A DNA stretch of 64,000 nucleotides, from positions 62,001 through 126,000 of the forward strand of contig NZ_JAENIO010000005.1 in NCBI RefSeq assembly GCF_016595415.1, written 5' to 3'. The translations under genes and the position numbers were made by a program. This document shows, piece after piece, positions 1-64,000 of the stretch (positions are counted from its first letter, which is position 1; each line of letters opens with the position of its first letter). The DNA is from Roseibacillus ishigakijimensis (GTDB taxonomy: Bacteria > Verrucomicrobiota > Verrucomicrobiia > Verrucomicrobiales > Akkermansiaceae). Under the pieces are notes generated by a model, which was not told the origin of the DNA, made no database searches, and was given only the letters and a program-made list of their open reading frames with translations.

Positions 1-396
1 CAGGACTTCATATTGCAGGCCGGATTCGGTCTCGGTCACTTCCTCGCGCTTTTTGTTTTCGCTGAGGAATTTTTCGCCGGCCTCGATGTTTTCGGCTGCG
101 GCCGCTTCCTGCTTGGCCATAGCCTTGGCTTGCATTTCCTGCTGGAATTTCATCATCACGGCTTGCGCTTCTTCGTCAGAGACTTTCGACTCGGTGCCCG
201 CAGCCACTTCCTTCAGACCGGCGTGGAGGAGGTCGAGGTCCAGCTCCAGGCCGTCGGCTTTGATGCTTTCGCCGATGTTGCGTCCGATCAGGTAGGAAGC
301 TTTTTGTTGATCAGTTTCGAGCTTCACTTCTTCAGCGAGAGCGAGAGGGGAAAAGGAGGCCAACAGAAGGCCTGCGGTAAGGAATGATTTCATCAT
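1..396 (-). CDS. FKBP-type peptidyl-prolyl isomerase, N-terminal part (partial)
   Basis: The frame is open from the start at 396 to the window edge, giving 132 residues of a longer protein. A signal peptide (MMKSFLTAGLLLASF..., cleavage near ALA-EE) is followed by a helical region with QKASYLIGRNIGESIKADG and DLDLLHAGLKEVAAG. That is the dimerisation domain of Mip/FkpA/FklB-type periplasmic isomerases. The visible end, ESGLQYEVL, is where the FKBP fold normally begins, so the catalytic domain lies beyond the window. Two in-frame ATGs (394-396 and 391-393) could start it; neither has a Shine-Dalgarno sequence. The expected role is folding of exported proteins. Confidence 0.8.
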   Translation of the reverse strand, partial: MMKSFLTAGLLLASFSPLALAEEVKLETDQQKASYLIGRNIGESIKADGLELDLDLLHAGLKEVAAGTESKVSDEEAQAVMMKFQQEMQAKAMAKQEAAAAENIEAGEKFLSENKKREEVTETESGLQYEVL

Positions 397-537
397 CGGA
401 GGTGACAATCAGGCTCTCTGGCGATGGGGTCAAACGAATATCTCGATTTTTCTCAAAGGGTGAGGAAGGGAGAAAATGATGAAAGAAAGCTTGGTCCGGG
501 CTCGTCAAGAGGCCCTTTTCCCTTTGCGATGACGGCC

Positions 538-1326
538 ATGACAACCCCTTTCTTGACCATTGCGCGGGCCACGGTGTGGCAAGGCTCCACCGCCGCGCTC
601 AGGGAGCTGGACCTCACTTTATCCTTGGGAGAGAGCGTGGCCATCCTCGGTCCCAATGGTGCGGGCAAAAGCACCTTGCTCAAGCTCCTCGCCGGACAAT
701 TGCGGCCGGCCTATCATCCCGAGACCCGTTGCGAGCTTTTTGGCAAGCGGCTCTGGGACCTCGATACCCTGCGGGAAAGAATCGGGCTCGTTATGCCCGA
801 AGAGGTGAACCGGTTCCATCCCGCTGAGGAGGCTTTCGATGTCGTGCTTTCTTCCTTGCAAGGGGCCTATGGCATCACCCGGCAGATGCGCTTCAGTGAT
901 GCCGATCGCCGGGCGACCCGCGAAGTGATCGAACGGGTGGGGGTCGGGCCGCTGGCCGGGAAACCCTTCGGCCAACTTTCCTCCGGGGAGCAAAGGCGCT
1001 TCCTGATCGCGCGTGCGCTAGTGCACCAGCCGGAGGTCATCGTGCTCGACGAGCCCTCCACCGCCCTGGACTTCGCGGCGGCGGTCACCCTGGGGCAGAC
1101 CCTCCGGCAGCTGCTGCGGGAGGGGCAGACTCTGGTCTGGGTCACCCATCATCCCAGTGAGATCCCGCCCGAAGTGCAGCGGGTGATCTTGTTGCAGGCC
1201 GGCCGGGTCTTTGCAGATGGAACTCCCCGGGAAGAGCTCACTTCTGCCCGGTTGAGCGAGCTTTATGGCCTTCCGCTCAGCGTGGACTGGCACCGTGGCT
1301 GGTGCGAGGTGCGACCCGAGGAGTGA
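538..1326 (+). CDS. ABC transporter ATP-binding protein (YlmA-like)
   Basis: This is a cytoplasmic ABC ATPase of about 262 residues. It shows Walker A GPNGAGKST (residues 38-46), the signature LSSGEQRR, Walker B VIVLDEPS and the switch histidine in WVTHHPSE. The frame is open from 424, but the first 35-38 codons are low-complexity and unlike the family. The start is therefore placed at the ATG at 538, with 529 an alternative. No permease or binding-protein gene flanks it, so the partner and substrate cannot be read from context. It resembles the single-domain YlmA/ModF-like ATPases that are often encoded alone. Confidence 0.8.
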   Translation: MTTPFLTIARATVWQGSTAALRELDLTLSLGESVAILGPNGAGKSTLLKLLAGQLRPAYHPETRCELFGKRLWDLDTLRERIGLVMPEEVNRFHPAEEAFDVVLSSLQGAYGITRQMRFSDADRRATREVIERVGVGPLAGKPFGQLSSGEQRRFLIARALVHQPEVIVLDEPSTALDFAAAVTLGQTLRQLLREGQTLVWVTHHPSEIPPEVQRVILLQAGRVFADGTPREELTSARLSELYGLPLSVDWHRGWCEVRPEE

Positions 1327-1498
1327 GAGGTGTGGAGTGCTTGGCTGAAATAAGCAATCTTTTGTCCTTTTCTGATAGTTGAAGTGATGTTTTTGGCGCC
1401 GATTTGACTGAAGTCTTGGATGATTTGCCGTTTTTCTTCAGATATTGTCTTTTTTCGTCGTTTTGTTTTCCGAAGTCTCTCCTTTGGCTCAGGGCGCG

Positions 1499-1513
1499 TC
1501 AGATTTTATCTGA
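1499..1513. promoter_or_regulatory. Perfect 6-bp inverted repeat upstream of a PEP-CTERM gene
   Basis: TCAGAT-TTT-ATCTGA lies about 100 bases before the PEP-CTERM start, and CGTCA/TGACG flanks extend the symmetry. It could be an operator or a small hairpin. No protein can be assigned. The rest of 1327-1614 holds no convincing gene. Confidence 0.25.
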
Positions 1514-1614
1514 TTGACGGGGAAAGAGTGAGGACTTGAGATGAAAACGTTCCCCTGTCGATTAAGAAAAAGTTTGAGTCTTCTTCGGGCAGGGGTCTTA
1601 AATCCACATAGATA

Positions 1615-2514
1615 ATGAAAAAACCTACCACTATCATCTGTTCCTTAACCGCTTCGCTTTCATTTTGCGGGCTTTCTCAAGCCGCTCTCCTCAGTCACTG
1701 GACCTTTGATGATGGAAGTGGGCTGGTGGCGGCCGATACCGGAGGGTCGGTGGCCAACAATGGAACCTGGGCCAATGGCTCGGGCGATGGCTTGACCTGG
1801 GTCAGCGGGGTCGTTGGCGGGGCTGCACAATTGGCAGGGACGGTGAGCGATCAGCATTTTGACATCACCTCGGGAATTGAAGCTGACAACAAGACTCAGC
1901 TTTCCTACTCAATGTGGATCGCTCCCAACCTCACTCAGGCTGGCTCGGGTGGGGATTTGGATAACAAGGGCATCTTTACGACCGGGAGCGCGCAAGTCGC
2001 GCGCACCGACGGGATTACGGAAACGGTTTTTAACGGTCAGTTTTGGGGGGCGACTTGGCAATTTCAGAATGGACTCCGCCTCGACAATACGGGTGCTTTG
2101 CAGAACATCCAAGTTTATGACGGCTCAGAGACCGTGCCGGTCTGGAATCACGTCGTCTTCACGTGGGATGGCACTGCAGGGTCGCCGGCCTCCGGCGACG
2201 AGGTGGTCAATGTCTTTGTGAATGGGGGCCTTGCGGCTACCACGAGCTCGCGAAATGTCTCGCGACTGATTGACGACGGGGATTGGCAAATTGGCCGGGA
2301 TCGGGCGAATACCGGACGGATGTATGGAGGAGCCATTGACGATCTGGCGGTCTGGGACCAAGTGCTCACTCCGGAGGAGGTGAATTATATTTATCAAGGA
2401 GGGCTGGTGGGCCTGGATGCGCCGACTGCGCTCGTGGCGCAAGTGCCTGAGCCCTCGGTGGGATTGTTGGCGGGATTGGGGGGTCTTGTGCTCCTTCGCC
2501 GACGCCGTCGCTAG
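1615..2514 (+). CDS. LamG-domain protein with PEP-CTERM sorting signal
   Basis: This is a 299-residue exported protein. The signal peptide has cleavage near GLSQA-ALLSHW. The body is a concanavalin A-like/LamG jelly roll (SHWTFDDGSGLVAADTGG, then GGAIDDLAVWDQVLTPEEV), a common carbohydrate- or surface-binding fold. The C-terminus is a textbook PEP-CTERM signal: VPEPS, a hydrophobic helix, then five arginines. Such signals direct proteins to exosortase and are associated with envelope and exopolysaccharide. The exosortase gene is not in this window. The gene stands alone and is followed by a hairpin shared with the convergent DUF1080 gene. Confidence 0.85.
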   Translation: MKKPTTIICSLTASLSFCGLSQAALLSHWTFDDGSGLVAADTGGSVANNGTWANGSGDGLTWVSGVVGGAAQLAGTVSDQHFDITSGIEADNKTQLSYSMWIAPNLTQAGSGGDLDNKGIFTTGSAQVARTDGITETVFNGQFWGATWQFQNGLRLDNTGALQNIQVYDGSETVPVWNHVVFTWDGTAGSPASGDEVVNVFVNGGLAATTSSRNVSRLIDDGDWQIGRDRANTGRMYGGAIDDLAVWDQVLTPEEVNYIYQGGLVGLDAPTALVAQVPEPSVGLLAGLGGLVLLRRRRR

Positions 2515-2527
2515 AGTCGTCAGGGGG

Positions 2528-2560
2528 CTCAAGTGATCTTGTTTCAAAAGGTCACTTGAG
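2528..2560. terminator. Hairpin between convergent genes
   Basis: CTCAAGTGATC pairs with GGTCACTTGAG around an 11-base loop, an 11-bp stem with one G-T pair. It lies between the stops of the PEP-CTERM gene and the DUF1080 gene and could terminate both. It lacks a strong T tract on either strand. Confidence 0.6.
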
Positions 2561-2566
2561 TGAATT

Positions 2567-3370
2567 TCAGTCTCTGGAGTCCAGGGGTTTGAGCTGGATA
2601 TTGCGGAACCAAACGGGCTGGCCCTCGGCTTGCAAGGCGAGGTGCCCAAAGGCGAGTTCGCGCGGGACCCCTCGTTCGCTCAACTCCTTGGTCGAGACGA
2701 TGTGCCCCTGGGGATCGAGTTGGGGAGATTGGTAGCGGAGGACTTCTTTTCCATTCACGCGGTGGATGACTTGCTCGGATCCGTGGACCTCCAGCTCGAT
2801 GCTGACCCATTCCTCCGCCGGGAAGGTGGGCGCGCTGGATTCCACGATGTGCTGGGTCACCAATTCTCCATTCTGCTCCAGATGGGTGCCGGGAGTGCAA
2901 ACGTTTCCGGTAGGGCGGCGGCCATTTCCTTCGTCGGCAAGAAATTGGAATTCGAGGCTGACGGGGAAGGCTTGTTCCCGAGTCATGCTCTGCGGCGGTT
3001 GACTGTGGAACATGACGCCGCTGTTGAGATTCACGTAGTGAGGGGCATCGGGCATCATTTTCCCCGCAAAGCGGTATTCGAGCCGTAGGATGTAATGGGA
3101 ATAGGCCAAATCGGTATAGAGGTGGCCGAATTGGTTCTCAAAGGCCTCGTAGTTCTCGTAGCTGGCTTTCAGGATGCCGTCTTCCACGACAAAGGTGTCG
3201 TGCAAATTGACTCCCAATTCGTGTTTGGCAAACTTCGGGGTCCAGCCACTTAAGTCTTTGCCATTGAAAAGGGATACCCAGCCCTCGTTTGTTGGGGAGG
3301 AGTCCTGGCCCCAGAGGGGAGAGAGTAGTAGCAGGGGACTGAGGGCGCGGGTAATGAGCTTCATCGCCAT
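2567..3370 (-). CDS. DUF1080 protein (3-keto-glycoside hydrolase-like)
   Basis: This is a 267-residue exported protein. After a signal peptide ending near PLWGQ comes the family hallmark EGWVSLFNGKDLSGWTPK. Further jelly-roll strands follow (GVMFHSQPPQSMTREQAF, FRNIQLKPLD). Some DUF1080 proteins hydrolyse 3-keto-disaccharides or hydrate 3-keto-glucal in the periplasm after oxidation by a Gfo/Idh/MocA enzyme. A Gfo/Idh enzyme is encoded in the xylose locus 52 kb away, but a link is only inferred. The second ATG at 3364 is an equally good start. The gene is transcribed divergently from the giant delta-60 protein. Confidence 0.8.
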   Translation of the reverse strand: MAMKLITRALSPLLLLSPLWGQDSSPTNEGWVSLFNGKDLSGWTPKFAKHELGVNLHDTFVVEDGILKASYENYEAFENQFGHLYTDLAYSHYILRLEYRFAGKMMPDAPHYVNLNSGVMFHSQPPQSMTREQAFPVSLEFQFLADEGNGRRPTGNVCTPGTHLEQNGELVTQHIVESSAPTFPAEEWVSIELEVHGSEQVIHRVNGKEVLRYQSPQLDPQGHIVSTKELSERGVPRELAFGHLALQAEGQPVWFRNIQLKPLDSRD

Positions 3371-3508
3371 TCTCTATAGTCGAATTGCCGCTGGAGCCAA
3401 GCAGGGATGGGCCGCAGGACGTAATTGGGCGCGGTCCTGGGGGCCGAAAACATCTTTCTTGTCAGTAGGATGAAAAGCGGAATATAAAAAATTGTTAGAA
3501 CAGCACGT

Positions 3509-6500
3509 ATGATGAAAAAATACCTCTTTCCTGGTCTTGTCGGGCAGCTGGTCTGCGGCCTTTTGGGAGCGGCTCCCGATTCGGTGGACCCTGCCTTTGC
3601 GGCCTCTGCGGGTTCTTTCTATGAAGCCTCCGAGTTTGGAGGGGTCGCTTCCACTCTGGTGCAACCGGATGGAAAATTGCTGATTGGCTCCAATGAGATG
3701 CTCGCCGTGGGAGGCATCTACCCTTCATTGATTCGCTTCAATGGAGACGGTTCGGTGGACGAGACCTTTGCCGCTGATGACAATGCGGTGGGGGAGGGAA
3801 ATGGCATTCGCTGGCAGGGGCAGGGTTGGCCGGAGGTGCATGCCCTCGGTTTGCAATCGGATGGTAAAATCATCGCTGCGGGGGTGATGAACAGTTACCG
3901 CGATGCGACGCTCACCGGCACGGAGTATCTCTCCAGCATCATCCGGTTTCAGGCCGACGGTTCCTATGACGAGACCTTTTTGGCCTACGGCACCCAGCCT
4001 GATGGCGGGCTCAATTATATCGAGGAAGTGACTGTGCAGCCGGATGACATGGTGATCTGCGTGGGCGGCTTCCGCGGCTTCCGGAATAAGGCCGATGCCT
4101 CCTACACCCCGCGCTACGGCATCGCTCGTCTCCAGGCCGACGGCTCTCTGGATAGTGGATTCGAGGTTCTGCCGGGTGATTTTGGTGTGCCTGCCGGGGC
4201 GACCAATATCTCGGGCTTCTTTCGCCATGCCGCCGTCGATGCCGGGGGAAAAATCTATGTGGTGGGCGAATGGTCCTGGGGAAACACCTTTCCCAAGGAG
4301 TCGCTTCCGGTCTTTGCCCGGCTTCACTCCAATGGCGCGCTCGATCCCGCCTTTCAAGCGGCGGTCCCGACTGGGATCGACTCATTCGAAAGTGTGGTGT
4401 TGGAGCCCAATGGGGAGATCACTCTGTTGGCTCGCAAGAGTGATAACACCAGCTACTTGGCTCGCTTTCAGCCCAACGGCCAGCTTTCGCCCTCCTTTTC
4501 CCTCGCGCCCGGTCTTTCTTATCTCGACGCCCGTCCCTTGCGCCGCGATCCGCAGGGTAAATTCATTCTCTCTTCGGCGGCTGGCTACGGGGCGGCGCGC
4601 GACACCCTGATTCGGTTGAATAACGACGGTTCGCTGGATGGGACTTTCCATCCCAGCGCAAGTTGGGTTGGGGTGGCCGAACGCACGGCCTACTTTTCCA
4701 GCGTGGTGACCGCCCCAAGCGGGCGCATTTTCTCGGGGTCGTTTTTCGACCGGGTGCAGGGCACGGAGACCGTCAAGATCGTTGCCTTTGAGGGGGAGTC
4801 CTTGCCAGCGGAGGTGGCGTGGGCGGCGACCGCGCCCCGGGTGGTGGAGTCGGCGGGCGTGCTTTCCCTCGTCGTGTATCGGTCGGGAGCGGCCACGAGT
4901 GCGGCCAGCGTCGATTATGCCTTTGCGGCGGGCAGTGCGGGAGCAGAAGATTTTTCGCCCGCCAGCGGCACTCTCACTTGGGCAGCGGGCGAAAGCGGAC
5001 CCCGGGTGATGGCTTTGACCGTGCTTGATGACAATCTGACCGAGGGAGAGGAGTCCCTGACGGTGACCTTGTCCAATGCCAGTGGGATGGCCATCGCCGG
5101 TCCCGCCAGTGCGACGGTGACCTTGATTGATGACGAGACCGCGCCCACTCTGCTTTCCCAGCCCGCTTCGCTGACGGTCAAAGAAGGGCAGCCCGCTTCC
5201 TTCCGGGTGGTGGTGGAAAGTCCGGTCCCTCCGACTTACCAATGGTTCTTGGGCAGCGAGCCCGTTCCGGGGGCCACCGGGGCGAGTCTCTCGCTGGTTA
5301 CTACTTCCTCCGCGCAGGCGGGAGATTACACCGTCGTGGTGAGCACGCCAGCGGGCTCGGTGACTTCGGCAGTGGCGACCTTGACCGTGCTTCCCCCGGC
5401 GGCGGCCTGGGATGCCACTTTCGCGGTGTCGGGGGTGACCCAGCCCGGAAGTTTCCAACTCTTGCCGGACGACTCCGTGCTGATGCTGGATGGCAATCAC
5501 TTCGATGGCTACACTTTGCGGAAACTGGATTCGACCTTCACTGCCGACGAGACCTTCACGGTTACCACCACGCCGGCCAGCGGTTATCCGGAAAATCAGG
5601 CCTACCCTTCGCCCTTGGCTTTGCCCCAAGGGAAGTTTCTGGTGGAAGGGCGCTTTTCGCAAGTGAATGGGGAGGAGCGACTCTTCTTGGCGCGAATGAA
5701 TGATGATGGCTCGGTGGATGCTGATTTCGTGCCCTTCTTCAATGACCCCTTCGAGATGCGAGGGTTCACGACGAGCATCCAGTTTCTCACCGGGGTGGAG
5801 GTCACGCCCACAGGCCAGGTTTACGTGATGGTTCGATCGGCTAGCCAAGGCAGCGGGCTCTTTCGCCTGACGGCGCAAGGAGCCATTGATGCCAGCTTCG
5901 CCCATGGCTTCAACTATTCCACCAATGCCGCTCTGCACGATCTAGTGGAATTGCCCGATGGCTCGATTCTGGTGGGCTTTGGGGCCGGAGGGTTCGGAAC
6001 CTCCCAGCGGGGGATCCGTAAGATTCTGCCCGATGGTGCCATTGATCCCGCCTTTAGCGAAATCACGGGCTTGACCACCAGCGTCTCTGCTCTGCAGCTC
6101 TTGTCCGACGGGCGCTTCTTGGCAGCCATTGGCAATAGCTTGCGTGTTTACAGCGCGTCGGGAAGTTTGCAGGAGAGCTACACTTTCAGTGGCACGATCA
6201 CCTCCCTGCAGTCTTATCGCGGCCGGATTTTGCTCACCGGGGTGACCGCGTATGAGGGAGTTCCTTTGCCTGGGCTGGCCTTGTTTTCGCTCGATGGTTC
6301 GGTGGACGACAATTTCCCCGGGGGAGCCGGTCCGAATGCCAACGTGGTCAATGTGCATCTCGATAGCCAAGGACGCATTGTGGTGCAGGGTGGTTTCACG
6401 ACTTGGAATGGAAATCCCGCGCCCGGCTTGGCCCGTTTGCTGGTGGAGCGCGCCGAGGTCGCCTTCCAGACGCTCAGTGGGATGGTTTTGGAAAATGCCG

Positions 6501-9500
6501 GGACCTTCGCGTTGGAGCTGGTTCGCTATGGCGATGCGAGTGCGGCGGCTTCCGTGCGGGTCGTCAGCAACGAAGGCACGGCTCTGGCGGGCGCGGATTT
6601 TCAGGCGCTGGATGAGGTGGTGAGCTGGGCCGCTGGGGAGAGCGGTCCGCGCCTGGTGACCGTTACTTTGCTGGATGATAGTGACCTGGAGAGCGAGGAG
6701 GAGCTGAGTTTGCACTTGTCGGATCCCTCGGGAGTTCGGCTCGTGGCCGGTGACTTTACCCTGAGGCTCTTGGATGATGACTCCTTTCCCCAGATTGCCG
6801 AGCAGCCTTCTTCGCAACAGGTTTTGGCAGGTTCGGCGGCGAGTTTCACTGTGGTGGCCACCAGTCCGGTGGCGATGAGTTATCAGTGGTATTTTGAGGG
6901 AGACCTCTTGCCGGGGGCAACCGAGGCCACCTATGCCATCCCCGCTGCCAGCGAGGCGGAAGAAGGGGCCTATCACGTCGTGGTGAGCAATGAATTTGGA
7001 AGCACCCCCTCCGGGTCCGCTTCCTTGAGTATTCTGGCGGATCCAACGACGCGCTCTCCTCTTTTCACCGCTCCTGCTTCTCCGCCCTCGAGCGGAACCG
7101 TGGCCATCGTGGTGCCCGCTCCCGATGGAGGCGCTTATCTGGGCGGCTCCTTCCGCGACTTTGGCGGGAACGCTGATCGCGACTATCTGGCCAAGATTCA
7201 CGAAGATGGCAGCCTCGACGAGAGCTTCCAGCCGCCGGTGCTCAGCAGCCAGGTGGAAGACCTGGTGGTGGCCCCCAATGGCGATCTCTTCGTGGTGGGG
7301 GGATTTCCCGGGCGCCTATTCAAGCTCGCTGCCGATGGCAGCGAGGATACCGCCTTTTCTGCCAATCGGGGGACCGGAGGTGACAATGGAGCCAATGCGG
7401 TGGGGCTTCTTCCCGATGGCTCGGTGATGGTGGCCGGGGACTTCCGGAGTTGGAATGGCACCGTGATTTCGGCCTTTAATGCACCGAACTCCCACCTCAT
7501 CCGCCTCAATCCCGATGGCACCTTGCACCCGGCTCGTTATCCCAATCCCGGCCACAGCAACCACTACTTGCTGAACAGTGAGGAGCTGCTTGTTCTTCCC
7601 GATGGGAAAATCCTCCTCAGCTACGATCAGACAAGTGGGATTTATGCCAAAGTGCGCCTTTATGAGCCGGACGGAGCGGAAGTGACGAGTTTCGTCTATC
7701 CGTTTTCTTCCCGGCGTATCGACCACTTCGCACGCTTCAGCGATGGGGACTTTCTTTTCGCAGGGGATAACTTTCTCGCCAAGGTCGATGCCACGGGGGC
7801 GGTGGTCGCGAGCTACGATACGACGGTCGACTGGTTCTCGGCAGCCATTCAGTGGGATGGCAAAGTGATCGGTGCCCGCAATGCCAACCAGCTTCGTTTG
7901 CAACGCTTTCTCCCGGATCAACAGCTTGATGCGATTTACGATATGGGTAGTAAATTCAATGGCCACGTGGAGTCGGTGGCATTGCGAGCCGATGGCCGGC
8001 TTTGGGCCGCAGGGCAATTCTCCTCTTTCGATGGCAGTCCTGTTCCCCGGGTGGTTTTGTTGGAAAATGAGCTCGTTGATTTGGTGATCACCACTCACCC
8101 GGCGGACCTGATCCTCGATCCTGGCGAGACGGCCGTCTTCACCTGCGAGGCCGTGGGCACTTCCGAGCTGTTTTACCAGTGGGCAAAAAATGGCGAGCCC
8201 TTGCCCGGGGAGACGGCGGCTACCCTCACCCTTCCTCCCGTGGAGGAGGAGAACGAGGGCCGCTACACCTGCACGGTGACCAATGAGTCCGGCTTTGAGA
8301 TTTCGCAAGAGGCTCGCCTCATCGTCTTGGGCGCGCCGGAAATCGTCAGCTTGTCGGAAGACGTCGTGGCCGTGGAGGGCAATGAGGTCACGCTGCGGGG
8401 GGAAGCCCTGGGCGCGGGCACCTTGAACTATCAGTGGCAGAAAAATGGCTCCAATTTGCCGGGAGAAACCCGTGCCACCCTGACCTTCTCGCCCGTGGGG
8501 CTGAGCGATCAAGCGGGTTATCGTTTGGTCGTGAGCAACGATTTGGGCTCGATCACCAGTGAGTCCGTGACGGTGACGGTGGACCCCAATTCTGCCGCCC
8601 CTCATCCTGACTTTGCGGCCCTCACCTTGCAGAGTGGCAGCATCTGGGCCATCCAGCCTCTACCCGGGGGCAACGTGCTCGTCGGCGGGGATTTCATCGC
8701 GCTCAGTGATGGGGTCAACACCTCGGGAGACCGGCTGGCGGTGGTCTCTCCGGCGGGTGAGGTCCTGAGTGGGAGCTCGCTGTCGGCCAACAAGACCGTC
8801 ACCTCCTTTTACCGGCAGGAAGATGGCAAAATCCTCCTTGCGGGATCGTTCACGGCGGTCAATGGACAGGCCCGGGGCTTGGCGGCCCGGCTTAATGCCG
8901 ATTGGACTCTCGATGAGAGCTTTGTCCCGGCGGGGGGAGGTGGGTTCTTTGCGGCGCAGGATATTCTGCAGGATGGCGATGGCAAAGTGCTGGTCTGCGG
9001 GGATTTCGCTGACTGGGGGGGAGCGGCCAATACCGCCTATCTGGCTCGCCTGAATGCCGATGGGAGCGTGGATCCTTCGTTCACTAGTTATGCGAACAGT
9101 TTCACCAAAAGCGTGGGTCTTTTTTCGGATGGTAAATACCTCATCGCGGGGTGGTTCGGGGACTACGGGGGCAGTGCCAGTGCCGACGGTCTCGTGCGCC
9201 TGAATGCGGATGGCAGCCTGGATGAGTCCCAGCTCTTCAATGCCACTTCTCACTTCTCAGGAAAGGCCTTCCTCTCTTCTTCGGGTGAGGTTTATTCGGC
9301 TCCGGCCTTCCAAAACGCCATTGTCAAATACAGCGCGGAAGGGGATTTGGAAGGTGGCTTTGCGGCTACGTTTGCCGCCAACGGCAAGACCTTGGCCTTT
9401 GCGGAAAAAGAGGGCGGGGGGCTCGTGCTCGCGGGCGATTTCACCATGGCTCATGGAGAGAGCTCCCTGCGCATTGCGTCTGTGCAAGCCGATGGCACGC

Positions 9501-10102
9501 GAGTGACCGCCTTCCAGAGCGGGAGCGGGTTCGATGCCTCGGTCAAGGCCTTGGCTGTCGCGGAGGATGGTTCCCTGTGGGTGGGGGGAGACTTTACGAC
9601 TTACAATGGCCATTCCTTCCCGGGGCTCCTTCGTCTGCGCGGGGAGGCGGGGGCTACCGTGAGTGATCCCTGGGAGGACTTCGTGGCGGGGCTTCCTTCG
9701 GGCCAGCAGGGTGAGGATGGTGATCCCGACGGAGATGGCGTGCCCAATTTGCTGGAGTATGTCTATGGAACCGATCCGCTGGCGAGCAATCCCTATCCCC
9801 ACATGGAAGGGGGACGGGCTTGGACGGGCAGTGCCATCAATGCTGCCGTGCCCGGAGCCGACCTGGACCCCGCTGCTCGCTATTGGACCATCGCTTTCCG
9901 CTTTCCCTACGATAGCAAAGGGGTGACCTTAACGCCGCAGGCCACGCGGAATCTGGCCGACTTCGAAGACGGATCTGCCCAGCTTACCCCCTTGGGGGAG
10001 CCGGTGCCGGAGGGCGACTTTTACCTGCAGCGCTACTACTTCACCCCCGATAGCCGCAGCGCGAGCCGGGGCTTCATGCGCTTGCGGGCCAGCCGCAACT
10101 AG
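3509..10102 (+). CDS. Giant delta-60 repeat / Calx-beta / Ig-like surface protein
   Basis: This is a 2197-residue exported protein built from modules. A signal peptide (MMKKYLFPGLVGQLVCGLLG) leads into delta-60 block 1 (about residues 30-425; units like FNGDGSVDETF and LQSDGKIIAAG). Next come Calx-beta 1 (430-540), Ig-like 1 (546-627), delta-60 block 2 (630-977), Calx-beta 2 (980-1090), Ig-like 2 (1094-1176), delta-60 block 3 (1190-1517), Ig-like 3 and 4 (1526-1691) and delta-60 block 4 (1697-2044). A calcium-loop segment (GEDGDPDGDGVPNLLEYVYG, 2067-2086) and a short tail end it. Delta-60 blocks probably fold as beta-propellers; adhesion or matrix binding is a guess. No PEP-CTERM is present. 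Boundaries are estimated by eye. Confidence 0.85.
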   Translation: MMKKYLFPGLVGQLVCGLLGAAPDSVDPAFAASAGSFYEASEFGGVASTLVQPDGKLLIGSNEMLAVGGIYPSLIRFNGDGSVDETFAADDNAVGEGNGIRWQGQGWPEVHALGLQSDGKIIAAGVMNSYRDATLTGTEYLSSIIRFQADGSYDETFLAYGTQPDGGLNYIEEVTVQPDDMVICVGGFRGFRNKADASYTPRYGIARLQADGSLDSGFEVLPGDFGVPAGATNISGFFRHAAVDAGGKIYVVGEWSWGNTFPKESLPVFARLHSNGALDPAFQAAVPTGIDSFESVVLEPNGEITLLARKSDNTSYLARFQPNGQLSPSFSLAPGLSYLDARPLRRDPQGKFILSSAAGYGAARDTLIRLNNDGSLDGTFHPSASWVGVAERTAYFSSVVTAPSGRIFSGSFFDRVQGTETVKIVAFEGESLPAEVAWAATAPRVVESAGVLSLVVYRSGAATSAASVDYAFAAGSAGAEDFSPASGTLTWAAGESGPRVMALTVLDDNLTEGEESLTVTLSNASGMAIAGPASATVTLIDDETAPTLLSQPASLTVKEGQPASFRVVVESPVPPTYQWFLGSEPVPGATGASLSLVTTSSAQAGDYTVVVSTPAGSVTSAVATLTVLPPAAAWDATFAVSGVTQPGSFQLLPDDSVLMLDGNHFDGYTLRKLDSTFTADETFTVTTTPASGYPENQAYPSPLALPQGKFLVEGRFSQVNGEERLFLARMNDDGSVDADFVPFFNDPFEMRGFTTSIQFLTGVEVTPTGQVYVMVRSASQGSGLFRLTAQGAIDASFAHGFNYSTNAALHDLVELPDGSILVGFGAGGFGTSQRGIRKILPDGAIDPAFSEITGLTTSVSALQLLSDGRFLAAIGNSLRVYSASGSLQESYTFSGTITSLQSYRGRILLTGVTAYEGVPLPGLALFSLDGSVDDNFPGGAGPNANVVNVHLDSQGRIVVQGGFTTWNGNPAPGLARLLVERAEVAFQTLSGMVLENAGTFALELVRYGDASAAASVRVVSNEGTALAGADFQALDEVVSWAAGESGPRLVTVTLLDDSDLESEEELSLHLSDPSGVRLVAGDFTLRLLDDDSFPQIAEQPSSQQVLAGSAASFTVVATSPVAMSYQWYFEGDLLPGATEATYAIPAASEAEEGAYHVVVSNEFGSTPSGSASLSILADPTTRSPLFTAPASPPSSGTVAIVVPAPDGGAYLGGSFRDFGGNADRDYLAKIHEDGSLDESFQPPVLSSQVEDLVVAPNGDLFVVGGFPGRLFKLAADGSEDTAFSANRGTGGDNGANAVGLLPDGSVMVAGDFRSWNGTVISAFNAPNSHLIRLNPDGTLHPARYPNPGHSNHYLLNSEELLVLPDGKILLSYDQTSGIYAKVRLYEPDGAEVTSFVYPFSSRRIDHFARFSDGDFLFAGDNFLAKVDATGAVVASYDTTVDWFSAAIQWDGKVIGARNANQLRLQRFLPDQQLDAIYDMGSKFNGHVESVALRADGRLWAAGQFSSFDGSPVPRVVLLENELVDLVITTHPADLILDPGETAVFTCEAVGTSELFYQWAKNGEPLPGETAATLTLPPVEEENEGRYTCTVTNESGFEISQEARLIVLGAPEIVSLSEDVVAVEGNEVTLRGEALGAGTLNYQWQKNGSNLPGETRATLTFSPVGLSDQAGYRLVVSNDLGSITSESVTVTVDPNSAAPHPDFAALTLQSGSIWAIQPLPGGNVLVGGDFIALSDGVNTSGDRLAVVSPAGEVLSGSSLSANKTVTSFYRQEDGKILLAGSFTAVNGQARGLAARLNADWTLDESFVPAGGGGFFAAQDILQDGDGKVLVCGDFADWGGAANTAYLARLNADGSVDPSFTSYANSFTKSVGLFSDGKYLIAGWFGDYGGSASADGLVRLNADGSLDESQLFNATSHFSGKAFLSSSGEVYSAPAFQNAIVKYSAEGDLEGGFAATFAANGKTLAFAEKEGGGLVLAGDFTMAHGESSLRIASVQADGTRVTAFQSGSGFDASVKALAVAEDGSLWVGGDFTTYNGHSFPGLLRLRGEAGATVSDPWEDFVAGLPSGQQGEDGDPDGDGVPNLLEYVYGTDPLASNPYPHMEGGRAWTGSAINAAVPGADLDPAARYWTIAFRFPYDSKGVTLTPQATRNLADFEDGSAQLTPLGEPVPEGDFYLQRYYFTPDSRSASRGFMRLRASRN

Positions 10103-10132
10103 GAGGCTGACGGGGGCGCAAAAGGCTCTGGT

Positions 10133-11602
10133 TCACTGCGCGAAGCGTTGTCGCAGATGGGCCAGATAGTCGCTCCCCTCGGTGGGGCGGCCGGTGGCGG
10201 TCGTCATGAGGTCTTGGGGCAGAAGGGTCGCCCCGCGGGCGTGGATAGTTTCCCGGAGCCAGGCGAGCAGGGGTTGGTAGTCGGCTTTTGCGAGGGCCGA
10301 GGCGATGGCGGGCTCTTGCCGCGCGGTGTGGAAGAGCTGCGCGGCATTGAGATTGCCCAGCGAGTAGGTGGGGAAGTAGCCCAGTCCGCCCATCGACCAA
10401 TGGATATCCTGCAGGCAGCCCTCGGCATCATTTTCCGGAGTCATGCCAAAGAGCTCGGTGAAGCGGGAGTTCCACGCCTCCGGCACATCCTTGACGGCCA
10501 ATTCGCCCCGGAGGAGTTGGCGCTCCAGCTCGAATCGGAGGAGAATGTGCAGATCGTAGGTTGCTTCGTCCGCTTCCACGCGCACGAAGGAGTATTGGGA
10601 GCGGTTGATGGCGGCGAGAAAGTCGTCTAGTGCGATAGCGCGCAAATGGGGGAAGCACTCTTGGGCGCGCGGCAGCCATTTTTCCCAGAAAGGGCGGGAG
10701 CGGCCGACGTGGTTTTCCCAGAGGCGCGACTGCGACTCATGAATGCCGAGTGAGACGGAATCGCCTGAAGGAAGGTGGGCTTCGCTGGCGGGCAGGCCTT
10801 GCTCGTAGAGGCCGTGGCCAGCCTCGTGGAGGACGCCGAAGAGCGAGGAGGCAAAGTCATTCTCATCGTAACGGGTCGTCAGGCGGACATCCTTCGGTCC
10901 CAAGGTGGTGCAGAAGGGGTGGGTGGTGGTGTCGATGCGGCCGGAGGTGAAGTCGAAGCCCAGCGATTTGGCGATTTCCCGATTGAGAGTTTGTTGTTTG
11001 TCGATGGGGGCGGGCCCATGGAGGAGGTCGCCGGGAATGTGTTGGGAAGAGGCCACCGCTTCGGCCGCCACCGCTACCAGGTCGTTGCGGAGAGAGTCGA
11101 AGAGAGTGACCACTTCCGTCGTGGTGGTTCCTCTTTCGTAACCGGCGAGGAGAGCCGTGTAGGGCTCGTCGGGGTAGCCCCAGCGATCGGCCTTCTCGCG
11201 GGCGATGGCCAGCAAGTTTTCCAAATGGGGGGCAAAGGCGTCGAAGTCGTTATCGCGCCGGGCCTTGGCCCACGCGGCCTTGGCGAGCGAAGAGGTCTCC
11301 GAATCCCGTTCCACCAGCTGCTGGGGAATGCGGGTGGTGCGCTCGAAGTGGTGGCGCAGTTCGCGGAGGTTGGCCGCTTGCTCCGGGAGAGCTTCTTCCT
11401 CGGCGGCTTCGAGAGCTCGGCGATAGTCGTCATTGCTACCGAGCTGGTGCACCTTGCCCGCAAGCAGGGAAAGCTGCGCCGCGCGGTGCGGCACCCCGTT
11501 TTCTGGGAGAAAGGTTTCCTGATCCCAGCCCAGAGTGGCGGCGGCGGTGGCGTAGAGATGTTTCTCGCGAAGAAGGGCAGAGAGCTGGTCAAAGGCGGAC
11601 AT
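10133..11602 (-). CDS. M32 family metallocarboxypeptidase (carboxypeptidase Taq type)
   Basis: This is a 489-residue cytoplasmic zinc carboxypeptidase. It shows the M32 pattern: ETFLPENGVPHRA near the N-terminus, HPF (228-230), DVRLTTRYDENDF (238-250) and the zinc site HEAGH (259-263), followed by GLYEQGL. It removes C-terminal residues from peptides in general turnover. It lies 74 bases downstream of ureB on the same strand, where ureC would be expected. It could be cotranscribed with the urea operon, although no functional link is known. Confidence 0.92.
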   Translation of the reverse strand: MSAFDQLSALLREKHLYATAAATLGWDQETFLPENGVPHRAAQLSLLAGKVHQLGSNDDYRRALEAAEEEALPEQAANLRELRHHFERTTRIPQQLVERDSETSSLAKAAWAKARRDNDFDAFAPHLENLLAIAREKADRWGYPDEPYTALLAGYERGTTTTEVVTLFDSLRNDLVAVAAEAVASSQHIPGDLLHGPAPIDKQQTLNREIAKSLGFDFTSGRIDTTTHPFCTTLGPKDVRLTTRYDENDFASSLFGVLHEAGHGLYEQGLPASEAHLPSGDSVSLGIHESQSRLWENHVGRSRPFWEKWLPRAQECFPHLRAIALDDFLAAINRSQYSFVRVEADEATYDLHILLRFELERQLLRGELAVKDVPEAWNSRFTELFGMTPENDAEGCLQDIHWSMGGLGYFPTYSLGNLNAAQLFHTARQEPAIASALAKADYQPLLAWLRETIHARGATLLPQDLMTTATGRPTEGSDYLAHLRQRFAQ

Positions 11603-11676
11603 GGCGAAACCCTAGCGGATGGGGGATCGTTTGGGTATTCCTTTTCCCTGTCAAATCAGGAGAAGCGGTTCGCTTG

Positions 11677-11985
11677 TTAGAGGGGGCCGTTGATCGCGCC
11701 TTGCAGGCCCCAGACCTCGCGCTCTCCGGCGAGGGCGACGAGTTCCACTTCTTTCTCGTCGCCGGGCTCGAAGCGGATAGCGGTGCCGGCCAGGATATTG
11801 AGCCGGAAGCCGCGCGCCTCCTCGCGGGGGAAGGCGAGTTTACTATTGACCTCGTAGAAATGAAAATGGCTGCCCACCTGGATGGGGCGGTCGCCGGTGT
11901 TGGCGACGACGAGGGTTTTGGTAGCCAAGCCCTCGTTGGCGGCGAGGGGTTCGCGGTCGGCGGGGATGATTTCTCCGGGTTTCAT
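11677..11985 (-). CDS. ureB: Urease subunit beta
   Basis: This is 102 residues, the normal size for a separate UreB. It opens with [19 protein letters not shown] and carries the conserved core [20 protein letters not shown] and the segment [17 protein letters not shown]. UreB is a structural subunit of nickel urease and forms the apoenzyme with UreA and the catalytic UreC. It starts 6 bases after ureA ends. It is the last urea gene here: no ureC, ureD, E, F or G lies downstream, so this locus cannot make active urease by itself. Confidence 0.95.
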
Positions 11986-11991
11986 GGACGC

Positions 11992-12294
11992 TTATTGCAC
12001 GGGGTTGTGAACGGTGACCAGTTTGGTGCCGTCGGGGAAGGTGGCTTCCACCTGGACCTCGTGGATCATCTCCGCGATGCCCTCCATCACGTCGTCGCGA
12101 CTCAGGATGCGGGTGCCTTCGTCCATCAGCTCGGCGACCGATTTGCCATCGCGGGCTCCCTCGATCACTTCGTAGGTGATGATGGCGACCGCTTCCGGAT
12201 AGTTCAGCTTGAGGCCTCGGGCCTGGCGGCGCCGCGCGAGGTCGGCGGCGACGACGATCATGAGTTTTTCGCGTTCGCGGGGAGTCAGGTGCAT
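11992..12294 (-). CDS. ureA: Urease subunit gamma
   Basis: This is 100 residues and full length. It begins [20 protein letters not shown] and has the conserved [20 protein letters not shown], the VAELMDEG segment and the C-terminal [20 protein letters not shown]. UreA packs against UreB and UreC in the urease trimer. The gene follows urtE by 6 bases and precedes ureB by 6, so it belongs to the same transcript as the urea transporter. Confidence 0.95.
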
Positions 12295-12300
12295 GGCTCT

Positions 12301-13011
12301 TCAGACGCTGAGATACTGCGCCACAAGTTCGTCGGAGAGAAGGCTAATCTCGCCGCTTTCCACCACCGAGCCGCGCTCCATGATGCAGAAGTGATCGGAG
12401 ACCGATTTGGCGAAGTCGAGGTATTGCTCGACAAGGAGAATGGTCATGTTTCCCGCCTTTTTGAGGTAGATGATGGCGTCTTCGATCTGGTCGATGATGG
12501 AGGGTTGGATGCCCTCGGTGGGTTCGTCGAGAATGAGGAGGCTGGGATTGGTGAGGAGGGCGCGTCCGATGGCAAGTTGCTGTTGTTGGCCGCCGGAGAG
12601 GACCCCGCCTTTGCGTTCCCGCATCTCGGCCAGGACGGGAAAGAGTTCGAAGACTTCGTCGAGTCGATCGCGCGCGGCTTGGCCATGCACGCTGAGGCTG
12701 ACTTTGAGATTTTCCCAGATAGTGAGGTTGGGAAAAATGTCGCGCCCCTGGGGGACATAGCCGAGCCCGGCGCGGGCCCGTTTTTCGGTGTTCATCCCCT
12801 TGAGGGACTGTCCGTCGAAGGTGAGATCGCCTTCGCCGAGGGGAACGAGCCCCATGATGGCCTTGAGCGAGGTGGTCTTGCCCACCCCGTTGCGACCGAG
12901 GAGGGAGACCACCGAGTTGGCGGGGGCGGTGAAGGAGACTCCACGGAGGATGAGGGATTCGTCGTAGGAGACGTGGACGTTGTCGAGGGTGAGTTTGGCG
13001 GGTGCGCTCAT
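12301..13011 (-). CDS. urtE: Urea ABC transporter ATP-binding protein UrtE
   Basis: This is 236 residues, one of the two ATPases of the Urt high-affinity urea importer. Walker A is GRNGVGKTT, the signature LSGGQQQQLAIGRAL, and Walker B LLILDEPTEGIQPSI. The EGIQPSII stretch is typical of UrtE/LivF ATPases. The ATG overlaps the urtD stop by 4 bases (ATGA), suggesting translational coupling. UrtE versus LivF is decided by the adjacent ureA and ureB. Confidence 0.93.
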   Translation of the reverse strand: MSAPAKLTLDNVHVSYDESLILRGVSFTAPANSVVSLLGRNGVGKTTSLKAIMGLVPLGEGDLTFDGQSLKGMNTEKRARAGLGYVPQGRDIFPNLTIWENLKVSLSVHGQAARDRLDEVFELFPVLAEMRERKGGVLSGGQQQQLAIGRALLTNPSLLILDEPTEGIQPSIIDQIEDAIIYLKKAGNMTILLVEQYLDFAKSVSDHFCIMERGSVVESGEISLLSDELVAQYLSV

Positions 13012-13799
13012 GCGGCTTCGGTGTGTTTTTGGCGTCCGAGATAGACTTCTTTGACGGTGGGATCGTTGGCTACCTGGTCGAAGGAGCCTTCCTTGAGGAC
13101 GTGGCCCTGGTGAAGGACGGTCACTTTGCGGGCGATTTGACGGACGAACTCCATATCGTGCTCCACGACGACGACGCTGTGTTTTCCTTCCAGGCTGAGG
13201 AGGAGTTCGCCGGTGCGCTCGGTCTCGTCGTCACTCATCCCGGCGGCAGGTTCGTCGACGAGGAGGATGCGCGGTTTTTGGGCCAGCAACATCCCGATTT
13301 CGAGCCATTGCTTTTGCCCGTGGGAAAGACTGCCCGCCAGCTCGTCCTGGCGGTCAGCGAGCCGGATGGTCTCGAGCACTTCTTCGATGGCATCGCGGTC
13401 TTCTTGGGTTTCATGGTAAAAAATGGCCTTCAAGACACTGCGGTCGCGGTTGAGCGAGAGGAGGATGTTCTCGCGCACGGTGTGCTGGGTGAAGACGCTG
13501 GGGGTTTGGAATTTGCGGGAAATGCCAAGGCGATTGATCTGGTATTCGCGGAGCTTGGTGAGGTCGAGGTCGTGGCCGTCGGCCTGGTGAAAGGTCAGGG
13601 TGCCTTCATCGGGGCGGGTGCGCCCGGTGATGAGGTCCATGAAGGTGCTTTTGCCCGCGCCATTGGGGCCAATGACGGTGCGCAGTTCGCCTTCCCCGAG
13701 GTAAAAGTTGAGGTCGTTGATGGCCTTGAAGCCATCGAAGGATTTGTTCACTCCCTCCACGGAGAGCGTGAGGTCGGTGTCGCGATAGAGAACGGCCAT
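13008..13799 (-). CDS. urtD: Urea ABC transporter ATP-binding protein UrtD
   Basis: This is 263 residues, the second ATPase of the importer. Walker A is GPNGAGKST, the UrtD/LivG-specific region ISRKFQTPSVF follows, the signature is LSHGQKQWLEIGMLLAQKP, and Walker B is RILLVDEPAAGM. The C-terminus ends ...TVKEVYLGRQKHTEAA, close to the usual VYLG end of UrtD. Its ATG shares one base with the urtC stop (TGATG), and its stop overlaps urtE. Confidence 0.94.
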   Translation of the reverse strand: MAVLYRDTDLTLSVEGVNKSFDGFKAINDLNFYLGEGELRTVIGPNGAGKSTFMDLITGRTRPDEGTLTFHQADGHDLDLTKLREYQINRLGISRKFQTPSVFTQHTVRENILLSLNRDRSVLKAIFYHETQEDRDAIEEVLETIRLADRQDELAGSLSHGQKQWLEIGMLLAQKPRILLVDEPAAGMSDDETERTGELLLSLEGKHSVVVVEHDMEFVRQIARKVTVLHQGHVLKEGSFDQVANDPTVKEVYLGRQKHTEAA

Positions 13800-14935
13800 C
13801 AGTTATTTTCTACGAGGGTTTTGGAGTCGGAGTGGGCGGCCCGGTAGGATTTCACATAGCCCACCACCTTGTGATAGAGGCCGACGATGCCATCGGGCAT
13901 GAAGAGGACCACCACCACGAAGAGGAGACCGAGGATGATGAGCCAGTATTCCGGGAAGGCCCGGGTGCTCCAGCTTTTGAGGAGGCTCACCAGAATGGCA
14001 CCGATGACGGGACCGAACTTGGTGCCGCGTCCTCCCACGGCGACCCAGACCACAATGTCGAGGCCTTTGGAAGGCTTCATTTCCTCGGGATTGATGATTC
14101 CGGCCTGGGGGACGTAGAGAGCGCCCGCGAGACCGGCGATGATGGCGCTGAGGACGAAGATGAAGACCTTGTAATGGGTCGAGGAATAGCCCGAGAAACG
14201 CACGCGGTTTTCAGAGTCGCGAATGGCGCGCTGCACTTGGCCGAACTTGGTCTTCAGGAGCCAGGAAAGCCCCCAGTAGACGGCGAGGAGGAGCACGCCG
14301 GAGGCGATGAAGAGGGCCCGGGTGGTGCTGTCGTCACGGATGTCGGCTCCGAAGATGAACTTGAAGTCGGTGAAGCCGTTGTTCCCGCCGAAGGTGAAGT
14401 CGTTGCGGAAAAACATCAGGGTGGCGGCGTAGGTGAGGGCCTGCGTCAGGATGGAGAAGTAGACGCCCTTGATGCGGGAGCGGAAGGCGAGGGTCCCGAA
14501 GATGAAGGCGACCAGGCCGGGCACGACCATGGCGGCGAAAATGGCGAACCAGGGATTGTAGAAGGGCTTCCAGTGCAGGGGCAACTCCTTGTAGCCGAGG
14601 AAGACCATGAAGTCGGGGAGGGTGCTTTGGTAGGACCCGAGTTCCCCGATCATGAGCATGAGATACATCCCGAAGGCATAGCCGCCGAGGGCGAAGAAGA
14701 GGCATTGCCCGAGGCAGAGGAGCCCGGTGTAGCCCCAGAGCATGTTCAAGCTCATGGCCAGCACCGCGTAGCAGAGATATTTGCCCCAGACCCCGAGTTG
14801 GAAGCTGGAGAGCACTCCCATTCCATTGAGGATGGGGAAGGCGGCGATGAAGACGGCGAGAAGCGCAAAGGTGATCCATTCCCCCCGGTTGTTGAAGGGT
14901 CTGGCCAGATTGGAAAAAGGTGAGCTGGCGTTCAT
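13799..14935 (-). CDS. urtC: Urea ABC transporter permease UrtC
   Basis: This is a 378-residue inner-membrane permease of the branched-chain amino acid/urea family with about ten hydrophobic segments. Family landmarks include [21 protein letters not shown], the loop around the GGNNGFTDF motif, and near the C-terminus [20 protein letters not shown], where the EAA-like loop contacts the ATPases. It pairs with UrtB to form the channel. It follows urtB by 6 bases. Confidence 0.94.
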
Positions 14936-14941
14936 GGTTTG

Positions 14942-16564
14942 TTAGTCTTCGAGGCTGCGGGAACGGGCCGGGAAGATTCCTCCGGGCTTGAATTGAAGGA
15001 AAAGGATGATGCCGAGGAGGACGGTGATTTTGCCCATCACCGGGCCGAAGAGGGGCTGGAGGCCCTGGTCCACCACTCCGATGCCGAGCGAGGAGATGGC
15101 GGCTCCGAAGAGATTGCCGACTCCTCCCACCACGACCACCATGAAGCTATCCACGATGTAGGTTTGTCCCATGGAGGGGCCCACGTTGCCGATTTGGGAG
15201 AGAAAGGCTCCCGCCAATCCGGCGAGACCGGATCCGAAGGCAAAGGTGAGCATGTTGACGCGGGCGGAAGAGACCCCCAGGCAGGAAGACATCTGGCGAT
15301 TCTGCATGGTGGCGCGCACATGCAGACCCCAGTTGGTTTTGGTCAGCAAAAGCCAAGTCACGACCACCACAAGCGCGGCGAAGATAATGAGGGAAATACG
15401 GTTGTAAGAGAGGGAGATGCCCCAGAGCTCGTAACTGCCCGAGAGCCAGCCGGGGGAGGCCACCGCGACATTGGCGGCTCCGAACTTGAGGCGGAAGACC
15501 TGCTGGAGAATCATGGAAACACCCCAGGTGGCGAGGAGGGATTCCAAGGGGCGTTTGTAGAGAAATTGGATGAGGCCTTTCTCGAGGCCGGCCCCCACGA
15601 GGGCGGAAGCGAGGAAGGCGATGGGCAGGGCAATGATGAAATACCACTGGAAAGCCGCCGAATCGGGGCCGTATTGGGTGAGAAAGAAATTCTGCACCAG
15701 ATAGGTGGTGTAGCCACCGATAGCGATGAACTCGCCGTGGGCCATGTTGATGACGCCCATTTGGCCAAAGGTGATGGCCAGACCGTAGGCCACGAGGAGG
15801 AGAACGGAGCCTGTGCTGAGGCCGCGCACCAGGGTGCCGGCGATCTCGACAATTTTCTGGTGGTCGTCGATTTTGCGGAGGGCGGTGGTGATGGCGGCTT
15901 CAAAGTCGGCGAGATTGTCGGGAGCGGTCTCCTGTTTCTCGCTGAGCAGTTTTTCAAGAAAGTCGCGGGCGGGGTAGCTCTTCATTTCTCCGAGCTTGCT
16001 CACCGCCGCCAGTTGTTCGTCGGGGGTGCCATTCTTGAGCTCGGAAATCCACAGGGCTTCTTGGAAGGCCTTTTTGACTTTCTTGTCTTCCTGCTTGGGA
16101 GTGAGCTCCCGCAGATCGGGCAGGTATTCTTCGTTTTGGCTGAGGCCGAGCTTTTCGGCGGCGGCGATGCGCTTGTTGAGATCAGGCGAGCGCAGGTCGA
16201 GGACATCGACGATGCGTTTGAGAGTTTTGCGCAGACTGCGGCTGGCGCGGGAGATTTTGACCTCTTCCGAAGCGGTCGCGGCTTTGCCGGTCAAAAGGTC
16301 GACGTAGGAGTCTTCGCTTGTTTCGAGGAGAACGCGGGGTCCGGCAGGAGTCTCGTCAATGCTGACCTTGCCCAGGCGCCAGGCTTCCACGACCTCGCCG
16401 ATGATGGGTTCGCCGCGTTCCCGCAATTCGGCGATGGCTTGCTCCTGGGCGTCGTCCTCAAGGAGGATGACTTGGGAGAGAATCTTGCGGGTCGAGAGTT
16501 CGTCCTGGGCGGATAAAGAAGAGAGGCACAGGAAGAATGGCAGGAGATAGAGTAAAGTTCTCAA
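14942..16564 (-). CDS. urtB: Urea ABC transporter permease UrtB (long form)
   Basis: This is 540 residues. After a signal peptide (MRTLLYLLPFFLCLSSLSAQ) comes an extracytoplasmic region of about 220 residues. The region contains ELRERGEPIIGEVVEAWRLG and HEAT-like helical repeats. The permease domain follows (about 245-540), with VINMAHGEFIAIGGYTTYLV and VVVVGGVGNLFGAAISSLGI. The long N-terminal domain occurs in many proteobacterial UrtB proteins and is absent from the shorter LivH-like form, so this is not a new fusion. A 143-base gap with a strong hairpin separates it from urtA. Confidence 0.93.
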   Translation of the reverse strand: MRTLLYLLPFFLCLSSLSAQDELSTRKILSQVILLEDDAQEQAIAELRERGEPIIGEVVEAWRLGKVSIDETPAGPRVLLETSEDSYVDLLTGKAATASEEVKISRASRSLRKTLKRIVDVLDLRSPDLNKRIAAAEKLGLSQNEEYLPDLRELTPKQEDKKVKKAFQEALWISELKNGTPDEQLAAVSKLGEMKSYPARDFLEKLLSEKQETAPDNLADFEAAITTALRKIDDHQKIVEIAGTLVRGLSTGSVLLLVAYGLAITFGQMGVINMAHGEFIAIGGYTTYLVQNFFLTQYGPDSAAFQWYFIIALPIAFLASALVGAGLEKGLIQFLYKRPLESLLATWGVSMILQQVFRLKFGAANVAVASPGWLSGSYELWGISLSYNRISLIIFAALVVVVTWLLLTKTNWGLHVRATMQNRQMSSCLGVSSARVNMLTFAFGSGLAGLAGAFLSQIGNVGPSMGQTYIVDSFMVVVVGGVGNLFGAAISSLGIGVVDQGLQPLFGPVMGKITVLLGIILFLQFKPGGIFPARSRSLED

Positions 16565-16608
16565 TGTGGCAAAGAGTTGGGCGAGAGCCAGGTTGTTGGG
16601 AGAGGAAA

Positions 16609-16643
16609 GGATGCCCCCGCCAAGGGGATTGACGGAGGCATCC
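16609..16643 (-). terminator. Intra-operon hairpin between urtA and urtB
   Basis: GGATGCCCCC (16609-16618) pairs with GGAGGCATCC (16634-16643) with one mismatch. Read on the minus strand, the stem is followed by TTTCCTCTCC, a weak T-rich stretch. It lies 65 bases after the urtA stop. A partial terminator or 3'-end stabiliser here would give more UrtA than membrane components, as is common in binding-protein operons. Confidence 0.55.
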
Positions 16644-16707
16644 TCATAGTCAGCAACTCAACCAAAGGAAGAGTGAGGGGGTGGGCCTTCCAGACAGAAG
16701 AGGGTTC

Positions 16708-17955
16708 TTATTCGGAGAAGGTGCCTTTGAGGAAGGGCTCTCCTTCCACATTCTCAATGGAGTCGATGACCAGGAACTGGCCTGTCTCCAGAGTTTCGCC
16801 GATGTAGACGTTTTTGGTCAGGTGGTGATTCTCCTGCGAGGTCACCGTGCCGCCGGGGCCATCGAAGCTGACGCCTTCTTTGAGGGCTGCCATCACTTTC
16901 TTGGGGTCAAAGCTCTCGGCTTTCTCAACGGCAGCTTTCCAGAGGTAAACGCCGTTGTAGGAGAGGACCATGGGCGAGCAGGTGACGCGGTCGTCCTTGA
17001 CGATTCCCGGCACGTCGGTTTCCTTCAGCCAGGCTTGGAAGTCCGCTTTGAACTTCTCGTTGGCCGGGGTGTCGAGGGACATGAAGTAGGTCCAGCAGCC
17101 AAGGTGGCCGACGAGGTCCTTGGCGGGCAGGGAGCGGAATTCGTCCTCGGAAAGGGAGAAGGAGACCACCGGGCAATCTTCGGAGGTGAGACCGGAGGCC
17201 GCGAATTCTTTGAAGAAGGGCACATTGGCATCCCCGTTGATGGTGTTGATGACACAGGCATCGCCAGAGGCCGCGAACTTCTTGATGTCAGCTACGATTT
17301 GTTGGAAATCGCTGTGCCCGAAGGGAGTGTAGTTTCCGGCGGAAATGACCTCGCCATCGGCATCCTTGCGTAAACCACCTCCGATGTTCTCCACCGGAAT
17401 GCCCTTCGACTGAAGGTATTCAAAGAGAACCAGGTTGGTGGTCTGGGGATAAACGTAGTCGGTGCCGATGAGATAAAACTTCTCGTAACCCTCCTCGAGG
17501 AGGAAGTCGACCGCAGGAATGGCCTGCTGGTTGACGGCCTCGGCGGTGTAGAAAATGTTCGGCGACATTTCTTCGCCCTCGTATTGCACGGGGTAAAAGA
17601 GGAGGCCGTTGTATTTCTCGTAAACCGGCAAGACCGACTTGCGCGAGACGGAGGTCCAGCAGCCGAAGGTGACCGCGACTTCATCCTGGGCGAGAAGCTG
17701 TTCCGCTTTTTCCGCGAAGAGCGGCCAGTCGGAGGCTCCGTCGACGACTACGGGTTCGATTTTCTTGCCCATCACGCCTCCGGCTTCGTTGATTTCGTCG
17801 AAGGTGAAGAGGAGAATGTCGCGCAGCGAGGTCTCCGAGATGGCCATCGTGCCGCTCAGGGAGTGAAGGACGCCGACTTTGACCGAGTCCTCGGCAAGGG
17901 CCATACCCGCCAGAGCGAGACTGGCGGAGGCAATGGTTTTGTTAAGGAGATTCAT
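16708..17955 (-). CDS. urtA: Urea-binding periplasmic protein UrtA
   Basis: This is 415 residues with a signal peptide ending [10 protein letters not shown]. The mature N-terminus [20 protein letters not shown] is diagnostic of UrtA and of the amide-binding AmiC/FmdD group. Other landmarks are [31 protein letters not shown] and [14 protein letters not shown]. It binds urea in the periplasm and delivers it to UrtBC. Placement with urtBCDE and ureAB favours urea over short amides. It starts 29 bases after the porin-like gene. Confidence 0.95.
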
Positions 17956-17984
17956 GTAGAATGGAAGTGGCTAGGAGTTGCTTG

Positions 17985-18716
17985 TTAGAAGCTGAAAGAG
18001 ATGCCTGAGCCGAAGGTCAAGAAGTCATCTTCTGAGTTGCCGATCACGTCTTCGTCAGTGAAGTAATAAGTCAAGCTTCCGTAAACGGCCACGGTGTCGG
18101 TGAGGGCATAGGTCAGGCTGGCACCCAAGGTGGCGTAGCCGAATCCGGAATCCTCGGTATGGAATTCAGTGGCGGCGAAGGCGACCGAGGAGGAGAGGCC
18201 AAGGGCGACTTTCTCACTCAGGGCGAATTCGTGGCTGATTTCCCCAACGAGGAACGTTCCCTCTTCCCCTCCGCTCGCACCTGCCCCCAGACGCTGGTGA
18301 ACAGTGAAGGAAGGATTGAGGAAGGTGTTCAGGCTCAATCCGAGGTCGAGAATTTCTTCCGAGGTGCCACCGTATTGCCAGTTCTGGAAAGTCGCGCTCA
18401 CCGAACCAAAGCCCAAGTCGTAGCTGGCCCCGAACCAGACATCGGTCTCGACGGCCTCGAAGGAACCGGTCTGGTTATTCACATCCATCCATACCCCGGC
18501 ATTGAGGGTCACTCCTTCGCAGAGCACGTAGTCAACGCTAAGGGAGGGGTTGAAGATGAAGTCGGGTTCATCACTTTCGCCCCAAACATTGAAACCATAA
18601 GAAACGAAGTGAGAGTTCGCGTCCAGGGCGAGGGTGGCAGATAAGTCTCCGACTTCCGCTTGAGAGGTCTGAGAGATAGCGAATGAAAGCGCAAAGATGC
18701 TAATGGTCTTTTTCAT
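17985..18716 (-). CDS. Porin-like outer-membrane beta-barrel protein, first gene of the urea operon
   Basis: This is 243 residues. The start is placed at the ATG at 18716 because it opens a good signal peptide (MKKTISIFALSFAISQTSQA). The frame extends upstream, but that part lies across the promoter. The mature protein has alternating amphipathic strands and aromatic girdle residues, and it ends in phenylalanine (GSGISFSF), the classic outer-membrane insertion signal. The pattern suits the TorF-type putative porins. Its position directly ahead of urtA, behind a sigma-54 promoter, suggests it lets urea or amides cross the outer membrane. That role is inferred. Confidence 0.75.
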   Translation of the reverse strand: MKKTISIFALSFAISQTSQAEVGDLSATLALDANSHFVSYGFNVWGESDEPDFIFNPSLSVDYVLCEGVTLNAGVWMDVNNQTGSFEAVETDVWFGASYDLGFGSVSATFQNWQYGGTSEEILDLGLSLNTFLNPSFTVHQRLGAGASGGEEGTFLVGEISHEFALSEKVALGLSSSVAFAATEFHTEDSGFGYATLGASLTYALTDTVAVYGSLTYYFTDEDVIGNSEDDFLTFGSGISFSF

Positions 18717-18760
18717 CGTGTGTTTTGGCAATTCCGGATATCCCGGTTGTGCAGAGCAAT

Positions 18761-18777
18761 TGCATCTACTGTGCCAA
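18761..18777 (-). promoter_or_regulatory. Sigma-54 promoter of the porin-urt-ure operon
   Basis: The minus strand reads TTGGCACAGTAGATGCA. The invariant GG (18775-18774) and GC (18763-18762) are separated by exactly 10 bases. The -24 half TTGGCAC is perfect and the -12 half ATGCA differs at one position. The predicted transcript start is near 18750, leaving about 34 bases before the porin ATG. This fits nitrogen control through an NtrC-type activator. No clear NtrC palindrome was found just upstream; that stretch (18783-18937) is AT-rich and has no gene. Confidence 0.8.
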
Positions 18778-18937
18778 CACAATGAGTAGGTTTTTCTCTC
18801 GTTGTAATCTATTGTTTTTTAGAGGTATTAATCTTTTCTGAATAGCTAGATAAAGTCTATATTGTAAAATATAAATGATAAATCTGAAGGCCCTTTTTCG
18901 ATAGTGCCTGTGTGTTCTCAGGCGGGTCCGGAGCAGG

Positions 18938-20299
18938 TCAGTGCGCGATCTGGGGCCAGAAGGTGTCCCAGTCGAAGGGGCGGGAGAATTCGCCGTGGTG
19001 GCAAGTTTTGCAGTCTCCGGCTCCGAGAGGGCGGAAGCGGAAGCTGGGTTCTTCTCCGGCCAGCCAGCTCTCGACATGGGCGCTGCCGGGGCCGTGACAG
19101 GATTCGCAGCCGACGTCGACCAGTTTTTCCGCGCCGAAGCTGCGCCGGTAACCGGAAGGCTCGCCAAACCCGACGGTGTGGCAGCCGATGCAGGTGGGGT
19201 CGGCTTGGGAGTCGCGTTGCACGAGGGTGGCGAAGGCATGGCCGTGACCGGACTTTTGCCAGATTTCGGTCTCCTCAAGGTGACATTGGGCGCAGGCCTG
19301 GCTGCCCAGGTAGCGGGCGGTGGGGGTGACGCCGGGGATGAGATTGGGGTCGTTTCGCTCCGGAGCGTCGATGTCGAGGGTGGCGGTGCTGATGTATTCC
19401 CGGAATTCGGCGGAGAGGGCGGCGATTTCGGAATCCTGGGGGACTTCGGGGTAGAGCATGTGGATGTCGAAGGCTTCCTCTTGCAGGCGGCCTTCTTTGC
19501 GGCGAAAGGCAATCTGCCCCACCGTGCGGGCTTCGTTGGTGGTGAAGACGAGAAGGGATTGGTTGACGGATTGGGCTTTTTGGGAAGCTTGTCGGACATC
19601 GCCACCGATGATGAGGGCGAACTCGTAAAAGTCCTTGGCGAGTTGCTGCATTTCGTCCTCCCGGGCAAAGGCGAGGAGGATGATTTCGTCGCACTGGGCC
19701 TGGAGGCTGGGCAAATGGCGGGAGATGGCGTCGTGGAGGGACAGGATGGCGAGGCCTTCGCCGGGAGTGGGGACAGAGCTGGGGGAGAGAACCCCAAGAA
19801 GACCGATGCGGCGGCCTTGGTGGTCGATGACGAGGGAGGGAGGAGCCAGCGGGGCGCGGGTGGCGGTATCGACGAGGGAGGCGCTGAGCAGGGGAACTTC
19901 CGCTTGGGCGAGAATGGTGCGCAGGGTTTGCGCGGGGAGGCGGGCTTCGCTGGCTCCGAGGTTGAGGGCTTGGTAGCCCATGGTGCGGTAGGCCTCGCGC
20001 AGGTAGCGATACTGGATGACGTGGTAGTCCTGCTCGCCGCCGAGAGCTCCGCCGATGTCGACGAGGAGAGAGTCTTTCTTGCGGTTTTTCTTTAGCCAAG
20101 ATTGGGCCCGGGTGAGGCCGCCGAGCTGACCAGTGAAGCAGCCGCAGGGCTCCAGGCGGCCATTGGTGTCGCAGGTGAAGTAGACGGTGAGGGGGGGAGT
20201 CTCGCGGGCGGGTTCCCGGGTGAAGTGAACGAGGATGGCGAGGCCGGCCCCGACGAGGACGAAGAGGGTGAGGGCGGCGGCGAGGACGGGCTTCGACAT
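18938..20299 (-). CDS. Tetraheme cytochrome c fused to degenerate 5'-nucleotidase-like domain
   Basis: This is 453 residues from the ATG at 20299; the longer open frame upstream overlaps DUF4159 and is ignored. One N-terminal membrane helix (AAALTLFVLVGAGLAILVHF) anchors it outside. Residues about 35-290 resemble the metallophosphatase half of UshA-type 5'-nucleotidases (YFTCDTNGRLEPCGC, QLGGLTRA, LVDIGG). The usual D-x-H and later Asp ligands are missing, so catalysis is doubtful. The C-terminal part has four heme sites: CAQCH, CIGCH, CESCH and CKTCH, as in cytochrome c554-like proteins. It is the last gene of the MoxR/VWA operon, 23 bases after DUF4159. Confidence 0.8.
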   Translation of the reverse strand: MSKPVLAAALTLFVLVGAGLAILVHFTREPARETPPLTVYFTCDTNGRLEPCGCFTGQLGGLTRAQSWLKKNRKKDSLLVDIGGALGGEQDYHVIQYRYLREAYRTMGYQALNLGASEARLPAQTLRTILAQAEVPLLSASLVDTATRAPLAPPSLVIDHQGRRIGLLGVLSPSSVPTPGEGLAILSLHDAISRHLPSLQAQCDEIILLAFAREDEMQQLAKDFYEFALIIGGDVRQASQKAQSVNQSLLVFTTNEARTVGQIAFRRKEGRLQEEAFDIHMLYPEVPQDSEIAALSAEFREYISTATLDIDAPERNDPNLIPGVTPTARYLGSQACAQCHLEETEIWQKSGHGHAFATLVQRDSQADPTCIGCHTVGFGEPSGYRRSFGAEKLVDVGCESCHGPGSAHVESWLAGEEPSFRFRPLGAGDCKTCHHGEFSRPFDWDTFWPQIAH

Positions 20300-20322
20300 G
20301 GCGGGAAAGGAGCGGGATGAAC

Positions 20323-20961
20323 TTAGTAAACGAGGGCGTAGACGAGAGCGTTGACGTTGATCTCCCGCGAGTTGCGGAGCTCGTTGCCGCCACAGCAGCA
20401 GCAGCCTTTGGCATTGCCGGCGTTGTTGAGGCCTTCGGGGGAGTAGAGAATGGCGAGGCGGCCATTGACGTGGACTCCGTGGAGCTTGATGTGGCCCACG
20501 CGGCTGCCGGCATCGAGATGGGTGATGGTGTGGACCATGGAGAAGAGTTCGTGGTCCATCTCGATGGGCTCCAGGGGGTGGGCGGGGAAGATGGCGGCCA
20601 GTTCCCGCTTGAAGGCGGCGTTCCATTTTTGGTCGGAGCAGCCGGGGCTGACGATGATGAACCCGCCATTCATGACGTAGCGCTTGAGATTGGCTCGTTC
20701 GGCTTCATTGAGCTGGAATGTCCCCTCGCCGGTGAAGATGCAGAGGGGGGTGCGGAAGACTTCCTCGCTGGCCAGCTTGATGCGGTCGAATTCGGGGTCG
20801 ATGTCGAGTCCGGTCTCGCGGGCGGCATCGCTGAGGAAGGTGTTGGCGAAGCAGACCGAGGTTTGGTTTTTGCCATAGACCAGGTTGCCGCAGGTGATGG
20901 TGGTGGGATTGGCGCTGAGGGGGAGAGCGAGGCTGGCGAGGAGGAGGGTGTGTCGAATCAT
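20323..20961 (-). CDS. DUF4159 exported protein
   Basis: This is 212 residues from the ATG at 20961, which overlaps the stop of the preceding gene (ATGA). A signal peptide (MIRHTLLLASLALPLSA) precedes a DUF4159 domain with GGFIIVSPGCSDQKWNAAF and MDHELFSMVHTI. This Rossmann/glutamine-amidotransferase-like family regularly sits with MoxR, DUF58 and VWA genes. Near the C-terminus there is a run of four cysteines (KGCCCCGGN), which could bind metal or link to the neighbouring redox protein. Molecular function is unknown. Confidence 0.8.
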   Translation of the reverse strand: MIRHTLLLASLALPLSANPTTITCGNLVYGKNQTSVCFANTFLSDAARETGLDIDPEFDRIKLASEEVFRTPLCIFTGEGTFQLNEAERANLKRYVMNGGFIIVSPGCSDQKWNAAFKRELAAIFPAHPLEPIEMDHELFSMVHTITHLDAGSRVGHIKLHGVHVNGRLAILYSPEGLNNAGNAKGCCCCGGNELRNSREINVNALVYALVY

Positions 20962-23831
20962 GGTTCCGTGGGGTTGGGGGTTCGGGTGAGGGCGCGGAAG
21001 TAGGCTTCCGTCAGATTTTCGTATTCTTGTAAAGTGGCTTGGCTTTCGGGAGTTTGGGTTTCGCGGCTGCTGGCTTCCTGCTCGCTTTCGGCGCGATTGC
21101 TTTCGACTCGGGCGAGGGGTTGGCCGGACTGGCCGAAGTTCCCCCGGGTTCCGGCTTGTCCGGCCAAGGTGCGCCCGATGGGACCGAGGAGGAGGGAGCG
21201 GCCGCCGAGGAGTCCCATTTGTTGGCCGGGCATGATTCCGGTGGCGAAGGAGCCGCCTTGACCCATGCCGGAGCTGCCCTGGGAGCCAGGGTTGAAGCAG
21301 AGGGAGTCCATCATTTGCTGGAAATTCTGCCCCGGCGGGCTGTCCAGCGAGAGAGAGAGGTAGTGGTCGAGCTCGCTCTGTCCCTGGCCCTGGCATTGGG
21401 AGCAGGAGCTCATCAGGGATTCCATTTTTTGCTGCAAGTCGGAGGCCTGGGCGTGCGATTGGCTGCCCTTGCCGCTGAGCATGCTTTGCGAGCTTTCCCG
21501 CCCGAGGGGAGGGAGGTTGTGGTGGCCGATGGCGTCGGCCAGCTCGCGGGCGCTTTGGGAGGCTTTGGGAAAATCCTCTTCGGCGGCCCCGGCGTGGCGG
21601 CGCAGTTTTTCCTGCAGGTCCTGCAGCCGGGTGGCCACTTCCCGCTGGCGACCCGCCATCTCCTGCAGGGAAAGGCGGTCGGCGGGGGAAAGTTCGGGCT
21701 GGTTCTCGAAGCGGGCGGTTTGTTCGGCGAGGGTTTTCTGCTCTTCGTAGAGGGCCTTGAACTCGTTGACGTCCTTGATCAGCTCGTGCAGGGCGGCGAG
21801 GTCGGCCAGGGGCTCGCGGATGGCTTCTTCCCCTTGCTGCTGCTCTTGGCCGAGGCGGGCCAGTTGCTCGCGGGCGGCTTGAGCGGAGTCGCGGGCGTCC
21901 CGGGCTGCGGCGTTGTCCTGGTCGTTTTGCGCTGCGGATTGGGTGATGGCTTGGGCCATCTCGCGCAGGTGTTGGTGGAGGTTTTCCTCGAAGTCGTAGA
22001 CGGGAGTTTGCCCCGCCATCTCCTCCATGCCCCGGGCGGTTTCGCGGAGCTGCTCATTGAGCGCTTCCTGGGCCTCTTGCAACTGGTTCCACTCCTTTTT
22101 CTCCGCCTCTGAGAGTTCACCCTGGGCCTCGCGTTGGGCCAATTTTTCCAGTTTTTCGGCGAGACGCTCTTGTTCCCGCAACTGGGAGTGGAGCTGGTCG
22201 AGGAGTTGCTCGTAGGCCCCGGCAATTTGGGCGACATCGGCCTGGCGACGGAGAAACTGTTGGTATTGCTCTTCGGAAATCACTTCCAGACGGCGCATCT
22301 CGGTGCGGGTCAGGTGGGGGTCGGGGCAATTGTCGATGGCTTCGGCAAAGAAAGTGATCACTTGCCCCGGGCGCGCCCCCAACTGGTTGAGCTGGATGGT
22401 GCGGCGGAATTGCTCCCGTCGCGGTCCCACGCCGGAAAAGTCCTCGCTGAGGGCGGCCAGCGGCTGGTCGTCGACAGCGGGGAGCAGCCGCAGAGTGCGC
22501 AGGCCGTAGTCATCGGAGGCGGCGACCTCGATGAGGAGTTCGTGATTTTCCACCACAAAAGAATCCTCCTGCGGTTGGGAAAAGCTGAGCGAGGGAGGGA
22601 GATCCTCGCTGACGGTGAGGGAGCTGTGCGCGGTGTCCTCCGCCGGACGGCCTTCTTCGTCGCGCAGGGCAAAGTGAAAACGGCCGGACTCGCGAACCGT
22701 GAGGGTGGCCACCGCCGTGGAGGTCTTGCCGCCTGGCAGGGGCTTCAGTTCCTGGGAATCGGAGGCTCCTTCGCTGGTGGTGAGGGTGAGTTCCCCGGTG
22801 CCGAGGGGGCGATTGGATTGGACCGCGAAGGTGAGGGTGGAGCCCTGCAGGGCCTGCAGGGTGGTGAAGCGGAAGGGTTGCTCGCGGGCGGGCAATCCGG
22901 TGTAGGCGGGTGGGGTGATGGTGACCTGGGCGTCCTCGATGCGGGGATTGAGCAGGACCGCGAGGTGGCGCTGTTTGCTCAGGCTGCGCTCATTGGGGGT
23001 GTGGGCGGTCAGCACGAGGGGAGCCTGGACATCTTCCAGCACCGCGAGGTAGAGCCCGTCGCCTCGGGTGGAGAGAGGGATTTCGCGCGGGCGGCGGGAG
23101 CCATCCCGGGGTTGGACCCGGAGGAAGAGTTCCTCCGGCAAGTGGCCCTTGGCCTTCACCTCAATGCGGGTGGATTCGCCGTAGACCACTTCGAGGCCAT
23201 CGTGATTGGGTTTGGAGATTTCCAGCCAAGTGAAAGAGAGGGGCGGGTGATCGCCGTGGGGATGGAGGAAGCGGAGGAACTGGCGGCGGCCGGCTTCTCC
23301 CAGCAGGAGGGGCAGGAGAAGAAAGAAGGCCGTTACGAGCAGGGCCCGCTTGGCTTCGCGCTTGAGGAAAGGGGCGCGGGCCTGGGCCCGAATCTCGGCA
23401 GTATCGAGGTCGCGGGTGGCATCGGTGACCGCTTGTTGGGCCAGCTCGCGGGTGAGGGGACTGAGGCGGGAGTCGGTGGCTTGGTCGTGGAGTTCGAGAA
23501 GGTTGGTCAGTTTGCTGCCGAAGGCGCGGTGGCGTTTTTCGAGGATTCCGGCCATCGCCTGGGCCGCGGGGCGGGCGCAGAGAGCGATCAGGAAGGCGGT
23601 CAGGAGGAGTAGGAAGAGGGTTCCAAGGAGGGTCAGGCTCAGGCCGGACCGGGTGCCGGGGCCGAAGTGGAGAAGGATGTCGGCGAGGCAAAGGAGGAGG
23701 AAGGCCGCGAGCAGGAATTTGACCGCGCGCAGGAGCAGGAGGAGGGCGCGATGGCAGGCGTGGGTGGACGCGGCCTGGCGCAGGGCCTCCAGCACGGAGG
23801 AGCGGTTGCGGTGTTGGGGAGAAGAGCTCAT
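20958..23831 (-). CDS. DUF4175-like large membrane/coiled-coil protein
   Basis: This is 957 residues. Hydrophobic helices lie near residues 28-52, 65-90 and 165-185. Beta-rich Ig-like segments follow (STRIEVKAKGHLPEELFL, then PPSLSFSQPQEDSFVVENHE). A very long Gln/Glu/Ala-rich coiled-coil stretch runs from about 530 to 800 (for example QEAQEALNEQLRETARGMEE). The tail is Gly/Ser/Gln-rich and low-complexity. This layout matches DUF4175 family proteins found in MoxR/VWA clusters. A periplasmic scaffold for the complex is inferred. It starts 19 bases after the second VWA gene. Confidence 0.7.
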   Translation of the reverse strand: MSSSPQHRNRSSVLEALRQAASTHACHRALLLLLRAVKFLLAAFLLLCLADILLHFGPGTRSGLSLTLLGTLFLLLLTAFLIALCARPAAQAMAGILEKRHRAFGSKLTNLLELHDQATDSRLSPLTRELAQQAVTDATRDLDTAEIRAQARAPFLKREAKRALLVTAFFLLLPLLLGEAGRRQFLRFLHPHGDHPPLSFTWLEISKPNHDGLEVVYGESTRIEVKAKGHLPEELFLRVQPRDGSRRPREIPLSTRGDGLYLAVLEDVQAPLVLTAHTPNERSLSKQRHLAVLLNPRIEDAQVTITPPAYTGLPAREQPFRFTTLQALQGSTLTFAVQSNRPLGTGELTLTTSEGASDSQELKPLPGGKTSTAVATLTVRESGRFHFALRDEEGRPAEDTAHSSLTVSEDLPPSLSFSQPQEDSFVVENHELLIEVAASDDYGLRTLRLLPAVDDQPLAALSEDFSGVGPRREQFRRTIQLNQLGARPGQVITFFAEAIDNCPDPHLTRTEMRRLEVISEEQYQQFLRRQADVAQIAGAYEQLLDQLHSQLREQERLAEKLEKLAQREAQGELSEAEKKEWNQLQEAQEALNEQLRETARGMEEMAGQTPVYDFEENLHQHLREMAQAITQSAAQNDQDNAAARDARDSAQAAREQLARLGQEQQQGEEAIREPLADLAALHELIKDVNEFKALYEEQKTLAEQTARFENQPELSPADRLSLQEMAGRQREVATRLQDLQEKLRRHAGAAEEDFPKASQSARELADAIGHHNLPPLGRESSQSMLSGKGSQSHAQASDLQQKMESLMSSCSQCQGQGQSELDHYLSLSLDSPPGQNFQQMMDSLCFNPGSQGSSGMGQGGSFATGIMPGQQMGLLGGRSLLLGPIGRTLAGQAGTRGNFGQSGQPLARVESNRAESEQEASSRETQTPESQATLQEYENLTEAYFRALTRTPNPTEP

Positions 23832-23850
23832 GGTGGCAGGGAATGGCAGA

Positions 23851-26004
23851 TCAAGTCAGGCCCCATCTTCGGCGAAGGAACCATTCGAAGGCGAGGAGAA
23901 AGACGAGGAGGAGGCAGATCCACGCGGTGTCCCAGAGGGGGATGAGGCGGGTGCGGGCTTCCATGGGAGCGCTTTCCCGCAGGAGGTTGCGCACCACTTC
24001 GGAGATTTCCGGAGGAGAAATGACCCGCCCGCCGGAAGCGGTGGCCAGCTGCTGGAGATAGGCCAGATCGGCGGCGGTCTCGGTTTGCTCCAGTTGTTCG
24101 CGAAAGACCATGAAGCGGGCGCTCAACTCCGTGCCGTCGGGCAAAGTGGTGCTGGCGCGGTAGCGGCCCTCGGTGCGGGGGGTGAAGGTGACGCTCGCGG
24201 AGCCTCCCTCGGGAGCCGGCTCGAAGGTGAGCCGGGCCGCTGGCGAATCCCCGTGCTCCAGCTGCAGCGGCGGCAGGGGAGTGGGGGCGGGTTCGCCATT
24301 GAAGAGGAGCTCGAAGGTGATGCTCTCGCCCAGCGGCAAGTTGGCGGTCGTGGTCTGCAGGGCATAGCCCGCACCGGGGCTGATGCCGTCGTTGGAGAGC
24401 AGCCAGAGCAGGAGCTGGTCCCAAAAGAGGTCGTAGAGGTTGTTGTCGAACTCGGTCTTTTCGTTGAAGACCCAGTGCCAGAGCTTGGCGACCCCAAGAG
24501 AGAGGGTTTGGCCGCTGCCGAGACGGCGGAAGACGATGGCCGGGAGCTCGGAATGATTTTGCCCGTAGGCGGCGGCCAGGGTCTTGGGCTTGCCCCTGGG
24601 ATGGTAGGCGAGAATCTCCGGCAGCTCGGCAGCATCGGCGCGGGTGTGCAAGAGACGGAAGGGCGGGATGGAGAGACCGCTCTGGGTGACCTCGATGCGG
24701 CTAGCGCTGGGCGCTTCCTCACTCCAGTCGATGGGTTCGAGGTCGGCTTGGGCGGCCCCGGACCAGGCCTGACCCCGCGAAAAGAGGACAATGCCGCCTT
24801 TGGTGTCGACCCATTCCTCGAGGGCGGTGAGGCCTTTTTCTCCCAGGATGGCTTCGACTTTTTTTCCGAGAATCACCACCCGGTAGGAGGAGAAATCGGC
24901 CACGCTCTGGGGCGTGTCGAGGTCGCTCTCCGCGCGCCGTTCGTTGGAGCGGATGGCCCGGGTGCGGGTGGGAGTGAAGCGGACTAGGGTGTCGACCTCC
25001 AACTTGTCATTGCGGGTGAGGGAGCGTCGCAAAAAGGTGGTGTCCCAGTAGGGTTCGCCCTCGATGAGCAGGAGGCGGATTTTTTCGTCGAGGACGTTGA
25101 GGTAGCTCACCGTCTCGTTGTTGTCGGTGCTCACCTCGCCCCGCAGGGGACGGACCCGGAGGGCGTATTCGAATTGTCCGGCTTCTTTTTCCGTGGTGAT
25201 AAACTCGATGTCATGGAAAGGCTCGGTGCCGGTCTCGATGCGTTTGCTGTCCTTGAGTTCGCCCTCCCGCAGGAGGTCCACGGTGAGGGTCTCCTGCTGG
25301 CAGCCGAGGGCGCGGATGGTGGCGGTGAGGCGGGTGGCCTGATGGCGGAAGGTGTAGGGGTGGTAGGTGGTGGCGCGGATGGAGAGGTCGCGGGCCGAGC
25401 CCTGGGCGCCGAAGGGCACGGCGTAGATGGGACAATCCCGCGCCGTGGCCAGGCTGGCCGTTTGTCCGGGTGAAATGGTCTCCAGATCATGGCCGTCGCT
25501 GAGGAGGAGGAGGGCCGCGGGTGGAGCCCCGGTGGCGGCGCGAAAGATGCTGCGCAGGGAACTGTGGAAGCGCGTGGTGGGACCTTCCGCCGCCAGGGTA
25601 GCCAATTGCGCGGGTGAGCTGTAGCGAGCTTCTTCATCGAATTCGAAAAAGGTGAAGGGGGAGCTCTCCTCTGTACCCAGCACGCCCGCCTCTTCCAGGG
25701 CTTGGCGGGCGTGATCCAGGCGGGGAATGCCACCGTCATCACTTTCCTGCATGCTCGCCGAGCTATCGACTGCCACGAGCAGGGAGCGCTCGATGGAAGG
25801 CGGGGTGAGGCTTTCCTCCCGCGACGGGCGGAGGAGAAGGACCAGGATGCCGAGGATGGCAAGCAGGCGTAGGGTGGTCAGCAAGCCGTTGCGCAGGGGG
25901 CCCAGGCGTCGCCCGGGGAGTCGGTGGGCAAAAAGGGTGAGCAGCACCCCGATCGCTGCCAGGAGCAGGATCCACGAGAAAGGGAGGATGGGCTGGAAAG
26001 TCAT
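23851..26004 (-). CDS. VWA-domain membrane protein with glutamine-amidotransferase-like region
   Basis: This is 717 residues from the ATG at 26004, which overlaps the BatA-like stop by 4 bases. Two N-terminal membrane helices (FSWILLLAAIGVLLTLFAH and LLTTLRLLAILGILVLLLR) lead to a von Willebrand A domain. Its MIDAS motif is VDSSASM (DxSxS intact). The middle part (LLLIEGEPYWDTTFLRRSL) resembles the class I glutamine-amidotransferase-like fold often joined to VWA in these clusters. A final membrane helix (LLLVFLLAFEWFLRRRWGL) ends it. It probably assembles with the BatA-like and DUF58 proteins under MoxR control. Confidence 0.8.
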   Translation of the reverse strand: MTFQPILPFSWILLLAAIGVLLTLFAHRLPGRRLGPLRNGLLTTLRLLAILGILVLLLRPSREESLTPPSIERSLLVAVDSSASMQESDDGGIPRLDHARQALEEAGVLGTEESSPFTFFEFDEEARYSSPAQLATLAAEGPTTRFHSSLRSIFRAATGAPPAALLLLSDGHDLETISPGQTASLATARDCPIYAVPFGAQGSARDLSIRATTYHPYTFRHQATRLTATIRALGCQQETLTVDLLREGELKDSKRIETGTEPFHDIEFITTEKEAGQFEYALRVRPLRGEVSTDNNETVSYLNVLDEKIRLLLIEGEPYWDTTFLRRSLTRNDKLEVDTLVRFTPTRTRAIRSNERRAESDLDTPQSVADFSSYRVVILGKKVEAILGEKGLTALEEWVDTKGGIVLFSRGQAWSGAAQADLEPIDWSEEAPSASRIEVTQSGLSIPPFRLLHTRADAAELPEILAYHPRGKPKTLAAAYGQNHSELPAIVFRRLGSGQTLSLGVAKLWHWVFNEKTEFDNNLYDLFWDQLLLWLLSNDGISPGAGYALQTTTANLPLGESITFELLFNGEPAPTPLPPLQLEHGDSPAARLTFEPAPEGGSASVTFTPRTEGRYRASTTLPDGTELSARFMVFREQLEQTETAADLAYLQQLATASGGRVISPPEISEVVRNLLRESAPMEARTRLIPLWDTAWICLLLVFLLAFEWFLRRRWGLT

Positions 26005-28112
26005 GTCGTGCGGGTGGGGCGGGATTGCGGGGCGAGGAGAGCGTGCAAAAGGCTTTCCACCCCAAGCAGCAGGAGCGCGGTGAGCACGAACCAATGGAAG
26101 ATCGGACGTCCTTGGCTGAGCTCGCGAAAACTCTGCCCGCCCTTGACCTGGGCTCCCTGCGAGTCCTTGGGGGCCCGCTCCGGGAGCACGGCCACGTCCA
26201 GAGTGCGGAGATCGCTCTCGCTTTCGGAGGGGTTCACTGCGAAGGCGCGCAGGAGACGCCCCCCGCGACCGGGAAGGGAATGGATGCCGGGCTCCTCGGG
26301 AGTGAAGGTGAGAAAGGCCCGCTCGCCCCGGAGGTCGATCTTGGTCGCCATTTTTTCACCGGAGGGACTGCGCATCTCGCGGCCGAGCACTTCGCTGGCC
26401 CAGGTGTCGAAGCTCACGCTGTCGCCCAGCTGGTAATCGTTGGCAAGGGTTTCTCCTTGGCCCAATTTGGCGAGAAGGTCGTGGATCCAGCCGGGGAAAA
26501 GCTGTTGGCGGGCGAGATTGGAAGAAAGCTCGGAGACCGAGAAGTTGCACAGCAGCAGGGTGCCGAGCCCGACCTGGGCCTCGGCCATCGCCGGGGTGCC
26601 ATCGGCGTAGTGCAGGAGAATGCGGCCTTCCCCGGTGGGGATGGCGTGGTAGAAATCGTAGAATTCCAGAAAGGCCAGATTGCGCCGGCGCTCGCCCTCG
26701 AAGAGTCGGAGAAAGGGGGAGCGGAAGTCTCCCCGGGCCACCTTCATCGCGCCTCCCGGGAGGTTGGCCGAGCTGAGCCTGGTAGTCAGCTCCAGGGGTA
26801 ATTCCGTGCCGCTGGCGAGGGCCAGTTGCGCCAGATTCTCGCGGTCCTTGTCGCCATCGAGAAAGAGAATCATCCCGCCGCCGGAGGTCAGGTAGGTGGC
26901 CAGGAGGGCGGCTTCTTCCTCGCTCCATGCCGCGGTGCGCGAGGCCAGCACCTTGGAGGTGCCCGAGAGGGCAGGGGCGGTGACCGGCTGGTCCACCAAC
27001 TCGCGCACCCGGTAGCTCCCTCCTTCTTCTCCCCTTTCGCCGTAGGGGTTGACGGCGGCGCGGAGAAAGCGGGCGGGCGGGGAGGGCTCGCCTTCGCGGG
27101 CGGTGGTGAGAATGAGGGTTTCCTCCGCCTCGCCGACTTCCACCACCAGCCAGCGGGTGTTGTCGAGGGTCAGTTGGTCTTGCCCCAGCCGGAGGGTGAG
27201 GGCGTGCAGGCCGGGAGGGAGGGCGGGGAATTCCACGCTGATCTCGCTCTCCGCCCAGGGGACGAGCTGGAGGGGGACCTCGCGGGCCTGGCTTTCGCTG
27301 GCCACCACTTCCAAACGGCCGTGGTAGTGATCGGCGGAAAAATTGGCCACCCGCGCCCGCACGGTGAAGGGGCGGCCGCGCACCGGGGCCTCCTCGCCGA
27401 GGCTGGCGGAGAGGATGGCTTGGTTGGCCCGCTCCCCGTCATCCGTGGTGGGGATGAAGAGGAGGCGGGCCTGTGGGGGGAGTGTTTCGAAGTGGATATT
27501 GGCCCAGTTTTTGCGCTGAAAATCGGAAAGGTAGTAGATCTCCACCGGGCCCTCGGCCTGTTCGGCCAAGCGGGTGAGCTGGCTGTTGGCGGCCTTGAAA
27601 TTGGCTTCCACCGGCTGGGGCTCCTGCTCGGCGAGGAATTGACGGGCGGCAGCGACGTTGTGGCTGAATTGGGAAAAGGCGGTCTCCGGCGTGCGGCCAA
27701 CCATCACGAGATTGACCTTGTCGAGGGGATCGAGGGAGGCCAGCAGGCGCTCACACTCACTGCGCGTGCGTTTCCAGGTGGAAAAGTTGCCATCCCGATG
27801 CGCCATGCTGAGGGAGCGGTCGATGGCAATGAGCACGTGGCGATGGCCCTCTTGCGCGTCTTTTTTTCCCAAGCCCAGCACGGGATTGAGAAAGGCCAGG
27901 ACGAGGGCGACCACGGCGAGGGCGCGCAGGAGAAGGTAGAGAAAGTGGCGCCATTTGAAAACGCGGGAGCGTCCCGCCACCGCTTTCTTGAGGTCGGCCA
28001 GCGAGGAAAAGACGTATTTCTTGGGAAAGCGGCGGCTGAGCCAATGGATGAGGAAGGGGAGGGCGGCCACCGCGAGCAGCCCCCACATCGCGGGTGGAGT
28101 GAGGAAGGTCAT
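26001..28112 (-). CDS. BatA-like aerotolerance protein with VWA domain
   Basis: This is 703 residues. The N-terminus FLTPPAMWGLLAVAALPFLI followed by HWLSRRFPKK is the BatA/aerotolerance regulator domain. Two membrane helices are followed by a VWA domain with intact MIDAS (AIDRSLSM). The long C-terminal part carries CARDB/Ig-like strands and an amidotransferase-like region. It starts by 4-base overlap with DUF58 and ends by 4-base overlap with the next VWA gene. Bat proteins are linked to envelope integrity and oxidative stress in Bacteroides; that role is not proven here. Confidence 0.82.
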   Translation of the reverse strand: MTFLTPPAMWGLLAVAALPFLIHWLSRRFPKKYVFSSLADLKKAVAGRSRVFKWRHFLYLLLRALAVVALVLAFLNPVLGLGKKDAQEGHRHVLIAIDRSLSMAHRDGNFSTWKRTRSECERLLASLDPLDKVNLVMVGRTPETAFSQFSHNVAAARQFLAEQEPQPVEANFKAANSQLTRLAEQAEGPVEIYYLSDFQRKNWANIHFETLPPQARLLFIPTTDDGERANQAILSASLGEEAPVRGRPFTVRARVANFSADHYHGRLEVVASESQAREVPLQLVPWAESEISVEFPALPPGLHALTLRLGQDQLTLDNTRWLVVEVGEAEETLILTTAREGEPSPPARFLRAAVNPYGERGEEGGSYRVRELVDQPVTAPALSGTSKVLASRTAAWSEEEAALLATYLTSGGGMILFLDGDKDRENLAQLALASGTELPLELTTRLSSANLPGGAMKVARGDFRSPFLRLFEGERRRNLAFLEFYDFYHAIPTGEGRILLHYADGTPAMAEAQVGLGTLLLCNFSVSELSSNLARQQLFPGWIHDLLAKLGQGETLANDYQLGDSVSFDTWASEVLGREMRSPSGEKMATKIDLRGERAFLTFTPEEPGIHSLPGRGGRLLRAFAVNPSESESDLRTLDVAVLPERAPKDSQGAQVKGGQSFRELSQGRPIFHWFVLTALLLLGVESLLHALLAPQSRPTRTT

Positions 28113-29254
28113 CGCGGGGGAGTGGGGGTGAGGTCGTTCCAGTGGCGGAAGCCCAGGTAGGCCTCGATGGCATCGAGGTAGGGCCGGGCGGTGTCGAGAA
28201 TGGCAAAATCGATGCCCTGCTGGCGGGCTCCCTCGCGCAGGTCCCGCGTGCGCCGGGCGACCGTTTCTTCAAAGGCGGCGCGCAGCTCGGCAGGCTCGAC
28301 TTCCATTTGTTCGTTGGTCTCGGCATCGACAAAGCGGGCCAGCGGGGCATCGGGCAAGGTGCGTTCGTCGGGATCGGAGAGCTGGAGCAGGAGGATGTCG
28401 AAGCGCCGGTGGACGAAGGGGCCGAGGGCGTCGAGAATGTCAGCCGGGTCTTCTCCCAAAAAATCGGAGAGCACGACGAGGCGACCCCGGCGCTTGAGCA
28501 GGAGGGCGCTTTCCCGCAGGGAATTCGCGATGGAGGTGGGGCCGCTGGGTTGCAGGGCGGGCTTGATGAAGGTGCGCAGCATTTCCTGCAAATGGCGCTC
28601 CGTGCCGCTCGTCGGCAGGTGGCTCAGCACCCGGTCGCCGAAGAGGGTGAGGCCGACCTTGTCCCCTTGCCGCATCATGAGGCAGGCCAGGGCGGCGGCG
28701 ATGCGGGCCGCGCGCAGGCTTTTGCTCTCCTTCCCTTTGCTGTGATAAACCATCGAGCCGGAGGCATCGACCACGAGGTGAACGGCCAGGTCGGTGAGCT
28801 CCTCGTAGGTGCGGACGAAGAGGCGCTTGGTGCGGGCGTAGACCTGCCAATCGATGGCCGAGGTCTGCAGGCCGGGCTGATACTGGCGGTGCTCGGCGAA
28901 TTCTCCTCCGCTGCCGAGGTCGCGCGATTTGTGCTTGCCTGCGAAGCGGCTCTCGACCGCGCTCTTGGCGAAAACGAGGAGGTTTTTGAAGCGGTTGAGC
29001 TCATCCTCGTCGAGGAGTTGGCGGGCGTGCGCCAGATCGGCCTGCTCCCGGGCGAGGCGGGCTTTTTCCTGCAAGTCCCGTTCGACCTCCTGGGCCCGCT
29101 GCAGGCTCTCGGCCAGATTTTGCCCGGAATCGGAACCGGCGGCGGCGGCCTTGGCGCGGGCGAGGGAGCCGCTGCGCTGCGAGGGCAGGGGCGGAGGTCC
29201 CAGGGAGGGGCCTTTGGGCAGAGGGGGAGGGATGTATTTGTCGAGCCAGCTCAT
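28109..29254 (-). CDS. DUF58 protein
   Basis: This is 381 residues, soluble and with no clear membrane segment. It has the DUF58 core: HRQYQPGLQTSAIDWQVYAR, then the MIDAS-like VVDASGSMVYHSKGKESKS and the strand RGRLVVLSDFLGEDPADIL. The first 90 residues are a proline-rich then Ala/Glu coiled region. DUF58 proteins nearly always follow a MoxR ATPase, and this one starts 12 bases after moxR. The pair is thought to work as a chaperone or metal/cofactor-insertion system. The client here is unknown. Confidence 0.88.
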   Translation of the reverse strand: MSWLDKYIPPPLPKGPSLGPPPLPSQRSGSLARAKAAAAGSDSGQNLAESLQRAQEVERDLQEKARLAREQADLAHARQLLDEDELNRFKNLLVFAKSAVESRFAGKHKSRDLGSGGEFAEHRQYQPGLQTSAIDWQVYARTKRLFVRTYEELTDLAVHLVVDASGSMVYHSKGKESKSLRAARIAAALACLMMRQGDKVGLTLFGDRVLSHLPTSGTERHLQEMLRTFIKPALQPSGPTSIANSLRESALLLKRRGRLVVLSDFLGEDPADILDALGPFVHRRFDILLLQLSDPDERTLPDAPLARFVDAETNEQMEVEPAELRAAFEETVARRTRDLREGARQQGIDFAILDTARPYLDAIEAYLGFRHWNDLTPTPPR

Positions 29255-29266
29255 CTCCTCGCAGGG

Positions 29267-30241
29267 TTATTTGCGTTCTTCCAAAAGGGCTTTCACCACC
29301 TCGCCCGTGCTCAGTCCTTCGCCAGTGGCGCGGTAATTGGTCACAATGCGGTGGGCCAGCACCGAGGGGGCGGCGGCGAGGACATCCTGCCGCTCCGGAG
29401 CCGCGCGGCCATCCATGAGGGCAAAGGCCTTGGCTCCGAGGATGAGATACTGTGAGGCGCGCGGACCCGCTCCCCACTCAATGTATTGCCGGGTGGTCTC
29501 CGCCGGGGAGGCTTCCTTCGGCCGGGTGGCGTGGGTCAGGGCCACCGCCTCCTCGATGACGGCGTCGGCCACCGGCATCGCGCGCACCAGCTTCTGGATG
29601 GCGAGCAAGTCCTCGCTGCTGATGATCGGGGAGAGGGTCTGGCCCTCGCCGATGGTGGTGCGCTTGACGATTTCCTTCTCTTCTTCCGGACTGGGATAGC
29701 CGAGGTCGAGGGAGAACATGAAGCGGTCGAGCTGGGCCTCGGGCAGGGGATAGGTGCCTTCCTGTTCGATGGGGTTCTGGGTCGCGATGACGAGAAAGGG
29801 GTTGGGCAGGGGCCGGTTTTCCCCCGCCACCGTTACTTTGCGCTCCTGCATGGCCTCCAAAAGCGCGGACTGGGTTTTGGGCGGAGTGCGGTTGATTTCG
29901 TCCGCCAGGAGAAGATTGGTGAAGACGGGACCGGGCCGATACTCGAATTCCAAGCGCCCTCCCTGTTCATGAATCACCTCCGAGCCGATGATATCACTGG
30001 GCATGAGGTCGGGGGTGAATTGAATGCGTTTGAAGCCAATTCCCAACACATCGGCGATGGAATGAACGAGCAAGGTCTTGGCCAAACCGGGAACCCCGAT
30101 GAGAAGGCAGTGACCGTTGGAAAAAAGGGAGGCGATGAGGCGGCGGATGATGTCGTCTTGGCCGACAATGACTTGGGAGAGTTCGCTCGTGATCTTTTGA
30201 GCGGAGTCGCGGGCGGCGGCAACGGAGAATGAGGAATCCAT
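29267..30241 (-). CDS. MoxR family AAA+ ATPase
   Basis: This is 324 residues. Landmarks include Walker A variant GVPGLAKTLLVHS, PDLMPSDIIGSEV, Walker B LLADEINRTPPKTQSALLEA, sensor FLVIATQNPIEQEGTYPLPE and the arginine-rich AQLDRFMF. All are canonical for MoxR. It is the first gene of the seven-gene minus-strand operon (30241 to 18938). Upstream lies 176 bases with no convincing gene, where the promoter should be. It is expected to remodel or activate the VWA partners encoded next. Confidence 0.93.
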   Translation of the reverse strand: MDSSFSVAAARDSAQKITSELSQVIVGQDDIIRRLIASLFSNGHCLLIGVPGLAKTLLVHSIADVLGIGFKRIQFTPDLMPSDIIGSEVIHEQGGRLEFEYRPGPVFTNLLLADEINRTPPKTQSALLEAMQERKVTVAGENRPLPNPFLVIATQNPIEQEGTYPLPEAQLDRFMFSLDLGYPSPEEEKEIVKRTTIGEGQTLSPIISSEDLLAIQKLVRAMPVADAVIEEAVALTHATRPKEASPAETTRQYIEWGAGPRASQYLILGAKAFALMDGRAAPERQDVLAAAPSVLAHRIVTNYRATGEGLSTGEVVKALLEERK

Positions 30242-30417
30242 GAAATCTTGGGAAAAAAGCTACAAAAGTTCTAACGTCTCTCGTGGCATTTCTTATGCCT
30301 AAAAGGATAAAAAAAGGCTTCTACAAAGATGTCTCCCTTTTAGAACGCTCGTGGCAAGAGGTCGTCAGGATTTGGGCGCGACATTGGGGACGAAAAAGGT
30401 CTTGATGGCGTCTCGAC

Positions 30418-31341
30418 ATGATTCGTCCTTCCTTTCTCGTCTTTGCCTCCGCCAGTGCGGTCGGCTCGCAATTCGTGCAGGCGCTGCAGACCCAGCGTGA
30501 TTTGTCCTTGGCGGCAGTTGGCGGGGATTTGCGTGCCGAGCTGGCCTTCTGGGCCCTTCGCCAAGCGGGGGGGCGGGAGGATTTCGCCGAGACAGCTTCC
30601 GGGGAGGAGGCGGGTCTCTTTTGGCAAGGCTTTTTCCCCCTTGGCGAGGAGTGGACGCCTTGGAGCGAACAGGAAACGCCGCCTCGGGTGATTCTTTTTT
30701 TGGAGCCTCCGGTGACCGCCATGCGGGCCTGGCATCATGCTCTTCTGGCGGCTTCGTTGGAAAATAAAGTGAGTTTCAGGGAAGCTCTCGTGGCCGAGGA
30801 ACCCCGCCGTGACGGGCGCGAATGGCCCCGGCGCAATCCTTATCCGCCCAGCTTGCAATACCGCCAGCGGGCGCGCTTTGCCACGCTCATTGGCCAAGCG
30901 CGAGAGGCCGTGGGCAGCGAGCGGGTGAAGGTCTTGTTGAGCGAGGATTGGGAAAAAGACCCGGCTGCGGTGGGTCGGGAGGTGCTGGCCTTTCTCGGCA
31001 AATCCCCAGACCACGAACTGGCGATCCCGCCTTTGCCGCCACAGCGGAATCTCCGCGGCACCCATCATTTTGATCAGGCCGTATCCCGCCTGGCCGGGCG
31101 CTTGCCGGGAGGACGGGTCCTCAAGTCGGTTTTCGGCAAAACCTGGCAAGACCGTTACCAAGCTCTCAGCGAGCGCATTTTCGCCCCCATGTCCGACTGG
31201 CGGATCGATTCCATGGTGGAAGACGAGTTGCTGGAGGAATTCCAGCCCGAAGTGCGGGCTCTCGGCGAGCTTCTGGGTCGCGACCTCAGCCACTGGAACG
31301 AGCCCCGCTTTCCGCGTTCGGAGCACCACCACGAGCATTGA
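30418..31341 (+). CDS. Sulfotransferase-like protein
   Basis: This is 307 residues. The general plan fits bacterial sulfotransferases: VILFLEPPVTAMRAWHHALL in the place of the 3'-PAPS binding helix, VKVLLSEDWEKDPAAVGREV, then a C-terminal LGELLGRDLSHWNE, which resembles the family ending. The usual 5'-PAPS loop (PKxGTT/S) near the N-terminus is not seen; FASASAVGSQFVQAL is there instead. It could be a divergent or inactive member. It ends in a natural HHHEH. No operon partners are visible, and the neighbouring argG is convergent. Confidence 0.5.
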   Translation: MIRPSFLVFASASAVGSQFVQALQTQRDLSLAAVGGDLRAELAFWALRQAGGREDFAETASGEEAGLFWQGFFPLGEEWTPWSEQETPPRVILFLEPPVTAMRAWHHALLAASLENKVSFREALVAEEPRRDGREWPRRNPYPPSLQYRQRARFATLIGQAREAVGSERVKVLLSEDWEKDPAAVGREVLAFLGKSPDHELAIPPLPPQRNLRGTHHFDQAVSRLAGRLPGGRVLKSVFGKTWQDRYQALSERIFAPMSDWRIDSMVEDELLEEFQPEVRALGELLGRDLSHWNEPRFPRSEHHHEH

Positions 31342-31380
31342 CTTCCAGGAAGTTTGGGCGTTGCGCCAGTTTTTTTGTTC

Positions 31381-31518
31381 ACCCCGGTGCCCCGTCCAAA
31401 AGCGAAGGCGTTTAGCTGCCGAGAGAAAGACCCTTGCGCTGGTGGGAGACGCCTCATGGGCGCGATTCCGGCAGGATGCCGGATGGCACATTCTGCAAGC
31501 TGGAAGCTCGCAGCCACG
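31381..31518. repeat. 138-bp direct repeat, copy 1
   Basis: It runs from ACCCCGGTGCCCCGTC to AAGCTCGCAGCCACG. It matches copy 2 (31591-31728) base for base in length at an offset of exactly 210, with roughly a dozen substitutions and no indels. It lies in the 437-base gap between the sulfotransferase-like gene and argG, which has no credible gene. Confidence 0.85.
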
Positions 31519-31590
31519 GCACAGGGAGGGTGTAGGACTTTGGTCGCACCATAGCCCTGGTCAGACAAGGGAGCGTGGACACTCTTGTCC

Positions 31591-31728
31591 ACCCCGGTGC
31601 CCCGTCTAAAAGCGAAGGCGTCTAGCTGCCGAGAAGAAAGACCTTGGGTTGGTGGGAGACGTCTCATGGGCGCAATTCCGGCAGGATGCCGCATGACACA
31701 TTCTGCAAGCTGGAAGCTCGCAGCCACG
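31591..31728. repeat. 138-bp direct repeat, copy 2
   Basis: Second copy of the same element. It is preceded by a small inverted repeat (GTGGAC at 31575-31580, GTCCAC at 31587-31592) that is degraded ahead of copy 1. The spacing suggests a 210-base unit duplicated once in tandem. Similar elements probably occur elsewhere in the genome, but only this window could be examined. Confidence 0.85.
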
Positions 31729-31739
31729 ATTCGGGGAGC

Positions 31740-31760
31740 GGATGCCTCGGCGAGGCATCC
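31740..31760. repeat. REP-like perfect palindrome downstream of argG
   Basis: GGATGCCTCG and CGAGGCATCC form a perfect 10-bp inverted repeat around a single G. It lies 20 bases after the argG stop, so it could end or protect the argG transcript. Its form (short, GC-rich, followed by CTACC) resembles REP elements. No T tract follows on the argG strand. Confidence 0.7.
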
Positions 31761-31779
31761 CTACCGGGGGGTATTAGGC

Positions 31780-33060
31780 TTACTTCTGGCGCGCGTTGGC
31801 CTTCAGACGCAGAGCATTAAGGGCGATGAAGCCGGTGGCGTCGTTCTGGTTGTAGGCTTCTTCCTGCCCGCCTTCCATGGTGGCCACCGCTTCGTCGTAG
31901 AGGGTGTGCACGCTGCGGCGACCGGCGTTGATGATGTTGCCTTTGTAGAGCTTCACCCGCACTTCGCCGGAGACTTTTTGTTGGGTGCTGTCGACGAGGG
32001 CCTGGATGGCTTCGCGCTCGGGGGCGAACCAGAAGCCGTTGTAGACGAGCTGGGCGTATTTCGGGATGAGGCTGTCGCGCACGTGTTGCGCCTCGCGGTC
32101 GACGACGAGGGTTTCGAGGTCCTGGTGGGCGGCCAAGAGAATGGTGCCACCGGGGGTCTCGTAAATGCCACGGGACTTCATGCCCACGAAGCGGTTTTCC
32201 ACGATGTCGATGCGGCCAATGCCGTGCGCTCCGCCGAGGAAGTTGAGCACCCGCATCACGCCGTAGGGATTGAGCAGGGTGTAGCCATCGGCCTCGCCCG
32301 TGGGGGTGACGTCGCCGAGCTTGGCGATGACTTCGTCGAGGCCGTCGGTCTTGAGGCCCACGCAATCGCCTTTTTCAAAGAGAAGCTGGAGATACTGGGG
32401 CTTGTCGGGGGCGTCCTCGGGAGCGACCGAGAGGGTATACATGTCCTTGTCGGCTTCGGTGGTGCCGTCATACCAAGTGTCCTCGAGGGCACCGGCTTCG
32501 TAGGAAATGTGGAGGAGGTTGCGGTCCATGGAGTAGGGCTTCTTCATGGAGGCTTTCACCGGAATGCCGTTGGCCTCGGAGTAGGCGATCATCTCGGCCC
32601 GGCCGGGGAAGTCCTTGCGGAAAGAGTCGTCGCGCCAGGGAGCGATCATCTTGATGTCGGGAGCAAGGGCGGCGGTGGAGAGCTCGAAGCGGACCTGGTC
32701 ATTGCCCTTGCCAGTGGCCCCGTGGGCGATGGCGTCGGCCCCTTCCGCGATGGCGACATCGACCATGCCCTTGGAGATGCAGGGGCGGGCGATGGAGGTG
32801 CCGAGGAGGTAACGGCCTTCGTAAAGGGCGTTGGCGCGGAACATGGGGTAGATGTAGTTGGCGGCGAAGTCTTCCTTCAGGTCGCCGATGAAGCATTTGG
32901 ACGCGCCGGTGGTGAGGGCTTTTTCTTCCAGACCATCGAGCTCATCGTCTTGACCGACGTCCGCGCAATAGGCGATCACTTCGGCGGAGTATTTGTCCTT
33001 GAGCCATTTGAGGAGAACGGAGGTGTCGAGACCTCCTGAGTAGGCAACTACGATTTTCAT
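31780..33060 (-). CDS. argG: Argininosuccinate synthase
   Basis: This is 426 residues. It joins citrulline and aspartate using ATP in arginine synthesis. The ATP pyrophosphatase loop AYSGGLDTS lies at residues 6-14. Other conserved segments are [52 protein letters not shown] and [20 protein letters not shown]. It belongs to the shorter-insert branch common in bacteria outside the enterics. No other arg gene is adjacent. Its upstream region carries the CAGGAT/CAGAAT repeats. Confidence 0.97.
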
Positions 33061-33137
33061 ATGTGCAAAGGGCTTTAGGGGAATCCTTCGGGAGAATCAC
33101 GCGAAATTTTTGGGAGAGGGTGAGCTGGGGGGAATTT

Positions 33138-33325
33138 GGGACAGGATTGACAGGATGGGACAGGATTGGCTTTGGGTAGTTTTTGGACAGAATTTGCGGA
33201 ATGAGACAGAATGAGTGGGAGGGGAGGAGGATGTTTTGGGGGAGACTTGAGAGGAGGGGAGAGGATTTCTTGACGCGGGCAGTGGGGTGTTTTGGGACAG
33301 AATTTACAGAATGAGGCAGAATTTT
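33138..33325. repeat. Clustered CAGGAT/CAGAAT short repeats upstream of argG
   Basis: Three clusters share the unit GGACAGRATT-NACAGRAT-GRGRCAGRAT with about a 10-base period: 33138-33169, 33185-33215 and 33294-33325. The spacers are purine-rich. The 316-base gap 33061-33376 contains this repeat and no credible gene. The argG promoter must lie in or beside it. Confidence 0.7.
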
Positions 33326-33376
33326 TTTGGGCAGATGCTTGGTTTGAAGGATTGATCTTTCGTTGAGGAAAAAGGT

Positions 33377-33808
33377 GTGGTAGGAGAAGGGATGTTGCTC
33401 GGTCGGGTTTGGGGTCACAAGGGGGCGGACGGCGGGGCGGCCAGCAAATCCGCCCGGAGATCGGCGAGTGTATCCTTGCAGAGCACGACGGAGCACGGCC
33501 GACGCTGGGGGCGAAGACTCTCCCGATTGTCCTTCTGGTCGATGGTGCTGGTGACTCTGGGGGTTTGGACCCGCTGGTCGTTGATGGCCATGGGTCTGGA
33601 CTTTGCGGAGGCGGATTTGCCGATGTTGAATGGGGCGATGCTGTTAGTTGGGGCCGTGCTCATTATTACGAGCCACCTCTTGATCTTTGTGTGTGACCAC
33701 TTGAGCGGGGGAGAGGCTCCCCTGGCAGCCTGGGCGCTGGTCGTCTTCTGGGTGGGTCTGCCTGTGGGTGGAATGCTAGCCGGGTTGGTCGAACTCCTCG
33801 TCTCATGA
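33377..33808 (+). CDS. Small hypothetical membrane protein
   Basis: The open frame encodes up to 143 residues. The first 50 are basic and low in information, so a later start (ATG at 33392 or 33542) is possible. The remainder has two or three hydrophobic helices (GAMLLVGAVLIITSHLLIFV, ALVVFWVGLPVGGMLAGLVE). No family was recognised. It ends 56 bases before the TauE/SafE gene and may be cotranscribed with it. The membrane-like composition favours this strand over the antisense frame. Confidence 0.45.
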   Translation: MVGEGMLLGRVWGHKGADGGAASKSARRSASVSLQSTTEHGRRWGRRLSRLSFWSMVLVTLGVWTRWSLMAMGLDFAEADLPMLNGAMLLVGAVLIITSHLLIFVCDHLSGGEAPLAAWALVVFWVGLPVGGMLAGLVELLVS

Positions 33809-33864
33809 GTCGACCCTTCCATTTTCCATTTTTAATTCTCCCTTCGTTTCCATAAGGAAAGGGC

Positions 33865-34608
33865 GTGTTCGATTTATCGGTGGTCCAGTGGGTGATGGCG
33901 GTTTTGGCGGCGCTGTCGGTGGGGATTTCCAAGGCAGGGTTCAGTGGCGTGGGGATCATCCAGGTTTATCTGATGACCGAGCTCTTCGGGATTCATCAGG
34001 TGGGCGTGCTCTTGCCGATGCTCATTGTGGCCGATTTGATTGTCTTTCCGGCCTACCGGAAGCATGGCAGCTGGCCGCCAGTGTGGACCCTGCTCTGGCC
34101 CGCTCTGGTGGGGATGTTGGCGGGTTTTTACTTGTTGGGAAAAATGCCCGAAGGCCTGGCCAAGCCTCTCATTGGAGGGATTATCCTCTTGATGGCGGCC
34201 TTGCAGCTGGTGCGCAAGAATCGTCCCGAGGCCTTCCAGCCCTTTGCGGAATCGCGCAGCTATGGGGCGGGGGCCGGGGTGGTAGCGGGCTTCGCCACTG
34301 CGGTGGCCAATGCCGCGGGGCCGGTCTTTCAGCTCTTTTTACTTTCGCGCAATATTCCCAAGTTCGAGCTGATTGGGATCGGGGCTCGCTTTTTTCTCCT
34401 CATCAATCTCATCAAACTGCCTTTCACCGGCGGCTTGGGTCTCACCACCGGGGAATCTCTCCTTTTTAATCTCAAGCTGGTGCCCGTGATTTTTCTAGGC
34501 GTCGTTGTCGGCAAGTGGCTCTTGGAGAGGGTGTCGCAAAAGTGGTTCGAGCGCCTGGTGCTCATCTTTGCCCTCCTTGCAGGTGGCAAGCTGCTGCTGT
34601 TTTCCTGA
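33865..34608 (+). CDS. TauE/SafE family membrane permease
   Basis: This is 247 residues from a GTG start with an AAGGAA ribosome site a few bases upstream. The protein is almost entirely hydrophobic, with seven or eight helices. The family pattern is two related halves: SVGISKAGFSGVGIIQVYLM near the N-terminus and AGFATAVANAAGPVFQLFLL in the middle. Members export or import sulfite, sulfoacetate or related organosulfur anions. The substrate cannot be told from context. The M50 protease gene is convergent 22 bases away. Confidence 0.85.
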   Translation: MFDLSVVQWVMAVLAALSVGISKAGFSGVGIIQVYLMTELFGIHQVGVLLPMLIVADLIVFPAYRKHGSWPPVWTLLWPALVGMLAGFYLLGKMPEGLAKPLIGGIILLMAALQLVRKNRPEAFQPFAESRSYGAGAGVVAGFATAVANAAGPVFQLFLLSRNIPKFELIGIGARFFLLINLIKLPFTGGLGLTTGESLLFNLKLVPVIFLGVVVGKWLLERVSQKWFERLVLIFALLAGGKLLLFS

Positions 34609-34629
34609 AAAAGCGGTGGGAGAGAGGGC

Positions 34630-35262
34630 TCAGGGCTGTTGTTCGGGATTCCTGAGAAGCTGGAAATTCTGGTAGGCGAAGAGGGCCATGAAGAGGGTGA
34701 CAAGAATCAGGCCACCCATCAGGCCGAGGAGACCGGCCCCCACCGCGATGGCCAGCCCGATGCCGTAAGTCACCTTCTGACACTTGGGCCCGAGGAGGGC
34801 TTTGAGCATTTGCCCCCCATCGAGCGGAAAGATGGGGAGAAGGTTGAAGACCGCCCAAACGATGCTGATGATGGCGAGCATTTGCAGAAAATACAGGCCC
34901 ATGGAGTTGGGCAGGCCCCCTTGGTAGGCGAGGAGCCCGATGAGCAGTCCCAGCGCAATCTGGATCGCGGGACCCGCTGCGGTGACGAGAAAGTCTTGCT
35001 TGCGATTGAAGCGATTGCGCGGATAAGTGGCGAAGCCCCCGAAGGCCTGCAGGACAATCTCGGTCGGGGCTCCAAACTTGCGAATGGTCAGGGCGTGCCC
35101 GAGCTCATGCACCAGCACGGAGATGAAGCCGGCGAGAACGAAGAGGACGAGCTTGAAGAGGTCTTCCCCGCTGTGGATGGTCCCCGACCCAATGATGGCG
35201 AGGGTGATCCAGAACCAGGGAAGGACGGTGACGGGAATGCCAAAGAGGCGAAAGCGAACCAT
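34630..35262 (-). CDS. Site-2 protease family (M50) membrane metalloprotease
   Basis: This is 210 residues with about five membrane helices. Zinc ligands are in HELGH (residues 52-56) and the third-ligand motif NLLPIFPLDGGQ (Asp148). Proteins of this compact type cut substrates within the membrane, often anti-sigma factors. No PDZ domain is present. No regulator or anti-sigma gene is adjacent, so the substrate is unknown. It is a monocistronic gene convergent with the TauE/SafE gene. Confidence 0.85.
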   Translation of the reverse strand: MVRFRLFGIPVTVLPWFWITLAIIGSGTIHSGEDLFKLVLFVLAGFISVLVHELGHALTIRKFGAPTEIVLQAFGGFATYPRNRFNRKQDFLVTAAGPAIQIALGLLIGLLAYQGGLPNSMGLYFLQMLAIISIVWAVFNLLPIFPLDGGQMLKALLGPKCQKVTYGIGLAIAVGAGLLGLMGGLILVTLFMALFAYQNFQLLRNPEQQP

Positions 35263-35460
35263 GAGTGGAGATTAGTGGAATTTCGCCCTGCTGGATAGGG
35301 TGAGAGGCGGAAATGACAAGACCGGAAGTTCACTTTTGCGCCGGAAGACTCACCCGGCGGGTTTTTTTTTCCTGGTCATCCGTTCTGAAATCTCTTGTTA
35401 TTGCGACTCAGTATCAACAAAAAGCTTGTCAGGGGGCGAATTGTGGGGCAGTTTCGTCAC

Positions 35461-35871
35461 ATGTCCCCGCTGCTTGATTCCTCTTCTCCCGCTCGCTCCT
35501 CTTGGGATGAGCTGGTTCCCCTCATGGCGGCCATCGCTCCGGGTGAGCAGATCCGCTTGAGTGATGCCTTGTTGGAGTTGCATTCCGCTTGGCGTCGGCG
35601 GGACACGGACCCCAGTGGTTTGGTCGAGACTTTCTTGCTGAATCGCCGTCGTTTGCAGCGTTTTGATTACTTGTGGGCTTTTCGGCTCCGTCGTCGCTTG
35701 GAGGCCGGGTGGCAGGTGCGGATCGTGACTCCCGGCAGCACGCAGGTTTTTCCGCTCGATTTATCCTGGCCGTCTCTGCATCAGGTTCTATCCGCCGCCC
35801 GGCGCGAGGTCTTTGAGCAGGGAGAGGCTGATTGGAGCGAGATTGTCGCCTTCATTGAACCCCTTGATTAA
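35461..35871 (+). CDS. Hypothetical protein
   Basis: This is 136 residues from the ATG at 35461. An upstream TTG at 35395 would add 22 residues of poorer quality. No family was recognised. It is a soluble, arginine-rich protein (LLNRRRLQRFDYLWAFRLRR) ending in an acidic helix (EQGEADWSEIVAFIEPLD). Base composition resembles the neighbours. The next small gene starts 12 bases downstream, so the two are probably cotranscribed. Confidence 0.5.
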   Translation: MSPLLDSSSPARSSWDELVPLMAAIAPGEQIRLSDALLELHSAWRRRDTDPSGLVETFLLNRRRLQRFDYLWAFRLRRRLEAGWQVRIVTPGSTQVFPLDLSWPSLHQVLSAARREVFEQGEADWSEIVAFIEPLD

Positions 35872-35883
35872 CCCCCCTGAAAA

Positions 35884-36057
35884 ATGGCCAAGACCCTTTG
35901 TGATTGGAAAAAAGACGACATCGCCCGGCACCCTGAGCGCCTGGCCAGCTTGTTGATCGAACCGCAGTATTTTTGTCGCAAGTGCGCCCGTTGTTCGAAT
36001 ACCCGCAAGGCCCTTTGCAAGCCGGCTCCTCTTCCCGTGCCGGCCTCGTTTCGCTAG
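35884..36057 (+). CDS. Small cysteine-containing protein (57 aa)
   Basis: The short open frame begins MAKTLCDWKKDDIARHPERL and contains CRKCARC and a later LCK. The CxxC-x2-C spacing suggests a small zinc-ribbon-like or metal-binding fold. It lies 12 bases after the preceding hypothetical gene and 46 before the DUF2254 gene. Proteins of this size and start (MAKTLC..WKKDDI) seem to recur in diverse bacteria. That is from memory of the family, and no function is known. Confidence 0.6.
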   Translation: MAKTLCDWKKDDIARHPERLASLLIEPQYFCRKCARCSNTRKALCKPAPLPVPASFR

Positions 36058-36103
36058 AAAAGGGAATTCCCTCTGACCTCCTACTTCTGCTAACACCTTT
36101 TTT

Positions 36104-37396
36104 ATGAAGGTTCACTTGCAGAAGCTGATTCTCGAACTCTGGTCGGGTCTCTGGTTCATTCCCGGCTTGCTCACTTTGGGTGGCCTTTTGTCGGGCATTT
36201 TTTTCTCGGGATTGCTTGGCGATCCAGTTTTGCCGGGGAGTGAGGTCCCCGTTTTCAAGCCGTCCATGGCGGTCTCGGTGCTCACCAGCCTGGCGGGAGC
36301 TTCCATCACCGTGGTGGGGGTGGTCTTTTCCATCACTATGGTGGTTCTTTCGTCGGCTTCTTCCCAGCTGGGTCCGCGTTTGCTCACCAATTTTCTGAAT
36401 AAAACGGGCACTAAGGTCGCCATCGGGGGTTTTGTGGGCTCCTTTTCTTATCAACTGATTGTGGCGGCGACTCTGGCTCTCGAGCGTCCCGTCCCCGATG
36501 CGGCCGTTTGGGTCGGCTTGGTGGGTGGACTGGCCTCCTTCGGTATTTTGCTGGGATTTCTCCATATGGTGGCTCGCTTTATCCAAGTGCCTTATGTGGT
36601 GGACGAGGTGACTGGCAATTTGACCGAAGCCTTGTTGGCGATGAAGGAGAGGGGAGGAAGCAACCCCACCGGCACCGTGCCCCTGGAGGAAAGCTGGGGT
36701 CGCTATCGTCGGATGGTCCGCTTGCCGAAGGAGGGGTTTGTGCAAGCAATTGAAATCCCCCATCTTTGCCGGATCGCGGAGGAGAAGAATGCCGTCATCC
36801 TCCTTCAGCGACGGGCGGGGGAATTTGTCGCATGTGGTGATGTCGTCGCCATTGTCCGCAGTGAGGACGAGGAGCTGGACTTGCAGGAGGAGATTTCCCA
36901 ATCCTATAGCCTGGGGGCTCAGCGCACCGCGCAACAGGATGTCGAGTTCGCGCTGCGGCAGCTCATAGAGATCGCCTCGCGCGCGCTCTCGCCAGGCATT
37001 AACGATCCCGAGACTGCGCAGACGGTCATTGCCCGGGTGGGAGGGGCTTTGGCCAGAATTGCGGAAGGAAGCTTGCCGCCGGGGCTTTGGCACGATGAAG
37101 AGGGAATTCTGCGGGTGACCCTGGCGATTCCCACACCGGCTGGCTTGCTCGATGCGGCTTTCCACCCGCTGCGCCAATTTGGCTGTGAGGTGGTTTCTGT
37201 CTCCATTGCTCTCATGGATTGCTTCGAACGCTTGTCCGCACGGGATCTCCATCCCGACTTCGCCAGCGCCTTGCGGCGTCATGTGACCCTTCTCGATGAG
37301 GCGGTTCAGAAAAAGAATTGGTTGGCGGAGGATTATCAGGATCTCGAAGAGCGCCGCGACCGGGCCTTGAAAAATCTCGCCGCCATCCCGGGTTGA
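36104..37396 (+). CDS. DUF2254 membrane protein
   Basis: This is 430 residues. The N-terminal third has four membrane helices, with the hallmark VVFSITMVVLSSASSQLGPR, then the segment LLTNFLNKTGTKVAIGGFVG. The C-terminal part is soluble and includes ALSPGINDPETA. This is the usual DUF2254 arrangement. Function is unknown. Such proteins often sit near envelope or stress genes, as here. Confidence 0.85.
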   Translation: MKVHLQKLILELWSGLWFIPGLLTLGGLLSGIFFSGLLGDPVLPGSEVPVFKPSMAVSVLTSLAGASITVVGVVFSITMVVLSSASSQLGPRLLTNFLNKTGTKVAIGGFVGSFSYQLIVAATLALERPVPDAAVWVGLVGGLASFGILLGFLHMVARFIQVPYVVDEVTGNLTEALLAMKERGGSNPTGTVPLEESWGRYRRMVRLPKEGFVQAIEIPHLCRIAEEKNAVILLQRRAGEFVACGDVVAIVRSEDEELDLQEEISQSYSLGAQRTAQQDVEFALRQLIEIASRALSPGINDPETAQTVIARVGGALARIAEGSLPPGLWHDEEGILRVTLAIPTPAGLLDAAFHPLRQFGCEVVSVSIALMDCFERLSARDLHPDFASALRRHVTLLDEAVQKKNWLAEDYQDLEERRDRALKNLAAIPG

Positions 37397-37509
37397 GATT
37401 GGCAATTTGCAAGATGGAAGGGACGTGCTGCTGGGCATTTTGCAGAAAAGGGCCCTTCTTGCAGACGAGGGTGAATGATTTTATGTCTTATTATCAGTTA
37501 GTTATCTGA

Positions 37510-37526
37510 TTGGCAGGGGAGTTGCG
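37510..37526 (+). promoter_or_regulatory. Sigma-54-like site before the DUF2383 gene
   Basis: TTGGCAGGGGAGTTGCG has GG (37512-37513) and GC (37524-37525) exactly 10 bases apart, with good -24 (TTGGCA) and -12 (TTGC) halves. A start about 12 bases on would fall near 37537, inside the Shine-Dalgarno sequence of the gene at 37541. That would leave almost no leader, so the match may be fortuitous. Confidence 0.35.
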
Positions 37527-37540
37527 AGAGAGGAGGAGAG

Positions 37541-38065
37541 ATGAAAATGACCCCTCTCCACCCTCAACCCATTCAGACCCCGGAAGAGATCGCCAAGGTT
37601 GCTGCTGAGGAGCGACCAACACACGACCGGGCGGTGCAGGATTACCTCCAGCAACTCCATCAGAGGACTCGGGACGCGATCAAAGGCTATCGCAAGGCTG
37701 CCGAGATGGTGAGTCAGCCCCAGTTGCAGACTTTCCTGAGCAGCAATGCCGAGCAGAGAACCCTTTTTGAAAAAGAGCTCGCCTCCCACCTCCAGTCTCT
37801 CGACGTGGAGCCGGGCGAGCACAGCAGTTTGCCCGGACGCATGCATCGCACGTGGATGAGCCTTGTAGAGACCTTCTCCGGCGACGAAAGCGCTCTTTTG
37901 CGTGAATGCGAGCGTGGGGAAGAGGCTGCGGTCAACGACTACGAGGAGGCTCTCTCTTCCTTCCGGCTTCCTCCTGAGATCGCGGGGACCATCGAGCGCC
38001 AACGAGACCAGGTGCGGGAAGACCTTCGCCGCCTCAAAACCCTGGAGCTCACCTGGGAATCGTAA
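37541..38065 (+). CDS. DUF2383 / PA2169-like four-helix bundle protein
   Basis: This is 174 residues, soluble and helical, with a strong GAGGAGGAGAG ribosome site just before the ATG. The core pattern (LQQLHQRTRDAIKGYRKAAE, then EKELASHLQSL, and GDESALLRECERGEEAAVND) fits the PA2169/DUF2383 family of ferritin-like bundles. The family is associated with stationary-phase or envelope stress; the metal-site residues could not be confirmed by eye. The Pmp3-like gene follows 52 bases later and ends at a strong terminator. Confidence 0.75.
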   Translation: MKMTPLHPQPIQTPEEIAKVAAEERPTHDRAVQDYLQQLHQRTRDAIKGYRKAAEMVSQPQLQTFLSSNAEQRTLFEKELASHLQSLDVEPGEHSSLPGRMHRTWMSLVETFSGDESALLRECERGEEAAVNDYEEALSSFRLPPEIAGTIERQRDQVREDLRRLKTLELTWES

Positions 38066-38117
38066 GCCCGGACTCAATCTCACTTTTTAACCTCCAACCA
38101 ATCACCCCAATAAAACT

Positions 38118-38312
38118 ATGAATACGACAACCACCCAGACTGACGGAAAAACCCGCGACCTCTTGCGCATCGTGCTTGCCATCCTATTGCCGCCCTTGGG
38201 AGTCTTCTTCCAAGTCGGTTTCGGTTTGCACTTTTGGCTCAATATCCTTCTCACCATCGCCGGATATATCCCCGGCATCATCCACGCCCTGTGGGTCATC
38301 TTGAAGGAGTAA
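38118..38312 (+). CDS. Pmp3/YqaE family small membrane protein
   Basis: This is 64 residues with two membrane helices: RIVLAILLPPLGVFFQVGFG and FWLNILLTIAGYIPGIIHAL. The sequence LLPPLGVF and the short C-terminal ALWVILKE are diagnostic of the family. Members are induced by salt, cold or membrane stress and affect membrane potential. It is the last gene before a Rho-independent terminator. Confidence 0.93.
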   Translation: MNTTTTQTDGKTRDLLRIVLAILLPPLGVFFQVGFGLHFWLNILLTIAGYIPGIIHALWVILKE

Positions 38313-38340
38313 GGGGCTCGCAAACGAGTTCGCTCACTAG

Positions 38341-38368
38341 AAAAGGCCTGCTTCGGCAGGCCTTTTTT
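38341..38368 (+). terminator. Rho-independent terminator after the Pmp3-like gene
   Basis: AAAAGGCCTGC-TTCG-GCAGGCCTTTTTT: an 11-bp stem capped by a stable TTCG tetraloop and followed by a T run. The A-rich left arm may let it also work for the convergent response-regulator gene. Confidence 0.93.
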
Positions 38369-38402
38369 GGCGGGTAGGAGAATGACAGGGCGAGCGGCGT
38401 GC

Positions 38403-38990
38403 TCAGTCCTCAAAGGTGAGAAGGTTGACCAGATCCTGGCCATAGCTTTCGACGTAATGGTCGGTTTCGAGGGGGCGTCCGGCTGCCAAATCGGAAACCA
38501 CCTCGTGCCAGAAGCGCAGGCTCACCGATTGCTCCCGGTTCAGGGAGTCAAGGATTGCAAGCGCTTCGGCGTATTTTTGTTGTCGCAGGAGGGCCAGCAT
38601 GCGGGAGAAGGGCTCGCCATCCTCTTGTGAGAGCACTCGTTCCACGCTTTGGCGCAGCTCTTGGGGGCGCACGGGCTTGCAGAGAAAGTCGAAGCATTGC
38701 TGCTCAAGGGCGGCCATAGCGTTGGAGGCATTGATGTGGGCGCTGCACAGGATCACCGGGAGATCGCGTCCCGCTTGGCGCAAGCGGCTGAGAGTGGCCA
38801 AGCCGTCCAGCTCGGGCATGCGGAGGTCGAGCACGGTGACGTCAAAGCTTTCCTTTTCCACTTTGTCGAGGGCTTCCCGCCCATTGGCGGCAGCTGTGAC
38901 CTCGTAATGCTCGGTTTTCAATGCCAGGCTAAAGCCGAGCCGTAAGGTGGGCTCATCATCGACGATCAGTATCTTTGGGGGAGGGGTCAT
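38403..38990 (-). CDS. Stand-alone response regulator with unknown C-terminal tail
   Basis: This is 195 residues. The receiver domain (1-125) has acidic residues at 11-12, phosphoacceptor Asp55 in VTVLDLRMPELDG and the lysine in FLCKPVRP. The remaining 70 residues (MLALLRQQKYAEALAILDSL...) look like one or two TPR-like helices, not a DNA-binding domain. It is the third gene of the two-component cluster, 27 bases after the kinase. It may receive phosphate from the same kinase and act by protein contact. Confidence 0.88.
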   Translation of the reverse strand: MTPPPKILIVDDEPTLRLGFSLALKTEHYEVTAAANGREALDKVEKESFDVTVLDLRMPELDGLATLSRLRQAGRDLPVILCSAHINASNAMAALEQQCFDFLCKPVRPQELRQSVERVLSQEDGEPFSRMLALLRQQKYAEALAILDSLNREQSVSLRFWHEVVSDLAAGRPLETDHYVESYGQDLVNLLTFED

Positions 38991-39017
38991 GGTCTTGATT
39001 TGGGGTAAAAAAGGGCC

Positions 39018-40832
39018 TCACACGCGAGGAAGGTTGCAAAAGAAGAGAGTGCGATTGTCCTTGGTGCGCCGGTAACCAATGCGGCCTTCGTGGGCATTCA
39101 CGATCTCGCGGGCAATGGAAAGACCTAGTCCGATGCCTTCGATCTGGCTCTGGTCCGGAGCGCGGTAAAAGCGCTCGAAAATGCGATTGCGCGACTCTTC
39201 CGGCACGCCCGCACCCTCGTCGTAGACTCCAAAACGGACGTCGTCGGCCCCCAGCGCTTTGGCCGTCAGGGTCACGGTGCCACCGGGAGGACTGTGCTTG
39301 ATGGCATTGGAAACGAAGTTGTTGAGCACCTCGATGATGCGGATCCGATCAACGAGCACATCCGGCACACCATCTTCCAATTCCAGCTGGAGGGTGACCT
39401 CGCGCTCGGCCGCCTGCGGCGTAAAGGTGGTCAGTACGGATTCATAGAGAGTGGCTGGCGAGATTTCTTCCCGGGTCAAGGAGCGCGCACCGCTGTCCAT
39501 GCGGGACATCTCCAGGAGATTGCGCAGGGTTTCCAGCAGTCGCTCGCAATCGTTCTGCGCCGAGGTGAGCATCTCGTCCTGGGTTTCGTTGAGGTCCCCG
39601 ATCTTTTTCTCGAGAAGAAGATGGAGAACCATGCGGATACCGGTGAGGGGCGTCTTGATCTCGTGACTGACTGTCGAGATGAGATTGGACTTGAGGTCGT
39701 CGAAGAAGCGCAGGCGGGTGACGTCGATGAGGAGGAGAGCCCAACCCTCCAAGCCCTGCTGACTCTCGGTGAGGCGGAAGATGCGGGGAAGGAAGAAGTG
39801 CTCGGTTTCGTTGATGCGCAGCAGGAGGGCTTCGTCGAGCCGCTCGACGAGCAGTTCTTCGTTGTGGTCCACGGCATGGGCGATGCGCTCGGAGATGTTT
39901 CGCGGCAGCACTCCCAGAGTGCCCAGATTCTCAAAGAGAGCCTCGGCGCTAGGGTTGAGCTTTTCGATCTGTCCTTCTTTGCTCAGCAGGATAATGGGGT
40001 GGGGGAAGCTGGCCAGGATAGCCCGGCTCTGACGGTCAAAGCGGAGCAACTGTTCATCATTGGTGCGGCGCATCAGCCGCAGCTCGGAGGCCATTTCGTT
40101 GAAGGCCGGAATCAACTGGGCAATCTCGTCGGTGGAATTCCTCACCGGGAGGGTGAGCTCGAAGTTTCCCCGGCGGATTTCTTTGACCGAGGCGATCAGA
40201 TTCAGCAGAGGATCAATGATCACCCGATTGGCTTGGAAATAGAAAACCGTCGAGGCAATGACCCCCAGAACGAGGAGGCCGCCGAGGAGCCAATTGCTTT
40301 GCAGGGTCTCTCTTCTCAGCTCTTCATTCCGCAAGCCAAAACGCTCGTCGAGCCAGAGAAACTCATTGAGCGAAAGGTCTGACACCTGTTGGGTGAGATG
40401 GGCAATCTCGTTGCGGGCCTGCATGCGGGCAGAGAAGTCTTCCGGTTGGTAGGCGAAAAGCTCCTGGTAGCGTTGGCCATACTTGTCCAATGCGGATTTC
40501 AGCCGCTCGAGGCTCTGCCGCTCGGGTTCATCAGCGGTGGCGCGGATGAGTGTGAGCGACTCCATCATGCTCGCAAAACTGTTTTCGAAATGCTCCCGCG
40601 GGGGGATGGGGGGCAGCTCGCTATCGGAGACCACCATCGCCGGCAGATAGTGGGTATTGATGGAGGACGTGCCGAAGCGCAGGTCTTGGATGGCCCGCGA
40701 CTGATCTTGGAACTTCACGGAAGATTGGATGAAGGCGTCGCTGGTTTGATCAAGCAGCCACATTGCCCCGCCGCCCGTGCCGAAGAGCAGCAGGAGGAAA
40801 ACTGAATTGCCAAAAAGTATTTTCCGTTTCAT
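39018..40832 (-). CDS. Membrane sensor histidine kinase (KinB-like)
   Basis: This is 604 residues from the ATG at 40832, which overlaps the regulator stop by 4 bases. The domain order is: TM1 (6-28), periplasmic helical sensor (29-180), TM2 (181-200), HAMP (to about 253), a PAS-like domain (260-375), HisKA with His390 in VSHEIKTPL, and an ATPase domain with NAIKHSPPGG, YDEGAGVPEES and GIGLGLSIAREIV. This order matches KinB, the partner of AlgB. The periplasmic sensor suggests an envelope signal; the ligand is unknown. Confidence 0.9.
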   Translation of the reverse strand: MKRKILFGNSVFLLLLFGTGGGAMWLLDQTSDAFIQSSVKFQDQSRAIQDLRFGTSSINTHYLPAMVVSDSELPPIPPREHFENSFASMMESLTLIRATADEPERQSLERLKSALDKYGQRYQELFAYQPEDFSARMQARNEIAHLTQQVSDLSLNEFLWLDERFGLRNEELRRETLQSNWLLGGLLVLGVIASTVFYFQANRVIIDPLLNLIASVKEIRRGNFELTLPVRNSTDEIAQLIPAFNEMASELRLMRRTNDEQLLRFDRQSRAILASFPHPIILLSKEGQIEKLNPSAEALFENLGTLGVLPRNISERIAHAVDHNEELLVERLDEALLLRINETEHFFLPRIFRLTESQQGLEGWALLLIDVTRLRFFDDLKSNLISTVSHEIKTPLTGIRMVLHLLLEKKIGDLNETQDEMLTSAQNDCERLLETLRNLLEMSRMDSGARSLTREEISPATLYESVLTTFTPQAAEREVTLQLELEDGVPDVLVDRIRIIEVLNNFVSNAIKHSPPGGTVTLTAKALGADDVRFGVYDEGAGVPEESRNRIFERFYRAPDQSQIEGIGLGLSIAREIVNAHEGRIGYRRTKDNRTLFFCNLPRV

Positions 40833-42217
40833 CCCAAATTCAGCTTTTTCCGTTTGCGGTAGAGAGTGGCGTTGTCGATGCCGAGGATCTCGGCGGCTTG
40901 CTGCAGGCTTTCGCTGCGGGCGAGCACCTGCTTGATGTGTTCTTCTTCCAGTTCGGCCAGGGTGATGTTGCTTCCGCACAGGGAGGAGACGCCTCCGGGG
41001 CCTTTTTCAGAAGCTGACCCGGTGGTGAGAGGGAGCTCTTGGGCCGAAGGGAGGTCGCGGGCCTCGATCTCATTGCCCTGTGCGAGGATGGCGGCTCTTT
41101 CAATGGAATTGCGCAGCTCACGCAAGTTGCCGGGCCAAGGGTAGCTCTTGAGGGCCATCAGGGCTTCGCTCGAAAAGGCCAGCCCCTCCCGCCCCACTTG
41201 TTTGCCAAAAAAGGCGAGATAATTGTGGGCGAAGACCTGCAGGTCGCGGGGGCGTTCGCGCAGAGGCGGCAGTTCGACCGAGATCACGTTCAGGCGGTAG
41301 AAAAGATCTTCCCGGAATTCGCCCGCAGCCACCATCTCCGCCAGATTGCGGTTGGTCGCGGCAATGATGCGGACGTTGCTTTGCCGGGTTTTGGTTTCAC
41401 CCAGGCGCTCATATTCTTTCTCTTGCAGCAGGCGGAGCAGCTTGGGCTGGATTTCCAAAGGCAGCTCACCGATTTCATCCAGGAAAAGGGTGCCTCCGTC
41501 GGCGGCTGCGACTTTTCCCCATTTGTCCTTCACCGCGCCTGTGAAGGAGCCTTTGACGTGACCGAAGAGTTCACTCTCGAGCAGCTCCTTGGACAAGCTC
41601 GGGCAGCTCACGGTGACGAAAGGGTTCCCGGCCAAGTGGCTCTGCTCGTGGATGGCCTTCGAGATCACACTCTTGCCAGTGCCGCTTTCCCCCAAAATCA
41701 GAATCGAGGCCGGGGTGGCCGCAGCGCGAAAGAGGGTGGAGAGGCTCTCCTGCATGGCAGGCTCCTTGGATTCAAAAGTGGAAGGCGGAGCCTGGGTGGA
41801 CACTTGGGTCTGCAGCTCCTTGACCTCGGTTTCCAGATTGGTGATTTTCTTCTGCGTTCGGCTCGCCTTTTCGGCTTTGAGCAGAATGGCCCGCAGTTGG
41901 TCGGGAGTGAAAGGCTTTTCCAAGTAGTCGAAGGCACCCTCGCGGGTGGCTTCCACCGCAGTCTCGATCGATGCATGGGCGGTGAAGATGACCACCGGCA
42001 GGTCCGGGCGATGCTTCACAATACCTCGCAGGACCTCCATTCCGTTGTCTTCCCCCAAGCGCAAATCGAGAAAGACGAGGTTGAAATCCGCCTCCTTGAG
42101 CTTCATCTCTGCGATGCGGGCACTGTCCGCCGTTTCGGCGTAGTGCCCCTCGGCCTCCACGGCAATTGAGGTGGTGGTGCGAATCGACTTTTCGTCGTCA
42201 ACGATCAGGATGTCCAT
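40829..42217 (-). CDS. Sigma-54-dependent response regulator (AlgB/NtrC family)
   Basis: This is 462 residues from the ATG at 42217 (MDILIVDDE); the frame extends 13 codons upstream. The receiver has phosphoacceptor Asp51 in FLDLRLGEDNGMEVL, close to AlgB. The AAA+ domain has GESGTGKS (176-183), the sigma-54 contact loop GSFTGA (223-228, Ser in place of the usual Ala), LFLDEIGELPLEIQPKLLRL and the arginine-rich FREDLFYRLNV. A Fis-type helix-turn-helix ends it (LQQAAEILGIDNATLYRKRK). Translation is coupled to the kinase gene. It should activate sigma-54 promoters in response to the KinB-like sensor. Confidence 0.92.
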   Translation of the reverse strand: MDILIVDDEKSIRTTTSIAVEAEGHYAETADSARIAEMKLKEADFNLVFLDLRLGEDNGMEVLRGIVKHRPDLPVVIFTAHASIETAVEATREGAFDYLEKPFTPDQLRAILLKAEKASRTQKKITNLETEVKELQTQVSTQAPPSTFESKEPAMQESLSTLFRAAATPASILILGESGTGKSVISKAIHEQSHLAGNPFVTVSCPSLSKELLESELFGHVKGSFTGAVKDKWGKVAAADGGTLFLDEIGELPLEIQPKLLRLLQEKEYERLGETKTRQSNVRIIAATNRNLAEMVAAGEFREDLFYRLNVISVELPPLRERPRDLQVFAHNYLAFFGKQVGREGLAFSSEALMALKSYPWPGNLRELRNSIERAAILAQGNEIEARDLPSAQELPLTTGSASEKGPGGVSSLCGSNITLAELEEEHIKQVLARSESLQQAAEILGIDNATLYRKRKKLNLG

Positions 42218-42294
42218 GGAAAGAGGGAAAGGGTTAGCGCAACTTGTGCCGTTCAAAAGTGGTTGAAAGTCAAGAAAGACAGAGAATAAGATCG

Positions 42295-42335
42295 TGCATT
42301 TTGCCAGTTTTCAGGCTGGTTTCGTGCAAAATGCA
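42295..42335. promoter_or_regulatory. Nested inverted repeat upstream of the AlgB-like gene
   Basis: TGCATTTTGC (42295-42304) and GCAAAATGCA (42326-42335) are perfect 10-bp arms. Between them CCAG and CTGG form a smaller inverted repeat. It lies 78-118 bases before the regulator start, a typical enhancer position for autoregulation, and after the glycine-zipper gene stop. It could also be a hairpin. Protein binding is inferred only. Confidence 0.45.
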
Positions 42336-42447
42336 AGGGAAAGCCCCAGCTGAGAGGCCAAGAATGCCAGAAACCCACGCCTCGCGGGGGAAGCAAGGAG
42401 TGGGCGCTGGACAGACAGGGTTTTTGTTTTTTGGGGGGAAGGAAGGA

Positions 42448-42663
42448 TTAGCGGTTGGCTCCCACCGCGTAACCGGCGGCTCCGCCGAGAGCGGCTCCCA
42501 CTGCGGCCGAGCCCGCCCGATTGTCGTCGTCGCCAAGGAGGGCACCAGCACCAGCGCCGATGAGGGCTCCCGTCGCGGCGTCATTCTGGCTTCGGGTCTG
42601 GAAGTTCGTGCAGCTTGCAAGGGACAGGCTCAGCAGGGAAAGAGTAAGGGTCAGTAATTTCAT
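42448..42663 (-). CDS. Glycine-zipper lipoprotein
   Basis: This is 71 residues. A lipoprotein signal ends in a lipobox (LSLASC, Cys17). The mature part is a glycine-zipper segment (GALIGAGAGALLGDDDNRAG, SAAVGAALGGAAGYAVGAN). Glycine-zipper lipoproteins are small outer-membrane stress proteins of the SlyB/OsmB type. It follows another small lipoprotein gene by 53 bases on the same strand. Confidence 0.8.
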   Translation of the reverse strand: MKLLTLTLSLLSLSLASCTNFQTRSQNDAATGALIGAGAGALLGDDDNRAGSAAVGAALGGAAGYAVGANR

Positions 42664-42716
42664 TTGTTTATAGCTTAGGGTTCAGTTTCGGGGAAATGGG
42701 GTCAAAGGACGGATGA

Positions 42717-42887
42717 TTAGTCAGTGGCGTCTTCGATGGCGTCGCCAACTTCTTCGCCGGCATCTTCGATTGCTTCAATGGCTTCCTCTTGGCGTTCCTC
42801 CGCTTCCGTTTGTTTCTCGCAAGAGACGAGGGCGAAGGGAGCAGCCAGCATGGCTGCGAGCAGGATGGTGTATTTTTTTTCTTTCAT
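42717..42887 (-). CDS. Small acidic lipoprotein
   Basis: This is 56 residues from the ATG at 42887, chosen because it opens a signal peptide (MKEKKYTILLAAMLAAPFAL) with lipobox LVSC. The mature peptide is a strongly acidic amphipathic helix (AEERQEEAIEAIEDAGEEVG). It resembles the entericidin-like small lipoproteins of stress operons in size and placement, but the sequence alone does not prove membership. It lies 38 bases after the ferritin-like gene. Confidence 0.7.
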   Translation of the reverse strand: MKEKKYTILLAAMLAAPFALVSCEKQTEAEERQEEAIEAIEDAGEEVGDAIEDATD

Positions 42888-42925
42888 AGCATTTTTATCA
42901 ATTTGGGGAGATTCAAGTGACGGCC

Positions 42926-43447
42926 TCAAGCGGCCAGGGTTTCCGACATCACGAGCTCGGTATCGGGCACTTCGTCGCGGGAAATCTCGTGCTGGAGGGC
43001 CTTCAAAAATCCGGCAAACTCGCGACGATGTTCTTCTTCGTCGGTGAGAAGCTCGATCATCAAATCTTGCGTGGCCGGATCCGCCCCTTCAGTGAGCTCA
43101 ATCATCCGACGATAATGGTCAATGGCAGCGCTCTCCGCGTCGATCACACCTTTGATCACGCTGACCAGGTCGGTCGAATCCGAGGGCGGCTGGAGAGAAC
43201 GCTGGGAGCGCTCCATCTGCATGCTGCCGGGGACGGTGCCGCCGAGAGCTTTGATGCGGGAAGCCAGCTTGTTGGCGTGTCCCAACTCGTCAGCGACCTC
43301 ATCTTTGAGAATTTGGCGCAGGGAAAGGGCGCGCAGACCATCAAGATTGACGGAGGCGGCCAGATAGTTTTCTACCGTCTCGATTTCCATCTCATAAGCG
43401 TGCCGCAACCCGGCGATGATGTCTTCGTGCAAGGGGGTTTCTTTCAT
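42926..43447 (-). CDS. Ferritin-like domain protein
   Basis: This is 173 residues, all helical. Metal-ligand style motifs are spaced as in bacterioferritin/rubrerythrin relatives: EMEIETVENYLAA, KDEVADELGHANKLASRI, IDAESAAIDHYRRMIEL and LLTDEEEHRREFAGFLKAL. The E..H pairs on helices 2 and 4 support a di-iron centre. It would store iron or remove peroxide. It heads an operon with two small lipoproteins and is divergent from the DUF1328 gene. Confidence 0.82.
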   Translation of the reverse strand: MKETPLHEDIIAGLRHAYEMEIETVENYLAASVNLDGLRALSLRQILKDEVADELGHANKLASRIKALGGTVPGSMQMERSQRSLQPPSDSTDLVSVIKGVIDAESAAIDHYRRMIELTEGADPATQDLMIELLTDEEEHRREFAGFLKALQHEISRDEVPDTELVMSETLAA

Positions 43448-43574
43448 CGTGATTGGGGAGTAGCTGGAGAAAGACCAATCGAGGGAGTGAAATTCTACTC
43501 GTCTGATTTTTAGCCTCTTAAATTTTGAAAAAGGGTGCTCTCTGCGTTGGGCAGAGGGCTCACGTCATGCGTTC

Positions 43575-43603
43575 TGCATGATTTGGCGCATGGAAATCAT
43601 GCA
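43575..43603. promoter_or_regulatory. Perfect 10-bp inverted repeat in the divergent ferritin/DUF1328 gap
   Basis: TGCATGATTT (43575-43584) and AAATCATGCA (43594-43603) flank 9 bases. The repeat lies mid-way in the 319-base region between the ferritin-like gene (minus) and DUF1328 (plus). It could be one operator serving both. No gene is visible in that region. Confidence 0.45.
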
Positions 43604-43766
43604 GGGAGCTTGATGGAATCGATTGACCTTTCAGCACTCTGTGCAAAATTCACCCCCTTCCAGCTCGGATTTTTCCTTTAGCTTGCTTACCTTAAAGGAG
43701 TTGTTATTTTTTAGGGCTGCGGGGTGGAACGGAAGCTGCGGATAAGGTGTTGATTGCCCCCACAAT

Positions 43767-43928
43767 ATGACAACTTGGTTTTTAATCTTTCTCATCACCG
43801 CCGTAGCCGCCGCTCTGGTTGGCTTTCTCGGCTTGGCTGGTTTCGCCGCCGGGCTCGCTCAAGTGCTGGCCGTCGTCTTCTTGGTCGCCTCCGCGCTCAT
43901 CGGACTCAGCAGTCTCAATCGCAGGTGA
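43767..43928 (+). CDS. DUF1328 (YtjA-like) small membrane protein
   Basis: This is 53 residues: MTTWFLIFLITAVAAALVGF, a Gly/Ala-rich middle (LAGFAAGLAQVLAVVFLVAS), ending SSLNRR. Two membrane helices with the LG-x-AG-x-A pattern identify DUF1328, a family of tiny stress-induced membrane proteins. The ATG has no ribosome site. The gene is short enough to be missed by automatic calling. Confidence 0.85.
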   Translation: MTTWFLIFLITAVAAALVGFLGLAGFAAGLAQVLAVVFLVASALIGLSSLNRR

Positions 43929-44110
43929 AAAGGGGAATCCTGCCTTCGGATATCGGCAGAGGGTTTCTCTCATTATTTTCCGGTTCAAGTGACAATTACG
44001 GCTAGAGCCGTAGTCCAAGAGGGGGCAGAGGATTCAACTCAAACCAAACAGGGCCGAAGACAATGAATTTGTGTCTAGGCAAATAAAAGGAAATAAGATA
44101 CAACTAATTT

Positions 44111-44929
44111 ATGAATAAAGGTTTTAAGACATTACTTTTCGCATTGTTCGCTGCTTGTGCAAGCGCCGACGCTCGAATCGTATTGTCTGAGGGTTTGTCC
44201 GTGCAGTCCTTGAAGGCTTTGGGTATTGACCTCCGTTCTCTTCTCCAAAAAGGTAATAGAATTGAACTCAGCAGGGAGCTTACGCTCACTTTACCAAATT
44301 CCCAAGATTCTGTGGCCATGGGACCGGGACAAGTTGAAGTCGACCTCGATGCCCATGAGACCGTTTGGCGCTGGGCTTTTCATGAGCACAAAGCGTTCTC
44401 TTGGGATGAAGCCCAAGCCCGCATGGAGAGTTTTCATCGCCTTTTCAAAGATTCGATTGTGCGGCAGAGTGAGTGGCGCAACAAGGATGATGGGGAAAGC
44501 GTCTTTGCTTCTCCTGCTGAATCCTATGCCTTAATCGGGGAAAACCTTTTTCAATTTGGATTCCTGGAGACTCGTGATGCCAAGCGGCCCTATCGCTTTC
44601 GCCTGATGATGTTTCAGGGGCACTTGAGTGCGTCCGGAGCCTCTCCGGTGGTGGTGACTCGCAGTGGGGACAAGGCCGAAAGTGGGGGAGGAGGCGAAGT
44701 CCTCTCCTCCGAAGGAGGCTATCCAGTGGTTCATTTTGGAGCGAGGGTGACGCCGCCGGTCCATTCCTTGGCGGCCGCCCAACAAGCGATGATTACTGGG
44801 GATCCCTGGAGAGGTGGCTATGTTCTTTGGGGGTCGATCGCAATGGTCTTTGCCACGACTTGTTTTCTCATGGTGAGGGACATCAAGAAGCATCGCATCT
44901 TTTGTTCGCGCGAGGATCTGGTGAACTAG
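44111..44929 (+). CDS. Hypothetical exported protein with C-terminal membrane helix
   Basis: This is 272 residues. A signal peptide (MNKGFKTLLFALFAACASA) is followed by a soluble region with no recognised family. A Gly/Ser-rich linker (DKAESGGGGEVLSSEGG) and a membrane helix (YVLWGSIAMVFATTCFLMVR) end in a short basic cytoplasmic tail. The upstream region is AT-rich. The convergent ABC-2 permease gene ends 35 bases away. Function is unknown. Confidence 0.65.
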   Translation: MNKGFKTLLFALFAACASADARIVLSEGLSVQSLKALGIDLRSLLQKGNRIELSRELTLTLPNSQDSVAMGPGQVEVDLDAHETVWRWAFHEHKAFSWDEAQARMESFHRLFKDSIVRQSEWRNKDDGESVFASPAESYALIGENLFQFGFLETRDAKRPYRFRLMMFQGHLSASGASPVVVTRSGDKAESGGGGEVLSSEGGYPVVHFGARVTPPVHSLAAAQQAMITGDPWRGGYVLWGSIAMVFATTCFLMVRDIKKHRIFCSREDLVN

Positions 44930-44964
44930 CGAGTTGAGCCCAGGCGGAAGGATTGCCTCCGGAA

Positions 44965-45852
44965 TTAGAACTCTTTGTCTGCGAAGACGAACCACGAGAC
45001 CAGAGTGTAGGTGACGAGGTAGGCCACAGCCAATCCGGTGACCTTTAAGGCAACCAGTGGCGGGATGGCTAACCCAGCAATGGCGGCATCCGCGAGTCCG
45101 AAAATTGATAAATCGGGGAAAATGAGGGAGAGCAGCTGCACGGCGGCCTTGCCTAGAAAAGAGTCGCCAAGGTTGGTTGTCTCCAGCCAATACTCGCGGG
45201 CTTGTCCCATGAAGAAGCCAATGAAGTAGACCAGGATGGTGCTGATGATGGTGAACAACGTCGAGGAACTGAAAGTGGAGATGAGCAGGGCGACAGCTGC
45301 AATGACGGCGGCTTCCAAGAAAATGCTCAGGATGCCGAATTGAAGGGAGAGGGTGGGTCCGTGTTGGCGCACTTCGGCAACTTCAATGGCGATATCGGCC
45401 TCTGAATAGCCATGGCTCTGCAAGAAGGCGACGCGCTCTGCTTCGACGATTCCGGTGCGGTGGTGGAGGACCGCACTCATGAGAAGGTCCATGGCCGCCA
45501 GTGCCACGAAGGTCAGCATGAGCACCCCTAGCAATTTGCCGATGACGTAGTCCAGTCGTGGAACCGGCTTGCAGAGAATGGTGTAGAGAATGCGGTCCTC
45601 CAAGTCGCGTGGGATGAGCAGGGCGGTGGCGGCGAGCGAAAAGATGATCGCGAAGAGCTTCATCAAGCCAATGGTGCCCGACTTCCAGAGCCGAAGCTCC
45701 TCCGCCGCCACCGCTTCCGGTCCCATGTGGTGGGGGAGGCGAAAGAAGTTGAGGGCGATGGCGAGGACCACGAAGATGGCGAGAAAGTAAAAGACCTTCA
45801 TCCGCACAAGCTGGGTGAAGGTGCCAAAGGCGATGGTGGTGATGCGGTGCAC
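44965..45852 (-). CDS. ABC-2 type permease
   Basis: This is about 295 residues from a GTG at 45852. That start is preferred because VHRITTIAFGTFTQLVRMKV matches the typical N-terminal amphipathic helix; a start at the internal ATG (45810) would lose it. About six membrane helices follow, with LIPRDLEDRILYTILCKPVP, the conserved ABC-2 loop. Such permeases work with a separate ATPase, which is not adjacent. The nearest ABC ATPase in the window is more than 30 kb away. Substrate is unknown. Confidence 0.7.
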   Translation of the reverse strand: MHRITTIAFGTFTQLVRMKVFYFLAIFVVLAIALNFFRLPHHMGPEAVAAEELRLWKSGTIGLMKLFAIIFSLAATALLIPRDLEDRILYTILCKPVPRLDYVIGKLLGVLMLTFVALAAMDLLMSAVLHHRTGIVEAERVAFLQSHGYSEADIAIEVAEVRQHGPTLSLQFGILSIFLEAAVIAAVALLISTFSSSTLFTIISTILVYFIGFFMGQAREYWLETTNLGDSFLGKAAVQLLSLIFPDLSIFGLADAAIAGLAIPPLVALKVTGLAVAYLVTYTLVSWFVFADKEF

Positions 45853-46040
45853 GGCGCAAGCTAAACCCAAGTGGGCGCGGAGTTGAATGGAAATTCGAGG
45901 GGGAATTGCGCTTCTCTCCTTATGGTATGACCACCAGGCGGAAAAAGGACCCCGAGGGCGGCCCTGCGGTTGGGGCTTGACCCCACGCTCACCCGCCCTC
46001 GGCGACGTCGTTAATCTCTGCGGGGTGAGGGGAGGGCACA

Positions 46041-46074
46041 AAAAAGCCGGGCCTCTTGCGAGACCCGGCTTTTT
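46041..46074 (-). terminator. Terminator after the EF-G gene
   Basis: AAAAAGCCGGG pairs with CCCGGCTTTTT, with a 3-bp inner extension across one mismatch and a TTGC loop. On the minus strand the stem is followed by a T run. It sits 22 bases after the EF-G stop. Confidence 0.9.
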
Positions 46075-46095
46075 AAAAAGTGGAAAGACGAGGAC

Positions 46096-48213
46096 TTACT
46101 TCTTCTTGGCCTCTTCGCGCTCCTTGGCATCGGCGATCACTTTGTCGGCGATGTTTTTGGGGCAAGGGGCGTAGTGGCTGAACTCCATGGAGAACTGGCC
46201 ACGACCGGAAGTCATGGTGCGGAGGTCACCGATGTATCCGAACATCTCGGAGAGAGGGGCATCAGCCTTCACCCGGACGCCGGTAGGAGTGGGGTCCTGG
46301 GTCTTGATCATGCCGCGGCGGCGGTTGAGGTCGCCGATAACGTCACCGATGTGATCTTCGGGAGTGAAGACGTCCAGCTTCATGATGGGCTCCAGAATCT
46401 GGGGGCCGGCTTTCGGCATGGACTGGCGGTAGGCGGCTTTGGCGGCGATTTCGAAGGCCACGGCCGAGGAGTCCACCGCGTGGAAGCCACCGTCGGTGAG
46501 GGTGACCTTGATGTCGAGGAGGGGGTAGCCGGCCAAAGGTCCGCGGTCGATGGAGGTCTTGAAGCCTTTCTCAATAGCGGGGAAGTATTCCTTGGGCACG
46601 TTACCACCGACCACGGTGGATTCGAATTCGAAGCCGATGCCGGGCTCGGCAGGCTCGATGGTGTAGTCGATTTTCGCGTATTGACCGGAACCACCGGACT
46701 GCTTCTTGTGCGTGTAGCTGTCGGTGATGGCTTTGGTGATGGTCTCGCGATAGGCCACTTGGGGAGCGCCCACTTTGACCTCGACGCCGTGTGTCTTCTT
46801 GAGAATGTCCACTTTAATGTCGAGGTGAAGCTCGCCCATACCTTTGAGGATGGTTTCGCCGGAGTCCTCGTCGGTTTCGACGCGGAAGGAGGGGTCTTCT
46901 TTCACCATCTTGCCGATGGCGACGCCGAGCTTCTCGGCTTGTCCCTTGTCCTTGGGCTCGACGGCGATGGAGATTACCGGATCGGGGAAGACCATGGGCT
47001 CGAGGGTGGCGGGGTTGTCCTTGTCGGCCAGAGTGTGACCGGTCTGCACGTTCTTGAGACCCACGAAGGCCACGATGTCACCAGCTTGGGCTCCTTCCAG
47101 TTCGTTGCGGTCGTTGGCGTGCATCTCCACGATGCGGCCGATGCGCTCGGTCTTGCCTGTGAAGGTGTTGAGGACGGTGTCGCCCTTGTTGAGTTTGCCG
47201 GAGTAGACGCGCACGAAGGTGAGGGCACCGAACTGGTCGTCCATGATCTTGAAGGCCAGGGCGCGGAAGGGGCGGTTTTCGTCAACGATGGCGAATTCGC
47301 CGGTCTCGTTGCCTTCGAGGTCCACTTCGGGCTGGGGCTTCACTTCGGTCGGGGAGGGGAGGTATTCCACCACACCGTCGAGGACGAGTTGAACGCCTTT
47401 GTTCTTGAAGGAGGAACCGCAGAAGGTGGGGAAGAAGTCGAGGTTGATGGTGCCCTTGCGGATGCACTTCTTGATGTCCTCGATGGAGGGCTCGTTGCCC
47501 TCGAGATAAGCTTCCATGAGCTCGTCGTCCTGCTCCACCGCAGTTTCGATGAGTTCGGCGCGGTATTGCTCGGCCTTCTCCTTCATGTCCTCGGGGATGT
47601 CTACGATCTCGTAGTTCTCGGGCAGGCCGGAGTCGTCCCAAACCCAGGCGTTCATGTTGAGGAGGTCGACGACGCCTTTGAAGTCTTCCTCGGTGCCGAT
47701 GGGCAGAACCATCACGAGAGGCTTGGCTGCGAGGACGTTCTTGACCTGGTCCACGACGCGGTAGAAGTCGGCGCCGAGACGGTCGAGCTTGTTGACGTAA
47801 ATGAGACGGGCCACTTTGGACTCGTTGGCGTAGCGCCAGTTGGTTTCGGACTGGGGCTCAACGCCACCGGAGCCGCAGAAGACGCCGACGCCACCGTCGA
47901 GAACCTTGAGGGAACGATAAACTTCGATGGTGAAGTCAACGTGGCCGGGAGTGTCGATGATGTTGAAGCGGTGATTCGGGAACTGCTTGGTGGAACCGGG
48001 CCAGAAACAGGTGGTCGCCGCCGACTGAATGGTGATCCCCCGTGCTGCTTCCTGCTCCATGAAGTCCATGGTGGAAGCACCATCGTGAACTTCGCCCAGC
48101 TTGTGAATGCGGCCGGTCAGCTTGAGGATTCGCTCGGTGGTCGTGGTTTTGCCCGCGTCAACGTGGGCGAAAATACCAATGTTTCGGTAGTGGGAAAGGT
48201 CGGTTTTGGCCAT
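46096..48213 (-). CDS. fusA: Elongation factor G (EF-G) family GTPase
   Basis: This is 705 residues from the ATG at 48213 ([20 protein letters not shown]). GTPase motifs: AHVDAGKTT (16-24), DTPGH (87-91) and NKLD (141-144). The region after G3 reads [20 protein letters not shown], where standard EF-G has an AVxGVQPQSE sequence; this [10 protein letters not shown] form is typical of a second EF-G branch such as Pseudomonas FusB. The C-terminal domains are complete and the protein ends in EREEAKKK. It moves tRNA and mRNA through the ribosome. It is not next to rps genes. Whether it is the main EF-G or a paralogue cannot be told here. Confidence 0.93.
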
Positions 48214-48354
48214 GTTCTGATAAGGTTTCGGCGGGGGGTTTGGCTGAATGTGGCGGTTTTGTCGAGTAAGGACGCTGTTTTTTGTGGAAAAAGTTCTGGT
48301 GATCAAAAAAGGGAGTCCTTCCGGACTCCCTGGGTCGTGGGTTTGGGGTAGAAG

Positions 48355-48933
48355 CTATTCTCTGGCGGATGGCACCCGGTAGACCCGAGACCGCTGTTTC
48401 TTCATTTGGTTCAGAATGGCGTCGAGGGTTTCCTCGATTTCACTCAACTTCTCGAGGACGGCATCACAGTCCTGACACCCCTTTTGGCAGCTTTGACAGG
48501 ATTCTTTTCCGTCCTTTTTGGCATCTTCGGGGGCGCACTTCTTGCAGTCGGCCTTGTCGCAATCGCAGGACTTTCCTTTGGCGCACTTTTCGCACTCTTC
48601 CTGGCCGCACTCGCATTTGGCAGCTTCTTTTTTGGCGCCAGCCCTCAGGGCGGCGGCCCGGGATTGCGGAGGGCAGCAGGCGGCACCAGCGGCTTTGGTG
48701 GCGGCTTGGTCCTGTTTCGTTTTCTCTTTGTCCTTCGGGGTGGGCGCGGCGGGCTCTTGCAAGCCTTTGACGTGAGCCCGAATGGAGTCGGCGTGCTCCT
48801 TGGCACCTGCTTTTTCCAAATGATCGGCGGCTTGGAGAAGGTGTTCGGCTTTACTGGTGGAGCCATGATGGTCGGCTCTGAGGAAGGTCGTGGAGAGGGC
48901 GATGATGGCCAGGAGTGGACGGATGATTTTCAT
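48355..48933 (-). CDS. Cysteine-rich exported protein
   Basis: This is 192 residues from the ATG at 48933 (MKIIRPLLAIIALSTTFLRA signal peptide). The mature part starts with DHHGS and a helical region, then a cysteine-rich block of about 70 residues with AACCPPQSR, KCECGQEECEKCAKG, SCDCDKADCKKC and SCQSCQKGCQDCD. A coiled-coil tail (EKLSEIEETLDAILNQMKKQ) follows. The CxxC and CxC clusters suggest binding of several soft metal ions outside the cytoplasm. It has no CxxCH heme site. No family was recognised. Confidence 0.75.
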   Translation of the reverse strand: MKIIRPLLAIIALSTTFLRADHHGSTSKAEHLLQAADHLEKAGAKEHADSIRAHVKGLQEPAAPTPKDKEKTKQDQAATKAAGAACCPPQSRAAALRAGAKKEAAKCECGQEECEKCAKGKSCDCDKADCKKCAPEDAKKDGKESCQSCQKGCQDCDAVLEKLSEIEETLDAILNQMKKQRSRVYRVPSARE

Positions 48934-49020
48934 GATAAGGATGGGGTTGGGATGGCAATAGGAGGGGTGGTCGCCTGAATTGACAACGACCACACATCCT
49001 GACGGTCATCCCGCAGGGTT

Positions 49021-49638
49021 TCAAGGAAAAGAGGGAGTGATGAGGGTTTTATTCCCGAGAAGGAGATTGGCCCGGGCCCGCAGGTCGGGATAGAGAGCGA
49101 GAAAGAGCTCTTCGATTTCGCCTTCCTGACGAAGGTAGTCTTGCAGGCCTTCGCGCAGGGGAGCGAAGCGTGGCGAGCGGCGGGAGACGCGGTCCAAAGT
49201 GAGCTGGAGCCCGGGTAAAGTGGCGTAGGAGCCCAGCCAGTTCTGCTGGCGGAGAAGGGGGGCAAGGGGGCCGAAGTTGGGCCCCAACCAATCCCTTCTG
49301 CGCTCCAGGGTGTGGTGGATCCCAGCAATGAAGTCCTCAGCGGTGCCGGGGTGGAATCTTGGCCAATGGCGGTGGAGGAGGTGGTCGAAGTAGAGATCGA
49401 GCAAGATGCCGGCAAAGCGGCGGCGCTCTGGGGCGAGGAGGAGCTTGGCCGCCCGGAAGGAGGGGTGGTCGTCGGTGTGGCGGTCGAGCTGGCGGTGCAT
49501 CAGGATGCCCGCGACGATTTCGGGGGCATGGCGCTCCGCGAGGGAGGCCGGGGTTCCTTTCTCAAAGTCACCGAGCAGATTCCCCACCCGGGAGGCGTCG
49601 GAGGGACCGGCCAGGGCAAGGTGAGCGAGAAAGTTCAT
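49021..49638 (-). CDS. acpH: Acyl carrier protein phosphodiesterase-like protein
   Basis: This is 205 residues. The N-terminus MNFLAHLALAGPSDASRVGN followed by LLGDFEKG is the AcpH signature. HRQLDRHTDDHPSFRAAK and the segment LLDLYFDHLLHRHW carry the conserved His/Asp metal ligands. AcpH removes the 4'-phosphopantetheine arm from acyl carrier protein. The gene is divergent from the PabC-like gene, 48 bases away. Confidence 0.85.
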   Translation of the reverse strand: MNFLAHLALAGPSDASRVGNLLGDFEKGTPASLAERHAPEIVAGILMHRQLDRHTDDHPSFRAAKLLLAPERRRFAGILLDLYFDHLLHRHWPRFHPGTAEDFIAGIHHTLERRRDWLGPNFGPLAPLLRQQNWLGSYATLPGLQLTLDRVSRRSPRFAPLREGLQDYLRQEGEIEELFLALYPDLRARANLLLGNKTLITPSFP

Positions 49639-49686
49639 TTTTTCGTAGGAAAGGGAAGTTCGGGCGGTCTACTTTTTGTTAGAGAG

Positions 49687-50487
49687 ATGATGGTCTGGCT
49701 GAACGGTGATTGGAAGGCGGAAGAGCGCGCGCTCATCGATAGCCGGGATCGGGGCTTTCTCCGGGGGGAAGGGGTTTTTGAAACGATGTTGGCCCTTGGA
49801 GGGCGGGTCTTTGCTTGGGAGGAACACTGGTTGCGCTTGGAAAAGGGGGTGCGCGCTTTCGGGCTCTCCCTGCCCTCCCCGGCAAAAGGGCGCGAGATCG
49901 CCGAAGAGCTGCTCGTTCGCAATGGCTATCAGGATTCCTTGGCGAGGGTGCGGCTTCGTGTCACCCGCACCCCGGATTCCCTGCTTTTCACCGCCGAGGA
50001 GGCGGGGCTCAAGCCTGCGGTGCTGACGGCCTGGACCTCCCGCTACCGGCGCAATGAGCACGGGGCCCTGGCGGGCTTGAAGGCTCTGTCTTATGGTGAA
50101 AACTCCCTCGCGCTCGCCGAAGCGAAGAGCTCGGGAGGAGACGAAGCCCTCTTGGCGAATCTAGCCGGACATTGGTGCGAGGGGACTTGGAGCAATGTCT
50201 TTGTGGTGGAGGGGCACACCGTGCTCACGCCTCCTTTGTCCAGTGGCTGTCTCCCCGGCGTCACCCGGGCGCGGGTGCTGGCGCTGGCCCGGAGGGCTGA
50301 ACTCGCCGTGCGGGAGGAAGAGCGCCCCATCGCCTTCTTGCAGGATTCGAGCGAAATATTTCTTACCAGTAGCCTCCTGGGGGTTCGTCCCTTGGGCGCG
50401 CTGGACGGGCGCCCCCTCGCGGTGGGAGCCGTGACCCTTCAGCTCGGCCAGCTCTTGGCCGAGCAGGAATTGGCGGAAACGTCGTGA
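49687..50487 (+). CDS. Class IV aminotransferase (PabC-like aminodeoxychorismate lyase)
   Basis: This is 266 residues from the ATG at 49687 (or 49690); the frame is open far upstream but overlaps acpH. The fold-IV PLP pattern is clear: IDSRDRGFLRGEGVFETMLA, the lysine in LKALSYGENSLALAEAK, and CEGTWSNVFVVEGHTVLTPP. This spacing matches aminodeoxychorismate lyase (folate pathway) and branched-chain aminotransferases; the short length and missing BCAT extensions favour PabC. No pabA or pabB is adjacent. Confidence 0.78.
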   Translation: MMVWLNGDWKAEERALIDSRDRGFLRGEGVFETMLALGGRVFAWEEHWLRLEKGVRAFGLSLPSPAKGREIAEELLVRNGYQDSLARVRLRVTRTPDSLLFTAEEAGLKPAVLTAWTSRYRRNEHGALAGLKALSYGENSLALAEAKSSGGDEALLANLAGHWCEGTWSNVFVVEGHTVLTPPLSSGCLPGVTRARVLALARRAELAVREEERPIAFLQDSSEIFLTSSLLGVRPLGALDGRPLAVGAVTLQLGQLLAEQELAETS

Positions 50488-50502
50488 AGGAGTGGTCGGA
50501 GG

Positions 50503-51285
50503 TCAGTGATCCCCGCTTTTGTAATACTTGCGGTAAGCGGTTGGGGACATGTGCATCACCGAGGTGAACGCGCGCGTGAAAGAAGCGTGCTCATTGTAAC
50601 CGAGAGACTCCGATATCTCGCTGATCGTCATGGGGGTGGAAAGCAGGCGCTCACAAGCTGCCGCTACCTTGGAATGCAGGATGAAGCGTTTGGGGGAGGT
50701 GCCCAGGTGGGCCCGGAACCGGCGCTCCAAGGTGGAGACCGACATCCCGGCCAGTTTGGCCAGTTGGTCCACCGCCAAGGGCTCGGAGACGTGTTCGTGG
50801 ACGTAGTCAATCAGCTTGGAAATCGCGCGATAGGGTGGGGGCAGGGGATGGCCTTCCCGTTGGTCGAGGCGGCGCGAGACTCCGGCCGTGCCTAAAATGA
50901 CGCCCTCATGGTCGTAGAGCGGGATTTTCGATGTCATCCGCCACTCCACCCCGCCGGCCCGACGGGTCACCAGTTCCATCTTGTTGTGAATTCCTTCGCC
51001 ACTCAGGGAGACTTTCTCGTCGTCCTGGCGATAGACCCGGGTCAGTTCGGGGGCGTTCACTTCCTGGTCGGTCTTACCGAAGAAATATTCCGGGGGTTTT
51101 CCCCAGAGTTCGGCGAAGGCTTGATTGACAAAGACGAAGCGGTAGGAGCGGTCTTTGATCCAAAAAATCACGTCCGGAAGCGCTTCGAACAAACCCATCG
51201 CGATTTGACCGGGGCGCATTTCTTTGACGAAATCGGAAAAGGCGGTCAAATCTTGGCTGTCTGGGGCGGGAGAGCGTTGCTTCAT
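50503..51285 (-). CDS. PAS-AraC transcription regulator of the xylose locus
   Basis: This is 260 residues. A PAS domain occupies about residues 25-150 (LPDVIFWIKDRSYRFVFVNQ, AELWGKPPEYFFGKTDQE, GTAGVSRRLDQRE). A C-terminal AraC domain (155-260) has both helix-turn-helix units (VDQLAKLAGMSVSTLERRFR and ISEISESLGYNEHASFTRAF). It is divergent from xylA across 188 bases, so it most likely controls xylAB. Classical XylR uses a periplasmic-binding-like sensor; here a PAS domain takes that place. ACGACAA (51301-51307) and TTGTCGT (51392-51398) form a distant inverted repeat in the gap. Confidence 0.82.
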   Translation of the reverse strand: MKQRSPAPDSQDLTAFSDFVKEMRPGQIAMGLFEALPDVIFWIKDRSYRFVFVNQAFAELWGKPPEYFFGKTDQEVNAPELTRVYRQDDEKVSLSGEGIHNKMELVTRRAGGVEWRMTSKIPLYDHEGVILGTAGVSRRLDQREGHPLPPPYRAISKLIDYVHEHVSEPLAVDQLAKLAGMSVSTLERRFRAHLGTSPKRFILHSKVAAACERLLSTPMTISEISESLGYNEHASFTRAFTSVMHMSPTAYRKYYKSGDH

Positions 51286-51473
51286 GTTTATAGGAGTAGA
51301 ACGACAATTTCTGGTGAGATTTCACCCCTAATCTTAGAAAAAAGCGAACCTTTCCTGATTTTGACGGCATTATACACCAAGTTGCGCATTTTTGTCGTAG
51401 TGCTCGCGGGCCCGATTCGCTAGCCTGAGGGGCGCTGGCGTCCGCTCGCCTGACAAAAAACAACAAATAGAAT

Positions 51474-52784
51474 ATGTCCGAATTTTTTCCCGATGTCCCG
51501 AAAGTGGTCTACGAAGGCCCCGGTTCCGACAATCCCTTTGCCTTTCGCCATTACAATCCCGATGAAGTCGTAGCGGGCAAAACCATGCGCGAGCATTTGC
51601 GCTTCGCCGCTCCCTACTGGCACGTGATGCGCAACGAGCTTTCCGATCCTTTCGGTGCGGGCACCGCTCTCATGCCTTGGGACGACCGTTCCGATTCGCT
51701 TGAAAACGCTCTCGCCCGGGTGCCGGTCTTCTTCGAGTTCCTCGAAAAGATGGATATCGATCTTTATTGCTTCCACGACCGCGACATCTCGCCCGAAGGG
51801 GAAAGTCTGAAGCAGACCCATGAATACTTCCACCGCGTGATCGACGAGCTTGAGACATTCCAGCAGTCCAGCGGCAAGAAGTTGCTCTGGGGCACGGCTT
51901 GCCTCTTTGGTCATCCCCGCTACGCGCAGGGGGCGGCCACTTCGCCCAATGCCGACGTCTATGCCTATGGTGCCAGCCAGGTGAAGCACGCGCTGGAGGC
52001 CACCCATCGTCTCGGCGGCACCGGCTACGTCTTCTGGGGCGGTCGCGAGGGCTACGGCTCTCTCATCAATACCGACATGAAGCGCGAGCTCGATCACCTC
52101 GCCCGCTTCCTGCACATGGCTGTGGACCACGCCCGCAAGATCGGCTTCGAAGGGCAGTTCCTTATCGAGCCCAAGCCGCGTGAACCTTCCACCCACCAAT
52201 ACGACTCCGATGCGGCAGCTTGTCTGAACTTCTTGCGCGAATACGATCTCCTCGATCACTTCAAGCTCAACCTCGAGACCAACCACGCTACTCTCGCGGG
52301 GCACACCATGGAGCATGAAATGCAGGTGGCGGCCAATGCCGGAGCCCTCGGTTCCATCGATGCCAACCGTGGTGACGAGCTCATTGGCTGGGACACCGAC
52401 CAGTTCCCCACCGATTACTACCTTGCCACCAAGATCATGGTGGAAGTGCTCAAAAACGGTGGTCTGGGCAAAGGAGGCCTCAACTTCGATGCCAAGCGTC
52501 GTCGTGAGTCCCACGATCCGACCGATCTCTTCTATGCCCACATCGGCGGCATGGATGCCTTCGCCCGCGGTCTTAAGGTCGCGGCCAAGATCATCGAGGA
52601 TGGCAAGTTCAGCGACTTCATCAGCGAGCGCTACCGCACTTTCGACCAAGGTGCGGGGGCCGAGGTCGAGTCCGGCACCGCCACTCTCGATTCCCTCGAT
52701 GCCTACGCCCAGGGCATTCAACCGCCCCAGTTGGAGAGCGGACGCCAGGAACGTCTTGAGAACCTTCTCAACGACTACCTTTAA
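51474..52784 (+). CDS. xylA: Xylose isomerase
   Basis: This is 436 residues, the class II size. It interconverts D-xylose and D-xylulose. Landmarks: [49 protein letters not shown] with the catalytic His/Asp, [35 protein letters not shown] with metal-binding Glu, and the late [13 protein letters not shown]. All expected active-site segments are present. xylB follows after 346 bases that contain two copies of a hairpin element. Confidence 0.97.
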
Positions 52785-52814
52785 GCCTCTAAAGAGCCTG
52801 TTTTAAAAAAAGAA

Positions 52815-52866
52815 AGCACGGAGGGTGGAGTGGAAAACCCATTAAACCACTCGCGCCCTCCGTGCT
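52815..52866 (+). repeat. Structured hairpin element, copy 1 (after xylA)
   Basis: AGCACGGAGGG pairs with CCCTCCGTGCT, and inside it GAGTGG pairs with CCACTC around the loop AAAACCCATTAAA. The stem is very stable and is followed by CATTTT, so it could terminate or attenuate transcription between xylA and xylB. It is related to the element at 52918. Confidence 0.75.
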
Positions 52867-52917
52867 CATTTTAAGCGTTCCCGCGCTACCCGAAGGAAGC
52901 GCCGGAGCTAAAGAAGA

Positions 52918-52970
52918 GGCACGGAGATCGAGGTGGAAAAACCCATGAAACCACTTTTGACCTCCGCGCC
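52918..52970 (+). repeat. Structured hairpin element, copy 2 (before xylB)
   Basis: Diverged copy of the 52815 element. It keeps the loop AAAAACCCATGAAA, inner stem AGGTGG/CCACTT, and outer stem GGCACGGAG/CTCCGCGCC with one mismatch. Pairing is kept although the stem bases differ between copies, so the structure may be selected. The rest of 52785-53130 holds no gene. Confidence 0.65.
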
Positions 52971-53130
52971 ATTCAAGCAACACGGCATCTAAGAGACAGC
53001 ATCGCTCGTGCCAATTAAACGTCTCACAGCCGAATCTTTTCGCGAAAAAAACGCGCTTTTTTGACGATCTACCGATTTTTTCTACTTCGTTCCTCTCGGT
53101 CTCACAACTTGTAAATGCATAGTATTTAAT

Positions 53131-54693
53131 ATGTCTCTCGTTCTTGGTCTCGACTCTTCGACTCAAAGTCTCTCCGCCCTCATCCTCGATACTGCGGAGG
53201 GCAAAATTGTGGCGGAAGCCTCCGTCTCCTTTGGCAAAGACCTGCCCCAATACGGCATGCCCTCCGGTTTTCTCCCCGGCGGTCGTGGGGGCGAGGTCCA
53301 CTCCAGCCCCTTGATGTGGTTGGATGCGCTGGACGCCGTTTTCCGCCAGCTGCAGCTGGCCGGGGCCCCTCTCGACAAGGTGGAAGCGGTTTCGGGCTCC
53401 GGCCAACAGCATGGCAGCGTCTACTTGAAGAACGGGTTCAACCACGCTCTTTCTGGTCTCCAGCGCGAGAAAAGTCTCGCCGACCAGCTGGCTCCGGTCC
53501 TGGCTCGTGAAACGTCCCCCATCTGGATGGATACCTCCACCACCGCGCAGTGTGCCGAGATTGGAAGTGCTCTGGGGGGCGCGGAAGAGGTCTGTCGCCG
53601 CAGTGGCTCGGTGCCCATCGAGCGCTTCACCGGCCCGCAAATCCGCAAGTTTTTCCAGACCGATCCCGATGGCTATGCGGCCACCGGGAGCATTCACCTC
53701 GTCAGTTCTTTCTTGGCCAGCGTCCTCGCGGGGAAAAGCGTGGCCATCGATACGGGAGATGGGGCGGGCATGAATCTCATGAATCTGGTTGCCAATGACT
53801 GGGACGAGGATTTGCTGGCCGCGACCGCGCCGGAGCTGCGCCGCAAGCTCCCGGCTGTCGCTCCGGCCGATACCGTGGCGGGCCCTGTTTCCTCCTATTT
53901 CACCAACAAATACAATCTCAACCCCTCTTGCCAAGTGGTGCTGTGGACGGGGGATAATCCCAGCAGTCTCGTTGGCATGGGAGCGGCCCAGCCGGGCAAA
54001 GTGGTCATCAGCTTAGGCACCAGCGACACCCTTTTTGCCGCTATGAGCGAGCCCCGCACCGATCCGCGGGGCTTTGGACATGTGTTTGGCAATCCCATGG
54101 GAGGAAACATGAGCCTTATCTGCTTCCTCAACGGCTCCCTTGCCCGGGAGGCGGTGAAGGATCGCTTCGATCTGTCCTGGGAGGACTTCGATGTGGCGGG
54201 GCTTGCCCGCAGCGAACCCGCTCTGGGCGGACGCGTCATTCTCCCCTTTGTGGGCAACGAGATCACACCCCGGGTGAATTCCACCGACTTCATTCCAGTC
54301 GGCTTTGCTGGAGAGCCCACTGCCGATGAATGGGTGCGGGGCGTCATCGAGGGGCAGTTCCTCAACATGAAGCGTCATTCCGATTGGCTGGGCGTGGAAA
54401 CGGAGGAAGTTCTCCTCACCGGGGGAGCCTCCGAGAACAACGGCATTGCCCAAATTGTCGCTGATATTTTTGGAAAAAAAGTGCGCCGTCTCTCGGTGGC
54501 TGGCTCGGCGGCTCTGGGAGCGGCTTTGCGGGCTGCCGTCGCCCGGGGCGACGATCTTTCAACCTTGGAAGAGGCCTTTTCCGCTCCTGCGGAGGGTCGC
54601 GATGTCTTGCCCCGGGAAGAATACGCGACAGTTTACCGTCAACTTGAGGAAAAATTTGCGGAAGCGCTCAAGAATCGCTTTGACCTCGCGTAG
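53131..54693 (+). CDS. xylB: Xylulokinase (FGGY family)
   Basis: This is 520 residues. It phosphorylates D-xylulose with ATP. FGGY landmarks: the N-terminal GLDSSTQSLSALILD, the substrate region SGSGQQHGSVYL and IWMDTSTTAQC, KVVISLGTSDTLFAA, and the C-terminal ATP site EVLLTGGASENNGIAQIVAD and GSAALGAALRAAVA. It is longer than the E. coli enzyme but within the range of the related eukaryote-like branch. The gene is in the xylose locus, 46 bases before the TIM-barrel gene. Confidence 0.94.
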   Translation: MSLVLGLDSSTQSLSALILDTAEGKIVAEASVSFGKDLPQYGMPSGFLPGGRGGEVHSSPLMWLDALDAVFRQLQLAGAPLDKVEAVSGSGQQHGSVYLKNGFNHALSGLQREKSLADQLAPVLARETSPIWMDTSTTAQCAEIGSALGGAEEVCRRSGSVPIERFTGPQIRKFFQTDPDGYAATGSIHLVSSFLASVLAGKSVAIDTGDGAGMNLMNLVANDWDEDLLAATAPELRRKLPAVAPADTVAGPVSSYFTNKYNLNPSCQVVLWTGDNPSSLVGMGAAQPGKVVISLGTSDTLFAAMSEPRTDPRGFGHVFGNPMGGNMSLICFLNGSLAREAVKDRFDLSWEDFDVAGLARSEPALGGRVILPFVGNEITPRVNSTDFIPVGFAGEPTADEWVRGVIEGQFLNMKRHSDWLGVETEEVLLTGGASENNGIAQIVADIFGKKVRRLSVAGSAALGAALRAAVARGDDLSTLEEAFSAPAEGRDVLPREEYATVYRQLEEKFAEALKNRFDLA

Positions 54694-54739
54694 TCCTCGC
54701 CCCGTTAATTGAAGCGAACTCGATAACCTGAAAAATTCT

Positions 54740-55792
54740 ATGCCAAGACCTGTTACACTTTTCACCGGCCAGTGGGCCGACCTGCCGATTGCCGAATTGC
54801 TGCCGAAAGTCCGTGAGATGGGCTACGACGGGGTGGAGCTCGCCTGCTGGGGGGATCACTTCGATGTCCAGCGGGCTCTCAATGAAGAGGGCTATGTGGA
54901 GTCCGTCTGGGACTTGCTCGCGGCCAATGATCTTGTTTGCTACGCCATTTCCAACCATTTGGTCGGTCAGGCGGTCTGCGATAATATCGACGAGCGTCAC
55001 CAGGCCATTCTCACTCCCGAAATCTGGGGAGACGGCGATCCGGAGGGTGTGCGCCAGCGTGCGGCTCAAGAGATGATCGATACCGGCAAGGCTGCCCGCA
55101 AGTTCATGGATGCCGGCAAGGATTACATGGCCAAGTTCCCGGCTGGAAGTGGCCAAGTGGTCGTCAATGGCTTCACCGGCTCCAGCATTTGGCACGCCCT
55201 CTACGCCTTCCCGCCCACCGACCAGGCTTTTTTGGAAAAAGGCTTTGTGGACTTCGCCAAGCGCTGGACGCCCATTCTCGATGCCTTCGAGCAGGAGGAT
55301 GTTTACTTTGCTCTGGAGGTCCATCCCACCGAGATCGCCTTCGACATTGCTTCCGCTGCGCGCGCGTTGCAGGCGGTGGAGAACCACCCGCGCTTCGGCT
55401 TCAACTACGACCCCAGCCACCTCGGCTACCAGGGAGTGGACTACGTGCGCTTCATTCGCGACTTCGGCGACCGCATCTTCCATGCTCACATGAAGGATGC
55501 CTGGTGGGGCCATGGCGATGGCACCGTGGGCGTCTTCGGCGGCCACACCGACTTCACCAATCCCAGCCGTTATTGGGACTTCCGTAGCGTGGGGCGCGGC
55601 GATGTCGACTTCGAGGAAGTCATTGTTGCGCTGAATGATGTTGGTTATCAGGGGCCTCTCTCCGTGGAGTGGGAAGACGGCCGCATGGACCGCATCCACG
55701 GAGCGACCGAGAGTTGCCAGTTCACCCGTAGTCTCGATTTCGCTCCTTCCGATGTCGTTTTCGACTCCGCCTTCGATAAGAAAAATCAGTAG
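54740..55792 (+). CDS. Sugar phosphate isomerase/epimerase (TIM barrel, AP-endonuclease 2 fold)
   Basis: This is 350 residues. Motifs of the xylose-isomerase-like TIM barrel: [20 protein letters not shown], metal-binding Glu in [11 protein letters not shown], Asp/His in [23 protein letters not shown], and the last Glu in [12 protein letters not shown]. The four ligands of a divalent-metal isomerase site are present. It lies between xylB and a Gfo/Idh dehydrogenase; such pairs act on keto-sugars or inositols. The exact substrate is not known. Confidence 0.85.
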
Positions 55793-55806
55793 AACACTCC
55801 AAAGCA

Positions 55807-56973
55807 ATGTCTTTTAGCGAACGAAAAATCCGCATGGGAATGATTGGCGGAGGCCGGGGGGCCTTCATCGGGGGGGTGCACCGCATCGCCGCAGCCATTG
55901 ATCAGCAGGTTGAACTCGTCTGCGGGGCCTTCAGCTCCACGCCCGAGAAGTCCAAAGCCTCCGGTAAGGATCTGCTCCTCCCCGAGGACCGCTGCTACGG
56001 CACCTTCGAGGAGATGATTGAGGCCGAATCCAAGCGGCCGGTTGGTGAGCGCATGGACTTCGTGGCCATCGTCACTCCCAATCACATGCACTTCCCGGCA
56101 GCGAAAGCCGCGCTGGAGGGTGGTTTCCATGTCTTGTCCGACAAGCCTGCCACCCTCGATCTTGCCGAGGCCAAGGAGCTGAAGAAAGTCATCGCAGCCA
56201 GCGGCAAGCTCTATTGCCTGACCCACAACTACCCCGGCTACCCCATGGTCAAGCAGGCTCGCGAAATGGTCACGGCGGGCGAGTTTGGCAAAATCCGCAA
56301 AGTGGTCGTCGAGTATCCCCAGGGCTGGCTGGCCACCCGATTGGAGGCCGACGGGGCCAAGCAGGCCGAGTGGCGCACGGATCCCAAGCGCTCCGGGGCG
56401 GCTGGTTGTATGGGCGACATCGGTACTCATGCCGAAAACCTAGCCGAATACGTCTCCGGGCTCACCATTTCCGAACTCGCGGCCGATTTGACCAGCTTTG
56501 TCGACGGGCGTCTGCTCGACGATGATGGCAATGTCTTGCTGCGTTTTGAAAACGGAGCCAAGGGGGTGCTTCATGCCTCGCAAATCTCGGTGGGTTGCGA
56601 GAACAATCTCAGCCTGCGGGTCTACGGCGAAAAAGGCGGGCTCGAGTGGCATCAGCTTGAGCCCAATACTTTGCAAGTTCACCGCCTCGACAAGCCGACG
56701 GAAATCTGGCGCGCGGGTCAGGGTTATCTCGGGGAAGCGGCCACGGCCAATTGCCGCACTCCTGCCGGTCACCCCGAGGGTTACTTGGAAGCCTTCGCCA
56801 ATCTCTACCGCAACTTTGCGAACCACATTCGCGCGGTGGAAGATGGCAAGGAGCCCGATGCCGTGGCCTTGGATTATCCCCGCATCGACGATGGCATCCG
56901 GGGGATGGCCTTTATCGAAGCGGTCGTCGCCTCCAGTGCGAACAACGCGGCCTGGACCGGGCTCGATTTGTGA
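55807..56973 (+). CDS. Gfo/Idh/MocA family oxidoreductase
   Basis: This is 388 residues, NAD(P)-dependent. The Rossmann loop [17 protein letters not shown] is followed by [20 protein letters not shown], the family DKP (EKP-type) in [18 protein letters not shown], and the catalytic region [17 protein letters not shown]. It likely oxidises a sugar or its glycoside. It starts 14 bases after the isomerase gene and ends at a strong terminator, making it the last gene of the xylose operon. A relation to the DUF1080 protein elsewhere in the window is possible but unproven. Confidence 0.88.
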
Positions 56974-56997
56974 GAGAGTCCTTTCTTTCGCTTTGAC

Positions 56998-57034
56998 AAA
57001 CCCGTGCCGGGTCCTTTTTCCCGGGCGGGTTTTT
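56998..57034 (+). terminator. Rho-independent terminator of the xylose operon
   Basis: AAACCCG pairs with CGGGTTT, inner CCGGG pairs with CCCGG around TCCTTTTT, and a T run follows (ends near 57034). It lies 25 bases after the oxidoreductase stop. Confidence 0.88.
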
Positions 57035-57106
57035 CCCTTCGAGGGGAAAGCTCCCGGCGCGCAGGCTCGTCGTTGACGGGGGACAGGTCACCTTCTAGGA
57101 CTAGGC

Positions 57107-58885
57107 ATGGCCATTGAGCGCAAGTGTCCGGCGAAGAGAGGGGTCTGCCTCATGCTGGCGGCGGCTGTCATTCTTACTTTGGGGCAGGTCGTGTCCTTCG
57201 ATTTTATTTCCTATGACGACCCGATTTACGTCACTGGGAATGAGCAGGTGAGACGAGGCTTGAGCGCGGAGAGCTTGGGTTGGGCCCTCACCGGAAGTGG
57301 CCAAACCAACCTCTGGCATCCCTTGACGTGGTGGAGCCATATGTTGGATGTGCAGCTTTTTGGACTCGAGAGTGCATCCGGCCACCATGCGGTCAATTTG
57401 GTTTGGCACCTACTGGCGAGTATGGGCCTGTTTGCCCTTCTCAAAAAACTGACGGGACAGCCGCTTCTGGCGGGAATTCTGGCGTTACTCTGGGCGGTGC
57501 ATCCCCTGCGCCTGCAAAGCGTGGCATGGGTGAGCGCGCGGAAGGATGTCCTCAGTGGTGCCTTTTTCTTCTGGTCCTGGTGGTTTTGGGAGGAATGGTT
57601 GCAGAGGCGGAAACGGCGTTCCTACGGGCTCTCCCTCGCCGCTTTTGCCGCGGCCGCTTTGGCTAAACCTGCCGTGGTGCCGCTGTCAGTCATTCTCTTT
57701 CTAGTCCAGGCCTTGCGGGAAGGCTCCTTATCCCAATCTTTCAAAAAATGGGTCGGGCCCGTCCTCCCCTTCTTTCTCACTGCCCTAGTGGTCTCGGCGT
57801 GGACCCTTTTTTTACAGAGAACGGGTGGGCACGCCGGGGTAGCGGATTCCTTACCTGTTGGTCAACGCGTCCTCCTCTTGCCCTATACTTTCTGGTGGTA
57901 TCTGGAGCATTTTCTTTGGCCGGGAGAACGCATTCTCTGGATTTACCCGCCCGATTCTTTTTTCCAACAGGGGATCAAGCCTCTTCTGGCTTTGGGGCTT
58001 CTGGCCGGCTTGGTTTACCGTTGGCGTCTGTATCGAATCGTTTGGTGGGGGGGATTGGCATTTGTTCTCCTCTGGCTCCCGGTAAGCGGTCTCATCCCGG
58101 TCAGCTTTTACATGGTTGCTGACCGCTACTCCTATTTGCTTCATGCCGCGCTTGTTCTGGCGCTTGCCCCGCTGGTGGCCAATCTGGCTGGCAAGGGTCG
58201 GAACTGGTCGCGGGGAATCCATCTGGGGCTGGGTCTCCTGGTGGTTCTTCTGGCATTGGTCGCTTGTTGGCAAGCTCGTCTCTGGCGCGATAGTGAAACC
58301 CTTTTTGTCCACGAGCGGCGGGAAAATCCCCGCAGTTTGCTGGCTCCCATTCACCTGGGAGCGGAGAGGATGAGGGAGGGACGCTGGGAGGACGCATTCA
58401 GACTTTTTGAGGAAGCTCAGGAGATAGATCGCAACTCCGGCTTGGCGGCAACGAATGCCGGCGAGGCGCTGTGGAAGCTGGGGCGAAAGGAGGAAGCGAA
58501 GAAGTGGCTCGTGGCAGCGGGGCAAAAGAGCATTCTTCACAATGAGCGGCCGTTCCGTATTCTCGCCCAGATTGAGCTGGCAGATGGGGTAGGCCTCAAG
58601 GCGCTCAGCGCGCTGGAAGCCGGTTTGCAGCGATTCCCCGGTTCCGTCCCCTTGCTCTTGGATCGTGCTGCTTTGCAGCTGGGCTCCTTGAGGGATGTCC
58701 AGAGCGCTTTGCAGAGCTATGAAGCGGTCCTGCGTCGCGAACCCCGGAATGCCGATGCCTTACAGGGTCAAGCGGTCTGCTTGATCGAACTGGGGCAAGT
58801 GGAGCGGGGACGAGCACTCTTGCAGCAACTTCTCCACAAGCACCCCGAACGGACGGCCGTCCGGCGCTACTTGCAGGAACAGTAA
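57107..58885 (+). CDS. Multi-pass membrane protein with TPR domain (O-mannosyltransferase/TMTC-like)
   Basis: This is 592 residues. About ten membrane helices occupy residues 15-385. Early loops contain FDFISYDDPIYVTGNEQVRR and LWHPLTWWSHMLDVQLFGLE, the conserved start of the bacterial TMTC-like family, related to PMT-type glycosyltransferases. From about 400 onwards there are four or five TPR-like repeats (RWEDAFRLFEEAQEIDRNSG, SALQSYEAVLRREPRNADAL). Lipid-linked sugar transfer to proteins is the likely role but has not been shown for this branch. It is monocistronic. Confidence 0.75.
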   Translation: MAIERKCPAKRGVCLMLAAAVILTLGQVVSFDFISYDDPIYVTGNEQVRRGLSAESLGWALTGSGQTNLWHPLTWWSHMLDVQLFGLESASGHHAVNLVWHLLASMGLFALLKKLTGQPLLAGILALLWAVHPLRLQSVAWVSARKDVLSGAFFFWSWWFWEEWLQRRKRRSYGLSLAAFAAAALAKPAVVPLSVILFLVQALREGSLSQSFKKWVGPVLPFFLTALVVSAWTLFLQRTGGHAGVADSLPVGQRVLLLPYTFWWYLEHFLWPGERILWIYPPDSFFQQGIKPLLALGLLAGLVYRWRLYRIVWWGGLAFVLLWLPVSGLIPVSFYMVADRYSYLLHAALVLALAPLVANLAGKGRNWSRGIHLGLGLLVVLLALVACWQARLWRDSETLFVHERRENPRSLLAPIHLGAERMREGRWEDAFRLFEEAQEIDRNSGLAATNAGEALWKLGRKEEAKKWLVAAGQKSILHNERPFRILAQIELADGVGLKALSALEAGLQRFPGSVPLLLDRAALQLGSLRDVQSALQSYEAVLRREPRNADALQGQAVCLIELGQVERGRALLQQLLHKHPERTAVRRYLQEQ

Positions 58886-58890
58886 CGAAA

Positions 58891-58925
58891 AAAGCCTTGG
58901 CGAACTTTGGAAAGTCCGCCAAGGC
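58891..58925 (-). terminator. Terminator of the minus-strand PEP-CTERM gene
   Basis: GCCTTGGCG (58894-58902) pairs with CGCCAAGGC (58917-58925), with a small inner ACTTT/AAAGT stem. On the minus strand it is followed by TTTTTTCG, a proper T run. It also lies just after the plus-strand TPR gene and may stop both. Confidence 0.85.
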
Positions 58926-58953
58926 CTACAGAAATGAATTCTTGTTCAAAAAA

Positions 58954-60012
58954 CTAGGACTTGCGTCGGCGACGCATCGCGAGAAGCAGCGGGCTCATCC
59001 CGAGAAGCAGGGTGGAGGGTTCGGGAATGGGAGAGAAAGTGTCGTAAGAGGCTCCGGTGTTGCCGACGTTGATGTTATCGTTGATGTCGATACCAAGACC
59101 TGCATAGAGGGAGGAGAGAGACTCCAGATTCGAACCTACGGCAGGCGAGCTTCCCGAGGCCACATTCTCCCGACCGGCAAGGTAGGTATACTCCGGCGTG
59201 GATTCACTGCCGATATATTGGAAATACTCGTCCGCTGTGAAGTTGGCAGTGACATCGCCAGCAGCATCGAAGGACAGCCCAAGGTCAAAGAGATAATAGG
59301 GTTGCACTTCGGTGAGACTGGGGTCGGCATAGCGAAATTGGGCCGCCCCGAAATCATAGAGAACGGTGCCGGCTTCATCTCTCAGCTGGAGATCCACACT
59401 CAGCGTCCCACTATCCAACGAGACGGTGCCTGCGGTGGGGAAGGTCAGGTCATAGGTGTCGCCTGACTTGGTCCAGTCGGTTTCGATGCCGGTGAGGTAG
59501 AGAGAATCGGTGCTGGTGAAGTAGGTGCCACTTCCCATGGAGGCAGTGTTGATCAAACCAATTTGGAAGACCAGATTCTCGGCGGTATAGGTTCCGGGAC
59601 CATCAAGTGAGTTTCGTCCTCCATTACCGGGTCCCCAAGCCATCGTGTAATTGTAGGTGCCGCCGGCCGAAAGATCCGCTTGGGATCCGGTAAAGCCCAC
59701 GAAAGCCTCGTGATTGGAGCCTCCGCCACTCAAAAACTGAGATTGAATGCCCATCGCGAAACCCGCCGCAGCAGTTTCGCCTGCGGAATTGAGTCCGCGA
59801 CCACCAAAAACCCCGTTGACCGCGCTAGCCTCAGAGTTGGTCGGAGTCGTGCGGTTTCTCACAAAAAAATCCCGGTCGACACTGTCGTCTGAGAAGGCGT
59901 AGGTGTAGTCAAAAGTCGTTTGGCCTTGTGCAAGATGACCGAGCGGCAGGGTGGCCAGAGCCAGTAGAGTCAGTTTACCAGCTGTCGGGAAAGGGCGAGT
60001 TGTTGTATCCAT
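58954..60012 (-). CDS. PEP-CTERM exported protein
   Basis: This is 352 residues. A signal peptide (cleavage near HLAQG-QTTF) precedes a Gly/Ser/Thr-rich beta-strand body with no known domain (YAFSDDSVDRDFFVRNRTTP, GGTYNYTMAWGPGNGG). The end is a PEP-CTERM signal: IPEPSTLLLGMSPLLLAMRR followed by a basic tail. It should be processed by an exosortase and placed at the cell surface or in exopolymer. The upstream gap 60013-60214 is AT-rich and shows no gene. Confidence 0.85.
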   Translation of the reverse strand: MDTTTRPFPTAGKLTLLALATLPLGHLAQGQTTFDYTYAFSDDSVDRDFFVRNRTTPTNSEASAVNGVFGGRGLNSAGETAAAGFAMGIQSQFLSGGGSNHEAFVGFTGSQADLSAGGTYNYTMAWGPGNGGRNSLDGPGTYTAENLVFQIGLINTASMGSGTYFTSTDSLYLTGIETDWTKSGDTYDLTFPTAGTVSLDSGTLSVDLQLRDEAGTVLYDFGAAQFRYADPSLTEVQPYYLFDLGLSFDAAGDVTANFTADEYFQYIGSESTPEYTYLAGRENVASGSSPAVGSNLESLSSLYAGLGIDINDNINVGNTGASYDTFSPIPEPSTLLLGMSPLLLAMRRRRKS

Positions 60013-60214
60013 GGGGAGGAAAAGAATTCATATGATGGGCTGCCCATTAGGGAATGGACTCAAAGAACCACCGGTCTATCTGTCTCAAAATTGCTTTCTA
60101 GTTGCAAGCCTTATAATTTGTTGCTTCTTATTTTTTGTTACTGATTTCTCTTTTTGTGTTAGTTGGATTGGGGTGATGTTTTAAATTTCTTGAGCGTTGA
60201 TTCTATTACGTCTG

Positions 60215-61144
60215 CTATTCCGATTTCGGGAAAAGCTTCTTCCAAATTTCGAGGGCGCCGCGAATTTGGTCTGCTTTCCGAGTGGGGGAGAGTTCCCAGG
60301 TTAGGGGAGACTCCGGAGGGAAAAAGCGCAGAAGATCGCGGTAGTCGAGCTCGCCCAAGAAGGGCACGCGGTGATCGCGGGCCGGCCATTCCACGTCGTG
60401 CACGTGGGCTCCGTAGAGATAGGGCTGCATTTTGCGCAGCCAGTCGGCGTGCTCCAAGAGACCGAGGTTGTGCTTCAACTGCACGTGGCCGAAGTCGTGC
60501 CAGTAGACAACATGTGGGTGGTCGGCAAAGCGTTCTTGCAGGGCCACCATTTCGCGCTCGGTGGGCATGTCCTCGTATTTGGAGCGGGATTCCACGGCCA
60601 GCTTCAGATTCAGCTCCGCCGCCCGTGCGGCGATGGTTTCGAGGGCCCGGCAGGCGCGTTCGAAGTAGAGGGGGCCGTGTTTTTCCCGCTTTTTGATGCA
60701 CTTGATCTTGTGTTTGACGTAGGCCGGGCTGTCTTGTTGGCCGTCTTTGACGAGGGAGGTGAGTTGGCCGGTCCACTTTTTGTGCGGCATCTGTGGGATG
60801 GAGCCCATGTGGAGGACCACGTAGGAGGCTTCGAACTCGGCGGCGATATCGAGGGTCTTGAGCGTCATGTCCATCGCCCGCTGGCGTTCGTGGGGCCGGT
60901 GGGAGGTGTATTCGTAGGCGTCGGGGGCGTCGATCATCACCTCGGTGGGGGAGGGGAAGTAGTTGTGGACGCCGACGCAGGTGAATTTGCCTTCCCGGTA
61001 GGCCTTTTGCAGGCCGGGGAGCTTGGCGATGGTCATGCCGTGGGAGAGCTCGAGGTGGTCGAAGCCGAGCTCGAGGATTTCATCGACCATGGCTTCTCCG
61101 TCACTGTGGCGGGAATTGTTCCAGCAGGTGGAAAACGCTAGCAT
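60215..61144 (-). CDS. Sugar phosphate isomerase/epimerase-like TIM-barrel protein
   Basis: This is 309 residues from the ATG at 61144. The longer frame upstream overlaps panC and is not used. TIM-barrel landmarks: LAFSTCWNNSRHSDGEAMVD, ILELGFDHLELSHGMT, EASYVVLHMGSIPQMPHKKW, LNLKLAVESRSKYEDMPTE with metal Glu, VVYWHDFGHVQLKHNL, YGAHVHDVEWPARDHRVPFL. It lies 68 bases after panC and may be cotranscribed. The substrate is unknown. Confidence 0.82.
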   Translation of the reverse strand: MLAFSTCWNNSRHSDGEAMVDEILELGFDHLELSHGMTIAKLPGLQKAYREGKFTCVGVHNYFPSPTEVMIDAPDAYEYTSHRPHERQRAMDMTLKTLDIAAEFEASYVVLHMGSIPQMPHKKWTGQLTSLVKDGQQDSPAYVKHKIKCIKKREKHGPLYFERACRALETIAARAAELNLKLAVESRSKYEDMPTEREMVALQERFADHPHVVYWHDFGHVQLKHNLGLLEHADWLRKMQPYLYGAHVHDVEWPARDHRVPFLGELDYRDLLRFFPPESPLTWELSPTRKADQIRGALEIWKKLFPKSE

Positions 61145-61212
61145 TGGAGCAGCCTCACCCAGCGGCGGGGGCAGGTCCAGCGGGAAGGGAGGGAAAGCGC
61201 GGGGAAAGGTCG

Positions 61213-62064
61213 TCAGCGGGCATCGACCTCGATGTTGTCGATGAGGCGCACGGGGCCATAGAAGGCGGCGATGGCGAGGAGGGCGGGCTCGTTGACGCTG
61301 GCGAGAGGTTGCAGGGTGGCGCGGGAGACGAGTTCCAGATAGTCGAGGCGAAAGCTCGCGGGAGCCTCCTGGAGCTGGGCATGGGCGGCGGCGAGATATT
61401 TTTGCGGAGAGCGCTCTCCGGTGACGGCGAGGTTCTCTCCCGCGAGGAGGGCCCGGCGCAGGCGGGGGGCATCCGCTCGGTCGGCGGGGGAGAGGTTGCG
61501 GTTGCGGGAAGAGAGCGCGAGACCGTCTTTTTCGCGAAAGGTCTCGGCTCCGATGATCTCGATGGGCACCGAGAGGTCGCGCACCAGTCGGCGGATGATG
61601 GCCAGTTGTTGGTAGTCTTTTTTGCCAAAAATGGCGCAGGTGGGTTGCACCAGGTTGAAGAGCTTGAGCACGACCGTGCAGACACCGTCGAAGTGTCCCG
61701 GGCGGGTTGCTCCGCACAGGTGGCGGGCGAGGCGGCTTTCCAGCACTTGGATGGAGTGGTCCGGGGCGTAGAAGTCTTCTCCCCGGGGGCAGAAGACGTG
61801 ATCGACGCCTTCCTTTTGGCAGAGCTCCAGGTCTTCGCTGAGGGTGCGGGGGTAGCTCTGCAAGTCCTCCGGGCGGTCAAATTGCAGGGGATTGACGAAG
61901 ATGGAGGCGACGACATGCCCCTTCTCGCCCACCGCTGCGCGGGCCTGCTGGAAGAGGCTGAGATGACCTTCGTGCAGGGCCCCCATGGTGGGGACGAAGG
62001 CGACTGGACGGCTCCAGTGCGCTCGTTCTGCACGGAGATCGGCGGAGGAAGTGGAGGTAGTCAT
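61213..62064 (-). CDS. panC: Pantothenate synthetase
   Basis: This is 283 residues from the ATG at 62064 (MTTSTSSADL); an ATG at 62088 would add 8 residues. It makes pantothenate from pantoate and beta-alanine with ATP. Landmarks: FVPTMGALHEGHLSLFQQAR with the HxGH site, SIFVNPLQFDRPEDLQSYPR, RPGHFDGVCTVVLKLFNLV, IFGKKDYQQLAIIRRLVRDL and LSSRNRNLS. No panB is adjacent. Confidence 0.95.
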   Translation of the reverse strand: MTTSTSSADLRAERAHWSRPVAFVPTMGALHEGHLSLFQQARAAVGEKGHVVASIFVNPLQFDRPEDLQSYPRTLSEDLELCQKEGVDHVFCPRGEDFYAPDHSIQVLESRLARHLCGATRPGHFDGVCTVVLKLFNLVQPTCAIFGKKDYQQLAIIRRLVRDLSVPIEIIGAETFREKDGLALSSRNRNLSPADRADAPRLRRALLAGENLAVTGERSPQKYLAAAHAQLQEAPASFRLDYLELVSRATLQPLASVNEPALLAIAAFYGPVRLIDNIEVDAR

Positions 62065-62190
62065 GACAAAATGGGAAAATTTAGGCAAGCGACGGGCAAG
62101 GAGGCGTTAAAAGGGAAGCAGAATCGTTGACGGACGGCAAAAAGCCCGCCAACGTCTGGCGACGAGACAAACGTCTACCCCATCGAGTTT

Positions 62191-62766
62191 ATGAAAACAG
62201 GATTTTTCTTTGCCGCATTGTTCGCTCTTCTTTCCTTCGCCCAGCTTGGAGCTCAGGACCTGAAGGTTGCCACCGTGGATATGAAGCGCCTTCTCAAGGA
62301 TTACTACCGCACCGAAGAGGCCCAGCAGGAGTTGAATGAGAAGCAGGCTCTCCTGACCAAGGCCAACAATGAGAAGCAGCAGGAAATCCAAGAGCTGGAA
62401 GAGGAACTCAACACCCTTCGCAAGCAGTTCGAGGACCCTTCTCTCAACGAAGCGAAAAAGAAGGAAATCTACGATGAAATCCAGCGCAAGCAAAACGATG
62501 GCATCGCGATGACCCGCTCCTTGAAGGAGTATTTGGACCGCAAGCGCCGTCAGGTGCAGGACGAGATGCAGCGCCAGATGCGAGGCATTTTGGAAGAAAT
62601 CTCCCAGCTCTTGGAGGAGAAGGCGAAAGCGGAAGGCTATGACTTCGTCTTTGACAAATCCGGCAACAGCACGACCCAGGTGCCGGTCGTTCTCTACTCC
62701 AAGGACACTTTCGATATCACCGAATCTCTTCTGACCGAGTTGAACAAGGACGCTCCGGCGGAGTAA
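62191..62766 (+). CDS. OmpH/Skp family periplasmic chaperone
   Basis: This is 191 residues. A signal peptide (MKTGFFFAALFALLSFAQLG) leads to the short beta region LKVATVDMKRLLKDYYRTEE. A long coiled coil rich in Gln/Glu/Lys follows, and the protein ends with YDFVFDKSGNSTTQVPVVLY. This is the jellyfish-like Skp plan. It holds unfolded outer-membrane proteins in the periplasm. It is followed 26 bases later by lpxD, the usual partner order, but bamA is not upstream. Confidence 0.88.
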   Translation: MKTGFFFAALFALLSFAQLGAQDLKVATVDMKRLLKDYYRTEEAQQELNEKQALLTKANNEKQQEIQELEEELNTLRKQFEDPSLNEAKKKEIYDEIQRKQNDGIAMTRSLKEYLDRKRRQVQDEMQRQMRGILEEISQLLEEKAKAEGYDFVFDKSGNSTTQVPVVLYSKDTFDITESLLTELNKDAPAE

Positions 62767-62792
62767 CTGGAATCCTGAGCTTGTTATTTTTC

Positions 62793-63818
62793 GTGAAGCT
62801 GACCGTTTCCGAAATCGTCGCCCTCTGCGGAGGGCGTCTTCGTGTCGGGGATCCCGAATTTTCTGTGAGTGGCTTTGCTGCTCTCGATGAAGCGGGGCCG
62901 ACAGACTTGAGCTTTCTGGGCAACGAAAAGTATCTCCCCGCCTACCGAGGCACCGCTGCCGGAGTGGTGTTGGTCGTGGAGCAAGCTCCCGTGCCCCGGG
63001 AGGGCATTGTGCTTATCGATGTCGCCAACCCTTCGCTGGCTTTTAGCCAAGTGATGGAAGGGGCCTCTGCCAAGCGCCCTTTTGCGGCGGAGATTCATCC
63101 CACGGCCTTTGTCCACCCCACGGCGGAAGTCGCTGGCGTGATGGTGCGGGCCCATGCCGTCATCGAGGAGGGCGTGCGCATCGGCGTGGGTAGTGAAATC
63201 GGTCCGGGCACGGTGGTGGAACGAGAGGTTGAAATCGGGAGTGATTGCCTTCTCCATGGCAATGTGGTGATTCGTGAGCGCTGCCAGCTCGGCAACCGGG
63301 TGGTCGTGCAACCGGGCGCGGTTATCGGCTCGGAGGGCTACGGTTACGAGACCGTGGACGGGCGCCATCGGGCTATCCCTCAAGTTGGCATCGTGGTTCT
63401 GGAAGACGAGGTCGAAGTGGGTGCCAACACCACCATCGACCGGGCTCGCTTCGGCAAAACCTTGATTGGAGAAGGCACAAAAATCGATAACTTGGTGCAG
63501 ATCGGTCACAATGTGACGATTGGCAAACACTGTCTCATCGTGGCGCAAACGGGGATTGCGGGGAGTTGCCGCATCGGCAACAACGTTACTATCGCGGCCC
63601 AATGCGGGATCGCGGGTCATCTGGAAGTCACCGACGGTGTCGTTCTGGCGACGCGGTCAGGGGTTCCTGGCAGTGTCACCAAGCCGGGTGTTTACTGGGG
63701 AACGCCTCCCATCCCTTTGCGGGAAGAGAAAAAGCTGGTCGTTCTCCGCAGTCAATTGCCGAGCTTTAAGAAAGAGCTCAAGCAGTTGCGCAAGGAGGTC
63801 GATGAGCTGAAAAACTAG
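62793..63818 (+). CDS. lpxD: UDP-3-O-acylglucosamine N-acyltransferase
   Basis: This is 341 residues from a GTG at 62793; the in-frame TTG at 62781 is less like the family, which begins with a MKLTxSEIA-type sequence. An N-terminal uridine-binding domain (to about 100) is followed by left-handed beta-helix hexapeptide repeats. These include NLVQIGHNVTIGKHCLIVAQ with the catalytic histidine, and GIAGSCRIGNNVTIAAQCGI. It adds the N-linked acyl chain in lipid A synthesis, showing the organism makes LPS. fabZ and lpxA do not follow. Confidence 0.95.
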   Translation: MKLTVSEIVALCGGRLRVGDPEFSVSGFAALDEAGPTDLSFLGNEKYLPAYRGTAAGVVLVVEQAPVPREGIVLIDVANPSLAFSQVMEGASAKRPFAAEIHPTAFVHPTAEVAGVMVRAHAVIEEGVRIGVGSEIGPGTVVEREVEIGSDCLLHGNVVIRERCQLGNRVVVQPGAVIGSEGYGYETVDGRHRAIPQVGIVVLEDEVEVGANTTIDRARFGKTLIGEGTKIDNLVQIGHNVTIGKHCLIVAQTGIAGSCRIGNNVTIAAQCGIAGHLEVTDGVVLATRSGVPGSVTKPGVYWGTPPIPLREEKKLVVLRSQLPSFKKELKQLRKEVDELKN

Positions 63819-63855
63819 CTTGCCAGCGAAACTTCCTTTGGGTTTGCTAGAGGTA

Positions 63856-64000
63856 ATGAAAACCTCTATCGGCTATTTGCTGGGCCTGTCTCTTCTGGGG
63901 GCGGGTGTGGCGCAGGCGGTCACCTACGCTATCGACATCGATTCCACCCGTTTGAGTGGCGGCGATACTTCCGGGGTCATTGATACCGCGCCGGGCTTTG
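63856..64000 (+). CDS. Exported protein, N-terminal fragment (partial)
   Basis: The first 48 codons are inside the window. A signal peptide MKTSIGYLLGLSLLGAGVAQ is followed by VTYAIDIDSTRLSGGDTSGV. This start resembles the PEP-CTERM surface proteins in this window, but the sorting signal, if any, lies past the edge. AGAGG a few bases upstream may be the ribosome site. Confidence 0.6.
   Translation, partial: MKTSIGYLLGLSLLGAGVAQAVTYAIDIDSTRLSGGDTSGVIDTAPGF

Follow-up and report, generated by a model that had tools for sequence, protein, structure and literature searches.

P0001, a gene on the minus strand at positions 18938..20299 of the 64,000-nucleotide stretch of Roseibacillus ishigakijimensis DNA analysed here (the window), encodes an UshA-type metallophosphatase fold which has lost its metal ligands, carries an invariant C-x-C pair and is fused to four heme sites. 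The gene is the last one of a Bat-type operon, and a second, sister clade of such operons has an unrelated gene in the same slot. The cysteine pair would make the protein a periplasm-facing thiol redox domain that trades electrons with its four hemes, a reading which we regard as about as likely as not.

An UshA-type fold without its metal site, fused to a tetraheme cytochrome

P0001 is an ATG-start ORF of 453 aa, and its orthologs (n = 10) have the same length and architecture. The ten comprise matches in the phylum sample and orthologs obtained in further searches, Roseibacillus persicicus (L025) included. A hydrophobic N-terminal helix (residues 4-26, 20222..20290, minus strand) was predicted from the sequence as signal anchor or signal peptide. 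It corresponds to residues 3-26 in a full-length model (built from three sequences, pLDDT 47) and is replaced in three orthologs by lipobox-like N-terminal ends (ASC, IGC, LGC). P0001 is suggested to be a membrane-anchored protein facing the periplasm.

The region of residues 33-284 (19448..20203, minus strand) was assigned to the UshA-type metallophosphatase fold by profile, model and column comparison. A profile of nine P0001 orthologs matched the PDB 5'-nucleotidase 2z1a with an E value of 1.2e-14. For the fold comparison a domain model of residues 33-300 was used (built from three sequences, pLDDT 78, pTM 0.80), not the full-length model. It was aligned over ~240-250 residues with UshA (1oie, 1hp1), 2z1a, CD73 and SoxB at Z scores of 23-25, with an rmsd of ~3 Å to UshA (1oie, 1hp1), 2z1a and SoxB. 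The outline of an UshA-type fold, as seen in the original prediction, is confirmed by both approaches. The N-terminal domain of P0001 shares its fold with the UshA/5'-nucleotidase family (2z1a, 1ush, CD73) and with SoxB. Unlike the UshA family, P0001 is UshA-like in its first domain only, lacks the metal ligands and the catalytic histidine, and continues with a C-terminal tetraheme cytochrome; no Pfam match to the substrate-binding domain 5_nucleotid_C was found in it, the C-terminal part being the cytochrome domain. A search of plasmids gave ordinary 5'-nucleotidases only and no fusion.

The ligand columns were read across the ten orthologs alongside 15 same-phylum relatives with an intact site. 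Whereas the intact relatives (n = 15) have the expected residue at every UshA ligand column, P0001 retains one of the seven ligands of the dinuclear set (D-x-H, GD, GNH[DE], H, GHxH). This is D44, equivalent to UshA D41, located in residues 43-54, CDTNGRLEPCGC (20138..20173, minus strand), where UshA H43 is changed to N46. At the further ligand positions D84 is replaced by G84, N116 by A116, H217 by F211, H252 by D234 and H254 by R236, and the catalytic H117 by S117. Across the ten orthologs the D41 column reads DDDDDDDEDD (D in nine, E in one), H43 NHQRFSQESS, D84 GGGNGGNDDN, N116 AAAGGAAQAS, H117 SGRARAHNRR, H217 FFFYFFYFFF, H252 DDDDDDANDD and H254 RGKRRGQKSQ. In all or nearly all of the ten, six of the seven metal ligands and the catalytic histidine are gone. 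The claim that the ligands were lost, with D-x-H replaced by CDTNG, is right for the histidine and has to be corrected for the aspartate, which is kept as D44. The IGG noted at the next Asp (DxGD) holds for P0001, and two of the ten orthologs still have D at this position. Model alignment and ligand columns together support the proposed metal-free reuse of the UshA fold tied to CxxCH hemes.

The cytochrome c554-like domain (residues 335-403, 19091..19297, minus strand) contains hemes 1-3 and was matched by PF13435 with an E value of 4.3e-14 and a score of 53.6 bits (gathering cut-off 20.8). Four heme sites were located in the sequence, all on the minus strand: CAQCH (residues 336-340, 19280..19294), CIGCH (370-374, 19178..19192), CESCH (398-402, 19094..19108) and CKTCH (430-434, 18998..19012). 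All four, already counted as heme sites in the original prediction, are invariant in the ten orthologs. The best sequence match in the PDB was cytochrome c554. P0001 resembles cytochrome c554 (PF13435; PDB 1bvb) in how hemes 1-3 are ordered and spaced and in its CESCHGPG motif; it differs by the fused UshA-type domain and by a similarity that covers hemes 1-3 only. The viral contigs searched contained a standalone tetraheme cytochrome only, and no UshA fusion. This 143-aa c-type cytochrome (L063:4971-5402), encoded on an IMG/VR contig of 186.9 kb, resembles the tetraheme domain (motifs CKMCH, CVKCH, CESCHGPGS and CIKCH) and is possibly an auxiliary metabolic gene.

The Bat-type operon and its sister clade

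Directly upstream of P0001, on the same minus strand, lies a DUF4159 gene (20323..20961, PF13709, E 4.5e-21) with an approximate start (the listed ORF extends back to 21396). It is preceded by a DUF4175-like gene of 957 aa (20958..23831, PF13779), a vWA-like gene of 747 aa (23851..26094, no Pfam match above cut-off), a BatA-like gene (26001..28112, PF07584 and PF13519), a DUF58-like gene (28109-29254) and a MoxR-like AAA+ ATPase gene (29267-30241), all again on the minus strand. The last two were named by eye, and their order is conserved among the ortholog loci. As far as the loci reach, the gene order is MoxR, DUF58, BatA, vWA-like, DUF4175, DUF4159 and then the UshA-cytochrome gene, which is the last gene of the operon, directly after DUF4159, in 10/10 orthologs.

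The ortholog-profile search detected the gene in 7/388 Verrucomicrobiota genomes. DUF4175 of the window's type (E <= 1e-140) was found in the same seven genomes and in no others, the remaining DUF4175 matches in the 388-genome sample having E values of 5e-57 or weaker. A search of genome contigs with the single protein gave two close relatives and no more. Elsewhere in the window, a 265-aa outer-membrane-like protein with no Pfam match (17985-18782) is encoded between the UshA-cytochrome gene and urtA. Further downstream on the same strand (11677-17955), genes resembling those of the urease subunits UreA and UreB and of a urea ABC transporter (UrtA-E) were named by eye. A 2197-aa ORF at 3509-10102, also assessed by eye, has repeated 'LQxDGK'-type and Ig/Calx-beta-like stretches and is probably secreted or surface-located.

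Sister operons with unchanged order and diverged genes occur in further genomes; G031 and G334 are two genomes in which both kinds were present. In the DUF4159 tree the two kinds are parted by one branch with a support of 100/99. After DUF4159, the sister operons encode a protein of ~1340-1600 aa that combines HEAT repeats with a CxxC domain of glutaredoxin-like type and a membrane domain, the latter displaying NPCAFA and CTGQVY motifs and weak DsbD_2, DsbD or ArsG scores. This HEAT/glutaredoxin-like/DsbD-CcdA-like protein was found in 15 of the 16 assessable sister loci (L100-L105, L144-L146 and L148-L153, with L153 cut by the contig end) and is missing in L147; L143 was left out of the count, as the locus ends too early. 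Across Verrucomicrobiota, proteins of this type (L107-L112, L144-L146, L148-L153) form the end of the operon in the sister clade. The sister protein and P0001 have the operon slot and the presumed nature of a redox module in common, but their sequences are unrelated, and the sister protein has a CxxC and membrane thiol relay and no hemes. Judged by position, the slot after DUF4159 appears to be one for redox modules that work outside the cytoplasm, of which these two seem to be alternatives.

The cysteine pair and its possible chemistry

The paired cysteines of EPCGC, which had been noticed near the lost site in the single sequence, proved to be its new constant feature: C52 and C54 are present in 10/10 orthologs, and the UshA domain of the ten has no other invariant His or Cys. 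C43 (CDTNG) is a cysteine in nine orthologs and an alanine in L106, and the description as three invariant cysteines was dropped for this reason. The loop containing the pair has a pLDDT <50 in the domain model.

The NCBIfam family NF041198, 'UshA-like (seleno)protein' (UshA_like_PCGU), matched P0001 with an E value of 9.5e-71 and 238.9 bits. The match spans both parts, UshA and heme (8-269 and 357-518 of 519), so the UshA-cytochrome fusion is not new. P0001 scores under the equivalog cut-off of 275 bits, which was reached in none of the 388 genomes of the phylum, and is thus a diverged Cys form in Verrucomicrobiota. The architecture belongs with the catalogued family as such a variant, and P0001 is therefore not categorically new. 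Selenoproteome surveys list the family with a CxU motif, one as NF041198 (PMC13188914) and one as COG0737, UshA-like (PMC2398784). Both P0001 and NF041198 show PCG[C/U] at the lost active site and were matched in both halves, the agreement of CGC with CGU being drawn from the family name and the published motif. P0001 differs by Cys in place of Sec, by its position outside the curated equivalog and by its tie to a Bat-type operon in Verrucomicrobiota. Its Cys codon is TGC where selenoprotein relatives would have Sec, and no in-frame TGA was found inside any ortholog. A tRNA-Sec gene (anticodon tca, L113:1502-1595) is present in the genome from which the window comes, which makes selenoprotein production possible; the Cys in P0001 is thus not forced by the absence of that tRNA.

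PMC2398784 sets the UshA-like family apart from families with conserved Cys-based redox motifs, so that a redox role of the family is unproven there. The invariant C-x-C and the CxU motif of NF041198 argue for redox chemistry or for tight metal or heteroatom binding, and not for passive sensing. It is conceivable, though we rather doubt it, that the cysteines and D44 ligate a newly acquired metal or cluster (Zn, Cu, Fe or a non-heme iron site) at the lost dinuclear site, with a catalytic or regulatory role next to the hemes. CxC and Sec are both able to ligate metals, C43, D44, C52 and C54 cluster in sequence at the former site, and position 44 is acidic (D or E) throughout the ten orthologs. 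However, with Ala at position 43 in L106 two Cys and one Asp are left, and the rest of the UshA domain offers no further invariant His or Cys as ligand.

We consider it unlikely that the protein acts as a sensor or binds a ligand through a domain linked to the hemes, with the cysteine pair as a structural element or redox switch. A vicinal CxC is uncommon as structural disulfide, the Sec of the relatives is hard to square with structural cysteines, and P0001 has no output domain. In favour of such a role, the UshA fold was kept while catalysis was lost, and the literature still allows for Bat proteins having a part in signalling (PMC3557215). The 'sensor or binding domain' of the original prediction is not the best reading of P0001, given the invariant C-x-C, the CxU of NF041198 and the thiol-redox modules found in the sister slot.

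Catalysis may also be placed at the hemes. In cytochrome c554 three hemes are bis-His-ligated and one is five-coordinate. Besides the histidines of the CxxCH motifs, exactly three (H352, H408, H453) are invariant in the ten orthologs, a number which, at the level of the sequence, is consistent with three bis-His hemes and one open heme without distal His. P0001 would then be a small-molecule reductase or oxidase acting at an open-coordination heme of the c554-like domain, with the UshA part as scaffold or for substrate presentation. We regard this as improbable: the heme ligation is assumed, and the invariant CxC and the CxU motif of the family are left unexplained. A phosphoesterase still active with alternative ligands was rejected as highly improbable on account of the lost metal ligands, since despite an intact fold and the kept first Asp neither the His ligands nor the GNHE motif nor the catalytic His are conserved in the ten orthologs.

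A possible role of P0001 in the Bat-type operon

In the preferred reading, that of a thiol redox domain working with the hemes, the UshA-type domain would have given up two-metal binding and phosphoester cleavage. The former active-site loop would display C52-G-C54 as a dithiol/disulfide pair, next to D44 and, in most orthologs, C43, at the place where the catalogued relatives have Cys-x-selenocysteine. The proposed reaction partner of this pair is a thiol, a disulfide or another redox compound, and electrons would pass in one direction or the other between the pair and the four hemes of the c554-like domain, which would connect to the c-type cytochrome pool of the cell. P0001 could in this way supply or drain reducing equivalents for the Bat-type extracytoplasmic machinery. 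The glutaredoxin/DsbD-like protein may play the matching part in the sister operon clade, and the two terminal genes may be functionally equivalent, judged by their position.

PMC3557215, citing Tang 1999, refers to an earlier proposal in which Bat proteins send reducing equivalents out into the periplasm or reduce damaged proteins in that compartment. The Leptospira biflexa deletion described in the same work gave no oxidative-stress phenotype, and a redox role of Bat was unsupported there. The terminal position of P0001 in a Bat-type operon suggests a role in managing reducing power on the outer side of the cell membrane. More tentatively, a phosphoesterase fold might have been turned into a periplasmic enzyme linking a thiol (or selenol) to a multiheme cytochrome, taking the place of the glutaredoxin-DsbD module in one clade of Bat/MoxR-type operons.

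UshA-like selenoproteins have been catalogued since 2008, with no function assigned in the sources found. The operon link and the exchange with the glutaredoxin/DsbD-like module appear to be new, having no prior description in the literature searched. The operon link gives the UshA-like family a testable context, and the occurrence of unrelated redox modules in the last slot of two Bat-type clades bears on the long-standing, disputed proposal that Bat systems convey reducing power to the periplasm. If the proposed role is true, the fusion would be the electron supply or drain for a Bat/MoxR-type membrane system.
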